From Alopecurus myosuroides (lineage: Eukaryota > Streptophyta > Magnoliopsida > Poales > Poaceae): a stretch of DNA of 64,000 bases. Shown here piece after piece: positions 1 to 64,000 of this stretch. Made by a program: the position numbers and the translations under genes. The DNA lies in the NCBI GenBank assembly GCA_028641055.1, contig CM054058.1, positions 238,500,187 through 238,564,186 on the forward strand, read 5' to 3'. Every line of letters begins with the position of its first letter. The stretch's first letter is position 1. The notes under the pieces were generated by a model. The model saw nothing but the letters and a program-made list of their open reading frames with translations, was not told the DNA's origin and did no database searches.

Positions 1-1260
1 TTTCCAATTGTGATCTCGATGTTCTCGCTAACTTTATTGCTTTGCCAGCTAGATCCCGGTGATTTCACTAGGAGAGGGATAGACAACTGTTCCAAGTTGA
101 TTTTACTGGTGTTTGCAAAGCATTGAGAGATGAAGGAGTGTGAAGCACTAGAATCGAACAAGACTTTAGCACGAAACGAGTTCACAAGAAGTGTGCCCAT
201 CACAACCTCTGTAGATTCTTCCACTCCCTGGGCCTTGACATGGTTCACCCTCACAGTTCTCAAGACAGACTTGTTCCTGTTGCGGGGCCTAGGCGAAGAA
301 GTGTGTACCATCACATGATTGACATTAGAGATAGGTAGTGATGGCAGCTTGTTCTGCGGGCACTTGTAGGAGTAGTGTCCTGGTAGACCGCACTTGAAGC
401 ATGTAATAACAGAACGAGGAGCTGTTGGACTTGGCTGAGATGGAGCACCTCCTGAAGATACCACTGGGGTGGGAGGGCGGGCAAGAAATCCTGCCGGGCT
501 TGGCAAGCAGATGGGCGGTGTTGGAGTGGTATATGGAACCCAAACTCTTCGTTTTTGTGGAGGCATGATAGCTTTTGAGTTAGCATGTTCACGAGAGTGC
601 TTACGAGATTCCTCAACCAACTTGCGCCCATGCTCTTCATTTAGAGCGATGTTGATGAGGTCCTCAAAATTCTTGGCCTTGACGTTGGTGAGAGCATACT
701 TGAGTTCCGGGTTGAGACCCCTGCGGAATTTTGCCATCCTTTTTTGCTTCCGTGGAGACTTCATCTCCGGCGTAGCGAGCCAGGCGATTGAACTCTCTTT
801 GGTATTCGAGAACGTCCAAATTGCCTTGTGTGAAAGAATAGAATTCCTCACGCATTCTCTCCATGAGCCCATCGGGAATGTGATGGCGCACGAAGGCTTG
901 CTTGAAATCCTCCCATGTGATTGCCACACTAGGACCTCTCATTTCTTGGAAGTTCTCCCACCAAGACATGGATTGTCCACGGAGAAGGTAGGTCACGTAA
1001 GGAACACGGTCCTCGTCAGCCACATGAGCTACCATAAGAGTACGGTTCATTTCACGGAGCCAGTCATCAGCATCCAATGGCTCGGAGGAGGTATCAAACA
1101 TGCGCGGATTGAGCTCAAGGAACTCCCGAATAGACACACGGACATTGCCATTGCTCACAAGGTCTTGATTCTGCTGTATCTGCCTTATAACTTGTGTCAT
1201 CTGAGACAGCACTTTCCCCATCTCGGGTGGCAGTGTGGGTTCTTCGTCACCACTCTCCAT
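1..1260 (-). pseudogene. Frameshifted gag(-protease start) of a Ty3/gypsy retrotransposon
   Basis: The minus-strand frame opens at 1260 with an acidic start (MESGDEE...) and shows a plant gypsy capsid core around 'DWLREMNR', 'SWWENF' and 'WEDFKQAFVRHH'. That frame stops at 664. The same product clearly continues in another minus frame from about 740 downward, including a canonical CX2CX4HX4C zinc knuckle (CFKCGLPGHYSYKC, about 360-410). A protease-like start follows near 130-250 ('VLFDSSASHSFIS', with DSSAS where active copies have D-S/T-G). The frame change near 740 marks a broken copy. In an active element this protein would package retrotransposon RNA. The rest of pol lies beyond the window start. 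Family assignment is from motifs only. Confidence 0.85.
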
Positions 1261-1853
1261 CCTGAAGAGGATACCAAGGTTAACACACTAATCGGATAAC
1301 AAAATCCAATATAAGTGCTTAAAAGGATTACTTCAGACGGTAAGTCGATAGCATAGAACAAGGATGGAGGTTAACAACGGATCAACAGATAAGTTGTTAC
1401 AACGAAAGAGACGATTTGTGAAGGACGATATCGAAGCAACAACTGGGAAACAGGAGACCACAAACACCTGAGGTACTACGGGAAAACCCATCCGGGCTTC
1501 TAGAGGATCAATATCTACTGCTTAAGGAATAGATGATCTGCTTCTGGGGCTTATTTGCCACCGTTCTCAATCGTGAGTAGGCAACACGAAAATCGTGTCA
1601 CAACCACCTCCACTCCTATGGTCTAGTAGATATAACCATCCTCGAGAAACCAGGATACGTGAAATCCTAACTTGACAGTTTAGGTGAGAAGAGAAAAACA
1701 ACGTTGCACTTCCTTACCAGAAAAGGGAGGGTGGGTGGGGAAAGAAATAAAAGAACAGAATTCCTACTCTCACGTTTCATTTTTCCTATATAGCTACAAA
1801 ATAGTTTCTAGACTCAACTGCGACCAGTAAAAGGGATCCTACAGGCAGACAGA
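1261..1853 (-). other. Untranslated leader between PBS and gag of the first gypsy element
   Basis: Non-coding leader on the minus strand. Its part at about 1490-1650 resembles the LTR end at about 1870-2015: both have a '(ga)gtaggc..acacg..cgtgt(c/g)acaacc' hairpin-like stretch and a shared 'tagaggat' box. The LTR-end sequence therefore appears to be partly duplicated downstream of the PBS. No gene seen. Confidence 0.5.
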
Positions 1854-1864
1854 CTCTGATACCA
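1854..1864 (-). other. Primer binding site (initiator Met-tRNA type)
   Basis: The minus strand reads TGGTATCAGAG, the standard plant PBS complementary to the 3' end of initiator Met tRNA. It lies two bases inside the LTR end, which orients the element on the minus strand and fixes the LTR/leader border. Confidence 0.85.
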
Positions 1865-4737
1865 TTTATCGCACCCGGACTTTTAGAGGATACACACAGC
1901 CCGCTAAATAGTAGATAATTGGCTTACGGGGCCTACCTGCACCAGCATCTCAATATGAGTAGGCCGACACGTAAACGTGTGACAACCATTCTCTACTATT
2001 CATCGTCTGTGAAACCATCCAATAGGAATCCGAATACTTCCATTGACGTACTTCATAACATACACACATGGTACGTCAACGGCATTTGAACAAGTGATAT
2101 CACAACAAATCTCTAAGACACAAAGAAATAGAAATAAGTGGCAAAAGCTCTCACTAGAGCAGAGATAGCAAATACAGTCAGGCAGAGGACACATGTCCCA
2201 ACAAGTCATCATTACATCACAGCGGAAGCAACAAAGTGTCTGAGTACAGACAAGATCCAAATAGGCCTAAGAGGCCGGAAACGAAAAGAACGGAGCCCAT
2301 CCACGAAGTCTCGGATCCTGCCCGGGTCCGCTATCTACTCGTCAGCAGCCTCGGCATACTCCACGTAGTAGCCACCATGGGGATCCTCGGAAACGTAGTC
2401 TGCAGAACCAGCAGACCCAAAGGGGTCAGTACGGACGAGTACTGGCAAGCAAGACGCACAAGATACCAAAGTGTACCCGACAACACCCAGTACAGATGCT
2501 TTGGGTTCAACGGAAGATAGGTGATACAAAGGTGCGTCAGCGGGCTGCACTAACCAACTACAGAGACACACTGCAACATCCGGCTAAAAGAAAGGGATAA
2601 GATAGCGCATCGGAGCCAACTACCACTAACCTCAAACAAACCCATCCTGGATCTCGCCCCTTATCCAAACAAGCAATCCGAGGATAACCCACACAGTTGG
2701 ATTAATGAAGGTTCAGGTTATTGTGACAATATGCCTATTACTAGTCAAATTATTATTAATTAGGTGTAAGTTGTCGGAGTACTTGTTAGCCAGCACTTTC
2801 ACCAAGTCGTCACATAACCGCGGAAAACACGGCTTCTCGAGAAGATTCATCCCTGCAGGATGTGCTCCAGTACCCGTACACACTCGAGCCACCAACTAAA
2901 ACTCAGGTGGACTCGACACGACCCGAACCATCTCTACAGCCTGTCCTAGGAGCCACAGAGCTATAAGGTCCCAGCCACGCAGCCGAATACTCAGCGCAAG
3001 TGTGCAAAACTCCGCAGGACGCAACACCCCGGCAATACAGGCCTCGCCCTATATGTGTGCGTCATCAACATCATCAGTATCAACCATGGGAGCGACCCAT
3101 TCATGCGTATGAGCCAAATGGAACACCCGAACTAAGTGTGGCTCTTCGGACAAACTGCGGATCAGTTCAAAGTCGAGGGGGTTCCATACGACCACCCGGA
3201 TGCGGTGAGCACGCTCATCATGGATCAGAGGACAAGACCCTTTTCCTAATTAGGATCGACACTAGCAGGCTTCAAAACCCTAACCCGGGCTTCCTGCCGG
3301 TGCCTTATCATCAAATTATTATTACCCCAAACATTAACATGATATTGATTATAACAAGACCGTCTATCAAACTAAACAGGTGATAAGATAAATGACAACA
3401 AGACTCGAGCACAAACAAACCTAAGCATGATTCTACGACACATGCTAACAAATAACAAGGTTGTAGGTGTGGGGGTGAGGCTATATTCATGGCTGCAGGA
3501 TGACATGTGATAGGATCGGAACACAAGCAACGAATCATAAGGCTAGCAGATTAGACAACGGAAAGTATCGGTATCAAGTGTGGAACGGACACAATGGTTC
3601 ATGTGAGTGAATACTTGCCTGCAAACTCAGTAGCCTGGTACTGAGCTAACTCCTCTGAAATGGTATCGTAAACCTCGTATGTCTCGACGTCGTCGTCTAT
3701 TCGAGAAGAAGCAAACAAACAACGAAGAGAGACGGATAATCAATAACATGGCATAATGCACAAACATGGGATGATGCATGACATTTTAAGTGGTGCATCA
3801 AATTAAGCTAGAGACATAATAGACAATGTTAAATGGATCCATATGCAATGTTGAATTGCATTTGGTAAAGTCCATGTGCATTAGTAGAGGGTTTAATGAA
3901 TTACCACTAAACATTGTGTTAAAATGGATTAAATGCATGAGAGATGTTGGAAACAGCAAGGAAAAGACTTTAGCTTCAACTAGATATTTTATTTGTCAAA
4001 TTTGGGGTTTTAATGATTAAGTTATGCACTTTGGTATTTTAATTAAATAAAATTCAGTACTGAAATTAGTGGAATTTTTAGTTTCTCAAAATGTTGATAT
4101 TATTACATATTTGGATAGAGCATTTAATTCTGATTGGAAAACATGTATTACTTTTTAAATTTGGAATTAAAATGAATTAGTTATGATTTAAACAAGTTTA
4201 AATGTTTTAAACAATGCATTTAATAATTCCAACAATTTAAATTATAGAAAAAGAGATATTATTTTATATTCAGAAAGTATTTGACAATTTATTTAATTTG
4301 ACACCTTAATTGCAAAAATTGGAATTTTAATTCATTAAATATGAATTTTTGCAATTTAAAATAGATATTTAAAGTATTGAATTTAATATGTAATTTTATT
4401 TGCTCAAAACAAAAAAAAAATTCATATTTGGGTAGAATATAATTTTCTGGGTGGATTACATATTTTATTTTCCCAATTCTGAGTTAAAATGGCCAAGATA
4501 TGGTTTTTACAATTTTTTGGGTTTAAAATACCATTTTCTGTAAAAAGAAAAGAAAAAGAAACAGCGCAGGACTTTTCCCACCGTGGGGAAAAGAACCCAC
4601 ACTGGCTGACCAGTGGGCCAGCGCCAAGGTGGCGCTGACTGGTGCGGGTGGAGGCTGAGGTGGCCTCCAGCGAGCATGACATGTGGGCCCTGTGGGGGTG
4701 TGGAGGAAAAATGGGGCAAAATGCCCCACGGCTTACA

Positions 4738-4808
4738 GCGCCTGGGGATCGAACCCGCAACGCTGCGCTTGCGTGCGAGCTTCGCTGGCCATCTGGCAAC
4801 TGCCGCGG
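4738..4808 (-). other. tRNA-like sequence 1 inside the LTR
   Basis: The minus strand carries a perfect pol III B box (GGGTTCGATCCCC, complement at about 4744-4755). A near-consensus A box (TTGCCAGATGG, about 4789-4799) lies upstream at tRNA spacing. It is not a convincing functional tRNA because stem pairing looks poor. It could be a captured pseudo-tRNA or a SINE head. Confidence 0.5.
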
Positions 4809-4904
4809 TCGTTGCAGAACAGGGATGCGCGGCCCTTTTGTGGTTCAGCTAAGCGCGGCTGCAAATTTGCGAAAAAGACAGGAGAAAAAGGGGGGGCTTT
4901 TCGG

Positions 4905-4975
4905 CTGGAGCGGGGACTCGAACGCGCGCCCCTGGTCGCGCGCGAGGGGGGCCTGTGCCACTGGGCTATTCCTGT
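4905..4975 (-). other. tRNA-like sequence 2 inside the LTR
   Basis: The minus strand has A box TAGCCCAGTGG (complement 4958-4968) and B box CGTTCGAGTCCCC (complement 4912-4924) within a ~71-nt unit, about 170 bp from the first tRNA-like unit and on the same strand. The acceptor stem does not close well by eye, so a pseudo-tRNA is more likely than a working gene. Confidence 0.5.
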
Positions 4976-6123
4976 TTTCGTGTTGAATAACAGATCTGCA
5001 GGTTTAAGGTGTTTATCTGGCGCGTTAACTGAACTTTTCGAACGGAGCAGTTTCAGACTTGCACGTAACTGAAAGACGACGAGCATGGCAGTGCCGACGG
5101 CGACGAACTGAACCGGCCCGCAGGCATCTACTACGGCACGCAAACCAGCGGGGAAACGGCGGGAATCGGAAGAGGAACTCACCCTCGACGCGTGAGTGCC
5201 CTCGGTGTGGCCGGAGGTGGATGGAAACGGCGGCAATGGCGCGGTGGAGGTCCGGCCGTCGGCGGAGAAGAAGTCGATGGCGCGGTCAGCTTAGGCCTTC
5301 CCTCCTCGATTGCTCGCGTGGGGTGGAAGAGGAGGACACTACGAAGACAAAGGTGGTATTCGATCTGGCCGGGACATCTCCAATCGCCGGCGACGAGCTC
5401 ACCTACCTCGGCTATGGCTTCGGTTGCGGGAGGAACAGAGGGAGTGGAGCTCGAAGGGGAGGAAGGAGAGGGGAAGAAACCGGCGGCGCAGGAAGGGAGG
5501 AGAGGTCTGGGGCTAGGGTTTGGGGGCTGCCTCGGGGTATAAGAGAGGGCAGGAGAGCAGGTAGGAGGGGAGGACGTGGAGGCTCCTCCTCCACTGGCAG
5601 CACGTCTGCCTGCTCGTCCCCTCATCCGTACGAGGAAGAAAGGACCACAGGAGGGTGTTGGGCTGGTTTAGGCCCAACTAGGTTGCCACTTCCCTTTTTT
5701 TCTCTTTTTTTTTGTAGAATTGGAAAGAAGAGAAAAGGAAAGGTTTTTGGCATAGAATCTTATGGATTAAATTTTTAGGAATGGCCCACTCAAAAAGGTC
5801 AGTGCACCACTTTTGGGTTTTTGAGAATTTCAAAATTTTAAATTATTTGAATTAAGTTTGAATTGGCAAAAGGGTTTTAAAATAATAGGAAATATTTACT
5901 TCATTTGCATATTTCATTCCCATTCACAAATCATGAAACAATTTAATTATTCGATTTGAACCTTTTGTTTGAAAACCATGTAACAGACCAAGTGTGAGCA
6001 ATTGTTTGAATTTGAAAACTTGCATTTGGAAACTTAACACATGCAATGCTTATGATGCCATGATGCAAGAAAATAAAACAAAGGACAAGCAAGTTTGGAG
6101 GTTTTCATACTTGGGATGTTACA

Positions 6124-7061
6124 GCGGCGGCGCGGTGGATGGCCTCACGGTCGAGACGAGTGAGCACCGCGAGCCCATCAATGTCCGTCTCGCTGAGGGG
6201 CACGCTGAAGCGATCGACGAGGGCGACCGCTGCCTTGGAGTTGCGAGCGTTATTTGCCCCTTCAATGTCCAGCTCCTTGGCGAGGCGGGCCGTGGCGCGC
6301 TGGGCGACGGGGAGCGGAGAGGAGTGCGCAGCCAGCCTGCTGCTGCGGCGATGCTCGCCGGGGGTGATCGCCGTCTTCTCCTCGGGTAGTGGCGAAGCAG
6401 GACCCAGGATCGACGAAGGAGTGTTGGCGAAGAGGGCGTCCAGAGGGTCGTGGGTGACTGGCGCGAGCGCCACAGCCGGCCACTGCGCCTTGCCCAGCGG
6501 CGAGGCTAGGCCCCTGGCCGGGGGCGTGGCCAACAGGGCTGGGAGGAAACATGGCGAGAACGAGAGCGGCGATGCCAGCGATCCCGAACAGAAGGCCTCT
6601 AGTTCCGCGGCCATGGGGTCTAGGCTGAACGGAGGCGAAGGGAAGTCGTCGATGCGGCCCAGGGACAGCAAATCCGCTATCGGGTCATCGCTGCCGGCAG
6701 GGGATCCCGGCGCCGGGGGGGGAGGAGCTGCTACTGCCAGGGCGGTCGTCGCGGGCAGAGGCACGCGCTCTGGCATGGGGCCGGAGACCGGAAGGGGCGG
6801 CGGAGGAGGCAGCTGCTCAGTGACGACGGCCGGCGGGGAGGTCGCCCTGTACCTCCTAGAGGTGGGAGTACGGCTACGGTGGCGTGACCCCCCGGTGCCC
6901 TGGGGCGGCGGCATGATGCCGTTCCGGAGTCTGGCATGAGCAGTGTCGCGAGGAAGGGCGGGGCGCCCCTCCCGGTCTCGGTCTCCGTCGTTGTCCCGGC
7001 GGGCGGCGGGAGGGCCGCCGTTGCAGGCCTCGAGCAGCCGCCTGCGTGTCCCAGAACGCAC
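6124..7061 (-). pseudogene. LINE 5' ORF fragment, cut by the gypsy LTR
   Basis: The minus-strand frame starts at 7061 and runs open until it enters the LTR at 6123. It is Pro/Ala/Ser-rich and ends in a stretch with 'RRSSRLA', 'ATARLAKELDIEG' and 'LVDRFSVPLSETDIDGL'. This arrangement is commonly seen just before the endonuclease domain in grass L1-type LINEs. The downstream endonuclease/RT would lie on the far side of the gypsy element, beyond the window. It could instead be an unrelated host exon, but the motif order favours a LINE. Target duplication for the gypsy insertion would be gcggc (6124-6128); its partner is not visible. Confidence 0.6.
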
Positions 7062-7164
7062 CTTATCATTCTTTTCTTCTCTTTGGTGTGTGTTTGTTGC
7101 TGCTCCAGCATGTGTGGTGTTGCGTTTGTATGCGATGTTTCTATGTTGGTTGCTTTATTTATAA

Positions 7165-7645
7165 AGCGGGCGAAAGCCTATTTCGACGAAATTGTGGTGC
7201 ATCAATATTTTCGAACAAATCTCCCGGTGTCTTTTCTAGTAGAAACCGAACGATATTTCATAACCGGAGTTACCCGACCCGACGGGGTAAACCCGAACAC
7301 GCAGCCTGTTGTGTGGCAATGACATATCCGGCGGGAACCCGCGTGCGGCAGCCGCCATGTCGACGAAACGAGGCCCATATCGGTTGCCCACGTAGCGCGC
7401 TTCGGTGTCCCTCCCCTGCCTCCTTGCGACGAAAGAGGAAAGCAGAAGCTTCCTTTCCGGCTTTCCCCTCTCCCCCAATATATTCTCTGATAAAAAAATG
7501 GGGCTGAAATTCAAACAAGCCACCGATCATTCCCTCCTTCTCGGGTGTTCATCAGCCGCAAACATCGCTCCCCAGGGGATTATCGAGGCTTAGGGTTCGG
7601 AATCCACCGGAACGATCAAGCTTGGGGTTGGGAGGAAGGACAGGG
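7165..7645 (+). promoter_or_regulatory. Proximal upstream region and 5' leader of the SFH gene
   Basis: Between the LINE fragment and the first ATG lies a CT-rich plant-style leader (about 7400-7560). An 'AATATATTCT' TATA-like element is at about 7478-7490. No start site can be fixed from sequence alone. Confidence 0.4.
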
Positions 7646-10600
7646 ATGTCGAGTCCCGTCGGCCGGTCGGCGAGGCCTAGTGAGTGCCCTGTTTTGCTTC
7701 CTTGAACTGCTTCTGCTTCTCCTTGGTTTTTTCCCCTTCGCGTTGTCCTTTCTCGTTCTTCCACGTTGTGGCAAGTTGCGAGTGCCTGCCCGGGTGTTTC
7801 CGCGCATCAATTATCCCTCAATTTGGTACCGGTATCTGCAAGTGCTCGCACGAGAGATTATTGGCGCAGTAAGGCCGCTTCCGTCAGTTCACAGTAGATA
7901 ACAAGATAATCCGGAGTTTCCGGATAATTTGTTCCAGATAATCTGTATAACTGAGGTTTAGATCTTGGATTCAGTGCGCCGTGATACTTTTGCTATATGT
8001 GCCATCTATGTGTTTGATGCTTTTCTATTGAGGACAGCATCGAACATTTAACAACAGTAGCATAGCTGCATGCATAGGTAATACGAAATCACGAATTATG
8101 ATATTTGATTGCATGGTCTGTTGATATGTTAGTACTGCTGTGGCAATCAATTCATTGTGAAGCACTACCGACTGCACAGTTCACCTACTGGCTTCTCCTT
8201 ATGGATACTACTTCAGCAATTGCCAGTTTCTGTTTCAGTCAGAGAAGGAACACTGAGGTAATATTGCAGGTGCAGATTTTGAGGGCGTCTTACATGATGA
8301 TGAAAAGGAAGAGATAAAATCTGACGAAGATAACTCAGAAGGTGACAAGAAGACCAAAAAGGGGTCCTTCAAGAAAAGAGCAATCAGTGCCGGAAATAAC
8401 TTCAGGCATTCCTTGAAGAGAAAGAGCAAAAAGAAGAGCGACAACATAGTCTCGATAGAGGATATTAGGGACGTGCAAGAGCTGGAAACTGTCGAAAGAT
8501 TCCGCCAGTGCTTGCTTGATGAGGGCTTGTTGCCAGAACGTCATGACGATTATCACAAGATGCTAAGGTACCACATCTGCTCTTCTCAAAGCATATCTGG
8601 GTTTCTTCGTCCGTAGATTGCCTCCATTTGCAGCAAAAACATTCACAAGTAACATGTTGATTATATATTTAGGTAAAGTATACCTTTCACTTCCAAATGT
8701 ATCTGAACGGAGCAATAATCCCGTGATCTCAAATTTGGTCTGATTTACACCCTCAAATCCACAATACCAGATAAATCATTCTCCTAAGTGGTTTTCAGGC
8801 TCGTGTGGCATATAGTTGTCAAGTTTCGTGCACCAACCACTAGCTAGAACAAAAGTCCAAACTGATGGAAACAACGTGGGCAATCCACATATACTGTAAC
8901 AATAATTAGGCGCTATTGTGCGGATTAGGATGTTTACCAACTATTCCACTAGGCTTCATTTTCTTCTTCAATGGACACCACACCTCGTAAGAGAAGTCCG
9001 GGTCTGAGACACGATTGGATCGCGAGCTCGAGCCCTAGTCTGAGTCGGCAGCCTTGAAGATGAGCCTGATGAGGTCCGATGGCACATACACATCCAGTAG
9101 AAGATGGTATCAGCTCGGTCAAACACAAGTGGAAGTCCTAATCAACATTTTCTGGAACAAAAACCATCAAAGTATATGCCACATGAACTAAAAAAACCAC
9201 CTAAGGAAATGATTTATCTGGTATTATGCATTTTACGGTATTATTGCTCCATTCAGATACAATTGGGGGTGAAAAGTGTACGTTATCCTATATATTCTGG
9301 AGTAATTTCGCAAAATTACAGGGTTGATTTTCAAACCATCACGAAACTACATATATAAGATCCAGTGCCATAGAACTACAGGTTTAGGGAGAAGTGTGTC
9401 ACAGAACTACAGATTTAGGGTTTTTGAGTTTCATGATTTGTGAAAATGCATCACTACTGTGGCTTAAAATCAGTCTCTAAATATCTTGTTATGTCAAATT
9501 TGTTTTTTAACTTTTTTAAAGGAATATATTAATATCAAGCTGATATCAATTAGACCTGGTCTCTGCAAGAATATAAGAGATAGTTGAGACACCAAGAATG
9601 CACACAACCCAAAGACAAAAAAAAAGTGCCCCACCAAAGCGACCAATGACTCGTAGCAGCAGGAACAGCCATCACCCGGACTGCGGAAAAGGTTCTCCAA
9701 GAGTGATGCCTCTAGGAAGGGAATGGTTCACAAGCGTAGTCGTCACCTGACCTAACCATCAAAGTCAGATCCTGGGTTTTCACCCCTAAGAAAGCTCGAT
9801 TAATCTCCCCACAATGCCTTCAGCAAGGAAACAGCTGGAATCCGCCATTGCCAGGTACAACCAATGAAGATCAGACCTAGAGTTTTCACCCTGGAAATCG
9901 ACTCGGTGCTCCAGTAGCACCACCAAAACATGAAGTCACACTGTGTTGTCGCCCCCACATGCCAAGAACACTACTGCAACGCACTGATCACCCTGCTCAC
10001 GCAAACCACACCACGTTCGCACAATGAACAATCAGGCGTTGTCTTCTCCCAGTCCATTGCGAGCACACTATGTGCCAGATGCACACGCGCACGGCTCTCA
10101 CATGGACATCCACACGCGACTGAAAAACCATGATCATGCAATTATGCAAAGTGAGCTGTTGGGCTGCCATCATCATTTCCCGCCTGCGCCCACTTAGATG
10201 TCTCAAACTCTCACATGATCCATGGAGATGGTGCTTTCTCCTTTCGGGGCCTTGCTGATCCATTAAAATGCAATCGCCTTGATATTTCCTACCTCGGCAC
10301 TTTGGTAATCGTGGCGTGGACTTGCCTATGTCGACGTACCCAGTGGTACTGATGTATTCTCCGGGTGAAGGTTGCCAACCCACAGAGGCCTGCATCCCTC
10401 GGCACCCGAGGCCACATTGGGGCTATGGCGGTACAGTGGATCAGCAAGGCGAGGAAGGGCGTGACCCAGCCTAAGCATGGATAGAAATGGCCGAACAACG
10501 TCCGGCGCCACCTCCGACCTGCTAGAACCAGGCAGTGCCCATCACACCAAACCGGGAGGAGTTTAGGATCTCCCATTGGGACGGTCGTATCTGACCTGTC

Positions 10601-13600
10601 AAATTTCATGCACTGGCCAATGCAACCAAAAATCCGAACTGATAAGAAAGGCTAGGAAATTCACATATACACTTCAAGACCCCCTCTCACGTGTGACTCA
10701 TGGAGGGAGAGACCAAAACGCGCGCGCGCGGGGGGGGGGGGGGGGGGGCGTAAGCCTAAGCGGCACGGGAGTCCTTACTTGGTCTTTTAACTTGACACCA
10801 AAACTGTAATTTTGTGAAATTGGTCTTCAAATCCCTAATATGTTTACACTTTTTACATTAAAAATGTAGTTCGTTTGTTCTATATTTAGCCTTATGCACA
10901 GCGCAGCTAAAATCCTCTGTAAGCTTCTGGCAATAAGGCTAGCTCCAATGCTGCCCATGTTGGTATCAGGAGGACAAAGTGCTTTTATTAAGGGAAGAGC
11001 TATCCAAGATAATTTTCTCTATGTCAAGAATGTGATCAAGGATGCCCACATCAAACAATCACCTCTGCTTTTTCTCAAATTGGATATTGCGAAAGCATTC
11101 GATTCTCTGGATTGGGGGTTTCTTCTGAGGGTTTTGGAGGCGATGGGCTTCGGCGTCAGATGGAGAAATTTAATTGCTTTGATCCTTGCGTCCTCCTCTT
11201 CGCGGATCATGCTCAATGGCCGTGCTGGGCTCCCTTTCCGGCATCTGCGTGGATTACGACAAGGGGATCCCCTATCCCCTATGTTGTTTATCCTTGCGCT
11301 AGAGCCTTTGCAGAGGTTGCTTGATCTGGCAACAGAGAGGGGCTTCCTCTCCCCGTTAAAACTGAAATCTGCAAGATTGCGCACAAGCTTCTACGCCGAT
11401 GATGCCGCCCTGTTCGTTAACCCCCTGCAGAGTGACATCACAGCTGTACATCTCATTCTGGAGCTGTTTGGACAGGTATCTGGGCTGCGCACAAGCTTCG
11501 ACAAATGTACTGCCTTTCCAATTGCTTGCGGCGCGATTTGTGTCGATGAGGTGCTCCTTGACTTCGGAGGCGTCAAGGGTGATCTGCCTTGCCGCTACCT
11601 GGGGCTTCCACTGGGAGTCAGAAAGCCGAGGAAGATCGACGTGCAACCACTTTTCGACAAAGTGGTGTCTAGGATGAAAGGTGGACGAGGAAAGATGCTG
11701 ACACGGAAAGGAAGACTAACTCTAATCAACAGCGTGATCACCTCCTCTGCCACCTACTTCCTCACCGCTTTCCCGGCTGAAAAATGGATGATCAAGAAGT
11801 TTGATAAGATCAGAAGGAATTTCCTTTGGGCCCCAGAGGAGGAGGCCACTGGGAGCAAGTGCCTTGTGAGTTGGAGGAAGGTTTGCGCGCCTTTGGCGTT
11901 TGGTGGGCTTGGCATCAAAGACTTGGGGGCTTTTAGCAGATCGTTAAGGCTCAGATGGGAATGGTTCCGGTGGGATGCGCAAGAGAGGCCTTGGAAGGGT
12001 ACTGCTACACCCTGTGATCATGCTGACAAAAGGTTGTTTCAGGCCTGCGCCGCAATCTCTGTCGGAAACGGTAAAACAGCAAGGTTTTGGGATGATGCCT
12101 GGCTCGATGGTTCTTCCCCAAGCGACATTGCGCCGCTGCTCTTGCCTTTGGCTTCTCGCAAGAATCTGTCTGTCAGTGAGGCCCTCAACAATGGCCGCTG
12201 GTTACGTGGGCTGCAGCGTATCTGCAATGACGATCAGTTGCAACAGTTTGTGACGCTCTGGGAACGAGTTAACCAGGTGCAGCTCTCCGAGGAACCTGAT
12301 TCGGCCAGATGGACCTTGACGGCACATGGCCAGTACACCGCGAAATCTGCTTACGCCGCGCAATTCATCGGCAGAATTAAGCAGCCGAGCCTCGAGGCTG
12401 TCTGGAGGCTATGGGCTGAGGGGAAGGTGAAGTTCTTTTTCTGGCTTTTGCTGCAGAACAGAAACTGGACAGCTGATAGACTGCAGGCGCGCGGCTGGCC
12501 GCACGACGACGTCTGCTGTCTGTGTAATCAACAAATTGAGACGGCCAATCACTTGGCGATGAACTGTTCTTTCACCAAAGAGGTTTGGTCCTACCTGCAG
12601 CCTTCGCACCCTACTGCTGTGACGTTACTGTCTTCCTTCAACATTGTTGGCGAGTGGTGGGCTGCCGTTCAGCAGGTCTCAGACAAAGAACAGAGAAAGA
12701 AGGATGCTGCCATTTCGGTCTACACCTTCTGGCACATCTGGAAGGAGAGGGGACGACGGATTTTCCAAAACTCCTCGATCACAGCTTCTTCCGTGGCTGC
12801 TCTAGTTAGAGATGACTTTCATTTGGTCTTGCTCGCCCGTGCAGGCGAGAGAGTTTAGAGGTGGCTCTTAGAGCACGTTGGTAGGGTTTGAGCGTGAACC
12901 TGTTTTGCACGCTGTTGGGCTTGATGGCCATTGTTGTAAAACATTCTTTTTCCCCTCTTATAATGCATAAAGCAGAACGCCTGCTGTTCATAGTCAAAAA
13001 AAATAAAATAATAATAATAATATGTATTTATTTAAATGTTATGCTGAGCAGAAAACTCCAGTTTGCTCATTTGTTTCTTCTTACACCTTCCATGTGTAGA
13101 TTCCTGAAAGCAAGGAAGTTTGAAATTGAGAAAGCCAAGCATATGTGGTCAGAAATGCTTAGATGGAGGAATGAATTTGGGGTCGACAATATAGAGGTAA
13201 ATTCATAATTGAACATGAACCAAGAGAACTAGTATGATGTCACTTACTTTACGTAAGTTCTAATATCGACACATGATCCTTTAGGAATTCAACTACACCG
13301 AGTTAAACGAAGTTAAGAAGTACTATCCACAATTTTACCATGGAGTGGATAAAGAGGGAAGGCCTGTCTATGTAGAACTGATTGGAAAAGTTAATGCCAA
13401 TAAACTAGTCAAAGTAACAACTCTTGACCGATATGTAAAGTATCATGTGAAGGAGTTCGAGAGATCTTTCCAGATGAGGTTCCCAGCTTGCTCCATTGCT
13501 GCAAAAAGGCACATAGACTCGTCTACTACTATTTTAGATGTGCAAGGGGTGGTATGTTTTCTTATGAGCAGGTTTTCTCTCATTAAATCCAATATATCTT

Positions 13601-16257
13601 GTTATAGTAGTCATTGGAATTTTTTTTAATAATTCAGGGATTAAAGAACTTCTCAAAAGATGCAAGGGAACTAATTATGCGTCTGCAGAAGATTGACAAT
13701 GATAACTATCCTGAGGTTGGTGATGCAATTGTTCTGCTTAAATGTTATTTTCACATTTTTTTTCTTTCAAAAATGCATGTATCTAGTCTCGTTTCAGTGT
13801 GTAGATTCATTTATTTCGGTCTGTACCTAGTCCACATTGAAATATCTAAAACATCTTATTGTAAACGGAGGGAGTAACCTTTTACTCTATGTGCCCATTT
13901 GTTTTCTCTTTTAAATTGCACATGGCTAATTGCTACTCATTATAAATGCTTTTGCAGACACTGTGCCGATTGTACATTATAAATGCTGGGCAGGGCTTCA
14001 AGATGTTATGGGGTACGATTAAATCATTTCTTGATCCACAAACTGCTTCTAAGATTCATGTAAGTACTGTACCTATTAATTTTGTATTTCTGCTGGACAA
14101 CATTTTGTTCATTGATTAAACATGTGTGTTAACATTTAGTGTATGTAATGGTTACCTCATCTATCGTTCTTATCAAGGTTCTTGGGAGCAAGTACCAAAA
14201 TAAGCTGCTTGAAATAATTGATGAGAGGTCAGTACCAGACTGTTAAAACTTTCATTCATTTAAACATAATAATTCGTTGTTCATGCATACTAGTGTTCAG
14301 CTTCTGCCTAATATTTTTAGTATCATTTTCAGTGAACTGCCAGATTTTCTTGGAGGCAAATGCAGGTGTGAAAATAATGGAGGTTGTTCAAAATCGGATA
14401 AAGGTCCTTGGAAGGATCCAAGCATAATAGAGGTTTTCTCCTCCTCACACTCTTAGTAGTGTCTGTCCTGATTTATATCACTAACATACTGTATCTTCCA
14501 TGTTTTCAGAGGGTCCACAATGGTGAAGCAAACTATGGTCGACAAATTCTTGCCATATCAAGCACCGACAGGAAGGCGGTTTCTTATACTAAGCTTCGTC
14601 ATTCGGCTGTAAGCATACATTGTTAGGATCATGTAAATGACTAGATCACCTTAAAATTTTCATTGAAAGCTTCATCTTGTTCCTTTTTGGATCAGAAAAA
14701 ATCCAGTGACGCCTCAGCCGAGTTTACATCTGAAGTAGAAGATATTACGTCTCCTGCTGCTCCAGTGGACACCATTGTGAACCCTGATTTAAACCTTCTT
14801 CCTGAGGCAAGTATATACCCCCTTCAAGCATAACCCAATTCAGGATATGAACCAATCCTACCACTAGAAGTACGCAAATTCTATGTCCAATTGCCAAAAT
14901 ATCATATAATTTTATAATGTCTATTTGGTATTTCAACTTCCTGAGATTAAGCCGTAGCAGTCTAATATCTAAAACTACGATAATAAGTGGAGAAGTGCCC
15001 CTGCGTTCCTGCTAGATTCTTAATTTGCTGCTTAAATTCTTTTTTTCCAGTAATTTTTGCTGGTCAGTATGCTCATTGATTCATCTTTCAAACTTGCAGC
15101 CAAAATCTCCAGGACAGGCTTCAATTTCTGGTGCTACTCCTGTTGTAGAGGAAAGCATCCCCACTGCTATTGAGAAGCCAGTGGATGATACCTGCAACAG
15201 TCGAAGAGCCACCTCAATGGCTTTTACCTCAGGTTTTAATGTATTGATATCACTCTTCTTAATGAGAAGTTACTGTGACTTATGTCCAGATTGCACAGAC
15301 TAACTAGAAACATACTCACCCCATAATGAACCATCTGTACGGAAAGTATTTCTTTTGGGTATATATATTCTTCATAGGTTTTTACTTAACAGTATGTTAT
15401 TAAAACAGCTCCACTATGAGTTTAACGAATTTATATTGACTAGTTATATGTTGCATGCTTCATTCAGGTTCTTTCTCCATGAGAAATATGCCTATGATAC
15501 TGGGAGTGCTACGAACTCGGATTGTTACCTATCTGACAGTTATAGTTATGAGCCTTTTTATGGTGATCCGTTCTGTCAGAAGCAGAGTGTCTGAAAGGTT
15601 CTCGAGGCGGTCCGACGCCTCTAATCGCTACTGTGGGGACATTTCTCAAGATCTGGAGTTTAAGGAAGAGATCCGACGTCCATCTCCTTCTCGATACACA
15701 GAAAATGATACCCTACCGTATGTATTAAGGCGTCTTCATGAACTGGAAGAGAAGGTGCATGTACTTGAACGAAAGCCGTCTGAAATGCCAGTTGAAAAAG
15801 AGGAAGTGCTCAATGCAGCTGTCCGCCGCGTGGATGCGTTGGAAGCTGAGCTTATTTCTACAAAGAAGGTACCTCTAGTTAGTTAAGCTCGAGCATTCGT
15901 GGTTGGTGCCTGTAACAGTTTTACCCGATTTCATGATTTACACCACACGCATGAGAAACAACCTGATGCAGGCCTTCTGTCCATTCATTTGGGTACTACT
16001 AGTATTTTCTTCCTTATTAACCTACCTCCGTTTGTATCATATGCAGGCGCTCTATGAGACATTGATAAGGCAGGACGAGCTGCTTGCATATATTGAACGA
16101 CAAAACAGTATCAAGTTTCAGGTATATGGTTTGCTCCTATCGTTTGTTCGTCTCCTTCAAGTTCTGAAAGGGGGCACGTTCTTGATGGTTACCCCTTCTT
16201 CTTTTTCTTATTTTTGTTCCATCTGTTAACTTGCAGAAAAAGAGGTTTTGCTTCTAA
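7646..16257 (+). CDS. Sec14-nodulin (SFH-type) phosphatidylinositol transfer protein, 14 exons
   Basis: Coding exons: 7646-7679, 8270-8567, 13100-13196, 13285-13551, 13638-13715, 13958-14059, 14178-14227, 14333-14432, 14510-14608, 14696-14806, 15100-15232, 15468-15868, 16047-16121, 16237-16257. They join in phase to 621 aa. The product should exchange phosphatidylinositol and phosphatidylcholine at membranes and help supply phosphoinositides for polarized growth (family knowledge). Domains: short [11 protein letters not shown] start; basic stretch KRKSKKK; CRAL-TRIO N-terminal helices (~80-130); CRAL-TRIO lipid-binding fold (~145-340, with '[13 protein letters not shown]' and '[11 protein letters not shown]'); hydrophobic segment (~467-490); coiled coil (~535-610); basic nodulin-type tail ending KKRFCF. 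All introns are GT-AG except intron 10, which starts GCAAGT. Exon 2 has two in-frame acceptors six bases apart (exon at 8270 or 8276). Exon 1 ends at a strong GTGAGT donor. The gene appears intact. The start was chosen because the SARP-type N-terminus matches the family. Confidence 0.9.
8672..9288. mobile_element. MITE with ~100-bp inverted repeats (MULE-like), in SFH intron 2
   Basis: The left end (GGTAAAGTATACCTTTCAC...) and the reverse complement of the right end (GGATAACGTACACTTTTCAC...) stay similar for about 100 bp, through 'GTATCTGAA.GGAGCAATAAT' and 'AATACCAGATAAATCATT'. Flanks TATATATTT (8662-8670) and TATATATTC (9289-9297) look like a ~9-bp target duplication, typical of Mutator-like elements. 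No coding capacity. Confidence 0.6.
9300..10887. repeat. Composite repeat-derived stretch of SFH intron 2
   Basis: No gene seen. The left part (9303-9440) has spaced repeats of a '(c)agaactacag(g/a)tttaggg' motif. 'AATTTCGCAAAATTACAG' (about 9306) recurs inverted near 10810-10830 (complement AATTTCACAAAATTACAG), so the block may be one inverted-repeat element. A minus-strand retroelement-tail-like stretch follows at 9500-9720. Poly-G is at 10730-10748. Confidence 0.35.
10730..10748 (+). repeat. Poly-G run preceded by (CG)n
   Basis: Nineteen consecutive G directly follow 'cgcgcgcgcg'. This is a homopolymer with G-quadruplex potential; its true length may be uncertain in assembly. Confidence 0.9.
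10888..13023 (+). mobile_element. 5'-truncated LINE (reverse transcriptase) in SFH intron 2
   Basis: The frame from 10894 to 12858 is open for 654 codons. It has non-LTR RT motifs: '[12 protein letters not shown]', '[13 protein letters not shown]', the catalytic '[10 protein letters not shown]', 'KCTAFPI' and 'CRYLGLPLG', then a C-terminal zinc-binding-in-RT domain ([18 protein letters not shown]). The endonuclease and first RT block are missing, so it is truncated at the 5' end inside the RT. A ~140-bp 3' tail ends in an A-rich stretch (aaaaaaataaaataataat, about 12997-13023). The orientation matches the host gene. It lies in the intron and cannot mobilize itself without the endonuclease. 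No clear target duplication was found by eye. Confidence 0.85.
13840..13877. mobile_element. Stowaway-type MITE end fragment in SFH intron 5
   Basis: 'AAACGGAGGGAGTA' at about 13863-13876 is the terminal sequence of Triticeae Stowaway elements. Only one end is recognisable in this 242-bp intron. Confidence 0.5.
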
Positions 16258-16452
16258 GCACTGGAGTGCATAAATTCCCAGGTATCCCTTTTCCTCCAGG
16301 ACGGGATACCACTGTTCCCAATTGGAGGCATATATTTGTTCCGGTGTAAAGTTGTGCAAGTAATTCGAAGAGAAGTGCAGGCAGGCATTTTGCCGCCTCT
16401 GTGATGTCCTAGGCGTACAGTAGTACATTGTTGATGCTTGGAACTTGTTAAA

Positions 16453-16564
16453 TACTCCCTCCGTTTCAAAATAATTGTCTCAAAGTTGGACAAAAGTGGA
16501 TGTATCTTAAGATACATCCACTTTTGTCTAACTTTGAGACAATCATTTTGAGACGGAGGGGGTA
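16453..16564. mobile_element. Stowaway MITE (~110 bp)
   Basis: TA target duplication, then CTCCCTCCGTTTCAAAATAA and its inverted partner, forming a near-perfect hairpin (TTGTCTCAAAGTTGGACAAA against its complement). It lies ~200 bp past the SFH stop codon, possibly inside the 3'UTR or just downstream. Confidence 0.9.
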
Positions 16565-18413
16565 CAAGGGTGTACGGTACATAATTCAGAAATACAGGAG
16601 TGTACAGTACAGAATCTGTGCCGTGTCTCATTGCGAAAGGCCTTTTAAAGTCTTGTCCATCTAGGTTTATTATCATTGAACGTTGAATTTCTGGCCTGAA
16701 GAACGCTAGCATCCATGCATGGTGATCGCATTGATCCGTCGGACTTTTGAGCTTAAAGCAGCCCAATTTTCAGAATGCGGCGTATGTGATTCTAGCTAGA
16801 CTTCAGACTTGGGAGTGCCTTTCCCCACTGACGCCGTTCGTCGTGAATCGCACTGTAGTGGGATACTTGCTCATAAGTCGTACTGTAATACGGCTAGTGT
16901 CCATTTTGTCCGTGGAGAAGTTGGAGGCAGGTGAGAGCATCTCCTTGTATCGGTCTACTTGAGCCGGGGACGTCTCTGGAACCAAAATCGTGAGGTAGCC
17001 AGGTAGGTGATTGGTTGTAAGTTTGGTTTTGGTGCACTTTTGAAGAGCTTATGTCATCTTTTGACCTAACATAGTGGTGGAGAATGGAAAATATATTCTT
17101 CAGAAAAGGGAACTCTACAGGTCCTTACGCAAGCGAACGGCAGACACAGATTCAATTCAATTCTGGTTTGACTACAAGCCTGTCTGTTATCAATCTGAAG
17201 GAAAGGGAGAATGCATATTCCACATGATACCTGTGGTACAGTCCACGCCAAGAACGGTCATAGCTTTTCGTGGCACCCTGTTGTGATCCTGGAGACACCA
17301 TCATGCGTATAATGGCGTGAGATCAGCCAATCAAGGCCTACGCGCACCAGCCAGCCGCACGACCATCTCCAATCTCCTGGAGCGGGTGATTGGTCGATTG
17401 CTCCACTGGTTCGTGTAGGATTTGACCCGCCCGATTCTGCCACTTGTTGCGACAGGAGGTAATGCTGCTTCCACATTCGACGCTTCCAATTCCAGCTCCT
17501 TTCCCTGTTTGGGCGTCCCGTTTTAACCTCAGACGTTAGGGTCGCCGTCAGGCAGGCGGCCACACGGACGAGCTCATAGACAACACGTGAGTGATCGAGA
17601 TGATAATTGGACCATGGTGTGTGTGCCAATGAAGCATAGTTTCATGTTGCTGTAGCCGTAGCATAGCGTACTCGTTCTCATGTTGCTGTAGCCTGTAGCA
17701 TGAACAACAATTGCAGCCAATTGGTAGCACACGCATGACGCAGCGGCTTGTCTCCATCAGACTGAACCTAGTCTTATATTTATGTGCAGTTAACTTGCTG
17801 TTGGGCTGCTGGTGCATGTTGCAGATTCCTGTCAACTAGGGGCTGGACGTGACATGCAAAGGAAAAGAGAATCGTGCTAAAAACCATCCGTTTCCAGTGG
17901 CACGACTGTAGCCACTTTGTTCTGTTCCGGAGCAGTGAAGCGAAGGGACTACTTCCAGGACAGCTGACTGAATGGAGCATTTGCATATTCACCACGCACA
18001 CCCAAGCTGTGAAAACTGAAGGTGTCCCCTAGATTCAGATTCTCGTGCTGGGACGTCACGGGATCCAGTTGACCCATGTCTCGCCCACAGATTTTCACGT
18101 ACCCGGATTTGATGTGTGGAGGCCGTGACGTTGTGAATCCGCCGGTGGTTGTAATGTCGGCTTCTGTTGATGGTCCAGCTTAACTGACAGTGGCGACAGA
18201 ATACATGGATGAAAACTGAAGCTGTATATATTCTGATGCTTCTCGAGTGGCGAAGGCTTGTAGTTGTAGTAGCCCCGTAGGATGCCTGATGTCACGGTTC
18301 ACAAATAAAGTAAGTGCTGTTTGGAATTGTACTTTGGACATATGCTTCTTAGTTCTGAGGTCACCAAATAGACCGTCTGGGCTTGTTAGCCTAGGCAACT
18401 GATGTAACAGCTT
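16565..18413. other. Intergenic stretch without a recognisable gene
   Basis: Short ORFs on both strands (for example 17074-17286 +) lack recognisable domains. SFH polyadenylation presumably falls near the start. No repeat family recognised. Confidence 0.4.
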
Positions 18414-18421
18414 CTAATAAC

Positions 18422-18927
18422 CAAAGTTTATAATAGCGGGCTATCGCATATAACCCCGGCGATTTCGGAAGGTACGAAAGGTTATAGCCAGGCTATAACC
18501 ATATAACCGTTTTGCTAAAATATTGAAAAATATTAAAATTTAGACAACATATTATCATATATATATCATTATTCACATATTCATAATGTAATAATATAGT
18601 TATATAAGATGTACGAGTAATTAAGAGTTTAAGTAGTAGCTATTCACGACATAGTTCAGTAGTCGCCATGGGACGCACTCGCACCTCACAACAACAGTTA
18701 TACCATCAACGGTGGTTGATTTGGGCTCCAAAATTGGTCGAGTTGACAAATTTTAGAACAAAATTTTTGGTCCGCTGGATGGGATATAACCGGGCTAAGG
18801 GGCTAAATCGGGGCTGTATCCATTTAGCCGAGCTATTAGCGGCTATTGTCCATTCAGTCTATGAAGACTCTAGCCGGAGTCTCTCGGAAGGCTATAGCCG
18901 GGCTATGACCGGCTATTTAAAACTTTG
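18422..18927. mobile_element. hAT-like MITE (506 bp)
   Basis: Ends are CAAAGTTTATAATAGC (left) and, inverted, CAAAGTTTTAAATAGC (right). They are flanked by an 8-bp near-duplication, CTAATAAC (18414-18421) and CTAAGAAC (18928-18935). Eight-base duplications are the hAT signature. The interior repeats 'GGCTATAGCC'-like palindromes near both ends; the centre is AT-rich and non-coding. Confidence 0.65.
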
Positions 18928-19139
18928 CTAAGAACACAATCACGCTCTATTCTTCGTAAGTTTCTGATCGACGTAACAGTCTAGACTATTACCTCTTAGA
19001 AAATAAAACAATTTCAACTGCTAGGAACACTTTACACTTTTGGATCTGATAAATATTTTCCGCAACCATGTCAATATATGGTGCCCAATTCAAGTTCTCT
19101 ATGCATCTAAGTACCTAATGAAATTTAGTCTCCTTCATT

Positions 19140-19700
19140 TCTTTTTTGGATAAAGAGCAATTTATTACTTAAAAATATTAATTATACACCAGCCCACTGT
19201 ATAACCAAGATTCACACAACCCCAACAGACTGACAAAAGTTTCAAAAAAGAAAAACAAGAATAAAATGAATCATGAAGAACTATAATTCGCCTGTGGAGC
19301 TAGAGAACCAATCCTTAAATCACAAAAATATCCCTCACGTATTCTTCAACTGTGTAGATACCTCCATAAATATATCTTGATTCTCCACACGATGTAGAGA
19401 TGACCATGAATGGAGCAAACCGCTACACCGGTAGACGACCTGCATAAGAGAGAAAAAAATGACTAGAAACATTGTCATTCCTATATAGCCAAACCAACCA
19501 TATCACGGAAAGCTCTCCCACCGTAATAAAAATTCTAAACTTGTGATCTATTTCATGTAGCCAATTGCCAAAAATATTTGCAGCACTACGTGGCGGATAC
19601 AAGTTAGAGTCTATTTGGATGACTAACCATATGAAACGAGCAAACTTCCGCCAAAAGAGTAAGTGTGGATCATCCCATTATGATGACATAACACATACCT
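19140..19700 (-). pseudogene. Decayed LINE C-terminal (zf-RVT end) remnant
   Basis: A minus-strand translation from about 19690 downward gives a weakly open stretch resembling the end of plant LINE proteins: 'FGNWLHEI', then 'LSVIWLVWLYRNDNV', matching the usual 'W.IW..RND..F' block. A T-rich tail complement lies near 19140-19160. Several stops occur. Best read as an old LINE 3' end. Confidence 0.45.
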
Positions 19701-19844
19701 GGTACTTCCATGCTAGTTGTGTTTTAGAAGGTTGTTTTTTATAAGGATTACTCCATTGTGATTTTTTTGTTTTGAAAAAGGGAGTTATCCCAACCTCTAC
19801 ACTCCTTTGTGAATATAATCATGCAAATATTTCATTTTTAGTGG

Positions 19845-19941
19845 TACTCCCTCTGATCCTATTTAATTGTCGTGACCTGTGTACAAATTTATACATATGT
19901 AGTTCAGTTTTCGCGTCACATATTTTGGACCGGAGGGAGTA
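19845..19941. mobile_element. Stowaway MITE (~97 bp)
   Basis: TA, then CTCCCTCTGATCC at the left and GGACCGGAGGGAG, then TA, at the right. Inverted ends are slightly diverged. Confidence 0.85.
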
Positions 19942-20187
19942 TCTTTATTTCCATATTATCAATCAACTAGCATGTCTGATTGAATCAAATCTTTATATAT
20001 AGATTATACCGAGAATTTTATATTCTCATGTAGATTCTACCAAAGTTTATCAATCCCTTGTGACAGTTGGATCGAAGCCAGCATGCTGCAAGCCTGTGAC
20101 CAATTAAATCTTGTCTGAAATTCAATGGAAATTGTATCACTCTTATGTCACAGAATACTATATAGAGTTGGGTATTGGTAAAATCTA

Positions 20188-20536
20188 CTTTGGCTCTTGG
20201 TGTGCATGCATCTGCTATTTAAAAATAATATTTTAACATGTTAAAAAGTTTCGGAATAAAATTTCACGGATACATCTCCACACCCCCTATCTGTTTACAA
20301 AGTTCGTTCGCGAAAACTTATATTATTTGTGGCATGTGTAAAAAAAAGTTTCATAAAAAGGCCTATTTTAGCGTCAAAGTTCGTCGATTTACACAAGTCA
20401 CCAAGAATATCGTTTTTTCATGAAACGATTTTATGACCACGTAGCATGTAAACATCTATACGTAATTTTTTTCTAATTCTTTTAACATTTCAAAATGTGT
20501 GTTTAAATAACGGATGCATATGCCCGCACTAGCCAA
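20188..20536. mobile_element. Inverted-repeat MITE (~350 bp), family not identified
   Basis: Left 'TTGGCTCTTGGTG..TGCATGCATCTGCTATTTAAA' (in parts) pairs with the reverse complement of the right end, 'TTGGCTAGTGCGGGCATATGCATCCG..ATTTAAA' (in parts). Similarity continues inward through 'TTTTAACATGTTAAAA'. No ORF of note. Borders are approximate. Confidence 0.55.
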
Positions 20537-20539
20537 AAC

Positions 20540-21137
20540 ACCTATTTTATTTACTTTGCTAGCTGGGAAGTTCAAACTTTATTCTCAGAATTTTCACAAC
20601 ATACTTCTACGTGCTTCCTCCATCATATTACATCAGAGAACCCAAAGATATCCAGAGCCCGAGCTCCCACAACCTAAAAAAGTACTAATATATTATTAAT
20701 ACTGCGCATGCATAGGAATAAAGTCGTAATATATTCTCTGTGATTGTGAGCCAACAGAATGTGTGGAAACCAGAAAACTAGGGCCGCGTAATCAGATTCA
20801 TGCAAGGACGGCTTGGCTCGAAGGGTCGTTATACACTGGTCAAAAGGGAACTGGAATGGAGGGGTAGGTGCCTTTGAATATATGCATAGTACTTTTCAAA
20901 TGGCAATCATAGTGTAACACTAAAAAACAATCAAAAATATATAGAGAAGCATGGCTTGCACCTGGCGAACGCTATAAATTAACAACCGCCAATTAATCCG
21001 AGCCCTACCGTGAGCCACTACAGGGGAATCACAAAAAGGACATCAACCTCTACTTGCACGGTTGCACCAATGCAAGGCATATACTTTTTCATATGCTCCT
21101 ACAATTTCAATAACTTTTGTTGTGCCAACTTGGTATC
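20540..21137. other. Intergenic stretch, nothing recognised
   Basis: AT-rich, no credible ORF, no repeat ends identified by eye. Confidence 0.4.
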
Positions 21138-21263
21138 TACTCCCTCCGTTCACAAATAGATGACTTTTATTTGTCTAAATATGAATGTATTTGGACACAA
21201 ACATATCTTCATACATTCATATTTGGACAAATAGAAGTCATCTATTTAGGAACGGAGGGAGTA
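21138..21263. mobile_element. Stowaway MITE (~126 bp)
   Basis: TA-flanked CTCCCTCCGTTCACAAATAG with a near-perfect inverted partner ending GAACGGAGGGAG. The hairpin arms contain 'ATGACTT.TATTTGTC' and 'AATATGAATGTAT'. Confidence 0.92.
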
Positions 21264-22150
21264 GTACATATCGGAAGTTATAATTCATATAACGCTAGAA
21301 CCATCAAGGTATGAAACTATGTAAATTTGCACCATTGACTTTGCCCGTCGAGACTTGTGCCCTTGTTGCTTTCTACTTTGAACAAAGAAACATCTCGATG
21401 CTTGTTGACTAATAAATAAACAATATGGTGACTTGGCATTTGCGCGAGTAGAGTATATTTCCCATTATTATAGTAATTCATGAACTGTTTGTTAATAAAT
21501 AAAAATACTTTATAACCTATTTTTTTAATTTTAATTTTAATTTTATTTTTGGTAATAAATAACTAGTGTATTATAAACATGAAATTCAAATAAACCTCTA
21601 TGAAAAGTCTCCTACTTCGAGCTTAAGGCCTAATGATGCCGAGATTGTTGAGATGCATGGATTGAGAATCGCTCCTATGTAAGTATTAATATTAGTTAAA
21701 TATATATGGGATAATTTCATACGTGCATAAATTTCACGAGAAGTTATTTCATTCACTAGAAAACAAATATGAGTGCAAGAGAAACAACAAGATAAAGTAA
21801 AACACAAATTTGATACAAACTCGGGTTAAACCTAAAAAAACTTAACTAATATCGTCCTCGTCTTCTTCATCAACATGTGCAGGTTGAACACCAGCATCCT
21901 CATCATTTGAAGGAACTCAAACTTTTCCAACTCACTATCTTCCATTTGAGAGCCTCGGGTGAACATGACATCTGGTGGCCTTCTCTCAATCATTGTAATT
22001 TGTAGCATCTGAGACCTAGAATTAGCCCTATGTGCCATCACATGTGTGCCCTTGCAAATAAAAATGATGGCCTACGGTGCTTTTTATAATCATGTTCTCT
22101 TTCTTTCTTTCTTCTTCTTCTTCTTCTTCTTCTTCAATGAACTAGAAGCA
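21264..22150. other. AT-rich intergenic stretch with a (CTT)n microsatellite
   Basis: No recognisable gene. A pyrimidine-rich (CTTT)n/(CTT)n run occupies about 22092-22134, just before a LINE remnant. Confidence 0.6.
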
Positions 22151-22159
22151 CCTACAAGG

Positions 22160-23547
22160 TGATGGTGGTGTTGTCGGGGCCATTCATCCCAGGTTGAAAC
22201 TAGCTATGGAGCACCGTAGGATAAATATTTATGATGGTGGCTATCTTAACCTGGCAGTAGACACCCTTTCGACTATCTTAGGCTTGGCTAAGGAGGTCGG
22301 CCATATTTCAGGTGTGGTTGACCATCATCCCAGGAGGAGGGGTGACCCACCTCCAATATGAGGATGACAACATGATTATAGTGGAGGGCTCAGACCTGGA
22401 TATCTGCAATCTCAAGTTCCTCCTCCTCTGTTTTGAAGCCATGTCAGGCCTCAAAATAAACTTTGACAAGAGCGAGGTGGTGGTCCTGGGATTCTGCCCA
22501 GATGAGCAACAACGGATTGCAGATAATTTCAATTGTAAGTTGTCCACTTTCCCGGTTGAATATTTAGGGGTTCTGCTTGGGAATTCGAGGATCTTGTTGA
22601 GGGACCTCGAACCCCTCATGGGCCGGGTGAGGTCGAAGGCGGAACCATGGCGCGGTAGGTTCACCTCTAAGGGGAGCAAATCCATGCTTATTGATTTTTG
22701 CCTCTCCAGCCTGCCTATGTATATGATGGGTCTTTACCTTCTCTCTGAAGGGGCCCATAAGGTTTTGACAAGGGACTCTCGCGCTTTTTTTGGTCGGCCT
22801 CCAATGGCCAGCAGAAGTACCACATGGTCAAGTGGGCTCATGTGTGCGCCCCCAAGGACTTTGGGGGAATAGTGATTCTCGCTCCCCGTAAGATGAACAC
22901 CACCCTCATTCTTAGATGGGTGTGGCGTATTCTATAGGACGATGGAGGGCTTTGGCTCCAACTTATCAAGGCAAAATACCTTAGAGACTACCCTCTGCTG
23001 TCCTGCGAGCGCCGGGAGGGATCCCAATTCTTGCGATCCATCCAATCCATTAAGTTTGAGATTCGGAAGGGGGCGCGCTTCATCGTTGGGGATGGGAGGA
23101 ACCCCCTCTTTTGGGTAGATGTGTGTCTTGGTGATAGACCGCTCCAGTTGGTCTATCCGAGTATTTTTACGATTTTCTCAGATCAATTGCTATTAGTTGC
23201 CGACGCCGCGCCTAATGGAACTTGGAATATCTCGTTCCAAAGGACATTTGGTGTCGCAGAGGAGACAACATGGAATGAGCTTAGAGACGCGCTTCCGGGC
23301 TCCTTAGATGGAGCTCCGGATCGTGTTGTGTGGCGGTAAGCACCGTCTGGGCCCTTCTCGGTTAAGTCGGCGTACCATAGTCTTTTCCACGGGCCGGGGC
23401 AGACTTGGTCTTCTAAATTGTGGAAAGCTCCCCTACCGTTGAAGATCAAATTTTTTTTGTTTGGCAATTATTGTGTGACCGCCTCCCGTCGGGAGTGGAA
23501 GTACGGAAGCGTCAAGGGTTGGTGATGGCATGTGTCCACTTTGTGGG
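22160..23547 (+). pseudogene. LINE reverse transcriptase remnant, multiply broken
   Basis: Starts in RT sequence ('ISGVV..', 'GGVTHLQYEDDNMI'). The catalytic YADD is changed to YEDD, so it would be inactive. It continues through 'FEAMSGLKINFDKSEVVVLG' (20 aa), 'EYLGVLLG' and the post-RT linker, then shifts frame around 22830. An in-frame stop lies near 22938, and another frame carries 'GDGRNPLFWVDVCLGD..L' and 'WKAPLPLKIKFFLF'. The zf-RVT end is cut by the LTR that follows at 23548. Overall it is an old fragment with loss of catalysis. Confidence 0.8.
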
Positions 23548-24041
23548 TGACGTGGGGATGACTCCCGAGTCCCCTAGACGGGCCTATCTAGTCTAAAGCC
23601 CAACACGAAGGACCAGCATGATGAACCGCCCTACTCTTCTAGAAGGCTCTACTGCGGCCCACCCGCAAGACTTGCGGGCCAAGATAGAAGAGACTTACCG
23701 ACTAAGGTTAGGGTTTTGTAACCCACCCGAACACATGTTTGGGACCTAGACTCCTATATAAAGGATGGGAGAACCACCCGGGGGATCATCCAATCTAGAC
23801 TTCACACCATAGGAGATGCCTCTCGAGATCCAATCTTTCGACCTGTGCGCCCGTCATTGTAATCATACATCATAATACAAGAACAGACAAGCAGGAGTAA
23901 GGGTATTACCTCCACGAGGGCCCCAAACCTGGGTAAATTGTGCCCCCTGTTAGTCGTCGAGTCCACTAGCCCCTAATCAGTTTCGTATACTCGAAACCCT
24001 ACCGGATCACCCAAGGGATTTGTTGATATGAGTCATCGACA
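23548..24041 (+). mobile_element. Gypsy-type LTR (~0.5 kb) followed by PBS
   Basis: Starts TGACGTGGGGATGACTCC and ends GAGTCATCGACA, with a promoter-like CTATATAAAGG at about 23755. A PBS-like sequence (TTGGCGTCGTCTGTGGGAAC, 24043-24062) follows at once, so this is a 5' LTR on the plus strand. Only ~250 bp of internal sequence is recognisable afterwards. It interrupts the LINE remnant. The exact left border (23542 or 23548) is unsure. Confidence 0.7.
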
Positions 24042-24042
24042 A

Positions 24043-24062
24043 TTGGCGTCGTCTGTGGGAAC
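24043..24062 (+). other. Primer binding site of the 23.5 kb gypsy LTR
   Basis: TTGGCGTCGTCTGTGGGAAC matches the 'TTGGCGCCGTCTGTGGGAA' PBS type of several plant gypsy elements, with one C-to-T change. Confidence 0.7.
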
Positions 24063-25268
24063 GACAGGCGCTGGATCCACGGCTTTGTCGGCTTCACCTG
24101 CACCAAGCTTCAACTGGAGCTCGGGATCTTTGGCTCCTACGAAGCCAATCTGCTAGGCCTTGTTTACCACCATTGCTATATTGTTTTCTTCGAGTTTTAC
24201 TACTTGTTTGCTTGCTCCCATTTTTTATTATAGATTTGCAAAACCTTGTTTTTCCATCCATATTACCCATATTTTATCATCTCTTCGCTGAACTAGTGCA
24301 CCTATACAACTGGTGTTGGGGACACAAGAGAATTCTTATATCTTAATTATAGGGTTGCTTGAGAGGGATATATTCAACCTATACTTCCCTGAGTTCGATG
24401 AGCCTTGGGTTACTCACTTGAGGGGAAGTTGTTGTTGTCCTACAAAACTCTGCGCTTGGAGGCTGAACATAGTATACAAGAGTAATAACATGTAGTACAT
24501 ATCAATGTCCTTGGTGAATGAATTGTTTGTACTAATGGTATGTGCCATGGCACTCTTAAAGTGAAAGTGAATAATGAGTCGCGTCGAAATTGTATACCAC
24601 ATTTTGAGGGGAGGGGGGGGGGGATGGGATGTCTCATTGAATATGAGAAATGACGAATGTATTAGTTCTCCAAGTAGGATTGAACAAGCGAGAAGTCTTA
24701 TTTTGGTGATTGGATGATTACGTTGAATGAAAAATCTCACGAATATTCTAACTCCTTTTAAATGTTAATGTGTACTTACTCCCTTATGAGAATAATGAAG
24801 CACACATGAATGTTAAAGTGGCAAGCTTGCCAATATAATGTTGATTATGATGTTTCATGTGGTTATATTTATGACCAACATCGTTTATAATCATGTTTCA
24901 CACTTCACTCAAGTATCATGTGGCCCATGGTTGTATTTCTCACCAACGTCGTTTTATAATCATGTGACACATCTCATGAAGTTCTTTTACATATTCTTCC
25001 CAAAGGTGTTGTGGTTTAGAGCTGAGATGATTGTCATCACGATTTTGGATATATTTTCCATGTTCTAAATAAAGTGATCATGAGGGAGCCTAGAGCGTAT
25101 GAACATGAATCTTAAGGATAACTCCATCAAAACTTTGTCAATATGCATCAGGTAATTTGAGAAGAAATTCCTGATGCGGAACTTAGTTGAGACTCAACAA
25201 TTTTCTGGTGATTGATAATGTATGAGAAAGGTCATCCGCAGTCAGTTATTGTGAAGCTTGTGTTGTTG

Positions 25269-25312
<44 letters not shown>

Positions 25313-25870
25313 TTCTCTTATGTTGACTAAGTTGAGAATGTATGTATGACTTAGACATAAGGTTTGTTCATATAGATGAAGTTAACACAAAGTATGCTGG
25401 CTAAATAAATTCAATTATGAAGTAAGACAAGTGTTGTGACACTCATACCATAAGACCAGGGGAGTACGATTACTACGTTTTGAAGATGGAATATTTTTTG
25501 GTTGGCCAAGAAAATTGTATCTTCTATTTATGACATAAGATCTTGGTGATGGCTCATACTTTGCTTGTATTGATTTTCACCAAGATATAGGTTCTAAAGG
25601 AGCATAAGTTCTATTATGAAGACGTACGTCGACAGAGTACAAAAGAAACTATTATGCACTAGTTATTTTCCGCACCCGCTACTAAAGTTAAGATAAATAA
25701 AGGTGTACATTTTAGTGTCCAAGGAACCATTATGAGCTGAACAGATAATGTTAGTTCCTTATGATTCGACTGCCGGAAGAAATATAAATATTCAAGTATA
25801 AACGTGCCCTATTAATGATCAGGATAATTGACAAATGTATAAATAAGTCCACAAGTATCCCACTAGAAAG
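24063..25870 (+). repeat. Decayed retroelement sequence
   Basis: No gene. Around 24306-24480 there is a stretch resembling the untranslated leader found in the 'TGATACGTCTCC' LTR family (ggttgcttgagagggata). Further on, the text looks like decayed retrotransposon sequence without usable frames, possibly part of the copia element whose pol end follows. Confidence 0.35.
25263..25312 (+). repeat. (TTG)n(TTA)n microsatellite
   Basis: Perfect TTA/ATT repeat of about 13 units preceded by a short TTG run. Confidence 0.95.
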
Positions 25871-25879
25871 CCGCTAAAA

Positions 25880-26466
25880 GTGTTGCAGATATGCAAGACA
25901 ATAAAGTTTACATGCTCACTAGCAAGAAGTCTGGTACCCTCGATATCGTGGGTTATTCAGACATTGTTTCCTCGAGATGTGTGGATATTAAGGTTTTCAC
26001 GTTACGTTACATCCCCATACCCACTATCGCATATGGAGCTATACCGTGGAAAATCTCCACGATGACCCTTATGGCATTAAAAATAATGCATGTTAAGAGG
26101 CTATTGGCCAGTTTGTATGTAGAGAAGTTTTATTCCCAAAATTACGGTGGTAGACAATATTTTTAAACCACCTACTGCAATATGAACACGCAATTTTCTA
26201 TGCGAGTAACAAGAAGTCAAATGGCGTTGCCAAAACCTTTAAAATTATGTTTCATGTTGTCAAAGATAGAATACAGTATCAAGCTATTGAAGCTAGGCAT
26301 ATGAGTACATTTGAATGTTTTATGGGTCTGTTTACCAAAAGTTTACCACCCAATTGTATGATTATGTTGCTAGCATGGGTTGCGGGAAAGAATTTTGATC
26401 CTAGAAGTAAGGACCTTCTAAATAAACCACTCCCAGTAAGTAATAAATTCTCCATTTTGAAGTAGG
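25880..26466 (+). pseudogene. Copia pol C-terminus (RNase H end), decayed
   Basis: Two overlapping plus frames together resemble the end of a Ty1/copia polyprotein: 'YMLTSKKSGTLDIVGYSD' (usual 'VGYSDADFAG..D'), then 'AIPWKISTMTLMAL' (usual 'AISWKS..Q..VA.ST.EAEY'), then 'VKDRIQYQAIEARHMST' and 'LFTKSLPPN' (usual 'V...I...H..T..M.AD..TK.L'). Frameshifts and lost catalytic residues show that it is dead. An LTR follows at the expected distance. Confidence 0.75.
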
Positions 26467-26496
26467 TCGCACCTTACTTTGATATAATATTCCTAT

Positions 26497-26512
26497 GGAT
26501 AATGGAGGAGAA
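26497..26512 (+). other. Polypurine tract of the decayed copia element
   Basis: GGATAATGGAGGAGAA lies directly before a TGTTGG LTR start, as expected for the plus-strand primer of a copia element. Confidence 0.65.
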
Positions 26513-27006
26513 TGTTGGTTGATCTCGGCTCTGGCCGGCTAAACAATTAGTGTTAGTGGGATGGACCACGAACCAATGTACGTGGCCTTTTGACCCTAGC
26601 AGAATCGCCTGTTCGGGGGGCACCTCTAACCGATAGATGGTTTTGGTCCCCCGTTGACAACACACATATAAACTAAGTCCGCATACATTTTATCCAGCCG
26701 CCTTAAACCCCTGAAACCTTACCGATTTGAGGGTGTGCTGAAGTAGCGTCGAGAAGGGAAAAACCACCACTTGCCACCTAAAAGGGCAGTGCCGACATCC
26801 ATGGGATCCCTCCTCAACTACGACGCTCTGGCGACGACTACTTCGAGTACATCAACCTCAAGTATTGTCTGCATCAAGTAGGAAATCCCATCTATTCCAA
26901 TTACCGGCAATTCTATCCCTAATCCCCTTTGTTTATGTCAATTAGGCACGCTAGTTTGTGATCATAATAAGTTAATGTCCTCCCTAAGGAGGAATAAGAT
27001 CTAACA
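26513..27006 (+). mobile_element. Copia 3' LTR
   Basis: Starts TGTTGGTTGATC after the polypurine tract, contains an ACATATAAAC TATA-like element (about 26665), and probably ends ...GATCTAACA near 27005. The 5' LTR was not found, which fits the decayed state of the internal region. Confidence 0.55.
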
Positions 27007-27453
27007 CATGTGCATCTGGTGTTTGTGTTCATGTACTTGTCCTGTTTGTTATGAGCATAACTCTATAATTTCTTGGCTCGACCTCTTACGTCATGCATAA
27101 GATGGTTTGGAGGGCTTGGGCGCATCCCTGAACAAAATTGTTTTTGCACTTTAAAATTGGTTTTGAACCACAAATCGTCTTGAGAAGAGAGGTTGGACAA
27201 ATTGTGGCATTTTCTCTCGGCGGCTCACCTTTTTATCCATTGTTGCTTCACAAGATAGATTTGGAGCCTCTTTAAAGATTGGCTTGGGTTGTTTGTGATT
27301 CTCCCTTCACATTCCTCAACTATCTCCCTCAAAAGTTGGTGGCTTTGCATGACCGACTCTGGTTTTCAAAAAAATCAAGGGAGAGTAGCCTGGTTATATA
27401 TTTTTACTTATTATTAATTAATTGATTAAGGCAAATCTTTTGCCTCCATTTCA

Positions 27454-28390
27454 GGCCTCCTTTGATTCAAAGGTTTTCCTATGGATTTCTGTAGGATTCA
27501 AACCCAATGGATTTTTTTCCTTCCAATTATATTTGATTCATGGGATTGTAACATGTAGGAACCAATCATATAGGAAGTCGACAATGTGTTTTCAAAGGAA
27601 ATGTAACATGAGCTCTGACTTCATTTTAAAAATCCTTCGTTGGAATCAAACAACCCTTGTGAGATTTCCTTTGATTCAAAGGTTTTCCTCAGGATTTCTG
27701 TAGGATTCAAACCCAATGGATATTTTTTCCTTCCAATTACATTTGATTCATGGGATTGTAACATGTAGGAACCAATCCTATAGAAAGTCGGCAATGTGTT
27801 TTCCAAGCAAATGTAACATGATCTCTGACTTCATTTTTGAAATCCTTCGTTGGAATCAAATAACACTTGTGAGATTTCCTTTGATTCAAAGGTTTTCCTA
27901 AGGATTTCTGTAGGATTCAAACCCAATGGATATTTTTTCCCTTCCAATTACATTTGATTCATGGGATGGTAACATGTAGGAACCAATCCTATAGGAATTC
28001 GGCAATGTGTTTTCAAAGGAAATGTAACATGAGCTCTGACTTCATTTTTGAAATCCTTCGTTGGAATCAAACAACCCTTGTGAGATTTCCTTTGATTCAA
28101 AGGTTTTTCTAAGGAATTCTGTAGGATTCAAACCCAATAGATTTTTTTTCCTTCCAATTACATTTGATTCATGGGATTGTAACATGTAGGAACCAATCCT
28201 ATAGGAAGTTGGCAATGTGTTTTCAAAGGAAATGTAACATGAGCTCTGACTTCATTTTTGAAATCCTTTGTTGGAATCAGACAACCCTTGTGCAATTTCC
28301 TTCGTGCATAGGATCCGGTTGGGCAGGGCATTCCATTCCTACGTAGTTCCTATTCCTTTGGTTTTTCTACCCTACGAGTCAAAGGAGGCC
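27454..28390. mobile_element. Tourist/Harbinger-like MITE swollen by internal tandem repeats
   Basis: Ends GGCCTCCTTTGATTCAAAGG and, inverted, GGCCTCCTTTGACTC, flanked by TCA (27451-27453) and TAA (28391-28393). This fits a slightly mutated three-base TTA/TAA duplication typical of PIF/Harbinger MITEs. The interior is almost entirely four tandem copies of a ~210-bp unit. Small plus-strand ORFs of 60-93 codons recur in the copies and are probably not genes. Confidence 0.65.
27461..28300 (+). repeat. Four tandem ~210-bp repeats
   Basis: Units begin TTTGATTCAAAGGTTTT at 27461, 27670, 27880 and 28091 (periods 209, 210, 211). They share 'GGATTTCTGTAGGATTCAAA' and 'GGGATTGTAACATGTAGGAA' with few differences, so the expansion is fairly recent relative to the MITE ends. 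Confidence 0.95.
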
Positions 28391-28393
28391 TAA

Positions 28394-30160
28394 AAAAACA
28401 CAACTATGTTTCAGCTTTCTAAAATAAATCAGTTTATATGATTTTTTTTAAAAGGAAAAAAAAAACCTTGCTTCTGCATCGATCGATGCACACGGCTTTT
28501 TATTGTAGAGTATAAAAATTTATCATCTTACAAATCAACGATCACAAAGGGTTGAGACATATATCAACGACATAAACAACAACCACACAATCGCACTACA
28601 CATCTCGAAGCCTATTATTCTGTTGCCACGAAGCCCGGCTGAAAATATTTAGAGAGATCATGAGGAGTCTTACACATCCGGTAGTCATAAATTCTCGCTG
28701 ATCTGTGGGGAGGAGAAAAAAACACATAGCTGAATCCAATGGACAGGCATATTGATGACCGTTGAATCACCGATATAGAACTTTCAGAGCTTGGGCACAG
28801 CCCTGAAGGGACAAAGTGTTGCGCATCGATACCTTAAATATTGTATCCAGAGATAGAAAATGCAGATTAAATCAGTACCATATCTAGAATTTAAAATGTG
28901 CTGTCAAGGCCTGAAAGGGAATTAGACATTAGCAGCAATGGACGTGTCCATCTAAGGCGTTTGCTAGGCCAGAATTCGCATTTTCTTTGTTCTCCTTTGC
29001 CTGAAATGCAAAAAAGAGATGCCTATATTATCAGTGCGTGTGCAAATCCTTTTTTCCTAAGCTTCAACTGTAAAAAGCTCGGCCAAGTTACATAACCTGG
29101 CGTTGTTTGTCTCTGCTTTTTCCCAAGAGCAGACAATGATTCTTGTTCCTGATATGATGTTAGTCCGTTGATTTGAACCGTGTGATCAATATAAAAAGGT
29201 TTAGGCCTTTTTATAATTCCGCGCCACGGTTCAGATCATTTCCTGCCTGAAAACGACTGCAAGTATGCTGGATGACGGCGGCCGGTTTAACTCATTCCAG
29301 CTTTTGCTTGGGGCAAGCAACAGCGGAATGGAGGGAGGAAGATTCACCAAAGGAAAAGGGATTCGTTTAGCGACTGTACCCAAGACTCTAGATTTGAGAA
29401 GCGATTCACGCGAGCCTCAGACTCTCGTCAGCACACTCCACCCTTTGACAGGCATGTTAGAGGAGGGCGCTGGTCGTCGGGGAATGTACCGACGAGACGT
29501 CCTCACACGACAGACGACACACTGTGGCGAGACGAAAACCTCTCGATCGTCCTCCGGATGCTCTGCTCCTCTCGCGTACGTGTGACCACCACTGACCAAC
29601 TCAAGGGAAAGGCAGCGGAAGAACAACGCCGGGCGGCGAGAGGAGAAGGAAAAACCGCTCCCTCCTCCACCGACTGCACAATTCCGCACGGAAAAAAGAC
29701 GATGGAAAAAGCGGCGATCGCCGGTCCATCCCGCCCCCACCGCCGCTCAATTTTTCACCTACCTGCCCCGCCGCGATACGCCACGAACCCCATGGACCTC
29801 GAATATCTTCCTCCAAGGCCCAGCCTTTTGAGATTCTTCTCATAAACTAGCTGCAAGATTGGTGAATCTTTCTTTTGTTAATGTGAGCAGAGTCTCTCCA
29901 GAGGCATGATACGGACGGATGCATCAATCGTGACACCAGCTGTGTGTAGCGTATCGTATCTGACCCATCGCTCCTTGCATGTACGATTATAAGAATAAAC
30001 AATATCATAGACATAGACTGGTAGCAAAGCCATATTCAGCGATATTTGCTAGCCAACGGTGTGGAAGCGAGCGAGCATGGTGGTCGTCGTTTTTATGAGT
30101 ACAGTTCTGCGCAAGTGGGGGCAGCCCTCTCGCAACTGGACTATTCCGATTCCATTAGCC
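28394..30160. other. Intergenic stretch upstream of the methyltransferase gene
   Basis: Short ORFs at 29265-29585 (+), 29417-29740 (-) and 29601-29843 (-) overlap one another in a GC-richer patch and show no recognisable domain; none is called. The last ~300 bp presumably holds upstream regulatory sequence for the gene that follows. Confidence 0.4.
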
Positions 30161-30164
30161 TGCC

Positions 30165-30171
30165 TATAAAT
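30165..30171 (+). promoter_or_regulatory. TATA box of the methyltransferase gene
   Basis: TATAAAT in GCCTATAAATTCCCC, ~30 bp before a plausible leader exon that ends at a consensus donor (AAAG|GTAAGT, 30295). Confidence 0.6.
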
Positions 30172-30196
30172 TCCCCGAGCTGCGAGCACTGCAGAT

Positions 30197-30294
30197 GCCA
30201 ACCTAACCAACTCTCTCATAGCTAAGCCAAGCCAAGCCAAGCAAAGCAAAGCAGCTTGCAGAGGGGACCGGCGGATACTGTCTGAAGCCCAAAG
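30197..30294 (+). other. Predicted 5'UTR exon of the methyltransferase gene
   Basis: The start is inferred from TATA spacing. It contains (CCAAG)n/(CAAAG)n short repeats (AAGCCAAGCCAAGCC) and no ATG that competes with the coding start. The donor GTAAGT at 30295 and the acceptor ACCACAG at 31360 would remove a ~1.07 kb 5'UTR intron. Confidence 0.5.
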
Positions 30295-30496
30295 GTAAGT
30301 TCTTGAGAGGCCGCTTGATTTGGCATGTGCATATCACTAGCTGCTGCAAATACACTTGTCCTGTCTGTCTCCATGGGTTTATGCTGATAGACTATGCTCT
30401 GCATTCCTGCTAGTGCTGGCCTGTGTTTATCCACTTGCATTGCATGTGTTCAGTTAAGAACCTTCTGTCTCTGAAACAAGGACTCTGAAACAGGAG

Positions 30497-30566
30497 ATGC
30501 CTTTTAAACATGCATGGAAATGCCTGTTTAAACAGGGAAATGCCTGTTTAAGCAGGGAAATGTCTG
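30497..30566 (+). repeat. Short tandem repeat in the 5'UTR intron
   Basis: About three copies of a ~20-bp unit built on 'GGGAAATGCCTGTTTAA(A/G)CA'-like sequence, with a degenerate fourth copy before them. Confidence 0.8.
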
Positions 30567-31410
30567 CTACGAAAGTAGGCAGGCTTTACAGATTTGCATC
30601 CAGTTGCCTCTCGAGACATGGAAATGTTAGTTCTGAACAAGAACAAAATCTTCCATAGAAAAAAGCATGGATATGCCTCTTCTGAAGTAATAAGTGGAAA
30701 GTGTGCCTTGAGCTGTGACTCTGCATGTATAGGAGTCACAGAGCAGACAGGCCACCAATTAAGCACAAAAGGTGTCGGTTGACTCAGCCACTTGTTGGCC
30801 AGGGAACAGGGCACATAAAATAGGTTCTTTCATTCTTTCTTCCATTATGTATATTTTGAAAGGAGCAGGGAAAAGTTTTCACCAAGGGGTTTTGGTTGCA
30901 GCACTTTTAGTTCATGCAGCATTCTCTTCACACTTTCACTTTCTTTTCTCATCTGTGAGACAAATCTAACTCCGTGCATGATTTGATAACACCGAATCCG
31001 AAAACATGCATGTACTTAAAGCCTGACAGAATTACACATTATCTGAATCTGGCCTCTCAGTCAGTCACTCCAAACCGAGCCAAAAAGGATATCTCAGTTA
31101 GACATATCACGCTTTGTTTTGCATAGCATAAAGCGGCCTACACTGATGCCTCAATAATATTGTTTGCACCTACGGTGTAACTGTCAGTAGCTAGAGATAC
31201 GCGCTGTAGCCCTTTTTGTTGCCAAAGGAAATACACACATCCACTGGCCAGGACAAATTGTAGTACAGTATTATATTTTATGCAGAATTATGTGCTACTA
31301 CATGATTAACCATGATGAGTCCTGACCATGTATATATGCACTGCATTGCATAACCACAGGAAGGCGGCATCAATTCTTGAGAGCTAGTTCGCTACCACTA
31401 GTGACCGGCA

Positions 31411-32752
31411 ATGGCTTCCTCATTGCTGCACTGCTCGGACAAGCTCCCGTTCATGAACGTGGAGACCATCCTCCACATGAAAGAAGGCCTCGACGAGAAC
31501 AGCTACGCGCAGAACTCTTCGCTTCAGGTATATACCTTATAAATCATGGCTATTTTCGATCAGTATATTATCTTGTGAGATGCATTCTGAACATATTATC
31601 ATGTTTGCAGAAGAGGGGCATGGACACTCTGAAGAGCTTGATCATCAACTCTGCGACGGACGTGTACATTTCGCAGATGCCGGAGAGGTTCACCGTGGCC
31701 GACCTCGGGTGCTCCTCGGGCCCGAACGCGCTCTGCCTGGTGGAGGACATCATCGGGAGCATCGGCAAGATCAGCTGCCGGTCGTCGCAGACGCCACCGG
31801 AGTTCTCGGTGCTCCTCAACGACCTCCCGACCAACGACTTCAACACCATCTTCTTCAGCCTGCCGGAGTTCACCGACAGGCTCAGGTCCGCGGCCAAGTC
31901 CGACGAGTGGGGCCGGCCGCTGGTGTTCCTGTCCGGCGTCCCCGGGTCCTTTTACGGGAGGCTGTTCCCGAGGACGAGCGTGCACTTCATCTGCTCCTGC
32001 TCCAGCTTGCACTGGCTCTCTCAGGTACTACACTACACCTTGACTGACACTGTTACATTGCGAATGAAAGGAAGAAAATCCATGGCTGCTGCTGCTGTGT
32101 TTTGATCAGAGGCTAACTGGTGTTTTTGTCAAAACAATTTCAGGTCCCCCAAGGCCTCTTTGACGAGATGAACATGCCGATCAACAAGGGCAAGATGTAC
32201 ATATCAAGCACGAGCCCTCCCGCCGTGTCAGTGGCCTACCGGAGGCAGTTCCAGAGGGACTTCAGCCTGTTCCTCAAGTCGCGCGCCGCCGAGGTCTTCC
32301 CCGGCGGCCGGATGGTTCTAGCCATGCTCGGCAGGCAAACCGAGGACTGCGTCGACAAGAGGACAACCTTCCTGTGGGAGCTCCTGTCCGAGTCGTTCGC
32401 CGCGCTCGTGTCACAGGGGCTGGTTGAGCAGGACAAGGTGGACGCGTACAACGTGCCGTTCTACGCGCCGTCGCTGCAGGAGATCGAGGTGGAGGTGCGG
32501 CTGGAAGGGTCCTTCAGCCTGGACTACGTGCAGACGTACGAGATCAACCTGAGCAGCAGCGGGGACGCCAAGGAGGACGGCAGGACGGTGTCGATGGCGA
32601 TCAGGGCCATCCAGGAGTCGATGCTGAGCCACCATTTCGGCCCGCACATCGTCGACGCGCTGTTCCACAAGTACACGCAGCTCGTCACCGAGTCCATGGA
32701 GAGGGAGGAGGTCAAGAGTGTCCAGATAGGGGTGGTCCTCTCCAGGTTGTGA
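31411..32752 (+). CDS. SABATH-family SAM-dependent carboxyl methyltransferase
   Basis: Coding exons 31411-31527, 31611-32024 and 32144-32752 join in phase to 379 aa, the usual family length. The enzyme should transfer a methyl group from SAM to the carboxyl of a small acid (benzoate, anthranilate, jasmonate, IAA or a relative) in the cytosol. Visible motifs: N-terminal 'SYAQNSSLQ' (SAM/substrate contacts), SAM-binding DLGCSSGPN (70-78), 'LLNDLPTNDFN' (107-117) and active-site region SSLHWLSQ (170-177). The intron after the first Gln-rich segment is the conserved family position. His173 sits where salicylate methyltransferases carry Met, so salicylate is less likely as the main substrate (inference). 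The ATG at 31411 gives the family-type N-terminus; an apparent longer ORF from 31377 is only read-through of intron 1. No break seen. Substrate cannot be settled from sequence. Confidence 0.92.
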
Positions 32753-33061
32753 CTCCATTCACTCTAGTGTATAGTCTGACTCTGTTCCGTTGTCGTGTTC
32801 AGTATCGAGTAACTGGTAGAAGACCTCATCATGTGAGCTTATTAACTGATAGGATTGGAAGAATGGAAGCTCGATTGACATGTGTATGCAGTTAACAAAA
32901 ATATGATTTTTTTCCGAGTAAGAAAAAAAATGATTCGAGTGTTAAGAGTCTGAATTTCACTCAAACGGGGCCTGAGACAGCAAGTGTTTTGCAGCAAAGA
33001 CAGAGGGGGAGGAGCGCAACGAGAGAGAAATTAGGCAACCGGGCGGAAAGTGTTATCGGCT
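32753..33061 (+). other. 3' flank of the methyltransferase gene
   Basis: Presumed 3'UTR and terminator region; no distinct polyadenylation signal stands out. Confidence 0.35.
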
Positions 33062-33396
33062 TCCGAGCACCAGTACTCCTACCTATTAAAAAAAATGTTT
33101 ATAAGTTTCAGAAAATTCTGAAAACAATTCCGGATGTAGTTAACAGTGTATGCTACAAATTGTCCAAATTTTCGTGTTCAAGTATGAAGTAGTATGGGCT
33201 ATATAAAAATGACCAAATGATAAAATTTAGAGATTTGAAAATAGGCATAACCAGATCAATTTGTCTTTTTTGTGTAGCCCATACTATTTTATATTCAATA
33301 TAAAATTTGCAGATTTGTAGGATACACGGTTAACTACATTCGAATTTTTTAAATCATTAAAAAAATAAGTAGACAGAAACCCTCGTACCCAGGTGC
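33062..33396. mobile_element. Long inverted-repeat MITE (~335 bp)
   Basis: Left arm 'GGATGTAGTTAACAGTGTAT' and 'AGTAGTATGGGCTA' pair with the reverse complement of the right arm ('GAATGTAGTTAACCGTGTAT', 'ATAGTATGGGCTAC'). Outer ends GAGCACCAGTACTCC and GTGCACCTGGGTACGAGG are weakly similar. The whole unit could fold into one hairpin. Class not identified. Confidence 0.6.
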
Positions 33397-33469
33397 ACTA
33401 AATCTCCACTCAGCGACCGGGCATAGGAATCAAGAATCTAACACGCATCTATGTATAACCTGCAATTGC

Positions 33470-33693
33470 AGAGTGTTTAAGGGTTCCTCCAGGACGGTTC
33501 CTCTGCTCCTCGACTTCTTGATGGAGGAGGCGGTTAGGTGAAAATCAGTAGGGTGTTTGTGAGTAGTACACCTTTTTTAGTTTTTGGGGTGTGTGTGGAT
33601 CGCCTCTAGGGGCGGGGTGGATTAGCTTTGTAACCTGTAACCCTCTCTTCTTCTATAAAAAAAGGCGTGCAATTCGCGCGTTCCTGAAAAAAA
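33470..33693 (+). mobile_element. LINE 3'-tail fragment
   Basis: Ends 'TATAAAAAAAGGCGTGCAA' then 'TTCGCGCGTTCCTGAAAAAAA', the typical 3' end of grass LINEs. Only the non-coding tail remains. Confidence 0.55.
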
Positions 33694-35050
33694 TAACCTT
33701 CAACGGCACACGTCAAAGCGTGCCATTGTGACGGCAAAATTTCAGGACTGAGACGTATCTGCTGCACCCGCGCTTATGGTGTAACCGGCCGTTAAAAATA
33801 CAAGCTACACAATGTTATAATTTTTTTAAAATTTACAACATGGACATGGCATATACCTACGGCATCATAAAAACTCAAATCCAAATTTGAAACACAACTT
33901 GACAAATAAAAAGAGCAAACTGAACACTTGTATGTTAATGGGCCAAATTGTTTGGCCCAATTACAGTAACTACTTTTTTGACAGCATTTGACCTTTTTTT
34001 TTGTTCCATGATACGTTGAATTTAAATCTTGTTTTACATGGAAAATATACAACGTGTCAAGGTGCTAAATTGTCTCTACAATTTTTACAACTTTTAGAGT
34101 ACAATTTCAATCTTGGGTGCAACTTTTGTACCACAAGAGTGGCAGAGTGGATGCACTTAATATGTTCTCCTGACTCGTGGGAAATGCAAGTAATATACGA
34201 ATGAATTCAAATCTAGCTATGAGAGCGAAATTTTCACCGTAGTCAAGTCTTTCGACTTGAGAGTAGCCTTGAACAGCTGCGGTGACCTAGCACACCACTT
34301 CATGTGTAGTGCACAAGTCGTTGACATAATACTCACAGAAGGATTTATCTATGAATACTACATCCCTCAGAGTGGTACAACAGAAACATAGCAGGTCCAA
34401 GCAAATCTATAGGATACAAACTTTCATTACAAAATTTCGAGAATCTACTTGATGAATCAAGAAGATCTCATGCAAAAGAAATATCAGAAGAAGCAATTCG
34501 AAGCTCCAAGCTCGAGAAGAACACTAGCTCATAACCTAATGCACTAAGGCTGATGTCAGCCCTAATCTATGGTTTGTGAGAATCTAAGTCCATGAATGGA
34601 CTCCTCCTTCAACTAGGTAGCTTGTTCTCCACCGACATTATTGATGACATCGCTTTATTGGTTAAGTAGTATGAGACTCCTCCTAGCTTCATGAGATAGC
34701 GATGACTTCCGGTGAAAACTTCCTTAAGGCTTCAACTCTAAGCAGGGGGTCAAACGGGAACGAATGAGTAACGAGCGTTTCTCAACAAGTTCATGATATA
34801 AAGTGGGTAGTTTGACGCACTAACTACAACTTTAGACTCGAAAGAGTCATAAACTAATGCAAGGTTTTTGAAAATCTTTCTTCAAGAGGTTGCTTTTAAT
34901 TTGGAAAAATATGCCCGCCAGATCTTCACAGGGCTAGAACTTCATGGAGTTGGCTTTCCTGCGGCGTTCGCAGCTCCTTCCCGGAACAGGGGGTAACATG
35001 TCACATCCTTTTACACTCTGTAGAGGTGTGTTACTTCACCCATAGGCGAT
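33694..35050. repeat. Unresolved repeat-like stretch
   Basis: AT-rich in the first part with a GGGCCAAATTGTTTGGCCC hairpin near 33940. The second part (34.2-35.05 kb) reads like decayed LTR-retrotransposon sequence with no open frame. It ends against a TGATACGTATCC LTR start. Confidence 0.35.
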
Positions 35051-35503
35051 TGATACGTATCCAACGTATCTATAATTTCTGATGTTCCATGTTGATATTA
35101 TGTCAATTGCTACATGTTTTCTCCCTTATTTATAGCATTTTTACACATTTTCCGGGACTAACCTATTAACAAGATGCCAAGTGCCAGTTCCCTGTTTTCT
35201 ACTGTTTTTTTATTTTAGAAAAGTTGTTCTGGAAATATTCTCAAAATTGGACCCCACGAATCTCGAAGTTTCTATTTTCCCCGGAAGCATCTAGAAGTCC
35301 AAAGAGGAGTCGAGGACGGGCACTAGGAGGCCCTTACCATAGCCAGGCGCGGCCCCCTTAGCCGCGCGTGGGGGTGGTGAGGCCACCCTGGTGGTCCACC
35401 GACGTCTCCCTTTCGCCTATTTATTCCCCCCCGAAGGAAAACCCTAGGTACCTAATAAAAAAGCCCCGAAAAGTTCCACAGCCGCCGTCGTCGTCAACAG
35501 TGA
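35051..35503 (+). mobile_element. Truncated LTR, 'TGATACGT' family, copy 1
   Basis: Starts TGATACGTATCCAACGTATC and follows the copy at 36840 closely until CGTCGTCAAC (35503), where it breaks off. About 1.1 kb of the LTR is missing, so this is a deleted LTR joined to internal sequence. Confidence 0.75.
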
Positions 35504-36839
35504 CTTGTCACTGCCACGGACCCTCTTAGAGTGATTTGCGTTGTTCCTTGTAAAGATGATTTTCTTGTTGTAACCTTTTAACTCGTGATTCTATGTTGCG
35601 GTTCCTGGCACTTCCACCATCCATATTTGCTAGCCTCTTCGGTACTGTGCATTGCCCTTTCTCACATTGAGAGTTGGTGCAAACTTCGCTAGTGCATCCA
35701 AGTCTCGCGGGAGGACTTTGTTCTCCTACACATAAGCCCATATATTCTTCCTCAAAACAACCACCATACCTACCTATCATGGCATTTCCATAGCCATTCC
35801 AAGATATATTTCTACACAACATCCACCTCCATTATGATACTTGATGATGAGCTTCATGGTTATTTATGCATACTGCTACACTGGCAGGAGCATGCAGTTG
35901 GATACGTCAGAGATATTCCATTATGAGTTATGAGTACTAAAAGTGTGATTATTCATTGTAATATAGGATGTTGCCCCTACCGGTGAGGATATATAAAATA
36001 AATAAAAAATGAAAAGGCCCCAAAAAGGGCCAAAGAGAGAGGGGGCGCATCACTATCCTTTATACCACATTTGTGCTTCATGTTTAGCACCAATACTTCA
36101 GTTTGGAGAAAGTTTTCATATTCTCATTCATTCATAACTATGTGGGGAATTTTACATTATAGAACTTGGCTTGTATATTCCAATGATGAGCCTCCTCAAA
36201 TGAGCTCTAGGTCTTCGTGAGGAAGCAAGTTGGATGCACCCCCACTAGTTCCATTGGAGAGCTTTCATACACTTATAGCTCTATGTGCATCCGTTGTGTG
36301 GCAATCCCTACTCCTTGCATAGCTTCGGTTGTAAGACTTTCTCTTGTCTAATGATGAGTTTCAGCTTTGTGAGCCTTTCTTCCATTGACCTTCCAAACCC
36401 CCCATAATGTTATATTTTCTATAACATCCCGGTGCCAGGGACCAATGCAGAACACTTGCTTGTTTTTAGTGCGCAAATAGTTTAAGATTCAAACATTGAA
36501 TCGTGTGGAAAGCTTGACTTGATCCTAACAGGGGTTGTGAAGATCGTTTGACGTGCATGATATTGTTGTTCTTGAAAGCTTAAATCATCTCTAATAAACT
36601 TTGCACGGTTGATAGTCTTTTAGTATTGATTCATTAAAAGTTTTACTTCTTTCTTCTTTGTTTATGCATTACTTGTTGATATCAAATATAGATCACAACT
36701 TTAGTTCATTTGATCCTAGTTTACATGCTCTGCTTTACATATTATGATCAAGATTGTGTGGTAGCATGTCACCTCAGAAATTATTTTGTTTTATCGTTTA
36801 CCTACTCCAGGACGAGTAGGAACTAAGCTTGGGGATGCT
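35504..36839 (+). mobile_element. Internal 3' region of the 'TGATACGT' LTR family
   Basis: Non-coding. It ends with 'GACGAGTAGGAACTAAGC' and 'TTGGGGATGCT' directly before the next LTR, the place of a polypurine tract. Contains 'AAAAAGGGCCAAAGAGAG' purine-rich text near 36020. No pol domain is visible, consistent with a non-autonomous element. Confidence 0.5.
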
Positions 36840-38411
36840 TGATACGTCTCCAACGTATCTATAATTTCTGATGTTCCATGTTGATATTATGCCAATTGCT
36901 ACATGTATTCTCCCTTCTTTATAACATTTTTACACGTTTTCCGGGACTAACCTATTAACAAGGTGCCAAGTGCCAGTTCCCTGTTTTCTGCTGTTTTTTA
37001 TTTCAGAAAAGTTGTTCTGGAAATATTCTCGGAATTGGTCCCCACGAATCCTGAAGTTCCTATTTTCCCCGGAAGCATCTAGAAGTCCGAAGAGGAGTCA
37101 AAGACGGGCACCAGGGGGCCCTCACCATAGCCAGGCGTTCCCCCCTTGGCCGCTTCTGGGCCTGGTGGCCCACCGATGTCGCCCTTTCGCCTATTTATTC
37201 CCCTTCGAAGGAAAACCCTAGGTACCTGATCAAAAATCCCCGAAAAGTTCCGTAGCCGTCGTCGTCGTCAACCCTAGATCAGGGGGGTTCTGAAGCTTTC
37301 TCCCGGCACCCTGCCGGAGAGGAGATCATCACCGGAGGCCTCTTCATCATGATGCCTTCCTCCGGAGTGATGCGTGAGTAGTTCATCCTTGGACTACGGT
37401 TCAATAGCAATAGCTAGATGGTTTACTTCTCCTCCTATGCCTTAATGTTTCGATCTCGTGAGCTGCCTAACATGATCGAGATTATTCTTATGTAATTCTA
37501 TGTGATGTGTTTGCTGGGATCCGGGGAATATTAAATGTATGCCAAGTTGATTATAGTCTTTATTGCATATGTTATTTGTGATCTTGCATGCTTTCCGTTG
37601 CTACTGGTTGCTCTGGCCAAGTAGTTGCTAGTGACTCCAAGAGGGAGTATTTATGCTCGATAGTTGGGTTCATGCCTCCTCTTCGCCTGTGCTCGAGTGA
37701 CAGAAACGTGACGGGGGTGGATGTGATGTTGCCACTAGGGAGAAAACAACGATGTGAGTGCCCGCGTGCACAATCATTGCTTACATTACACACATTGCTT
37801 AATGCGATTATATGTTGCTTGCAACTTAATACCTAAGGGGGTTCGGATGATAACCTGAGGGTGGATTATTAGTCATAGATGCAGTTGGATTATGGTCTAT
37901 GTATATTGTTGTAATGCCCGCACTAAATATCATAGTAGTTATCATGTCATGAATGTGCACTACCGTGAAACTTCTATTTGTTAATTGCCCAACTGTAATT
38001 TGTTCACCCAGCATACTATCTTTTATGGAGAGACACCAGTAGTGAACCTATGAACCCCGGTCCATTTTCCTACATTGTTAAACAAACCACTACAATTCCC
38101 TCCTTTCTTTACTTACGGTAAGCATACACCATTTTCCACAATATACGTCTAATCTTTGTTTTCAACAAGACTGGTGAGATTGACAACCTCACTGTACCGT
38201 TGGGACAAAGTATTTTGGTTGTGTTGTGTGCAGGTTCCGCGTTGTTGCTGACACCGGTGAGGCGCCATCACCACCGTCAGTGGAATCAACCTTCCGAAGA
38301 TCCTCTTTCTCCTGCTGGATTGATAACCTTGGTTCTAAACTGAGGGAAATTGTTACCGCTGTACTCATCACACCCTCCTCTTGGGTTCCTAACACGCCAT
38401 CACAAGCATCA
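36840..38411 (+). mobile_element. LTR, 'TGATACGT' family, copy 2 (near full length)
   Basis: Starts TGATACGTCTCC and ends AGCATCA at 38411, about 1.57 kb. It is followed by the PBS of the next internal region. Because internal 3' sequence precedes it and a PBS follows it, it looks like the shared LTR of two tandem element copies. Confidence 0.7.
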
Positions 38412-38419
38412 AGAATTTC

Positions 38420-38437
38420 TGGCGCTGTTGTTGGGGA
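38420..38437 (+). other. Primer binding site after LTR copy 2
   Basis: TGGCGCTGTTGTTGGGGA is a diverged form of the TGGCGCCGTTGCCGGGGA PBS (Arg-tRNA type) of Tat-like gypsy elements. About 80 bp of leader follow before the next element interrupts. Confidence 0.65.
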
Positions 38438-40128
38438 CTTAAAATTCATCATCGCCAAGAAGTCTCCCCGTCAAGGCACCATCAAGGCGTAGCAGCGATC
38501 AAGACCATGTTGTACAACCAGGTGTATATTTCTGTCCACTCCCACTCAGGTGTGGGGCCCGGTTGTTGATCCAAACCAAACCATGCTTCTCCGCACAACA
38601 CATGCTCACCCATTTCTGCCACGCGGGTTTAACCCCTAATTCCACCCCTCATGATAGATATCTAGGCGCCCCGGGCAGACCATAATAGACCCCAGAGTCC
38701 GTGGGAATTAAGGGATCCCACCCATGTGCATGTAGTCTCGCAAGACCTACAGCGTACGGCTCTGGCAGCCCGTTGACATGTGAACGGGAGAAGATTACAG
38801 CTGGCTTACTCGCCCATACAAGACCCATGGTTAACGCGGTATTTACGGTGCAAGAATCCTGACGGCATTTGTTGTTAATTACTAGGTAATACTTTCCCAT
38901 GGAGATGGAACCTTCCATTGACCTATTCATCTTACCATGGTTCCATCCGCCCACCAAACAGAATACTACCACTCAGGTAGTCATTCAAGTAGTCATATTA
39001 TTATAAAAATAGGACCATGCATTCTTTTGAGAATAGGTGGTAATACGATAGGGTTTTTGCAAATAGTTCGTTCGGAAATACTGCAAAGGATATGAGCAAG
39101 TGATGAACTTGCTTGAGATAGAGATAATGACAATAATAATCCATGTCTTTGGGTTCTAGGGTCGCGTTGAAAATCCCGAGACCTGAAAGGTAGCAAAGTA
39201 GTCTCGTTAAGGACTACTGAAAACACTAGCAAGATGATGTAGTGCATAGTAATGTGATGCATTGCAAAATACCATGAAAAATACCCCATCTTACAAGTGT
39301 AAGCTATGATCGACACGATGCTAAGATTACATTTGTTTTAGGTGTCTTAGAGTTGTTTTATTACTTGTGGTGATGATGTTCTTCACTTCTTTTAGACTGA
39401 TATGTGTTTCACTTTTATTTAACAAACATTTGTTTATTATGTTTAAGTAGAAGTATTTATTACTTGGTTAGGCAATAAGACAATACCTCGTGGAAAACAA
39501 CTATTGAAAATATAACAAACACCTTTTATTTTATGTTAAAAAATGTAATTCTAATGATAAAGAGGTTAATGGAAAATGAGCAACTAATACAACCAACTCT
39601 ATCATCACATACTTTGCTAATGACTTGTGATGATAGGTTTAGTAGGTGTGAAAATATTAGGAATTCATAAGTTGAACAAAATATTTAGTTTCTAACATAT
39701 TTGATTTGAAAATGTTTTCCCTTTCATTTGGTTTATCATTTGAAGCTTTCTAAAAAGTTTTGAATAAGTTATTAATTTTCCAGATTTTTAAATGAATGAA
39801 ATGACTAGGCAAAATATTGCACATAGGAAAACTTGTTCAAATGACTTTGAAAACCCCATAAATGTGTTGCATTTTTATTTCGAAGCATTTTGGCACATAA
39901 CTTGTATTTTTTATTTTTATGAATTATTTATTATTTTTCTCAATTTTAAATGAATTAATTTAAATGAAAAATATTTAATTTAAAACTTTATCAAACATAT
40001 ATGAAAAGTTGATAAACATTTAGATTTTATTTTTCTAAGCATTTATATATTTTATTTGTATTTTTATGATAAGTAAATTAAAAGTTATTGAATTTATAAG
40101 ATTAATTATTTTCTGCCTATTTTAAATT

Positions 40129-40150
40129 GACAGGTGGGACCCACCTGTCA
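40129..40150. repeat. Perfect palindrome in the LTR
   Basis: GACAGGTGGG and its complement around a central 'AC' (GACAGGTGGGACCCACCTGT). It could bind E-box-type factors or form a hairpin; function unknown. Confidence 0.7.
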
Positions 40151-40209
40151 GTTTAGTTTTAAATCAAAAATTAAAAGAAAAGGAAAAGGAAAAAATTATC
40201 CCCACATCA

Positions 40210-40234
40210 TGCTGACGTCAGGATGACGTCAGCA
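40210..40234. promoter_or_regulatory. Paired TGACGTCA motifs in the LTR core
   Basis: Two overlapping-half palindromes, CTGACGTCAG and ATGACGTCAG, in one 25-bp inverted arrangement. TGACGTCA is a plant bZIP (TGA/as-1 type) site. Its place before the GC-rich core suggests an LTR enhancer (inference). Confidence 0.5.
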
Positions 40235-43200
40235 ACGGAGGCAATCTCCACTGCTCGAATTCAATCGACGGATTTGCTCCGGATTTGGGTGATTTCTCTG
40301 CTCCACTAGGTCGAGGGTATCACGTTAGCGTGTGGGTGGCAGTGGGGTGACCAAATGGTCACCGAAGTTACCCCGATGACCACCGACCCAGCGTCAGACA
40401 GCGGTGCACGGTGACAGTTTGATTTCGGGCGCAATAATTCGAACGAAAAACACCCGGAGGTTCCTAAACTCACCCTTAAGCTCGTTGGAGAGTCGGGGAA
40501 GGAAGGCGTTGCTGGAATCAACCGGAATCGTCCGTGGCATCCGGCGGTCGGAGAGGAAGAAGAAAGATGGATTCGGCCGCCTCCAAACCTCCCAGCAAGC
40601 TAGCTTCGACGTGGAGATAGAGGCGAGTACGACGCTTTTGGGGATGGCCTCAATCGGTCCCAACGTGGCCGGAGTCGACGGCGGTGACCGGCGGCAGTAG
40701 GGTTGCAAGTTCTCTCCCGGAAACAGAGAGAGGAGGGAATAGAGAGAGAGGAGAGGTAGAGGAAAAGTTGGAGGATCCCTCCTGCTTCTAATATGTGACG
40801 AGTAGGCGGCAAGCAGGGGGTGGCGTCTGCCTCGACAATGCGATGCGCTCCTCTTCTTTCTATCCTGAGGTGGAAGAAACGAAAATAGAAATGAGTAATT
40901 TCAATAATCCCCTATTACTTTGAAGATTCACAACTTGGTCCTTCTGATTATAAATCTGAGGAGAAAAGCTTGTTTTTTGGGCCTTTTTGAAAACTAAAAA
41001 ATTATTAAAAATCATATTTGGAATCCTTGTCAACAATCCAACATTAGCAAGTTTTGTTTTGGTGAAATTGAAGAAGATTTGAATATTTAACTTGGGGTGC
41101 TAAATTAAGTGGTTTTTGTCATTTTCTCTCTATTTAATTTTTTAAATGGCTTTAAAATTATCTTATACATGATTAACATGAGCACACAACAAACATGTGG
41201 TTAACAAAGTGATAGGTTTTAATTGGACAACTTTGTATACAAGTCATTCAGGAAATACTTGGTAAAACTTCTCAGTAGTGTTTTTATGTATTGTAACAAA
41301 AGCACCAACTATGGAATTTTATTCCAAGTCATGCCAAATGATTTTAATTAGTGGAAGGACTTGTTTTTTTTATGTAACTTTGTTATTCTCATAATTGAAA
41401 CTCTTAGTAATTTTGGTTGACAATTTACTTGGGTGTGTGTAAGCCATGTTTGCTATTTTTAGTACCTGATCAAATGGAAAATATGAGTGGCCTTTGAAAT
41501 CTATTTGTTTGTTTTCCACCAGGTTCCAAGTATGGATATTATCCCATGCTTGTTTTAGAAACATGTGATCATTTACATAGGTAGGTATAGATGAATTTTT
41601 GTTATTACCTATTTGTCTTATGTATGAGAAGGATCTGGAGAACAAGGTAGTTAAGCTTGTTTCCACCTACCTCAACATATCACAATACATTTGGATGCAA
41701 TGGCTTGTTATTATTTCTTACTTGATAATTTTTTCCATTAAAGAGATGATTATGTGTTCCTCATCTCTGATGAGCTTGACAAGGAATAGAGATTCTAGGT
41801 TCTCTATACTACCTAATGATACATTGGATAATTGCTTATGCTCCCTTACCGAGGCAGTGTTTCTTCTTGTGGTCTTCTATTGCCTGCAATATCCTTGTCT
41901 CTTGTTGTCACTAGTCTCTAGGTACTGCCTTTGTCACTTGCAAGTAAGATCAGCTCTTGGATTCCATCTTCAACTGTCTCATCCTTGTGGTGAAGACAAC
42001 CCATTACTCTAAGCAAAGATTTCTCTTAGATGATTATAAAGAAATGTAAGTGTATTTGATGACATCAATTTTCCCTATGCATATAAGAAGAATTTGTTGG
42101 CAAGTTAGCTAGGCTTGCCTCCAAATTACTTTTCATGTACAAATGGCTGAGATCTACTAGATTATATGATCTTTTGTTTGTTTGTGGGTGGCACTCAATT
42201 GTTTGAGTATACAAAAGTGATTTGTTAACAAGATCCAGAAACTTTTTACCAAACTACTTCTATATAACACTAACATTGGAATATCACACTATTTCAGGAG
42301 GAATTAATAAGATCTGCGTGAGATATAAGAGTTTCCAAATACTTTTATGATAGATTGAATAGCACTTCTAGAACACACTAAAGACTCTTCCTGACGATCT
42401 TCCTATGGTAGTTCCTCCTTTCTTGTGGGTTGCTTCACTTACAGAATGTCTTCGAGAAGATTGGGAAACAAGAAAATAACATAGTACAGACAAAGTAGAA
42501 AGATCTTTTTTTCTTTTAAAGTAGAAAGATCTTGATTAAGACTTAGTGAAGCTTTTATTCTCCTTCCATATACTTCTCATTTTGTTTCCCATAGGATAAG
42601 TACTTATTTCATATATGATGTGTTTTACTTAACTATCAATCCAATTCCTCTAATAGAGGTTATAACTTGTTGTTATTCCATTAGTTGTATCCAGAGATAC
42701 TTTATTTGTTGATTGTTGATTGTTGAATTTGAATAGAAGTGTGTAATTCTTATGGAATGATGACTTAAGATAATAAGTTGATCATATGATCCATTAATGT
42801 GTTGAGGTTTCATATGCTCACTTGTATAAGATGAATGAGACAATGAGCATGAGAAGATTATTGGGGTTTAATGACTTATGTCATAGCTGTTAGTGATTTT
42901 TTCAGGTGTCATGATTTTACTTTATATTCTTCTTTTGTAATATTTGGTATGCATAATGCAGACGAGGTTTAGGAATATCATATGTAATGAGCAAGGTTTA
43001 ACAATAATTTAGGAAGACCAATTTCTTCTTTTAGGTACTTATTTATAGTTGATGAGATATGTACATATTCTATAAAAATGTTAATAACTATTATTATGTC
43101 ATTTCCCACTTGTGGGGTTTGAGTTCATACTTGTTTGTATCATTTGTGTTCTATTGAACCTTTGTTATTCCATTCTAAAGGCTTACTTAATAGTTGTGAG

Positions 43201-43673
43201 ATAATTTATAAAGATTTCGTGTGAATGGGTTGATGACTTAAAGTGTTCATGTTTAGAGGACATAAAATATCTACTTATGAGATGATTTAATTGTGCAATA
43301 CTAACTTGTGAAAGTATGATCATCAGTTAGGTGATTTGGATTTTCACCCCTGTTTGGACTCTATGCACCTAGTTGAGTTCTCCCAAGTCACTTAAAGACT
43401 TTAGATTGGAGTTGTTGAAAGTTAGTGTTGGTCACCAACTGTGGTTTGTCTTACCAAATGATTAGGCTTGCAGGACACTTCTTATAAATATCACTCCAAA
43501 TGCACTCTCTAATAGATTATCTAAGCCTATTTCATCATGTCAAGGGAAACATTGGTCACTTTGCTTCGTTTGAACTTCCGTGCCAAAATTTCCCGTATTT
43601 TTCAGATGCATGCTTTGCAAATGCACATATTATATCTTGATCCTTATAACTTCCCAAACACTGGGATGTTACA

Positions 43674-44439
43674 ACAACCAAACAAGTCTTATCGTCAATC
43701 ACTTACCCATGAGAATGTTTCTTGCTCTTGTACACCCATTTTGTCCCAATGAAATTAAGATCCTGGATCTTTCCACTAGATACCAAACTTTGTTTGTCTC
43801 AAAGTTGTGGAGCTCTTCATGCATAGCTTGAAACCTATATTCATCTTCAAGAGCATAATATATCTTGATGGGTTCAACATGAGAGACATAGGCTTTAATT
43901 CCACAAAACATGAGCAATGGACCAGGGGTGGATAATATTCTTCCCAACCCACCAATAACATTCTTTTTATGGTGTGACTTTTGGTACAATTTTGTGGCTT
44001 GACGAGTCATGAAGCGAATGAGTGCATCATCGGGATTCTCATTTGGAGGTACATCCTTGTCATTGCCTTCATCAAGTCCATGATCTACTCGGAATGGATT
44101 TCTTGGTGAAGTGTCACCAAAATCTTGACCATAATTACTGTTGGGTGGGTCTTGATCACTTTTTTCAGGAGTGGTATCAATTTTAAGGTCTTGTTCTTGT
44201 TCTTGGTTTGCCGATTGATCAATGGTTGGAGTAGAGGTCTCAACCTGCGTAGAGCTTGTCCCCGCCTCCTTCGCCACAAGGTGTCCCTCAACAGGTATAG
44301 AGGACATATACCCGTTCTTCCTATGGCAATGGAGGAAGGTTCATCACCTACATCATCACGATCAATATGCTCCACTTGGGAGCCATTATCCTCATGAAAC
44401 TCCATGTTCATAGATTCTTCAACATATCTGGTGCATATG
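43674..44439 (-). pseudogene. Copia pol fragment (integrase-RT linker and RT start)
   Basis: The minus frame from 44307 to 43699 has the acidic linker and then RT-start blocks: 'KAYVSHVEPIKIYYALEDEY' (20 aa) and 'AMHEELHNFETNKVWYLVER', matching the copia 'A..EE...F..N..W.LV.RP' block. The 'GTKWV' position is corrupted and a stop follows. A second minus frame (44450 downward) carries the preceding linker, so there is a frameshift. It is cut at the left by the gypsy LTR and at the right by another LTR. Confidence 0.75.
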
Positions 44440-45737
44440 TGATATGTCATAAATGTATCCTTAATTTCTGATGTTCCATGTTGTATTTATGTTGTTTCCT
44501 ACATGTTTTCTATACACTTTATGTCATTTTTATCGATTTTCCGGACTAACCTATTGACAAGATGCCACAGAGCCAGTTCCCTGTTTTCTGTTGTTTTTTA
44601 CTTTCAGAAAACTTGTTCTCGAAATATTCTCGGAATTGGAAAATTCAAAGTCCGGAGGTCCTTGAATTCCCGAAGGTTCCATGGAGTCCCGAAGAGACCC
44701 GAAGGGGGGCCACAGGGGGGCACACCATAGGGCGGCGCGCCCCTCCTAGGCGCGCCATGGGGTGGTGTGGGGCCCCCAGGCCTCCACCGCCTTTGCCCTT
44801 TCGCCTATTTAAACCCCCTGACATATCAACCCTAAAAATATACCACTTTTTTCCTAGAAACACCAGAGGCCGCCGTCATCGTCATCCCGAGATCGGGAGG
44901 GTTCTGGAGCTCTCCCCGGCACCCTGTCGGGAGGGGAATTCATCACCGGAGGGGTCTACACGACCATGCCCTCCTTGGAAGTAATGCATGAGTAGTTCAT
45001 CCCTGGACTACGGGTCCATAGCAGTAGCTAGATGGTTGTTCTCTCCACTTTGTACCTCATGTTTAGATCTCGTGAGCTTCCCTACATGATCGAGATCATG
45101 TTTATGTAATGCTACATGTTGTGTTTGGTGGAATCTGATGAATGTTGAATCCTATGTCTTCTGATTATCAATCTATCATGTTATCTTCCTGCTTATGTTA
45201 TTTATGATCTTGCATGCTCTCTGTTATTAGTAGATGCTCTGGCCAAGTAGATGCTAGTAACTCCAACAGGGAGTATTTATGCCCGATAGTGGGTTCAGGC
45301 CTCCTTTGCATCTGTGCTCGAGTGACAGAAATGTGAAGGATGGAGGATGTGTTGTTTCCATTAGGGAGAAAACAACGGTGTTTAACTAGTTTACATTGTT
45401 TACGTTACACATTTTGCTTACTGCGATAATCTGTTGCTTGCAACTTAATACCCGATGTTTGTTCGGATGATATTCGGAGGGTGGATTATTAGACATAGAT
45501 GTAGTTGGATGACGGTCTATGTATTTTGTTGTAATGCCCGCATGAATCACATAGTTATATTTATGTCTTGCATATGCACTACGGTGCAGCCTTCATTTCT
45601 GTCAATTGCCCAGCTGTAATTTGTTCACCACACATGTTATTTATCTTTCACGGAGAGACACCACTAGTGAACTATGGACCCCGGTCCATTTTCTCATACT
45701 GATAATACACACACTGCTTTCACACTGCTTTCATACT
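44440..45737 (+). mobile_element. LTR, 'TGATACGT' family, diverged copy 3, interrupted by element A
   Basis: Starts TGATATGTCATAAATG and follows the 36840 LTR throughout ('CTAACCTATTGACAAGATGCC', 'ACCCCGGTCCATTTTC' near 45680). It is lost at 45738 where element A begins. The missing end would lie beyond the window. Confidence 0.7.
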
Positions 45738-46223
45738 TGATGGAGGGATGATAACCCGGTAGGCTAACGCCAAGGAGTAACTCGGCCCAAAGGACGCTGC
45801 GCAAGACCCGGCTTAGGATAAAGGAGCTTCTAGAAGGCCCAGGAACATAGGCCTCGTAGCCCGGATTGTGGGTTCCGGTAAGGAAGTTTAGGGTTAGTAA
45901 GCAGTGTCCGGGTAGGATTCAGAGTACGCCTTGGAGAGTAGGCCAGGGGGTTTGGATGTTATATAAGCCGGCCTCTAGGTTAGGGTAAAACAAGTTGTAT
46001 CGTAAGTAAGAACACAATCGCCGAATTGCGAGGTATCGAGTATCCATTGTGACACGAGAGTTGAGATAATATATTCAGATCGGAGACTCGGCGACTTGAT
46101 TGCCGGCTACCAGATCGCATATCACCATGGTTTCCTTTGAGCTAAACCCTCTCCCAAACACCAGAGTCGATTTGCCCCAAGACAAGTTACCCCGGTAACG
46201 TCTGCCGTGATTATCCCACGACA
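45738..46223 (+). mobile_element. 5' LTR of element A (Tat-type gypsy)
   Basis: TGATGGAGGGATGATAACCC to ...TTATCCCACGACA, 486 bp. TATATAA at 45960. Similar over its length to the 479-bp LTRs of element B, with many differences, so A and B are related subfamilies. PBS TTGGCGCCCACCGTGGGGCC follows at 46225. Confidence 0.88.
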
Positions 46224-48975
46224 GTTGGCGCCCACCGTGGGGCCTACGTCCAAGGGTGTTTACATCACGGGAGAAGCTCGGGAGAACATGAAGAACCTCG
46301 TCATCAGCGAGATCTACACCAACCCCGAAGGAGAGAAGATGGTGGACGATTTTGGCTGGGGGCCAGAGTCGGATCTGCTTGAATTCGGATCTGTCGTGAC
46401 AATCGGCCGGATCAACGTCTTCGTCGGCATGGTACATACGTCTGGTTCAATCCCTAACGATTTCGGACTTGATTCTGTGTCGGAGGAGGCCACCTGCGTT
46501 CAGTCTGATGGGGAGGAATCGGTCGGGACGATAGATCCGACAGAAGAGCCCACCACAAAGAGGGAACAGCCGGAGGAGCCGGCATGGACCCCGCGTGGCC
46601 GGGTTATGAGAGAAGATGACACCGAGTCTATCTTGCACCTGCTGGAGGACCGGTACGAGGAAGATAGCGATGATGAAGAAGAATACGAATCTGCACCAAG
46701 CATTGTGCGCCAGGTCGCAGTCTACACGGCCCCTGCAACCAATCTTAATCAGGGGAACGTGACCGAGGCCGCCGTTGGAGCGACGCAAGCATTGGCCCAG
46801 CAGCAAAATCCGGTTGACGGAAACCCGGTTCTGACCCGGGTGGACGGAGAATCGGCTTCAGTTACCAGCCATGCGGCGGATAGTGAGTTGCAGGCAAACA
46901 CGTTCGGATATCTGGCAAACCGGACGCCAGGGGCGGGTCCTTCAAATCCGCAACACCCGGCCCTGTTCAACAACAACCTGATCCTGGACCCCACCGTTCT
47001 GGCCACAGTCATAACCCCGGAAAACGCGGTGGAACATGTTAGGGATCTGGATGTAGCCCGTCGTGCATTGGAACAACAGAGAAGGCAAGTGGAAGCAGAA
47101 AAACAAGGGGTAGCTGCGCACCAGCGCGATCTGGATGCATTGGAGAATCGGCTCCGAGAAGAGACAACCAGGGTGCGTCAAAGGCACCAGACCAGATTAC
47201 CGGCAACGGGTGGAGTCATAAACCCGGCCACACTATTCATCACACCTCAGGATCAGCCGATTCCAGCGGCGAACCAAGGAACTGTACATCAACCCGCAAC
47301 TGGAGGAGCACAACCGGTAAACACGCAGGCCGGGTTACCCATATTACAGACTGGAGTTACTACCGGCAATACATTACCACCACCACCACCATCACGATTT
47401 CGCACGCCAGCAGGACATTACAACAACCCCATGGATAATGTGTACGCAGCAACACTCGCATTGAATCAAATCCCCGTGAGAGAGTCACCCCACGCAGAGG
47501 AGACCCGGCGGGCGATAGATCTATTGCGCACTGCGGTGGCACAACAAGTTAATTACCCGGATAACAGAAGTGGAATGCATGGGACACCGTATATCAGCCA
47601 GCAACGAGCCAATACCGGCAATATTCAGACAAGCTCAGCGCGATGGAGGGCAGAGCAGCAGCAAATGCCGCCTCCTCTCCGCGTTCAAGCAGTACCAGCG
47701 GCATCAGCAGCGCAAGCTATTGTGGACAGTTCCAGAGCCAGGAGAGCCGCGGCCGGGTCTGCGGTGCACGGACCAGCAACAGCGCCACGCCCAGCCGCAC
47801 CCCCCGCAGGATCGCACATATCCCGAGTAAGGCCAGTTCCGACTAATCTCGCTGGGCCTAAGTGCCTGTCGGATAACATCAGGGCTGAGCCTTACCCGGA
47901 CAAATTCAAGGAACCGGGTAAAGTAGTAAATTATGAGCCGACTATGGATCCAGAAACATGGTTGAGCAGTTATGAGATGGCTATGTCAATCCGCAACGCA
48001 TCTGAAAATCTTCAAGCCAAGTTCATGTACTTGATGATGTCAGAAGGAGCAGCAAAGTTGTGGTTCAATAACCTACCGGAAGGATCTATCAAGTCATGGG
48101 AGGATTTGAAAACTGCGTTTATCAAGCACTTTCATGGGACGTGCAGAAAACTGTTTACTATTGATGACTTAGAGCGGTGCGTCCAGAAAAAGGGAGAATC
48201 GGCGCGCAGCTGGGTGCGCCGAGTTATGGAGATACTTCACTCATCTACAGATATTCAGCCCAAGGATGTGTTACAAGCTATGGCAAAGACATGCAAGTAC
48301 ATACCTTTAGTGCAAAAGTTGACTCGCATGAAATCCAGTCGGAATGCTTCAGAGGTTACGATGGGAGAGCTAATGGACGCATGCAACAAACACACTGCAA
48401 CGGATACCACAGAAGAGGACGTCGATGACAAGAAAGCAAAAACAAATACATGCAATAATGGAAGAACCGGCAATGGATCTACGCCGGGTAACCATGGAGG
48501 TAACAATGGGAACAACCAGAACAAGCGCCCGTTCGAGGGGAATTCCGAGTTTGTCGCCAGCACAGAAGCCGGGTCTTCAAGACCCAGGGCAGAAGGAAAT
48601 TTCAATGGAGGAAACCAGAACGGAGGAAATTATCAAGGACCGCCAAGGCCGGGTAACAATTGGGATATCTTTAGAATGGCGTGCCCAAAGCAAAGCAGGA
48701 ACGGTAGGCCGGCTAATCACTCATTGGAGCAATGTGCGGACCTACAGAGATGGAAGAACGAGGAAGTAAACAAGGCCATGCGAGGTGCAGGTCGGGGAGG
48801 AGGACCGGGTCCGGGTGGAAACCCGGGCAACGGCCCACCCCCAGCCGGTAACCCGGCAGGCGGAAATCCGGGTAATAACCAGGGGGAGGTAGAGGTTTCC
48901 AAGCCAACCCCAAGTAATTGGGACAATACCACGTGCATACTACAGGAATTTCCAACAAGGATAAAAAGATACTGA
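46207..48975 (+). pseudogene. gag of element A, frameshifted before protease
   Basis: Open frame of 922 codons. The first conserved part reads through the LTR end and PBS ('IIPRQLAPTVGP'). A variable Pro/Gln/Ala-rich middle follows, then the capsid core ('WLSSYEMAMSIRNASENLQA', 20 aa, ~48 kb), then 'FRMACPKQSRNGRP..HSLEQC' and a Gly/Pro/Asn-rich hinge. Against the intact ORF of element B, one G is missing near 48890, so the last ~28 codons are out of frame and protease-RT continues in the other frame. A second one-base loss in the LTR disconnects the ATG at 46126. Such single shifts could be programmed, but B reads through without one, so decay is more likely. Confidence 0.8.
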
Positions 48976-50320
48976 AAAAGGCGGTAAACTTAGTTGCCTC
49001 AGCCGTTCCGAGATACCTGAGATGGTCGGAGCAGGACGTAACATGGAGCAAAAGGGATCACCCGGAAAGGATAGAACACCCGGGAGTCTTAGCATTGGTG
49101 GTTGCGCCACAGGTTAATGGTTATGAGTTGAAAAAGGTCTTAATGGACGGCGGTAGTAGCATCAACATCTTATATTGGGAAACCTTTCTACGCATGGGTC
49201 TCAAGGATTCCCAGCTACAGAAGAGTTCAACAGTTTTTCACGGGATAGTACCGGGTCACTCAGCGTGCCCCGAGGGAAAAATCACATTGGAGGTAGCTTT
49301 TGGAGAATCGAAGGACAATTTCCGGGTTGAGTGGCTCACCTTCGAGGTGGTCAAGTTGCGCAGCCCCTATCATGCGCTATTCGGAAGGCCGGCTTACGCT
49401 AAGTTCATGGCCAGGCCGTGTTATGTGTATCTACAGCTAAAAATACCAGGTCCCAAGCAGACCATCACCATACGTGGGAGCCGGGATATAGCGGCTGAGT
49501 GCGATGAAGGAGATGCGGCAATGGCCGAACAAGCTTGCAGAAAAGAGGAACTCAAATATTACCGGTCTCAAGTAGACCCGGATGACAGGACAACGTTAAA
49601 AAGGCCGAATATTGAAGATGAGAGAGCGAAGTTCAAGGCAGCGCAGGACACCAAGATGGTGGCTTTCGTCGAGGGTGATCCCTCTAAGAAATTTGCTATA
49701 GGATCTAACTTGGACAGCGAGCAGGAGAAAGCACTTGTGGAGTTCATTCGTTCGAATCAGGATGTGTTTGCCTGGACGCCCAGCGATATGCCGGGTATCC
49801 CTACAGAGCTGGCAGAGCACAGTTTGCACGTTGATCCCAAGTCCAGGCCTGTGAAGCAGGGCCTGAGAAAAATGAATGAAGAAAGAAGGAAGGCTATAGG
49901 AGAAGAAATTGCACGGCTGCTTACAGCCGGCTTTATCATGGAAGTATTTCACCCGGACTGGTTAGCAAACCCGGTTCTCGTGATGAAAAAGACCAATGAG
50001 TGGAGAATGTGCATTGATTATACAAGTCTCAACAAGCATTGCCCAAAGTATCCGTTTGCACTACCAAGGATAGATCAGATCATAGACGCAGTAGCTGGAA
50101 GTGACCTATTATGTTTCCTGGATGCATATTCCGGGTATCATCAGATCAAGCTCAAGAAGGAAGATTGGGAGAAAACATCGTTCATAACCCCTTTTGGGGC
50201 CTTTTGTTACAAGACCATGACATTCGGATTGAAGAACGCTGGCGCAACCTATCAACGGTGTATTCAGAAGTGCTTTGAGGACCAAATCGGACGCAATGTT
50301 CACGCATACGTGGATGATGT
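48918..50320 (+). CDS. Protease and N-terminal reverse transcriptase of element A (interrupted)
   Basis: Protease with catalytic 'LMDGGSSINIL' near 49140. Then RT: 'RPVKQGLRKMNEERRKAI', 'NPVLVMKKTNEWRMCIDYTS' (20 aa), 'FLDAYSGYHQIKL' (first catalytic Asp) and 'HAYVDDV' (catalytic pair), which ends exactly where element B starts. Coding continues in frame at 62741 after the GATGT duplication. Only the nested insertion and the gag frameshift break this part. It would supply proteolysis and reverse transcription for A, and possibly for relatives lacking RT. Confidence 0.88.
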
Positions 50321-50799
50321 TGACAGGGGGATGCTAACCCGGTAGGCCAAGCTCCAAGGAATAACCCGGCTCAAGGAATGATGTGCAGGATCCGGCTAAG
50401 GATAGGGAAACTTGTGAAGGCCCAAGCTTGTAGGCCCAATGACCCGGATTGTGGGTTACTGTAAAGGCAAGTTAGGGTTAGTGCGCCGTGTCCGGGTAGG
50501 ATTCAGGGTACGCCTTGTAGGACAAGCCAGGGGGTACGGGTGCTTTATAAACCGACCCCCGGAGGTAGTTTAGACAGAGATCTAAGAACCCTAGCAATAT
50601 CGTGTGATATCGAGTATCCAGTGTAAACCCTAAATCGAGTTATTGTATCGAGAATAGAGATCCGGCGACTTTGATTGCCGGCTGTCAGATCAAGTTGTAC
50701 CATGTCTTCTCTTGAGCTAAACCCTCTCCCGAACGCCTGTGTCGACTTGCCCCAAGATCAGTTACCCCTGGTAACATCTGCCGTGATTATCCCACGACA
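50321..50799 (+). mobile_element. 5' LTR of element B
   Basis: TGACAGGGGGATGC to CCACGACA. TATA-like TTTATAAA at 50544-50551. Differs from the 3' LTR only at 50672 (T; C at 62608) and 50706 (C; A at 62642). The gag ATG lies inside it at 50702. Confidence 0.95.
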
Positions 50800-53700
50800 G
50801 TTGGCGCCCACCGTGGGGCCTGCGTCCAAAGGTGTCTACATCACGGGAGAAGCTCGGAAGGGCATGGAGAATCTTGTCATCGGCGAGATCTACATCGACC
50901 ACGAAGGAGAAAAGGTGGTGGACGATTCCGGCTGGGGGCCGGAGTCGGATCACCTCGAAACCGGATCCGTCGTGACAATCGGCCGGATCAGCGTCTTCAT
51001 CGGTATGGTATGTGCTTCCAATTCGGTCCCTGACAACGTTGGATCTGATTCTATGCCAGGAAAAGCCACGTCTATCCGATCAGATGATGAAGAATCAACG
51101 GGAACGACATATCCGGCAGAAGAACCCATCGCGGAGTGGGAACAGCCGGAGGAGCCGGCATGGACCCCACGCGACTGGGTCCAAGGAGAAGATGACACCG
51201 GGTCTATCCTGGATCTACTGGAAAACCGGTATGAGGAGAACGGTGAGGAGGAACAGCCTGAATTTACACCGGATATCGCGCGCCGAGTTGCAGTTTATGC
51301 AGCCCCCGCGGCCAACCAAGGAAACACAGCCGCGGCATCAGTCGGGGCGGCTCAGGCAGTGGCCCAGCAACAGGGCGCGGTTAACGGAGACCCGGTCTTG
51401 ACCCGGGTCGATGGAGAGTCAGCATCGGTCACCAGTCGCGCAGCAGATGAGGAGCAACATGCCAACATGTTCGGGTTTCAAGCCAACCGGACACCAGGGG
51501 CGGGTCCCTCGAATCCGCGTCACCCGGCCCTGTTCGATAATAATTTGATTTTGGATCCTACAGTCCTCGCCGCGGTTATCACCCCAGAAAACGCGGCAGA
51601 GCGTGTTAGAGATCTGGACGTGGCTCGTCGTGCATTGGAACAGCAAAGAAGGCAAGTGGAAGCAGATAGACAGGGGATGGCCACCCGACGGCACGAGCTA
51701 GACGCGTTGGAAACCCGGCTTCGAGAGGAAACGTCCAGGATACATCAAAGGCACCACACCAGGTTGCCAGCAACGGGCGGGGTTATTAATCCGGCTAATT
51801 TATTCGTCACGCCTCAGGACCAACCGATACCAGTGGTGAACCAGGGAACCGCACCCCAACAGACGACAGCAGCGACACATCCGGCGAATGAACGGACCGG
51901 GTTACCCCCACCGCAAACTAGAGTCACAACCGGCAACGATCTACTGCCGCCGCCACCATCACGATTCCGCACGCCAGCCGGCCACTACAACAATCCTATG
52001 GAAAACGTATATGCGGCGACACTCGCGTTGAATCAAATACCTGTGGGAGAGTCGCCCCATGCAGAGAAGACTCGGCAAGCCATCGAGCTGTTGCACACTG
52101 CGGTGGCACAGCAAGCCAATTACCCGGATCACAGAAGCGGTATGCACGGGACGCCATACGTCAGCCAGCAGCAAGGGAATTTACAAACGAGTTCAGCGCG
52201 GCGGAGGGAAGAGCAGCAGCAAATGCCGCCTCCTCCCCGCGCTCAGGCAGCATCAGCAGCACAGGCCGTCGTGGACAGTTCTAGGGCTCGGAGGGCCGCG
52301 GCCGGGTCTGCAGCGCATGGACCTCCCGCAGCACCGCGCCCAGACACGCCCCCCGCGGCATCACACGTTTCTAGAGCAAGGCCGGCTTCAATCATTCTTG
52401 CGGGACCCAAGTGTCTCTCGGACAATATTAGAGCTGAACCTTACCCGGAAAAGTTCAAAGAGCCAGGGAAAGTAGTGAATTATGAGCCAACCATGGATCC
52501 CGAAACATGGCTAAGCAGTTACGAGATGGCAATGTCAATCCGCAACGCGTCCGAGAACCTCCAAGCCAAGTTCATGTATCTGATGATGTCGGAAGGAGCA
52601 GCAAAATTGTGGTTCACCAATCTACCAGAGGGATCGATCAAGTCTTGGGAGGAATTGAAGACCGCGTTTATCAAGCACTTTCACGGGACCTGCAGGAAAT
52701 TATTCACTATTGATGATCTAGAGCGATGCGTCCAGAAGAAGGGAGAATCGGCGCGCAGTTGGGTGCGCCGGGTTATGGAGATACTTCACTCATCCACGGA
52801 TATCCAGCCCACGGATGCACTACAGGCCATGGCAAAAACATGCAAGTATATACCTTTAGTGCAAAAGTTAACTCGCATGAAGTCCAGTCGAAATGCGTCG
52901 GAAGTCACAATGGGAGAATTGATGGATGCGTGCAACAAACACGCTGCGACAGATACTACAGAAGAAGAAGCTGATGACAAGAAGACAAAAGCAAACACAA
53001 GCGGTAATGGAAGAACCGGCAACGGAACAGCGTCAGGAAACAATGGAAATAGCCAGAACAAGCGTCCCTTCGAAGGAGGCTCCGAGTTTGTCGCCAACAC
53101 CGAAGCCGGGTCTTCAAGGCCAAGAGCAGAAGGAAATTTCAACGGAGGTAACCACCATGGAGGAAACTATCAAGGTCCACCAAGGCCGGGTAACAATTGG
53201 GACATATTCAGGATGGCATGTCCGAAGCACAGCAGGAATGGCAGGCCAGCTAACCACTCCCTAGAACAGTGCGCCGATTTACAAAGATGGAAAAATGAGG
53301 AAGTGCACAGAGCTATGCGAGGTGCAGGGCGGGGAGGAGGACCGGGTCCAGGGGCAAACCCGGGCAACGGCCCACCCCCAGCTGGTAACCCGGCGGCTGG
53401 AAATCAAGGTAATAACCAAGGGGGGGCAGGAGGCTTCCAGGCTAACCCCAAACAATTGGGTCAATATCATGTGCATACCACAGGAGGATCTAACAAGGAC
53501 AAAAAGATACTGAAGCAAGCAGTCAACTCAGTTTCGTTAGCCGTTCCGAGATACTTGAGATGGTCAGAACAGGAGGTAACATGGAGCAGAAGGGATCACC
53601 CGGAAAGAGTGGAACACCCAGGAGTCTTGGCACTAGTAGTCGCACCGCAAGTTAATGGGTACGAACTAAAGAAGGTTTTAATGGATGGTGGAAGCAGCAT

Positions 53701-54394
53701 CAATATACTGTATTGGGAAACCTTCCTACGCATGGGTCTCAAGGAATCTCAACTGCAAAAAAGCTCGACAGTTTTTCATGGGATAGTGCCGGGTCATTCA
53801 GCATGCCCCGAGGGAAAAATCGCATTGGAGGTAGCTTTCGGAGAATCAAAGGATAACTATCGAATTGAGTGGCTCACCTTTGAGGTAGTGAAATTACGCA
53901 GCCCCTATCACGCGCTGTTTGGAAGGCCGGCTTATGCCAAATTCATGGCTAGGCCGTGTTACGTATATCTACAGCTAAAAATCCCGGGTCCCAAGAAGAC
54001 CATTACCATACATGGAAATCGAGATATAGCAGCTGAATGTGACGAAGGAGACGCAGCAATGGCCGAGCAGGCCTGTAGAAAAGAAGAACTCAAGCACTAC
54101 CGATCTCAAGCAGACCCGGAGGATATAGCCACATCAAAAAGGCCGAGTACTGAAGGCGAAAGAACAAAATCCAAGGCAACGCAAGATGCTAAAATGGTGG
54201 CCTTAATCGAGGATAATTCCCCCAAGCGGCCCGCTGTAAAGGAAGAAGCCACACGGCCGCTTACAACCAGCCAGGTCATTGGAACACCCCACCCGGGTTG
54301 GCTAGCAAACCCGGTACTCATCAGGAAAAGATCCAACATATGGAGAATGTGCATTGGTCAAGCCAGACCGGGACCAGCGCTTATGAGGAACTAA
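50702..54394 (+). CDS. gag-protease polyprotein of element B (1230 aa, intact)
   Basis: A single frame from the first ATG after the LTR TATA box. Residues 1-33 come from the LTR, then the PBS is translated. The N-terminal ~550 residues are acidic then Pro/Gln/Ala-rich with a coiled-coil-like 'LEQQRRQVEADRQG'. Capsid core ~590-715 ('LQAKFMYLMMSEGAAKLWF'). A C/H cluster ~838-855 ('CPKHSRNGRPANHSLEQC') takes the place of a canonical zinc knuckle. Gly/Pro/Asn hinge, then retroviral-type aspartic protease ~980-1110 with 'LMDGGSS'. Residues ~1180-1230 contain a shortened, altered piece of RT start ('GWLANPVLIRK..WRMCIG'), then a stop. Compared with A, ~75 residues are deleted there and everything downstream is gone. 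Structural proteins and self-processing are preserved; replication enzymes are not. Confidence 0.92.
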   Translation: MSSLELNPLPNACVDLPQDQLPLVTSAVIIPRQLAPTVGPASKGVYITGEARKGMENLVIGEIYIDHEGEKVVDDSGWGPESDHLETGSVVTIGRISVFIGMVCASNSVPDNVGSDSMPGKATSIRSDDEESTGTTYPAEEPIAEWEQPEEPAWTPRDWVQGEDDTGSILDLLENRYEENGEEEQPEFTPDIARRVAVYAAPAANQGNTAAASVGAAQAVAQQQGAVNGDPVLTRVDGESASVTSRAADEEQHANMFGFQANRTPGAGPSNPRHPALFDNNLILDPTVLAAVITPENAAERVRDLDVARRALEQQRRQVEADRQGMATRRHELDALETRLREETSRIHQRHHTRLPATGGVINPANLFVTPQDQPIPVVNQGTAPQQTTAATHPANERTGLPPPQTRVTTGNDLLPPPPSRFRTPAGHYNNPMENVYAATLALNQIPVGESPHAEKTRQAIELLHTAVAQQANYPDHRSGMHGTPYVSQQQGNLQTSSARRREEQQQMPPPPRAQAASAAQAVVDSSRARRAAAGSAAHGPPAAPRPDTPPAASHVSRARPASIILAGPKCLSDNIRAEPYPEKFKEPGKVVNYEPTMDPETWLSSYEMAMSIRNASENLQAKFMYLMMSEGAAKLWFTNLPEGSIKSWEELKTAFIKHFHGTCRKLFTIDDLERCVQKKGESARSWVRRVMEILHSSTDIQPTDALQAMAKTCKYIPLVQKLTRMKSSRNASEVTMGELMDACNKHAATDTTEEEADDKKTKANTSGNGRTGNGTASGNNGNSQNKRPFEGGSEFVANTEAGSSRPRAEGNFNGGNHHGGNYQGPPRPGNNWDIFRMACPKHSRNGRPANHSLEQCADLQRWKNEEVHRAMRGAGRGGGPGPGANPGNGPPPAGNPAAGNQGNNQGGAGGFQANPKQLGQYHVHTTGGSNKDKKILKQAVNSVSLAVPRYLRWSEQEVTWSRRDHPERVEHPGVLALVVAPQVNGYELKKVLMDGGSSINILYWETFLRMGLKESQLQKSSTVFHGIVPGHSACPEGKIALEVAFGESKDNYRIEWLTFEVVKLRSPYHALFGRPAYAKFMARPCYVYLQLKIPGPKKTITIHGNRDIAAECDEGDAAMAEQACRKEELKHYRSQADPEDIATSKRPSTEGERTKSKATQDAKMVALIEDNSPKRPAVKEEATRPLTTSQVIGTPHPGWLANPVLIRKRSNIWRMCIGQARPGPALMRN
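50801..50820 (+). other. Primer binding site of element B
   Basis: TTGGCGCCCACCGTGGGGCC, one base after the LTR end, identical to that of element A. It is also translated as part of the gag ORF (QLAPTVGP). Confidence 0.85.
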
Positions 54395-55452
54395 ACAATG
54401 TAACGGGCAGCAGGTTTCAGACGCGCTCTTTTCCTACCCAGGGTACCTAAGGGGACTGGAAGGTTTTTAATGAGGCGGCCTGCTGATCCAAAATTTCTAG
54501 TATCAATAAAGAGATGGTTATCAAGTCCTATATCATTACACCCTGATTACAAGTAAGTAGTATCCCTGCGACATCGATAATTCAGTATCATCAAAAGCAT
54601 CGATTGCATGTAGGTCTTGGGGGTTGGTTGCCCAGGTAACCAACCACTAACCCGAATGACCCGGCATAGATAGCTATAAGTTATAAGGGCCGATTACTCG
54701 CAAACGAGCACGGCTGCAATCTTATGACTGGGCAAAGAAGCCAACTTTTCTTGACTTATCTTACTTAAGCTTGATGTGACTCGCACTAAAGTGGCATGAT
54801 TCGTTCGCTTACGATTACAATCAGCCATGGAGCCCAATGGGACTTGCCTGACACTGTTCTCGTATGGATGTAACAACATGGTATCCACGCGAAAGCCGGC
54901 TTACAGTACAAGATAGTTAAAAGGGTCATCTAAACCACAAGTTTATGCAGAGTACAAGGCTAAAAGCCGGAAACTCAACAATTATCAAGCATAACTTCAG
55001 TACTTACACGGAATGGCTTTAGGTTTGCGACTCGGTAAAAAATAATTTGTTCTCTCAGAAAGGCCACACCCCCATTACTCGAACTTTGGGTCATGGGGGC
55101 TGGGGGACTTCGAAACAGAAACAAACTACTTGGCTATCGCAGTTCGAAAAACCTCACCATCCGAGTCTTGGGGACTTAAAGAAAAAGCCCACGTATTAAA
55201 ACTCCTGGTCTCGGAAAACCGAGTCTTACAAAGGGAGGTAAAAAGAAAGCTGGGTATCAAGAACAAGTTCAAAAGAACAGACAAAATAGCACGATTATCA
55301 AAGGGCAGGGAAAGCCGCAAAAATATGTCACCGAATAGAAGTACATTACAAGTTATGGCATCGGTATCAGAAGTGCACAAGCGCACCATTGGCAGAATAA
55401 ATAGTTCAAATGAAAAGGTCCCACGTGATTAAGGTATTATGACATCATCACC
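54395..55452 (+). other. Gap between gag-protease and the convergent antisense gene
   Basis: No convincing gene; a 100-codon plus ORF (55130-55432) has no recognised domain. Contains G-rich polypurine-like text (GGGGGCTGGGGGACTT at about 55094-55109). Plus-strand gag-protease and the minus-strand gene converge here, so their transcripts probably overlap. Confidence 0.5.
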
Positions 55453-58400
55453 CTACTCGGCCTCCTGAGTGCGGTCTTCCGGGTCTTGCTCCTGGGCCTG
55501 CTGCTTAGCTTTCCTGGCAGAACCACCCGGACTCACCGCGCCAGGGCGGATGGGTGGAAGGACGGACGGTGTAGAGGCGGATGGCCCTGATTTTAACTCG
55601 GCCTCCCTCTTCGCGGTTGCCTCCTTCTTTTTGGCCGAGTGATCAGCCCACTTCTCCAAGAGGTCCAAGGGCGGGGGTGCTTCCTCTGTGATAACTTTGC
55701 CATCGGCGTCATACGCAGCCATTAGCGTATTCAGGTCCAAGCTATCGGCTAAAGAGGTAGCCGAGGGGCGCACTGCTGACTGAATGGCCTTGAAGTCCTT
55801 AGGCGTAAATTTGGCACCATCCGCCTTAAACTCGGGAAACCCGGATATTATCTTCGCCGGGTCAAGCTTCGGAAAGTAGGCTTTGGCCAAGGTCAATGCC
55901 CGGGTTATTCCAATTCGGCAGGACGAACGTTTCCAAAGTTCAATCCAGCCAGGCACAGTGGAGCAGGCTTGGACAAGATTCTCTTCACCCGGATAGGCTT
56001 CTGTGGGCCAATGTATGGCGTCCAATATAAATTTTGTGCCGGCAAAGAAAGTCCGGAGGACAGTCTTCAGGGTCCTAGCCTTGGCAATAGTATCTTCCTC
56101 TGGAGGTGCAAGGTTGGCACCTGCAGTTGAAACAGAAGCAAGAAGGCATCAGTAACCCAGAGTGGTGCATAACAAGAAGCATGAAGTTAGTCGACAGACA
56201 AAAACTTACTCAGTAAGATCTGGTAAGTGTCGGTGATTTGATCCGATAAATTCTTCAAGTCGGTCCGAGCGGTGTGGCACTTCTTCTTATATTTGGAAAC
56301 ATCCTTCTTCAAAGCTTCCATGTCATCCTCAAGGATTTCCCGTCGTTTTATCTCGGCAAGAAGACGTTGTTCGGTCTTCAGTAAAGTTTCATCAGACCGA
56401 GTTATCTGTGCCTGTAAGTAGAAAGGAGGGCAAGCATTAGTGGGATGTTATGATAAGATAAATTTGGCGTGAAGTACCAAGCATAACTTTTGCAAGTCAT
56501 ACTCGGAACTTGGGGACTAGATATGCAATATGAGATGACAAGCGCTTTTACCTGGTGCTCTGCAGCCATGCGCTCTAAAATATCGCCCTCTGAAGCCTTC
56601 ATGGTGAGGAGCGTGTTCATCAATTGATCAAAAGTATCTTTACCCGTATCAGAAGACCCGGGGCCTTGGGAATTCCGAGAAGAGGTTTTCTTCTTAGAAG
56701 GAGGTGGAACCCGGGTCATTTGTGCAATGGAATCCGACACTCCTTCGGCACCGAAGGTTGTGTCTTTCTTCTTCTTGCTCGCATGGGAAGCAATTGGATA
56801 CTCGGTCTCTTGGGCGTCCGGTTTAATCGGCGAGGTTTGCTTTTCATCGCCAGACACGACAGTAGTCTTATCGGCCGGGCTCCCCTGACCCGGGCCCTCG
56901 TCTTCCATGCCCTCTTGGTCGCTAACGACGACCGTGGCCCTGTAAATGTTATCAAGAAATAGTTAAAATACGCGGTCAGGAAAGGGTGGTGAAGTGTGGA
57001 AGAGCGTCCGGAAGGGGATCTTACCCGGTGTTCACCGCGAAGTCACAAGGAAACCCGTCATCAGACTCGGGAGAGGCTGAAAATTGTCAGGTTAGATGTC
57101 ATATAAGAATAGTTCAAGGGGAATGTGCCGGCCGAGAAAAGATAGAATAATTACCAGCTCGCCGAATGGGGGTCGAAGAAATACCCGGGTTGATGACGTT
57201 GTAACCCGGGTTATTTCGAGTTGACCTACGCTTGATCATGGGCGACTCCTTCAAGAATGGCCAGTGGAATAATGTCAAAATAACTCAGGTATATAATTAA
57301 GGTGACGCGAATTGAATGCGAGGAGGGGATATGAAACCTTGGAAGGGGCCTCTTGAGCTTTTCTTTTGGATCCGGTTTTGGTCGCCGGTTCCGGTTCGTC
57401 CTCGTCGCTGGCAGATTCTACCTTGCCATCCGAGTTTTCTTCCTCATCATCCTCTTGTTCTGAAATATCATCAAAGTTATGGTTGAAAATGAAGGGGTTA
57501 TGACGAGTTCAAAGGAACCAAATAGAATTCGAAGGGTACCTTCATCCGAGTGAACGGCCTCTTGCTCCTCTGGACTTTCGGAGCTAGGGGAGGCGTTGAT
57601 TTTCCAAAAGTCGTCATTAGCCTGAACGGTGTTAATACACAGGTTACCAACTTTATCAAGTGGAAAGAATGAAAGTAAAGGCGTTAGAGTCGGACTTTTA
57701 CCTTAGGGGAGGGGTTTTCAAGCGTGAAGGGCTCTAACCCGGATATGTTCCGGATTACCTCGAGCTTTTCCGTCAAAAAACCTTTGATGGTTTTATGGGT
57801 ATCGCCAGGTGCGAAGATGTTATCGGAGTATCGGAGCGGATCAGAAGGTTCTCCTGAATACTCGCACATCAACTTGGTGCGGATGGAGTTGGGTTGAATC
57901 CTAAAATCGACCCAGGTCTTTACTAGATTGAGCCCGATGAGGCCCTGGGCTGTAAGAGTAGCAATTTTGGCTAGCAAGGGTTGAATTGCCTCCCTATCCG
58001 AGTTAGGGGCGAAGGCGCTAAACTTATCGGAAATATCAAGAAGACCCTCCGAGTAACCCGGCAGTTTCTTTTGGCCGGGTGGGGAAGTGTCCTGGCAGTA
58101 GAAGTACGAGAGCTGCCAATGCTTGACATGGGAATTGAGGGTGAGGGGTGGCATTAGAGAGTTTTTGCGGCGTTGGATCGAAACCCCGCCGCAAGTGAGA
58201 AGCGCCCCATCACCGCTTTCGCGGCATGGTTTGCATTGAAAAAGCTCAATGAAAAGAGCTAGACTTGGCGGAGTGCACAAGTAGGATTCGGAGAGGACGA
58301 TAAAATGGGAAATATTTAGCACAGAGTTGGGTCCGATGTCGAAGACACGAAGGCCGTAGTGGCTAAGTATGTCACGGAAAAAGGGGTGACCCGGTGGTCG

Positions 58401-58631
58401 AAAACCCCGGGTCACGTGATCCACGAAACAGATTACCTCATCTTTGGTAGGGGTGGGCCGGGTCTCCTTACCCGGTACCCTCCATTGGATATTTTCCTGA
58501 GGAGGAAGAATTCCCAGTTCCACCAGCTCCTCCAACTTGGCCTTTGTGACCATAGACCGCGCCCAGTTGGCGGAAATGGTGTTGGTGGCTTTGGCCTTGG
58601 TTGGGGTCTTCCCCTGTTTCTTGGGAGCCAT
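55453..58631 (-). CDS. Antisense 8-exon gene inside element B (putative 'gypsy-type transposon'/Transposase_28-like protein)
   Basis: Coding exons in transcription order: 57702-58631, 57540-57621, 57338-57459, 57155-57248, 57025-57076, 56552-56939, 56210-56411, 55453-56120. All seven introns are GT-AG and the phases join to 845 aa with no stop. Exon 1 (310 aa) has a basic N-terminus (MAPKKQGKTPTKAKA), then a globular region ('FVDHVTRGFRPPGHPFFRDI', 20 aa; 'LSHYGLRVFDIGPNSVLNIS') like the PF04195 'putative gypsy type transposon' domain known from grass antisense ORFs. Exons 2-6 are acidic/Ser-rich with nuclear-localisation-like KKKK/KKK clusters. Exon 7 is a coiled coil ('LLAEIKRREILEDDMEALKK', 20 aa). 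Exon 8 has a folded-looking helical part, then a Lys/Glu/Gln tail. Role unknown; a nuclear or RNA-binding function is a guess. It sits opposite to the element's own transcript. Confidence 0.82.
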
Positions 58632-59159
58632 ATGGCTGACCTGCAGAGCACAAGGTAAGAAGGAAATTAAGACATGAAAGTTGCGAGCCGGCTAAGTATA
58701 GGCCGGACAGCATTGAGGTATGAAAAGTTACGGGAGATCCGGGTGTTAACATGCAGAGCAAAGTTTGAAAGTTTCCGGGTATCAGGCATTGTGGTGAAAT
58801 TTATGGGATCTAAATGTTGAAGGAGCCTTTTGGATACAATGGATGGCGGCTTAAGTTCCAGACGTGAATAAAAGTAACTGAAAAGGAATGGTCTAGCCGG
58901 GTGATTGATGCGAAGGCGGAAAATTTGGGTGGTTCGAGCCTAGATTGGAAGTTTCATTTTTGGATTTGTGGCAAGAATAATGATTGTGGGTAGTAGGGGA
59001 GCGGATTGGAGCATGCGCTTTGTCTTGAGTGCGAGCTAGAAGAGTTTATGGGTATTCTAATTCGGCCTAGTCAAGAAATCCGAGGCGGACCGATCTGGAT
59101 CTAATCTGAGGAAAAAATCAAAGGTTGAGAGGGCAAATTGATAGGTGCAAAAGATTTAC

Positions 59160-59400
59160 CGGAGGAGATCTGAGGGAAGCCTTGCGGAGGCAGATGGCGC
59201 AGGCTTGGTGTCCCTTCGCGGTTCTTGGTGGGCCGGATGAGGATTCGCCGGCGGATCTTGGCGGCGGCGCGGGGCGAATGGTGGCGGAGCGTAATCTCCG
59301 GGCGATGGGTTCCGGTGACGAGCGCGGGATTTCCGTGGTGGCGCTCAGGGAGAAGGAGAGCTCAGAGGGAGAAAGGAATGGAATGGAGGAAATGAGCCGT
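59160..59400 (-). other. Predicted 5'UTR exon of the antisense gene
   Basis: On the minus strand it runs from ~59400 (about 30 nt past a TATA box) to a donor CCG|GTAAAT at 59160. The acceptor CTCTGCAG|GTCAGCC at 58640 lies nine bases before the start ATG. The exon is CT-rich (CTCCATTCCATTCC) and contains no minus-strand ATG. The 59125-59403 plus ORF is its shadow. Confidence 0.55.
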
Positions 59401-59426
59401 TAGGGTTCGGGTCACTCCTAAGGGGC

Positions 59427-59435
59427 TTTTTTATA
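59427..59435 (-). promoter_or_regulatory. TATA box of the antisense gene
   Basis: The minus strand reads CACTATAAAAAAGCCCC. Its position ~30 bp before a pyrimidine-rich leader and ~390 bp from the 3' LTR suggests a dedicated internal promoter pointing away from the LTR. Confidence 0.6.
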
Positions 59436-59989
59436 GTGCAAATGGATAAGCTCGGTTTGGTGAGTGGAAGCCGAGAATGGAGGGGGTAAACGGCTATTTA
59501 TTTAAAGTTTCTGCGAGATGTGCGCCAAGTATTGAGCAAAGCATCCGGATAAAAGGAAGAAGGGGATTCGTCCCGTGATGACGGGATTGGTTATCGAGCA
59601 TAGGATCTTGGAGTTATTATTATGGTTTGGACCCAGAAGTTTGAACCAAGGTGTTTGGAGGGAAAGCTGAGGTTATTGCATGGCCGCCAAGGAGCAAGGC
59701 CTAGCTGAATATTAAAACATCTTAACCCGATCTTCATATACCCGTATGATCGATATCTTTGCATGGAATAGCAAGCGCTTCAAGGAGATCCGTGAAGCCC
59801 AGGCTATTCTGGGGACTACTGACAGGGGGATGCTAACCCGGTAGGCCAAGCTCCAAGGAATAACCCGGCTCAAGGAATGATGTGCAGGATCCGGCTAAGG
59901 ATAGGGAAACTTGTGAAGGCCCAAGCTTGTAGGCCCAATGACCCGGATTGTGGGTTACTGTAAAGGCAAGTTAGGGTTAGTGCGCCGTG

Positions 59990-62421
59990 TGAAAGTGCAT
60001 GGTGCCCCATATGTGGTTTTGGTAATTACTGACAATTCCTATGGACTAACGTTTGCATTGAATTATCCTTGTAGTTCTTGTTCATAGGAAATAATGGAGT
60101 TCATGTGTTGAACTCTATTAGCTTCCTTGATGGCCATTGTTATATTCAAGGATTTATATGAAGAATGGTCATGGTTTGAGTTGAGGTTATTGCTAGTGTG
60201 TCTTGAAGAAAAGTATTATGTTATCCTTCATGGTTATCTTCAAGACATCATCATTTGAAGTGAGAAGAAAAGATACAAGGTTGATCAAGCTAGTGATCAA
60301 CACACAAAGCTACACGATGTACCAAGTGGGATTGTGTATCTCATGGTATGGTAAGAAATTGTCAATATAGCTTTGTGATCTAACCCATATATGTGTGTGT
60401 GGCATCTCTATGTGTGGTTAGGTATCTTTCCATGGGCATGAACAAAAAGGTAGATTTCATATAGCCCATGGTCTATGTCATCGTCGAGCGATGTTCGTCA
60501 CCTAGCTTGACGTGGAAGCTCAAGTGAAGCATCTAGAAGAAATCCTATGCTTGAACCTTTCCATCCATATGGAGATTATGGTCAAGTGAAGATGTTCATG
60601 TGATAAGCTCTCTCATATTAGCTTATGGGGGAGCAATTCACAATCTTCACGAAGCGAAGCGCAATCAAGAAAGGTGGTCCAACTTGAGGTGATTAAGATC
60701 GCCATCATCTAGCTCAATTGGATTGCACAAGGCAAAGGTATGACTTATATAGGGTTTCTATTTTACCGGTCTCATTATGCTAGTTGGGAGACCTGATTAT
60801 AGGATAGATAACCGTACTATCAAGAGGGGCTCTTGAATGCATATCTTGATCGTATCTATCGTAGAGAGCTCAAACCTTTGCATACTTGGCATCATCCTTC
60901 TTGGTTCTTATTTGGGTTTTCTACATGTAAGGTTTTAGATCTTTTCATGTTCTTCATGTCAAGCTCAAGTTCATCAAAAATGGATTTCGTATGAAAAACT
61001 TATCGCATTTTTGTTGTTGAAGGTTTCTACCGGTTGTCCTTTATTGATAGGCCAAACCTTTCATCATTTGGTTTTATATTCCCATTTGTACTATGATGTT
61101 TCTCTGCATATTCTTGTAGTGCTCGTCGTTGCGATTTCAACGAGCCCAAGAACATCGAAAACGGAGTCCGGATGCAAAAGTTATGACCGTTTTCATATAG
61201 GGTGTTCTGCAGTTTTTTCCACCAGCGGAGGCTCCGGTGGTAGCTCCGCCGGAAACCCCTTCGGTTTGAAAGTGGCGGAGGTTCCGGTGAAACCACCGGA
61301 GGCTCCGGTGGTTGGGGCATTTTTTCAGCCATTTTGATGTCCTAACTCATCCGGGGGGCGGAGGTTCCGGTGGTTTCACCGGAGGTTCCGCCCCTGCGCG
61401 AATTTTCCTCCAACGGTTGGATATTTGGGTGACCTATTTAAGGGGCCTTCTTCCCCAATGGTTCCCCAACCTTTTGGGCAAGTTTGACCTCCATTGTTGA
61501 CCTCCAAAAGCTTGCTCTCTCTCAATCCCTCCAATGATTCTTGCTTCCACTTGAGGGAAAAGAGAGAGGAGATCTAGATCTACCACTTCACCAATCAATC
61601 CCTCCTCTTTGTGAGGGGAATCTATTGGATCTAGATCTAGGGATTCATTTGTTGTTTTCCTTGTTCTTCCTCCTTCCTCCCTCCATAGCATTAGTTGCTT
61701 TGGTGGGATTTGGGAGAGAAGTTCTTGACCACTTTATGTGTTCTTGCCATTGCATTAGGTGCATCGGTTTGAGTTCCCCACGAGATTCGTGAAAGAGAAG
61801 TTCGTGAGCTTGTTACTCTTGGGTGCTTGGTCACCGGAGAGATTGTTCCTCTTGGGTGTATTGAGCACCCTAGACGGTTAGTGCTTGGGGCTTCCACCTT
61901 GTTGCAAGAAGCTTCGTTGAGAGCCTCCAATTGAGTTGTGGAGATAGCCTCAACCTCGTGTAAGGTTTGGTCAACGCCTTCAAGTCGACCTCATAGTGGA
62001 AACGAGCATCTCCCTCACCGGAGAAGCTCAAGGAGAATAAGGTGTGCACATCCGTGCTATTGAGGAGCGCCTAGGTGGCTCCCCACCTCTCCAACGAAGA
62101 CGTACTTCCCTTGGGAAGGAACTTCGGTAATCACACCGGTGTCTCCTTGTGCTTCGGTTATCTCTATACTCTAGCTCGTTACTTATGCATTTACCTTTGT
62201 GATAGCCATCGTGCTTGAAGTCATCTATCTTGCTATCTCATAGTTGTATATCATGCCTAGCATAAGTTGTTGGTGCACATAGGTAAACCTAGCTTGCATA
62301 GGTTTTGTGCTTGATAAATTAAACGCTAGTTTTATTCCGCATTTACTCAAGCCTAAACCGTAATTATTTTAAAGCGCCTATTCACCCCCCCCCCCCTCTA
62401 GGCGGCATCCTTCTACTTTCA
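59990..62421 (+). mobile_element. Solo LTR (2432 bp), SIRE/Maximus-like copia type (tentative)
   Basis: TGAAAGTGCATGGTGCCCC to ...GGCATCCTTCTACTTTCA, flanked by CCGTG at 59985-59989 and 62422-62426. The C-rich end ('TTCACCCCCCC' then 'CTCTAGGCGGCATCC') is like LTR ends that precede a TTGGTATCAGAGC PBS in copia elements of this type. No PBS, pol or second LTR follows, so the internal region was lost by LTR-LTR recombination. Small ORFs inside (61011-61337, 61541-61792) are not considered genes. It is the youngest insertion in the nest. Confidence 0.82.
61206..61395 (+). repeat. CCGGAGG(C/T)TCCGG repeat cluster in the solo LTR
   Basis: At least six copies of a palindromic 'GGAGG(C/T)TCCGGTGG / CCACCGGAGG' motif within ~190 bp, in both orientations. 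It could form strong hairpins. Confidence 0.8.
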
Positions 62422-62740
62422 CCGTGTCCGGGTAGGATTCAGGGTACGCCTTGTAGGACAAGCCAGGGGGTACGGGTGCTTTATAAACCGACCCCCGGAG
62501 GTAGTTTAGACAGAGATCTAAGAACCCTAGCAATATCGTGTGATATCGAGTATCCAGTGTAAACCCTAAATCGAGTTATTGTATCGAGAATAGAGATCCG
62601 GCGACTTCGATTGCCGGCTGTCAGATCAAGTTGTACCATGTATTCTCTTGAGCTAAACCCTCTCCCGAACGCCTGTGTCGACTTGCCCCAAGATCAGTTA
62701 CCCCTGGTAACATCTGCCGTGATTATCCCACGACAGATGT

Positions 62741-64000
62741 GGTGATCAAGACCAGGAAAGCGGAGACATTTATTGACGATCTAAAGGAAACGTTCAAGAA
62801 CCTGAGAAGGTACCAGATCAAACTTAACCCGACAAAGTGTGTCTTTGGAGTCCCAGCCGGGAAATTACTCGGCTTTATTGTTTCTGAGAGAGGAATTGAG
62901 GCAAATCCGGATAAAATCAAAGCTATCGAGAGCCTGAAAAAGCCGGAAAATTTGAAGCATGTTCAGAAGCTCACAGGGTGCGTAGCAGCGCTTACCCGGT
63001 TTATATCCAGACTCGGAGAGAAGGCAATACCCTTGTACCGGCTCTTGAAGAAATCTGATAAATTCGTGTGGGACCAAGAGGCGGACGAGGCGTTCGAGGC
63101 ACTAAAAAAGCAGTTATCTGAGGCACCAGTCCTAGCAGCCCCGGGCCCTAAAGATCCCATGTTACTATACATTGCGGCAGGGCCCCGGGCGGTTAGCGCA
63201 GTGGTTGTCGTTGAGCGCAAGGAGGATGGAAAAGATCACCCGGTCCAAAGGCCGGTTTATTACGTCAGTGAGCTATTATCAGAAGCAAAGCAGCGCTACC
63301 CGCATTGGCAGAAGTTGGTTTTTGGGGTCTTCATGGCCAGCCGGAAACTGAAGCCGTATTTCCAGGAGCACCCCATAACAGTGGTTAGTTCTATACCGAT
63401 GTCGGATATCATCAGAAACTCGGATGCAACAGGTAGAATAGCAAAGTGGGTGATCGAGATGGGAGATTATCACATCAACTATGAACCCAGGTCAGCAATC
63501 AAATCTCAAGCTCTAGTCGATTTCATTAACGATTGGACTCACACAGGCATGCCCACCATGGATCCAAACTCCGAGTCTTGGATAATGCACTTTGATGGTT
63601 CCAAGCAATACGAGGGATCAGGAGCTGGAGTGGTGCTAACATCACCCAAAGGAGACCAGTTAAGTTATGTGTTGCAGATTCATTTTGATTGTTCCAATAA
63701 CGTGGCCGAGTATGAGGCCCTATTGCATGGCTTAAAGGTAGCCAAGGAGATGAACATTAAGAGGATACGATGCTTTGGAGATTCGGACCTCGTGGTACAA
63801 CAGGTCTTAGGAACTTGGGATAGAAAAGATGCAACTATGGCAGCGTACCGCAGAGAGGTGGACAGGGTTGCCGGATGTTTTTCCGGGTATGAGGTGGAGC
63901 ACATAGACAGAAGAAAAAACGAGGCAGCAGACGCACTCGCCAGACTCGGCTCACGCAGAGAGCCGGTTCCACCTAATGTCTTCCTGGATGAGCTATGGCG
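62741..64000 (+). CDS. C-terminal RT, degenerate RNase H and archaeal-type RNase H of element A (partial)
   Basis: Open from 62742 to the window end in the frame continuing 'YVDDV'. RT thumb/connection ('LNPTKCVFGVPAGKLLGFIV', 20 aa). A first RNase H-like region 'LLYIAAGPRAVSAVVVVE' has Ala/Gly where the usual catalytic Asp should be. Then a second RNase H: 'WIMHFDGSKQYEGSGAGVVL' (20 aa), 'NNVAEYEALLHGL', 'GDSDLVVQQV' and 'NEAADALARL', with D, E, D, D in place. A decayed first and intact archaeal-type second RNase H is a hallmark of the Tat lineage. Integrase would follow beyond the window. Confidence 0.88.

Follow-up and report, generated by a model that had tools for sequence, protein, structure and literature searches.

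A spliced antisense TRP28 gene predicted in a reverse transcriptase-less Retand-type retrotransposon family of Alopecurus myosuroides

Antisense ORFs of Retand elements and the element at this locus

In the accessible text of the survey by Vicient (2025; PMC11963269), ORFs with the TRP28 domain were reported in all but two of 63 Retand clusters, every one of them in antisense. According to the same text, nearly all Retand clusters, monocot and eudicot alike, have the antisense ORF, which shows no similarity outside transposable elements; DNA binding is predicted for TRP28, and a regulatory role was suggested (PMC11963269). The rows of its Table 1 marked NO for GAG, AP, RH or INT are all marked YES for TRP28; we counted 15 such rows, whereas the text speaks of ten clusters. 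Transposase_28 was elsewhere found in 23% of Retand elements (PMC6317226, accessible part). For gene23 of the maize element Grande, an own promoter and a nuclear product were described (the accessible part of PMC7264820, for Gomez-Orte 2013), and the same publication raised dsRNA-mediated regulation by such antisense transcripts and called for the study of antisense and spliced transcripts. Surveys of Retand elements have also reported coiled-coil-type ORFs beside the TRP28 ORF. The preliminary description of the present locus was therefore correct that antisense extra ORFs are known in the Tat lineage (PMC11963269). It had also taken the intact gene in a non-autonomous copy as a sign that the gene helps the element or its host cell state; the gene is indeed kept intact, but families of this kind are already in print (PMC11963269, Table 1), which makes the finding less surprising.

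The window, by which we mean the whole analysed stretch of 64,000 nucleotides, contains an element with the paired 479-bp LTRs and 5-bp target duplication expected for a non-autonomous Retand (Tat) element. The 5' LTR (50321..50799, plus strand) reads TGACAG...ACGACA, and the target duplication GATGT lies at 50316-50320 and 62736-62740. The 3' LTR, also on the plus strand, is split into a left part (59820..59989) and a right part (62427..62735) by an insertion of 2,432 bp (59990..62421, TGAAAG...CTTTCA, target duplication CCGTG), which we take to be probably a solo LTR. The two LTRs differ at 2 of their 479 positions, and with an assumed rate of 1.3e-8 per site and year we take the insertion to be about 0.16 My old. 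The sequence TGGCGCCCACCGTGGGG, 2 bp past the 5' LTR on the plus strand (50802..50818), is presumably primer-binding-site-like. It is followed by a gag-protease open frame (50800..54394, plus strand, PF03732), for which we assume the protease label from the motif DGGSS. This frame ends in a truncated RT start, and comparison with the enclosing element described below places the RT remnant at about 54252-54356. Past 54394 no other frame for RT, RNase H or integrase was found, and sense ORFs in 54395-59819 reach at most 128 aa. A spacer (54395..55452) separates the gag-protease frame from the 3' end of the antisense gene, and the antisense PF04195 ORF is placed between pol and the 3' LTR, as in the Retand (Tat) lineage. 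The POL-3'LTR region (54395-59819) measures 5,425 bp, within the Retand range of 2,933 to about 6,560 bp given in the accessible text of PMC11963269. This confirms that the host of the gene is a young non-autonomous Tat/Retand-type Ty3/gypsy element without RT, RNase H and integrase, as initially described.

We searched the 3.57-Gb assembly (seven contigs of 352-782 Mb) for copies with a 901-bp probe, which gave 4,476 first-look candidates; 40 were scored, and all were 99-100% identical. The junction of the RT truncation matched that of the window in all 20 copies examined; in three of these (L060, L064, L078) the match is limited to a part of the 901 bases fetched, but the junction lies within it. 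Near-identical copies with one truncation thus show that the family multiplied despite its cut-off RT. The gene region was compared in the 20 best-scoring of 39 other copies, a choice biased to young and intact ones, and in 17 of the 20 the start ATG, the eight exons and every splice site were intact. The defective ones were L040, without nearly all of exon 1, and L043 and L054, with one stop each. Over 54400-58300, 24 of 29 copies had no stop, exon indel or splice-site change; 20 copies were common to both sets.

Exon-intron anatomy of the antisense gene

Eight minus-strand coding exons join between 58631 and 55453 into 845 codons and a stop. They are exon 1 (57702..58631), exon 2 (57540..57621), exon 3 (57338..57459), exon 4 (57155..57248), exon 5 (57025..57076), exon 6 (56552..56939), exon 7 (56210..56411) and exon 8 with the stop (55453..56120). 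The seven coding introns are 78-140 nt long, all GT-AG and consistent in phase, with a G+C content of 0.36-0.45 vs 0.44-0.60 in the exons. Upstream on the same strand, the sequence contains a 5'UTR intron of 519 bp (58641..59159) and a pyrimidine-rich leader exon of 244 nt without ATG (59160..59403), whose start is placed from the position of the TATA box. The TATA box itself, CACTATAAAAAAG (59426..59438, minus strand), was identical in 19 of 20 copies and had a 1-nt gap in L054. The gene as originally proposed, with eight exons and 845 aa, GT-AG introns of matching phase, a TATA box and a 5'UTR intron, is confirmed, with support from the quality of the splice sites and from a homologue with matching introns.

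A profile search of the 845-aa protein, one of the checks suggested at the outset, matched PF04195 (Transposase_28/TRP28) at aa 67-134 with an E-value of 7e-21, within exon 1. Judged by eye, the protein also has an acidic and basic NLS-like linker and a coiled-coil-like stretch, and KRKAQ, KKKK and KRR stretches were seen in the translation. Its C-terminal region is conserved. AlphaFold models were too weak to inform on function (mean pLDDT 58.8 for exon 1 and 45.4 for exon 8). Foldseek with the weak exon 1 model returned 6 matches, the best with an E-value of 6.7, and a profile search of PDB sequences returned 15 weak matches with E-values of 0.08 or worse, mostly to vinculin.

We compared the longest open exon chains of the region with those of 60 shuffles at three levels of splice-site demand. 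With splice-site quality ignored, shuffles gave a mean of 817 and a maximum of 952 aa, and the observed chains were 903 aa for the region and 905 aa for the other strand. Since shuffled sequence reaches the same chain length, an open frame and matching phases alone prove nothing, and we dropped them as evidence for a gene. When sites had to score about as well as the weakest observed ones, the region gave 795 aa vs 235 +/- 83 aa in shuffles (maximum 451), and the other strand gave 239 aa; under strict thresholds the values were 697 aa, 124 +/- 37 aa (maximum 234) and 69 aa. What sets the gene apart is splice-site quality rather than the open frame. Introns 2-3 were ambiguous on score alone, and models of 817, 836 or 845 aa tied. 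The scoring-only models of 817 and 836 aa are disfavoured because the intron 2-3 sites of the 845-aa model, the weak sites of intron 3 among them, are kept in the homologue of the enclosing element, which favours the 845-aa model.

Conservation of the gene and constraint on its protein

A related element with RT (PF00078) encloses the window element on both sides (45737-50320 and from 62741 on), the point of insertion lying in its RT gene. Across LTR, gag and protease the two share 78% identity; omega between them is 0.09 (gag) and 0.05 (protease), both rough values as dS is above 1. The enclosing element has an antisense homologue (L079 and L080), broken by stops and a frame change. Both ends of introns 1, 2 and 3 (L079) and of introns 5, 6 and 7 (L080) align, with GT and AG. 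The donor of exon 1, both ends of exons 2 and 3 and the 5' end of exon 4 are thus kept in L079, and both ends of exons 5, 6 and 7 and the acceptor of exon 8 in L080. For intron 4, the acceptor is aligned and the donor is placed differently in L080. The L080 protein matches to exons 6, 7 and 8 start or stop at, or within a few residues from, junctions 6 and 7. These data show that the exon-intron structure is common to the window element and its RT-bearing enclosing element, with both ends of six of the seven coding introns shared. Omega of exon 1 against the enclosing element was 0.079 (160 codons) and 0.070 (121 codons), with dS saturated at 1.6 and 2.1.

Ten database relatives (P0001-P0010) were found, including sequences from Alopecurus aequalis, Lolium multiflorum and wheat. 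P0001 and P0003 are continuous over junction 1, and P0001 also over junctions 2 and 7. P0004 and P0005, apparently unspliced frames, end just past the donor of exon 1, 4 and 8 residues beyond junction 1 with V (= GT) as the first residue and a terminal stop assumed; spliced relatives go on into exon 2 at this point. P0001 and P0004 are 95-96% identical up to junction 1 and diverge exactly there. Within the host genome, L008 (32% aa identity, aa 29-309) shares the site of intron 1, with the donor kept, as judged by eye, and L001-L007 represent distant TRP28 families with 26-38% aa identity over parts of the protein. A scan of a viral collection and a genome contig collection confirmed no relatives.

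We then analyzed constraint on the protein. Omega of the window copy was 0.16-0.36 against 18 close copies (L040 left out) and 0.13 against L056. The L056 copy is recombinant and its antisense gene a hybrid, in which exons 1-3, the 5'UTR and the promoter are about 8-21% diverged and exons 4-8 about 0-4%; the comparison ends at 59990, where the insertion in the window begins. In the diverged part, with exons 1-3 as the coding sequence, transversion / transition / CpG transition rates were 0.013 / 0.025 / 0.027 at nonsynonymous sites, 0.060 / 0.169 / 0.30 at synonymous sites, 0.036 / 0.155 / 0.40 in introns 1-2 and 0.042 / 0.145 / 0.368 in the 5'UTR intron. The leader had 0.022 / 0.071 / 0.022, about half the neutral rate or less, and the promoter 0.024 / 0.079 / 0.235, about half the neutral rate. 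Protein-changing sites evolved 5-11 times slower than introns or silent sites (all classes, P = 2e-27). No indels were found in exons 1-3, one in intron 2 and three in the 5'UTR intron. As the introns, that of the 5'UTR included, change at about the rate of silent sites and nonsynonymous sites at a far lower rate, the introns are neutral and the protein is constrained, with the leader and promoter in between. This shows constraint at the protein level, with the introns as the neutral yardstick. The diverged half of L056 may derive from an RT-bearing family, so this strongest contrast need not show selection inside the RT-less family.

Within the RT-less family, we compared shared variants with singletons. 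In 19 copies, whole-gene omega was 0.12 for shared variants and 0.61 for singletons (P = 0.001), and for transitions outside CpG 0.22 and 1.01, respectively. In a set of 28 copies (55453-58298, L011 and L027 dropped), nonsynonymous and synonymous variants numbered 10 : 19 among shared variants and 100 : 50 among singletons (P = 0.0016), or 8 : 11 and 79 : 35 outside CpG (P = 0.035). The ratios of shared to single variants in introns 1-7 (4 : 59) and in the spacer (11 : 81) were like those of nonsynonymous sites and unlike those of synonymous sites. As the test is small and these controls do not behave like silent sites, it is suggestive only, and we regard selection inside the RT-less family itself as likely. 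The dN/dS comparison proposed in the preliminary description thus gave values far below 1 against L056 and the enclosing element, and a less firm answer within the family.

Interpretation and comparison with known systems

The sequence comparisons make it very probable that this is a conserved, spliced gene under selection. We lean towards an antisense accessory gene (a TRP28 or aORF gene) of a multiplied Retand-type family without RT, RNase H and integrase, with a product that would be nuclear. This poorly known protein is probably of some use to such elements. We regard nuclear action on element DNA or chromatin as an evenly balanced proposal, and a preference for acting in cis as a tentative and somewhat doubtful one. 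Pol II would start at the internal TATA box on a DNA copy, the minus-strand transcript would be spliced, and the protein with the TRP28 region would work in the nucleus. Sense genomic RNA would lack the splicing signals of an antisense gene, so that the introns could not be removed from it and would pass through reverse transcription and survive retrotransposition. Antisense placement would also tie expression to integrated DNA, from which alone the protein would be made. Such expression would suit a nuclear protein that acts on element DNA or chromatin, and so would the published nuclear location of the gene23 product. Least certain is that the protein may bind element DNA or chromatin and, partly in cis, help its element to be transcribed, to escape silencing or to integrate. 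Should RT-less copies indeed be under selection, a partly cis-acting product would be expected, as other copies would otherwise cover its loss; the same would apply to the retained gag.

The gene could instead be selected in RT-bearing relatives only, with RT-less copies keeping it through their youth and resupply by recombination. The hybrid gene of the recombinant L056, the 2 differences in 479 LTR positions of the window copy and the small within-family contrast, with its intron and spacer controls unlike silent sites, all fit this explanation. However, the single truncation junction in 20 of 20 copies implies that shared variants mostly arose after the truncation, and these variants favour silent changes, so that we consider selection in the relatives alone unlikely. 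An antisense RNA, rather than a protein, might matter by pairing with the sense RNA and tuning copy number or silencing, in line with the dsRNA-mediated regulation raised in the accessible part of PMC7264820. The observed constraint tracks codon positions and leaves introns and silent sites free, a pattern that RNA pairing would not yield. RNA as the sole function is thus disfavoured, and we give this reading very little weight.

The ordinary plant-like exon-intron anatomy and the further TRP28 families in the genome would suit an intron-bearing host gene captured by the element, an alternative raised early on that gains no support here. A captured gene would be expected to be absent from sister families, yet a homologue is present in the enclosing family, and the published ORF occurs in nearly all monocot and eudicot Retand clusters without similarity outside transposable elements (PMC11963269, accessible text). 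Recent capture is excluded and ancient capture is possible, and capture as a whole appears highly improbable. That chance open stretches had been joined into a false gene model was suggested by the unconstrained chains of such length in shuffled sequence. We judge this refuted by the splice sites kept in the diverged homologue and by codon-specific constraint beside neutral introns, and assign it a negligible probability.

If genes of this kind are conserved multi-exon genes under selection, single-ORF surveys saw a larger gene by its exon 1, and its later exons may be what was listed as coiled-coil-type ORFs beside the TRP28 ORF. The locus is also a clean example of antisense introns outlasting retrotransposition. 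As the gene occurs in a family that multiplied without an RT of its own, whether the product acts in cis can be tested directly.

In the accessible part of the literature searched, including PMC11728184, PMC9784723, PMC12786077 and PMC6431247 and with subscription papers mostly outside it, we came across no account of an antisense gene with several exons. The accessible text of PMC11963269 does not contain 'intron' and has 'splic' and 'exon' in the reference list only, and 'intron' does not occur in that of PMC7264820. What we did not find described there is that the exon-intron structure is conserved and that the gene shows signs of selection. Already known are the antisense TRP28 ORF as a Retand hallmark and non-autonomous families that keep it (PMC11963269), as well as an own promoter and a nuclear protein (PMC7264820).

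Clusters 2 and 3b of Alopecurus myosuroides in PMC11963269 keep GAG, AP and TRP28 without RH and INT, like the window family. That survey, by its accessible text, was seeded by intact RT domains and lists ORFs, so that the RT-less window family was out of its reach. Its clusters 7a-c resemble the window element in length only, with LTRs of 477-481 bp and POL-3'LTR regions of 5,427-5,433 bp compared with 479 and 5,425 bp here. They differ in content, as cluster 7 has AP, RH and INT without GAG and the window family has gag-AP without RT. A two-part retrotransposon is conceivable, in which the window family would be the gag-protease half, GAG-less cluster 7 would give RT and integrase, and both halves would have the spliced antisense gene; we consider this rather unlikely. 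Both halves would have to carry the antisense gene as the one full coding unit, and its product would then act in cis. The agreement in length with cluster 7 is what this reading has so far (PMC11963269). As an antisense accessory gene, the gene resembles gene23 of Grande, which is also antisense and for which an own promoter and a nuclear protein were reported (PMC7264820); both are predicted here from the sequence. In having introns within a plant LTR retrotransposon, the element resembles Ogre and EVADE (PMC6317226, PMC12786077, accessible parts).

A recombinant copy of the antisense gene

One copy of the RT-less element family in the host genome was found to be recombinant (L056, G000:C2:134958365-134963365). 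The promoter, leader and exons 1-3 of its antisense TRP28 gene derive from a diverged subfamily, while exons 4-8 resemble the RT-less family. The hybrid gene retains its frame and all splice sites.

Genomic arrangement of related sequences

Among the best 150 PF04195 (TRP28) matches, 8 lie within 2 Mb on one contig (G000:C1:541.7-543.7 Mb), several of them with long open frames, and this group is possibly a local gene cluster. The C1 matches examined (L002, L003, L005, L006 and L007) are of a TRP28 type that differs from that of the antisense gene in the window. A probe from the spacer between the gag-protease frame and the antisense gene identified three copies at intervals of exactly 9,489 bp (G000:C4:361089423, 361098912 and 361108401), the kind of even spacing that elements sharing LTRs would show if arranged in tandem.

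Other features and the enclosing element

The window also contains a tandem array of four 210-bp units (27458-28302) and a 662-aa open frame (10870-12858, plus strand) which, labelled by eye, looks like a LINE reverse transcriptase. The 3' LTR of the RT-less element is split by a 2,432-bp insertion (59990-62421; TSD CCGTG; ends TGAAAG...CTTTCA), which we take to be probably a solo LTR from a Copia element.

The RT-less element itself interrupts an RT-bearing element (45737-50320 and 62741-64000) at the YVDD motif of the RT. This enclosing element has two frames, with gag in one and protease-RT in the other. Its LTR is about 491 bp, as in Alopecurus cluster 5c of a survey of Retand-lineage clusters (PMC11963269).
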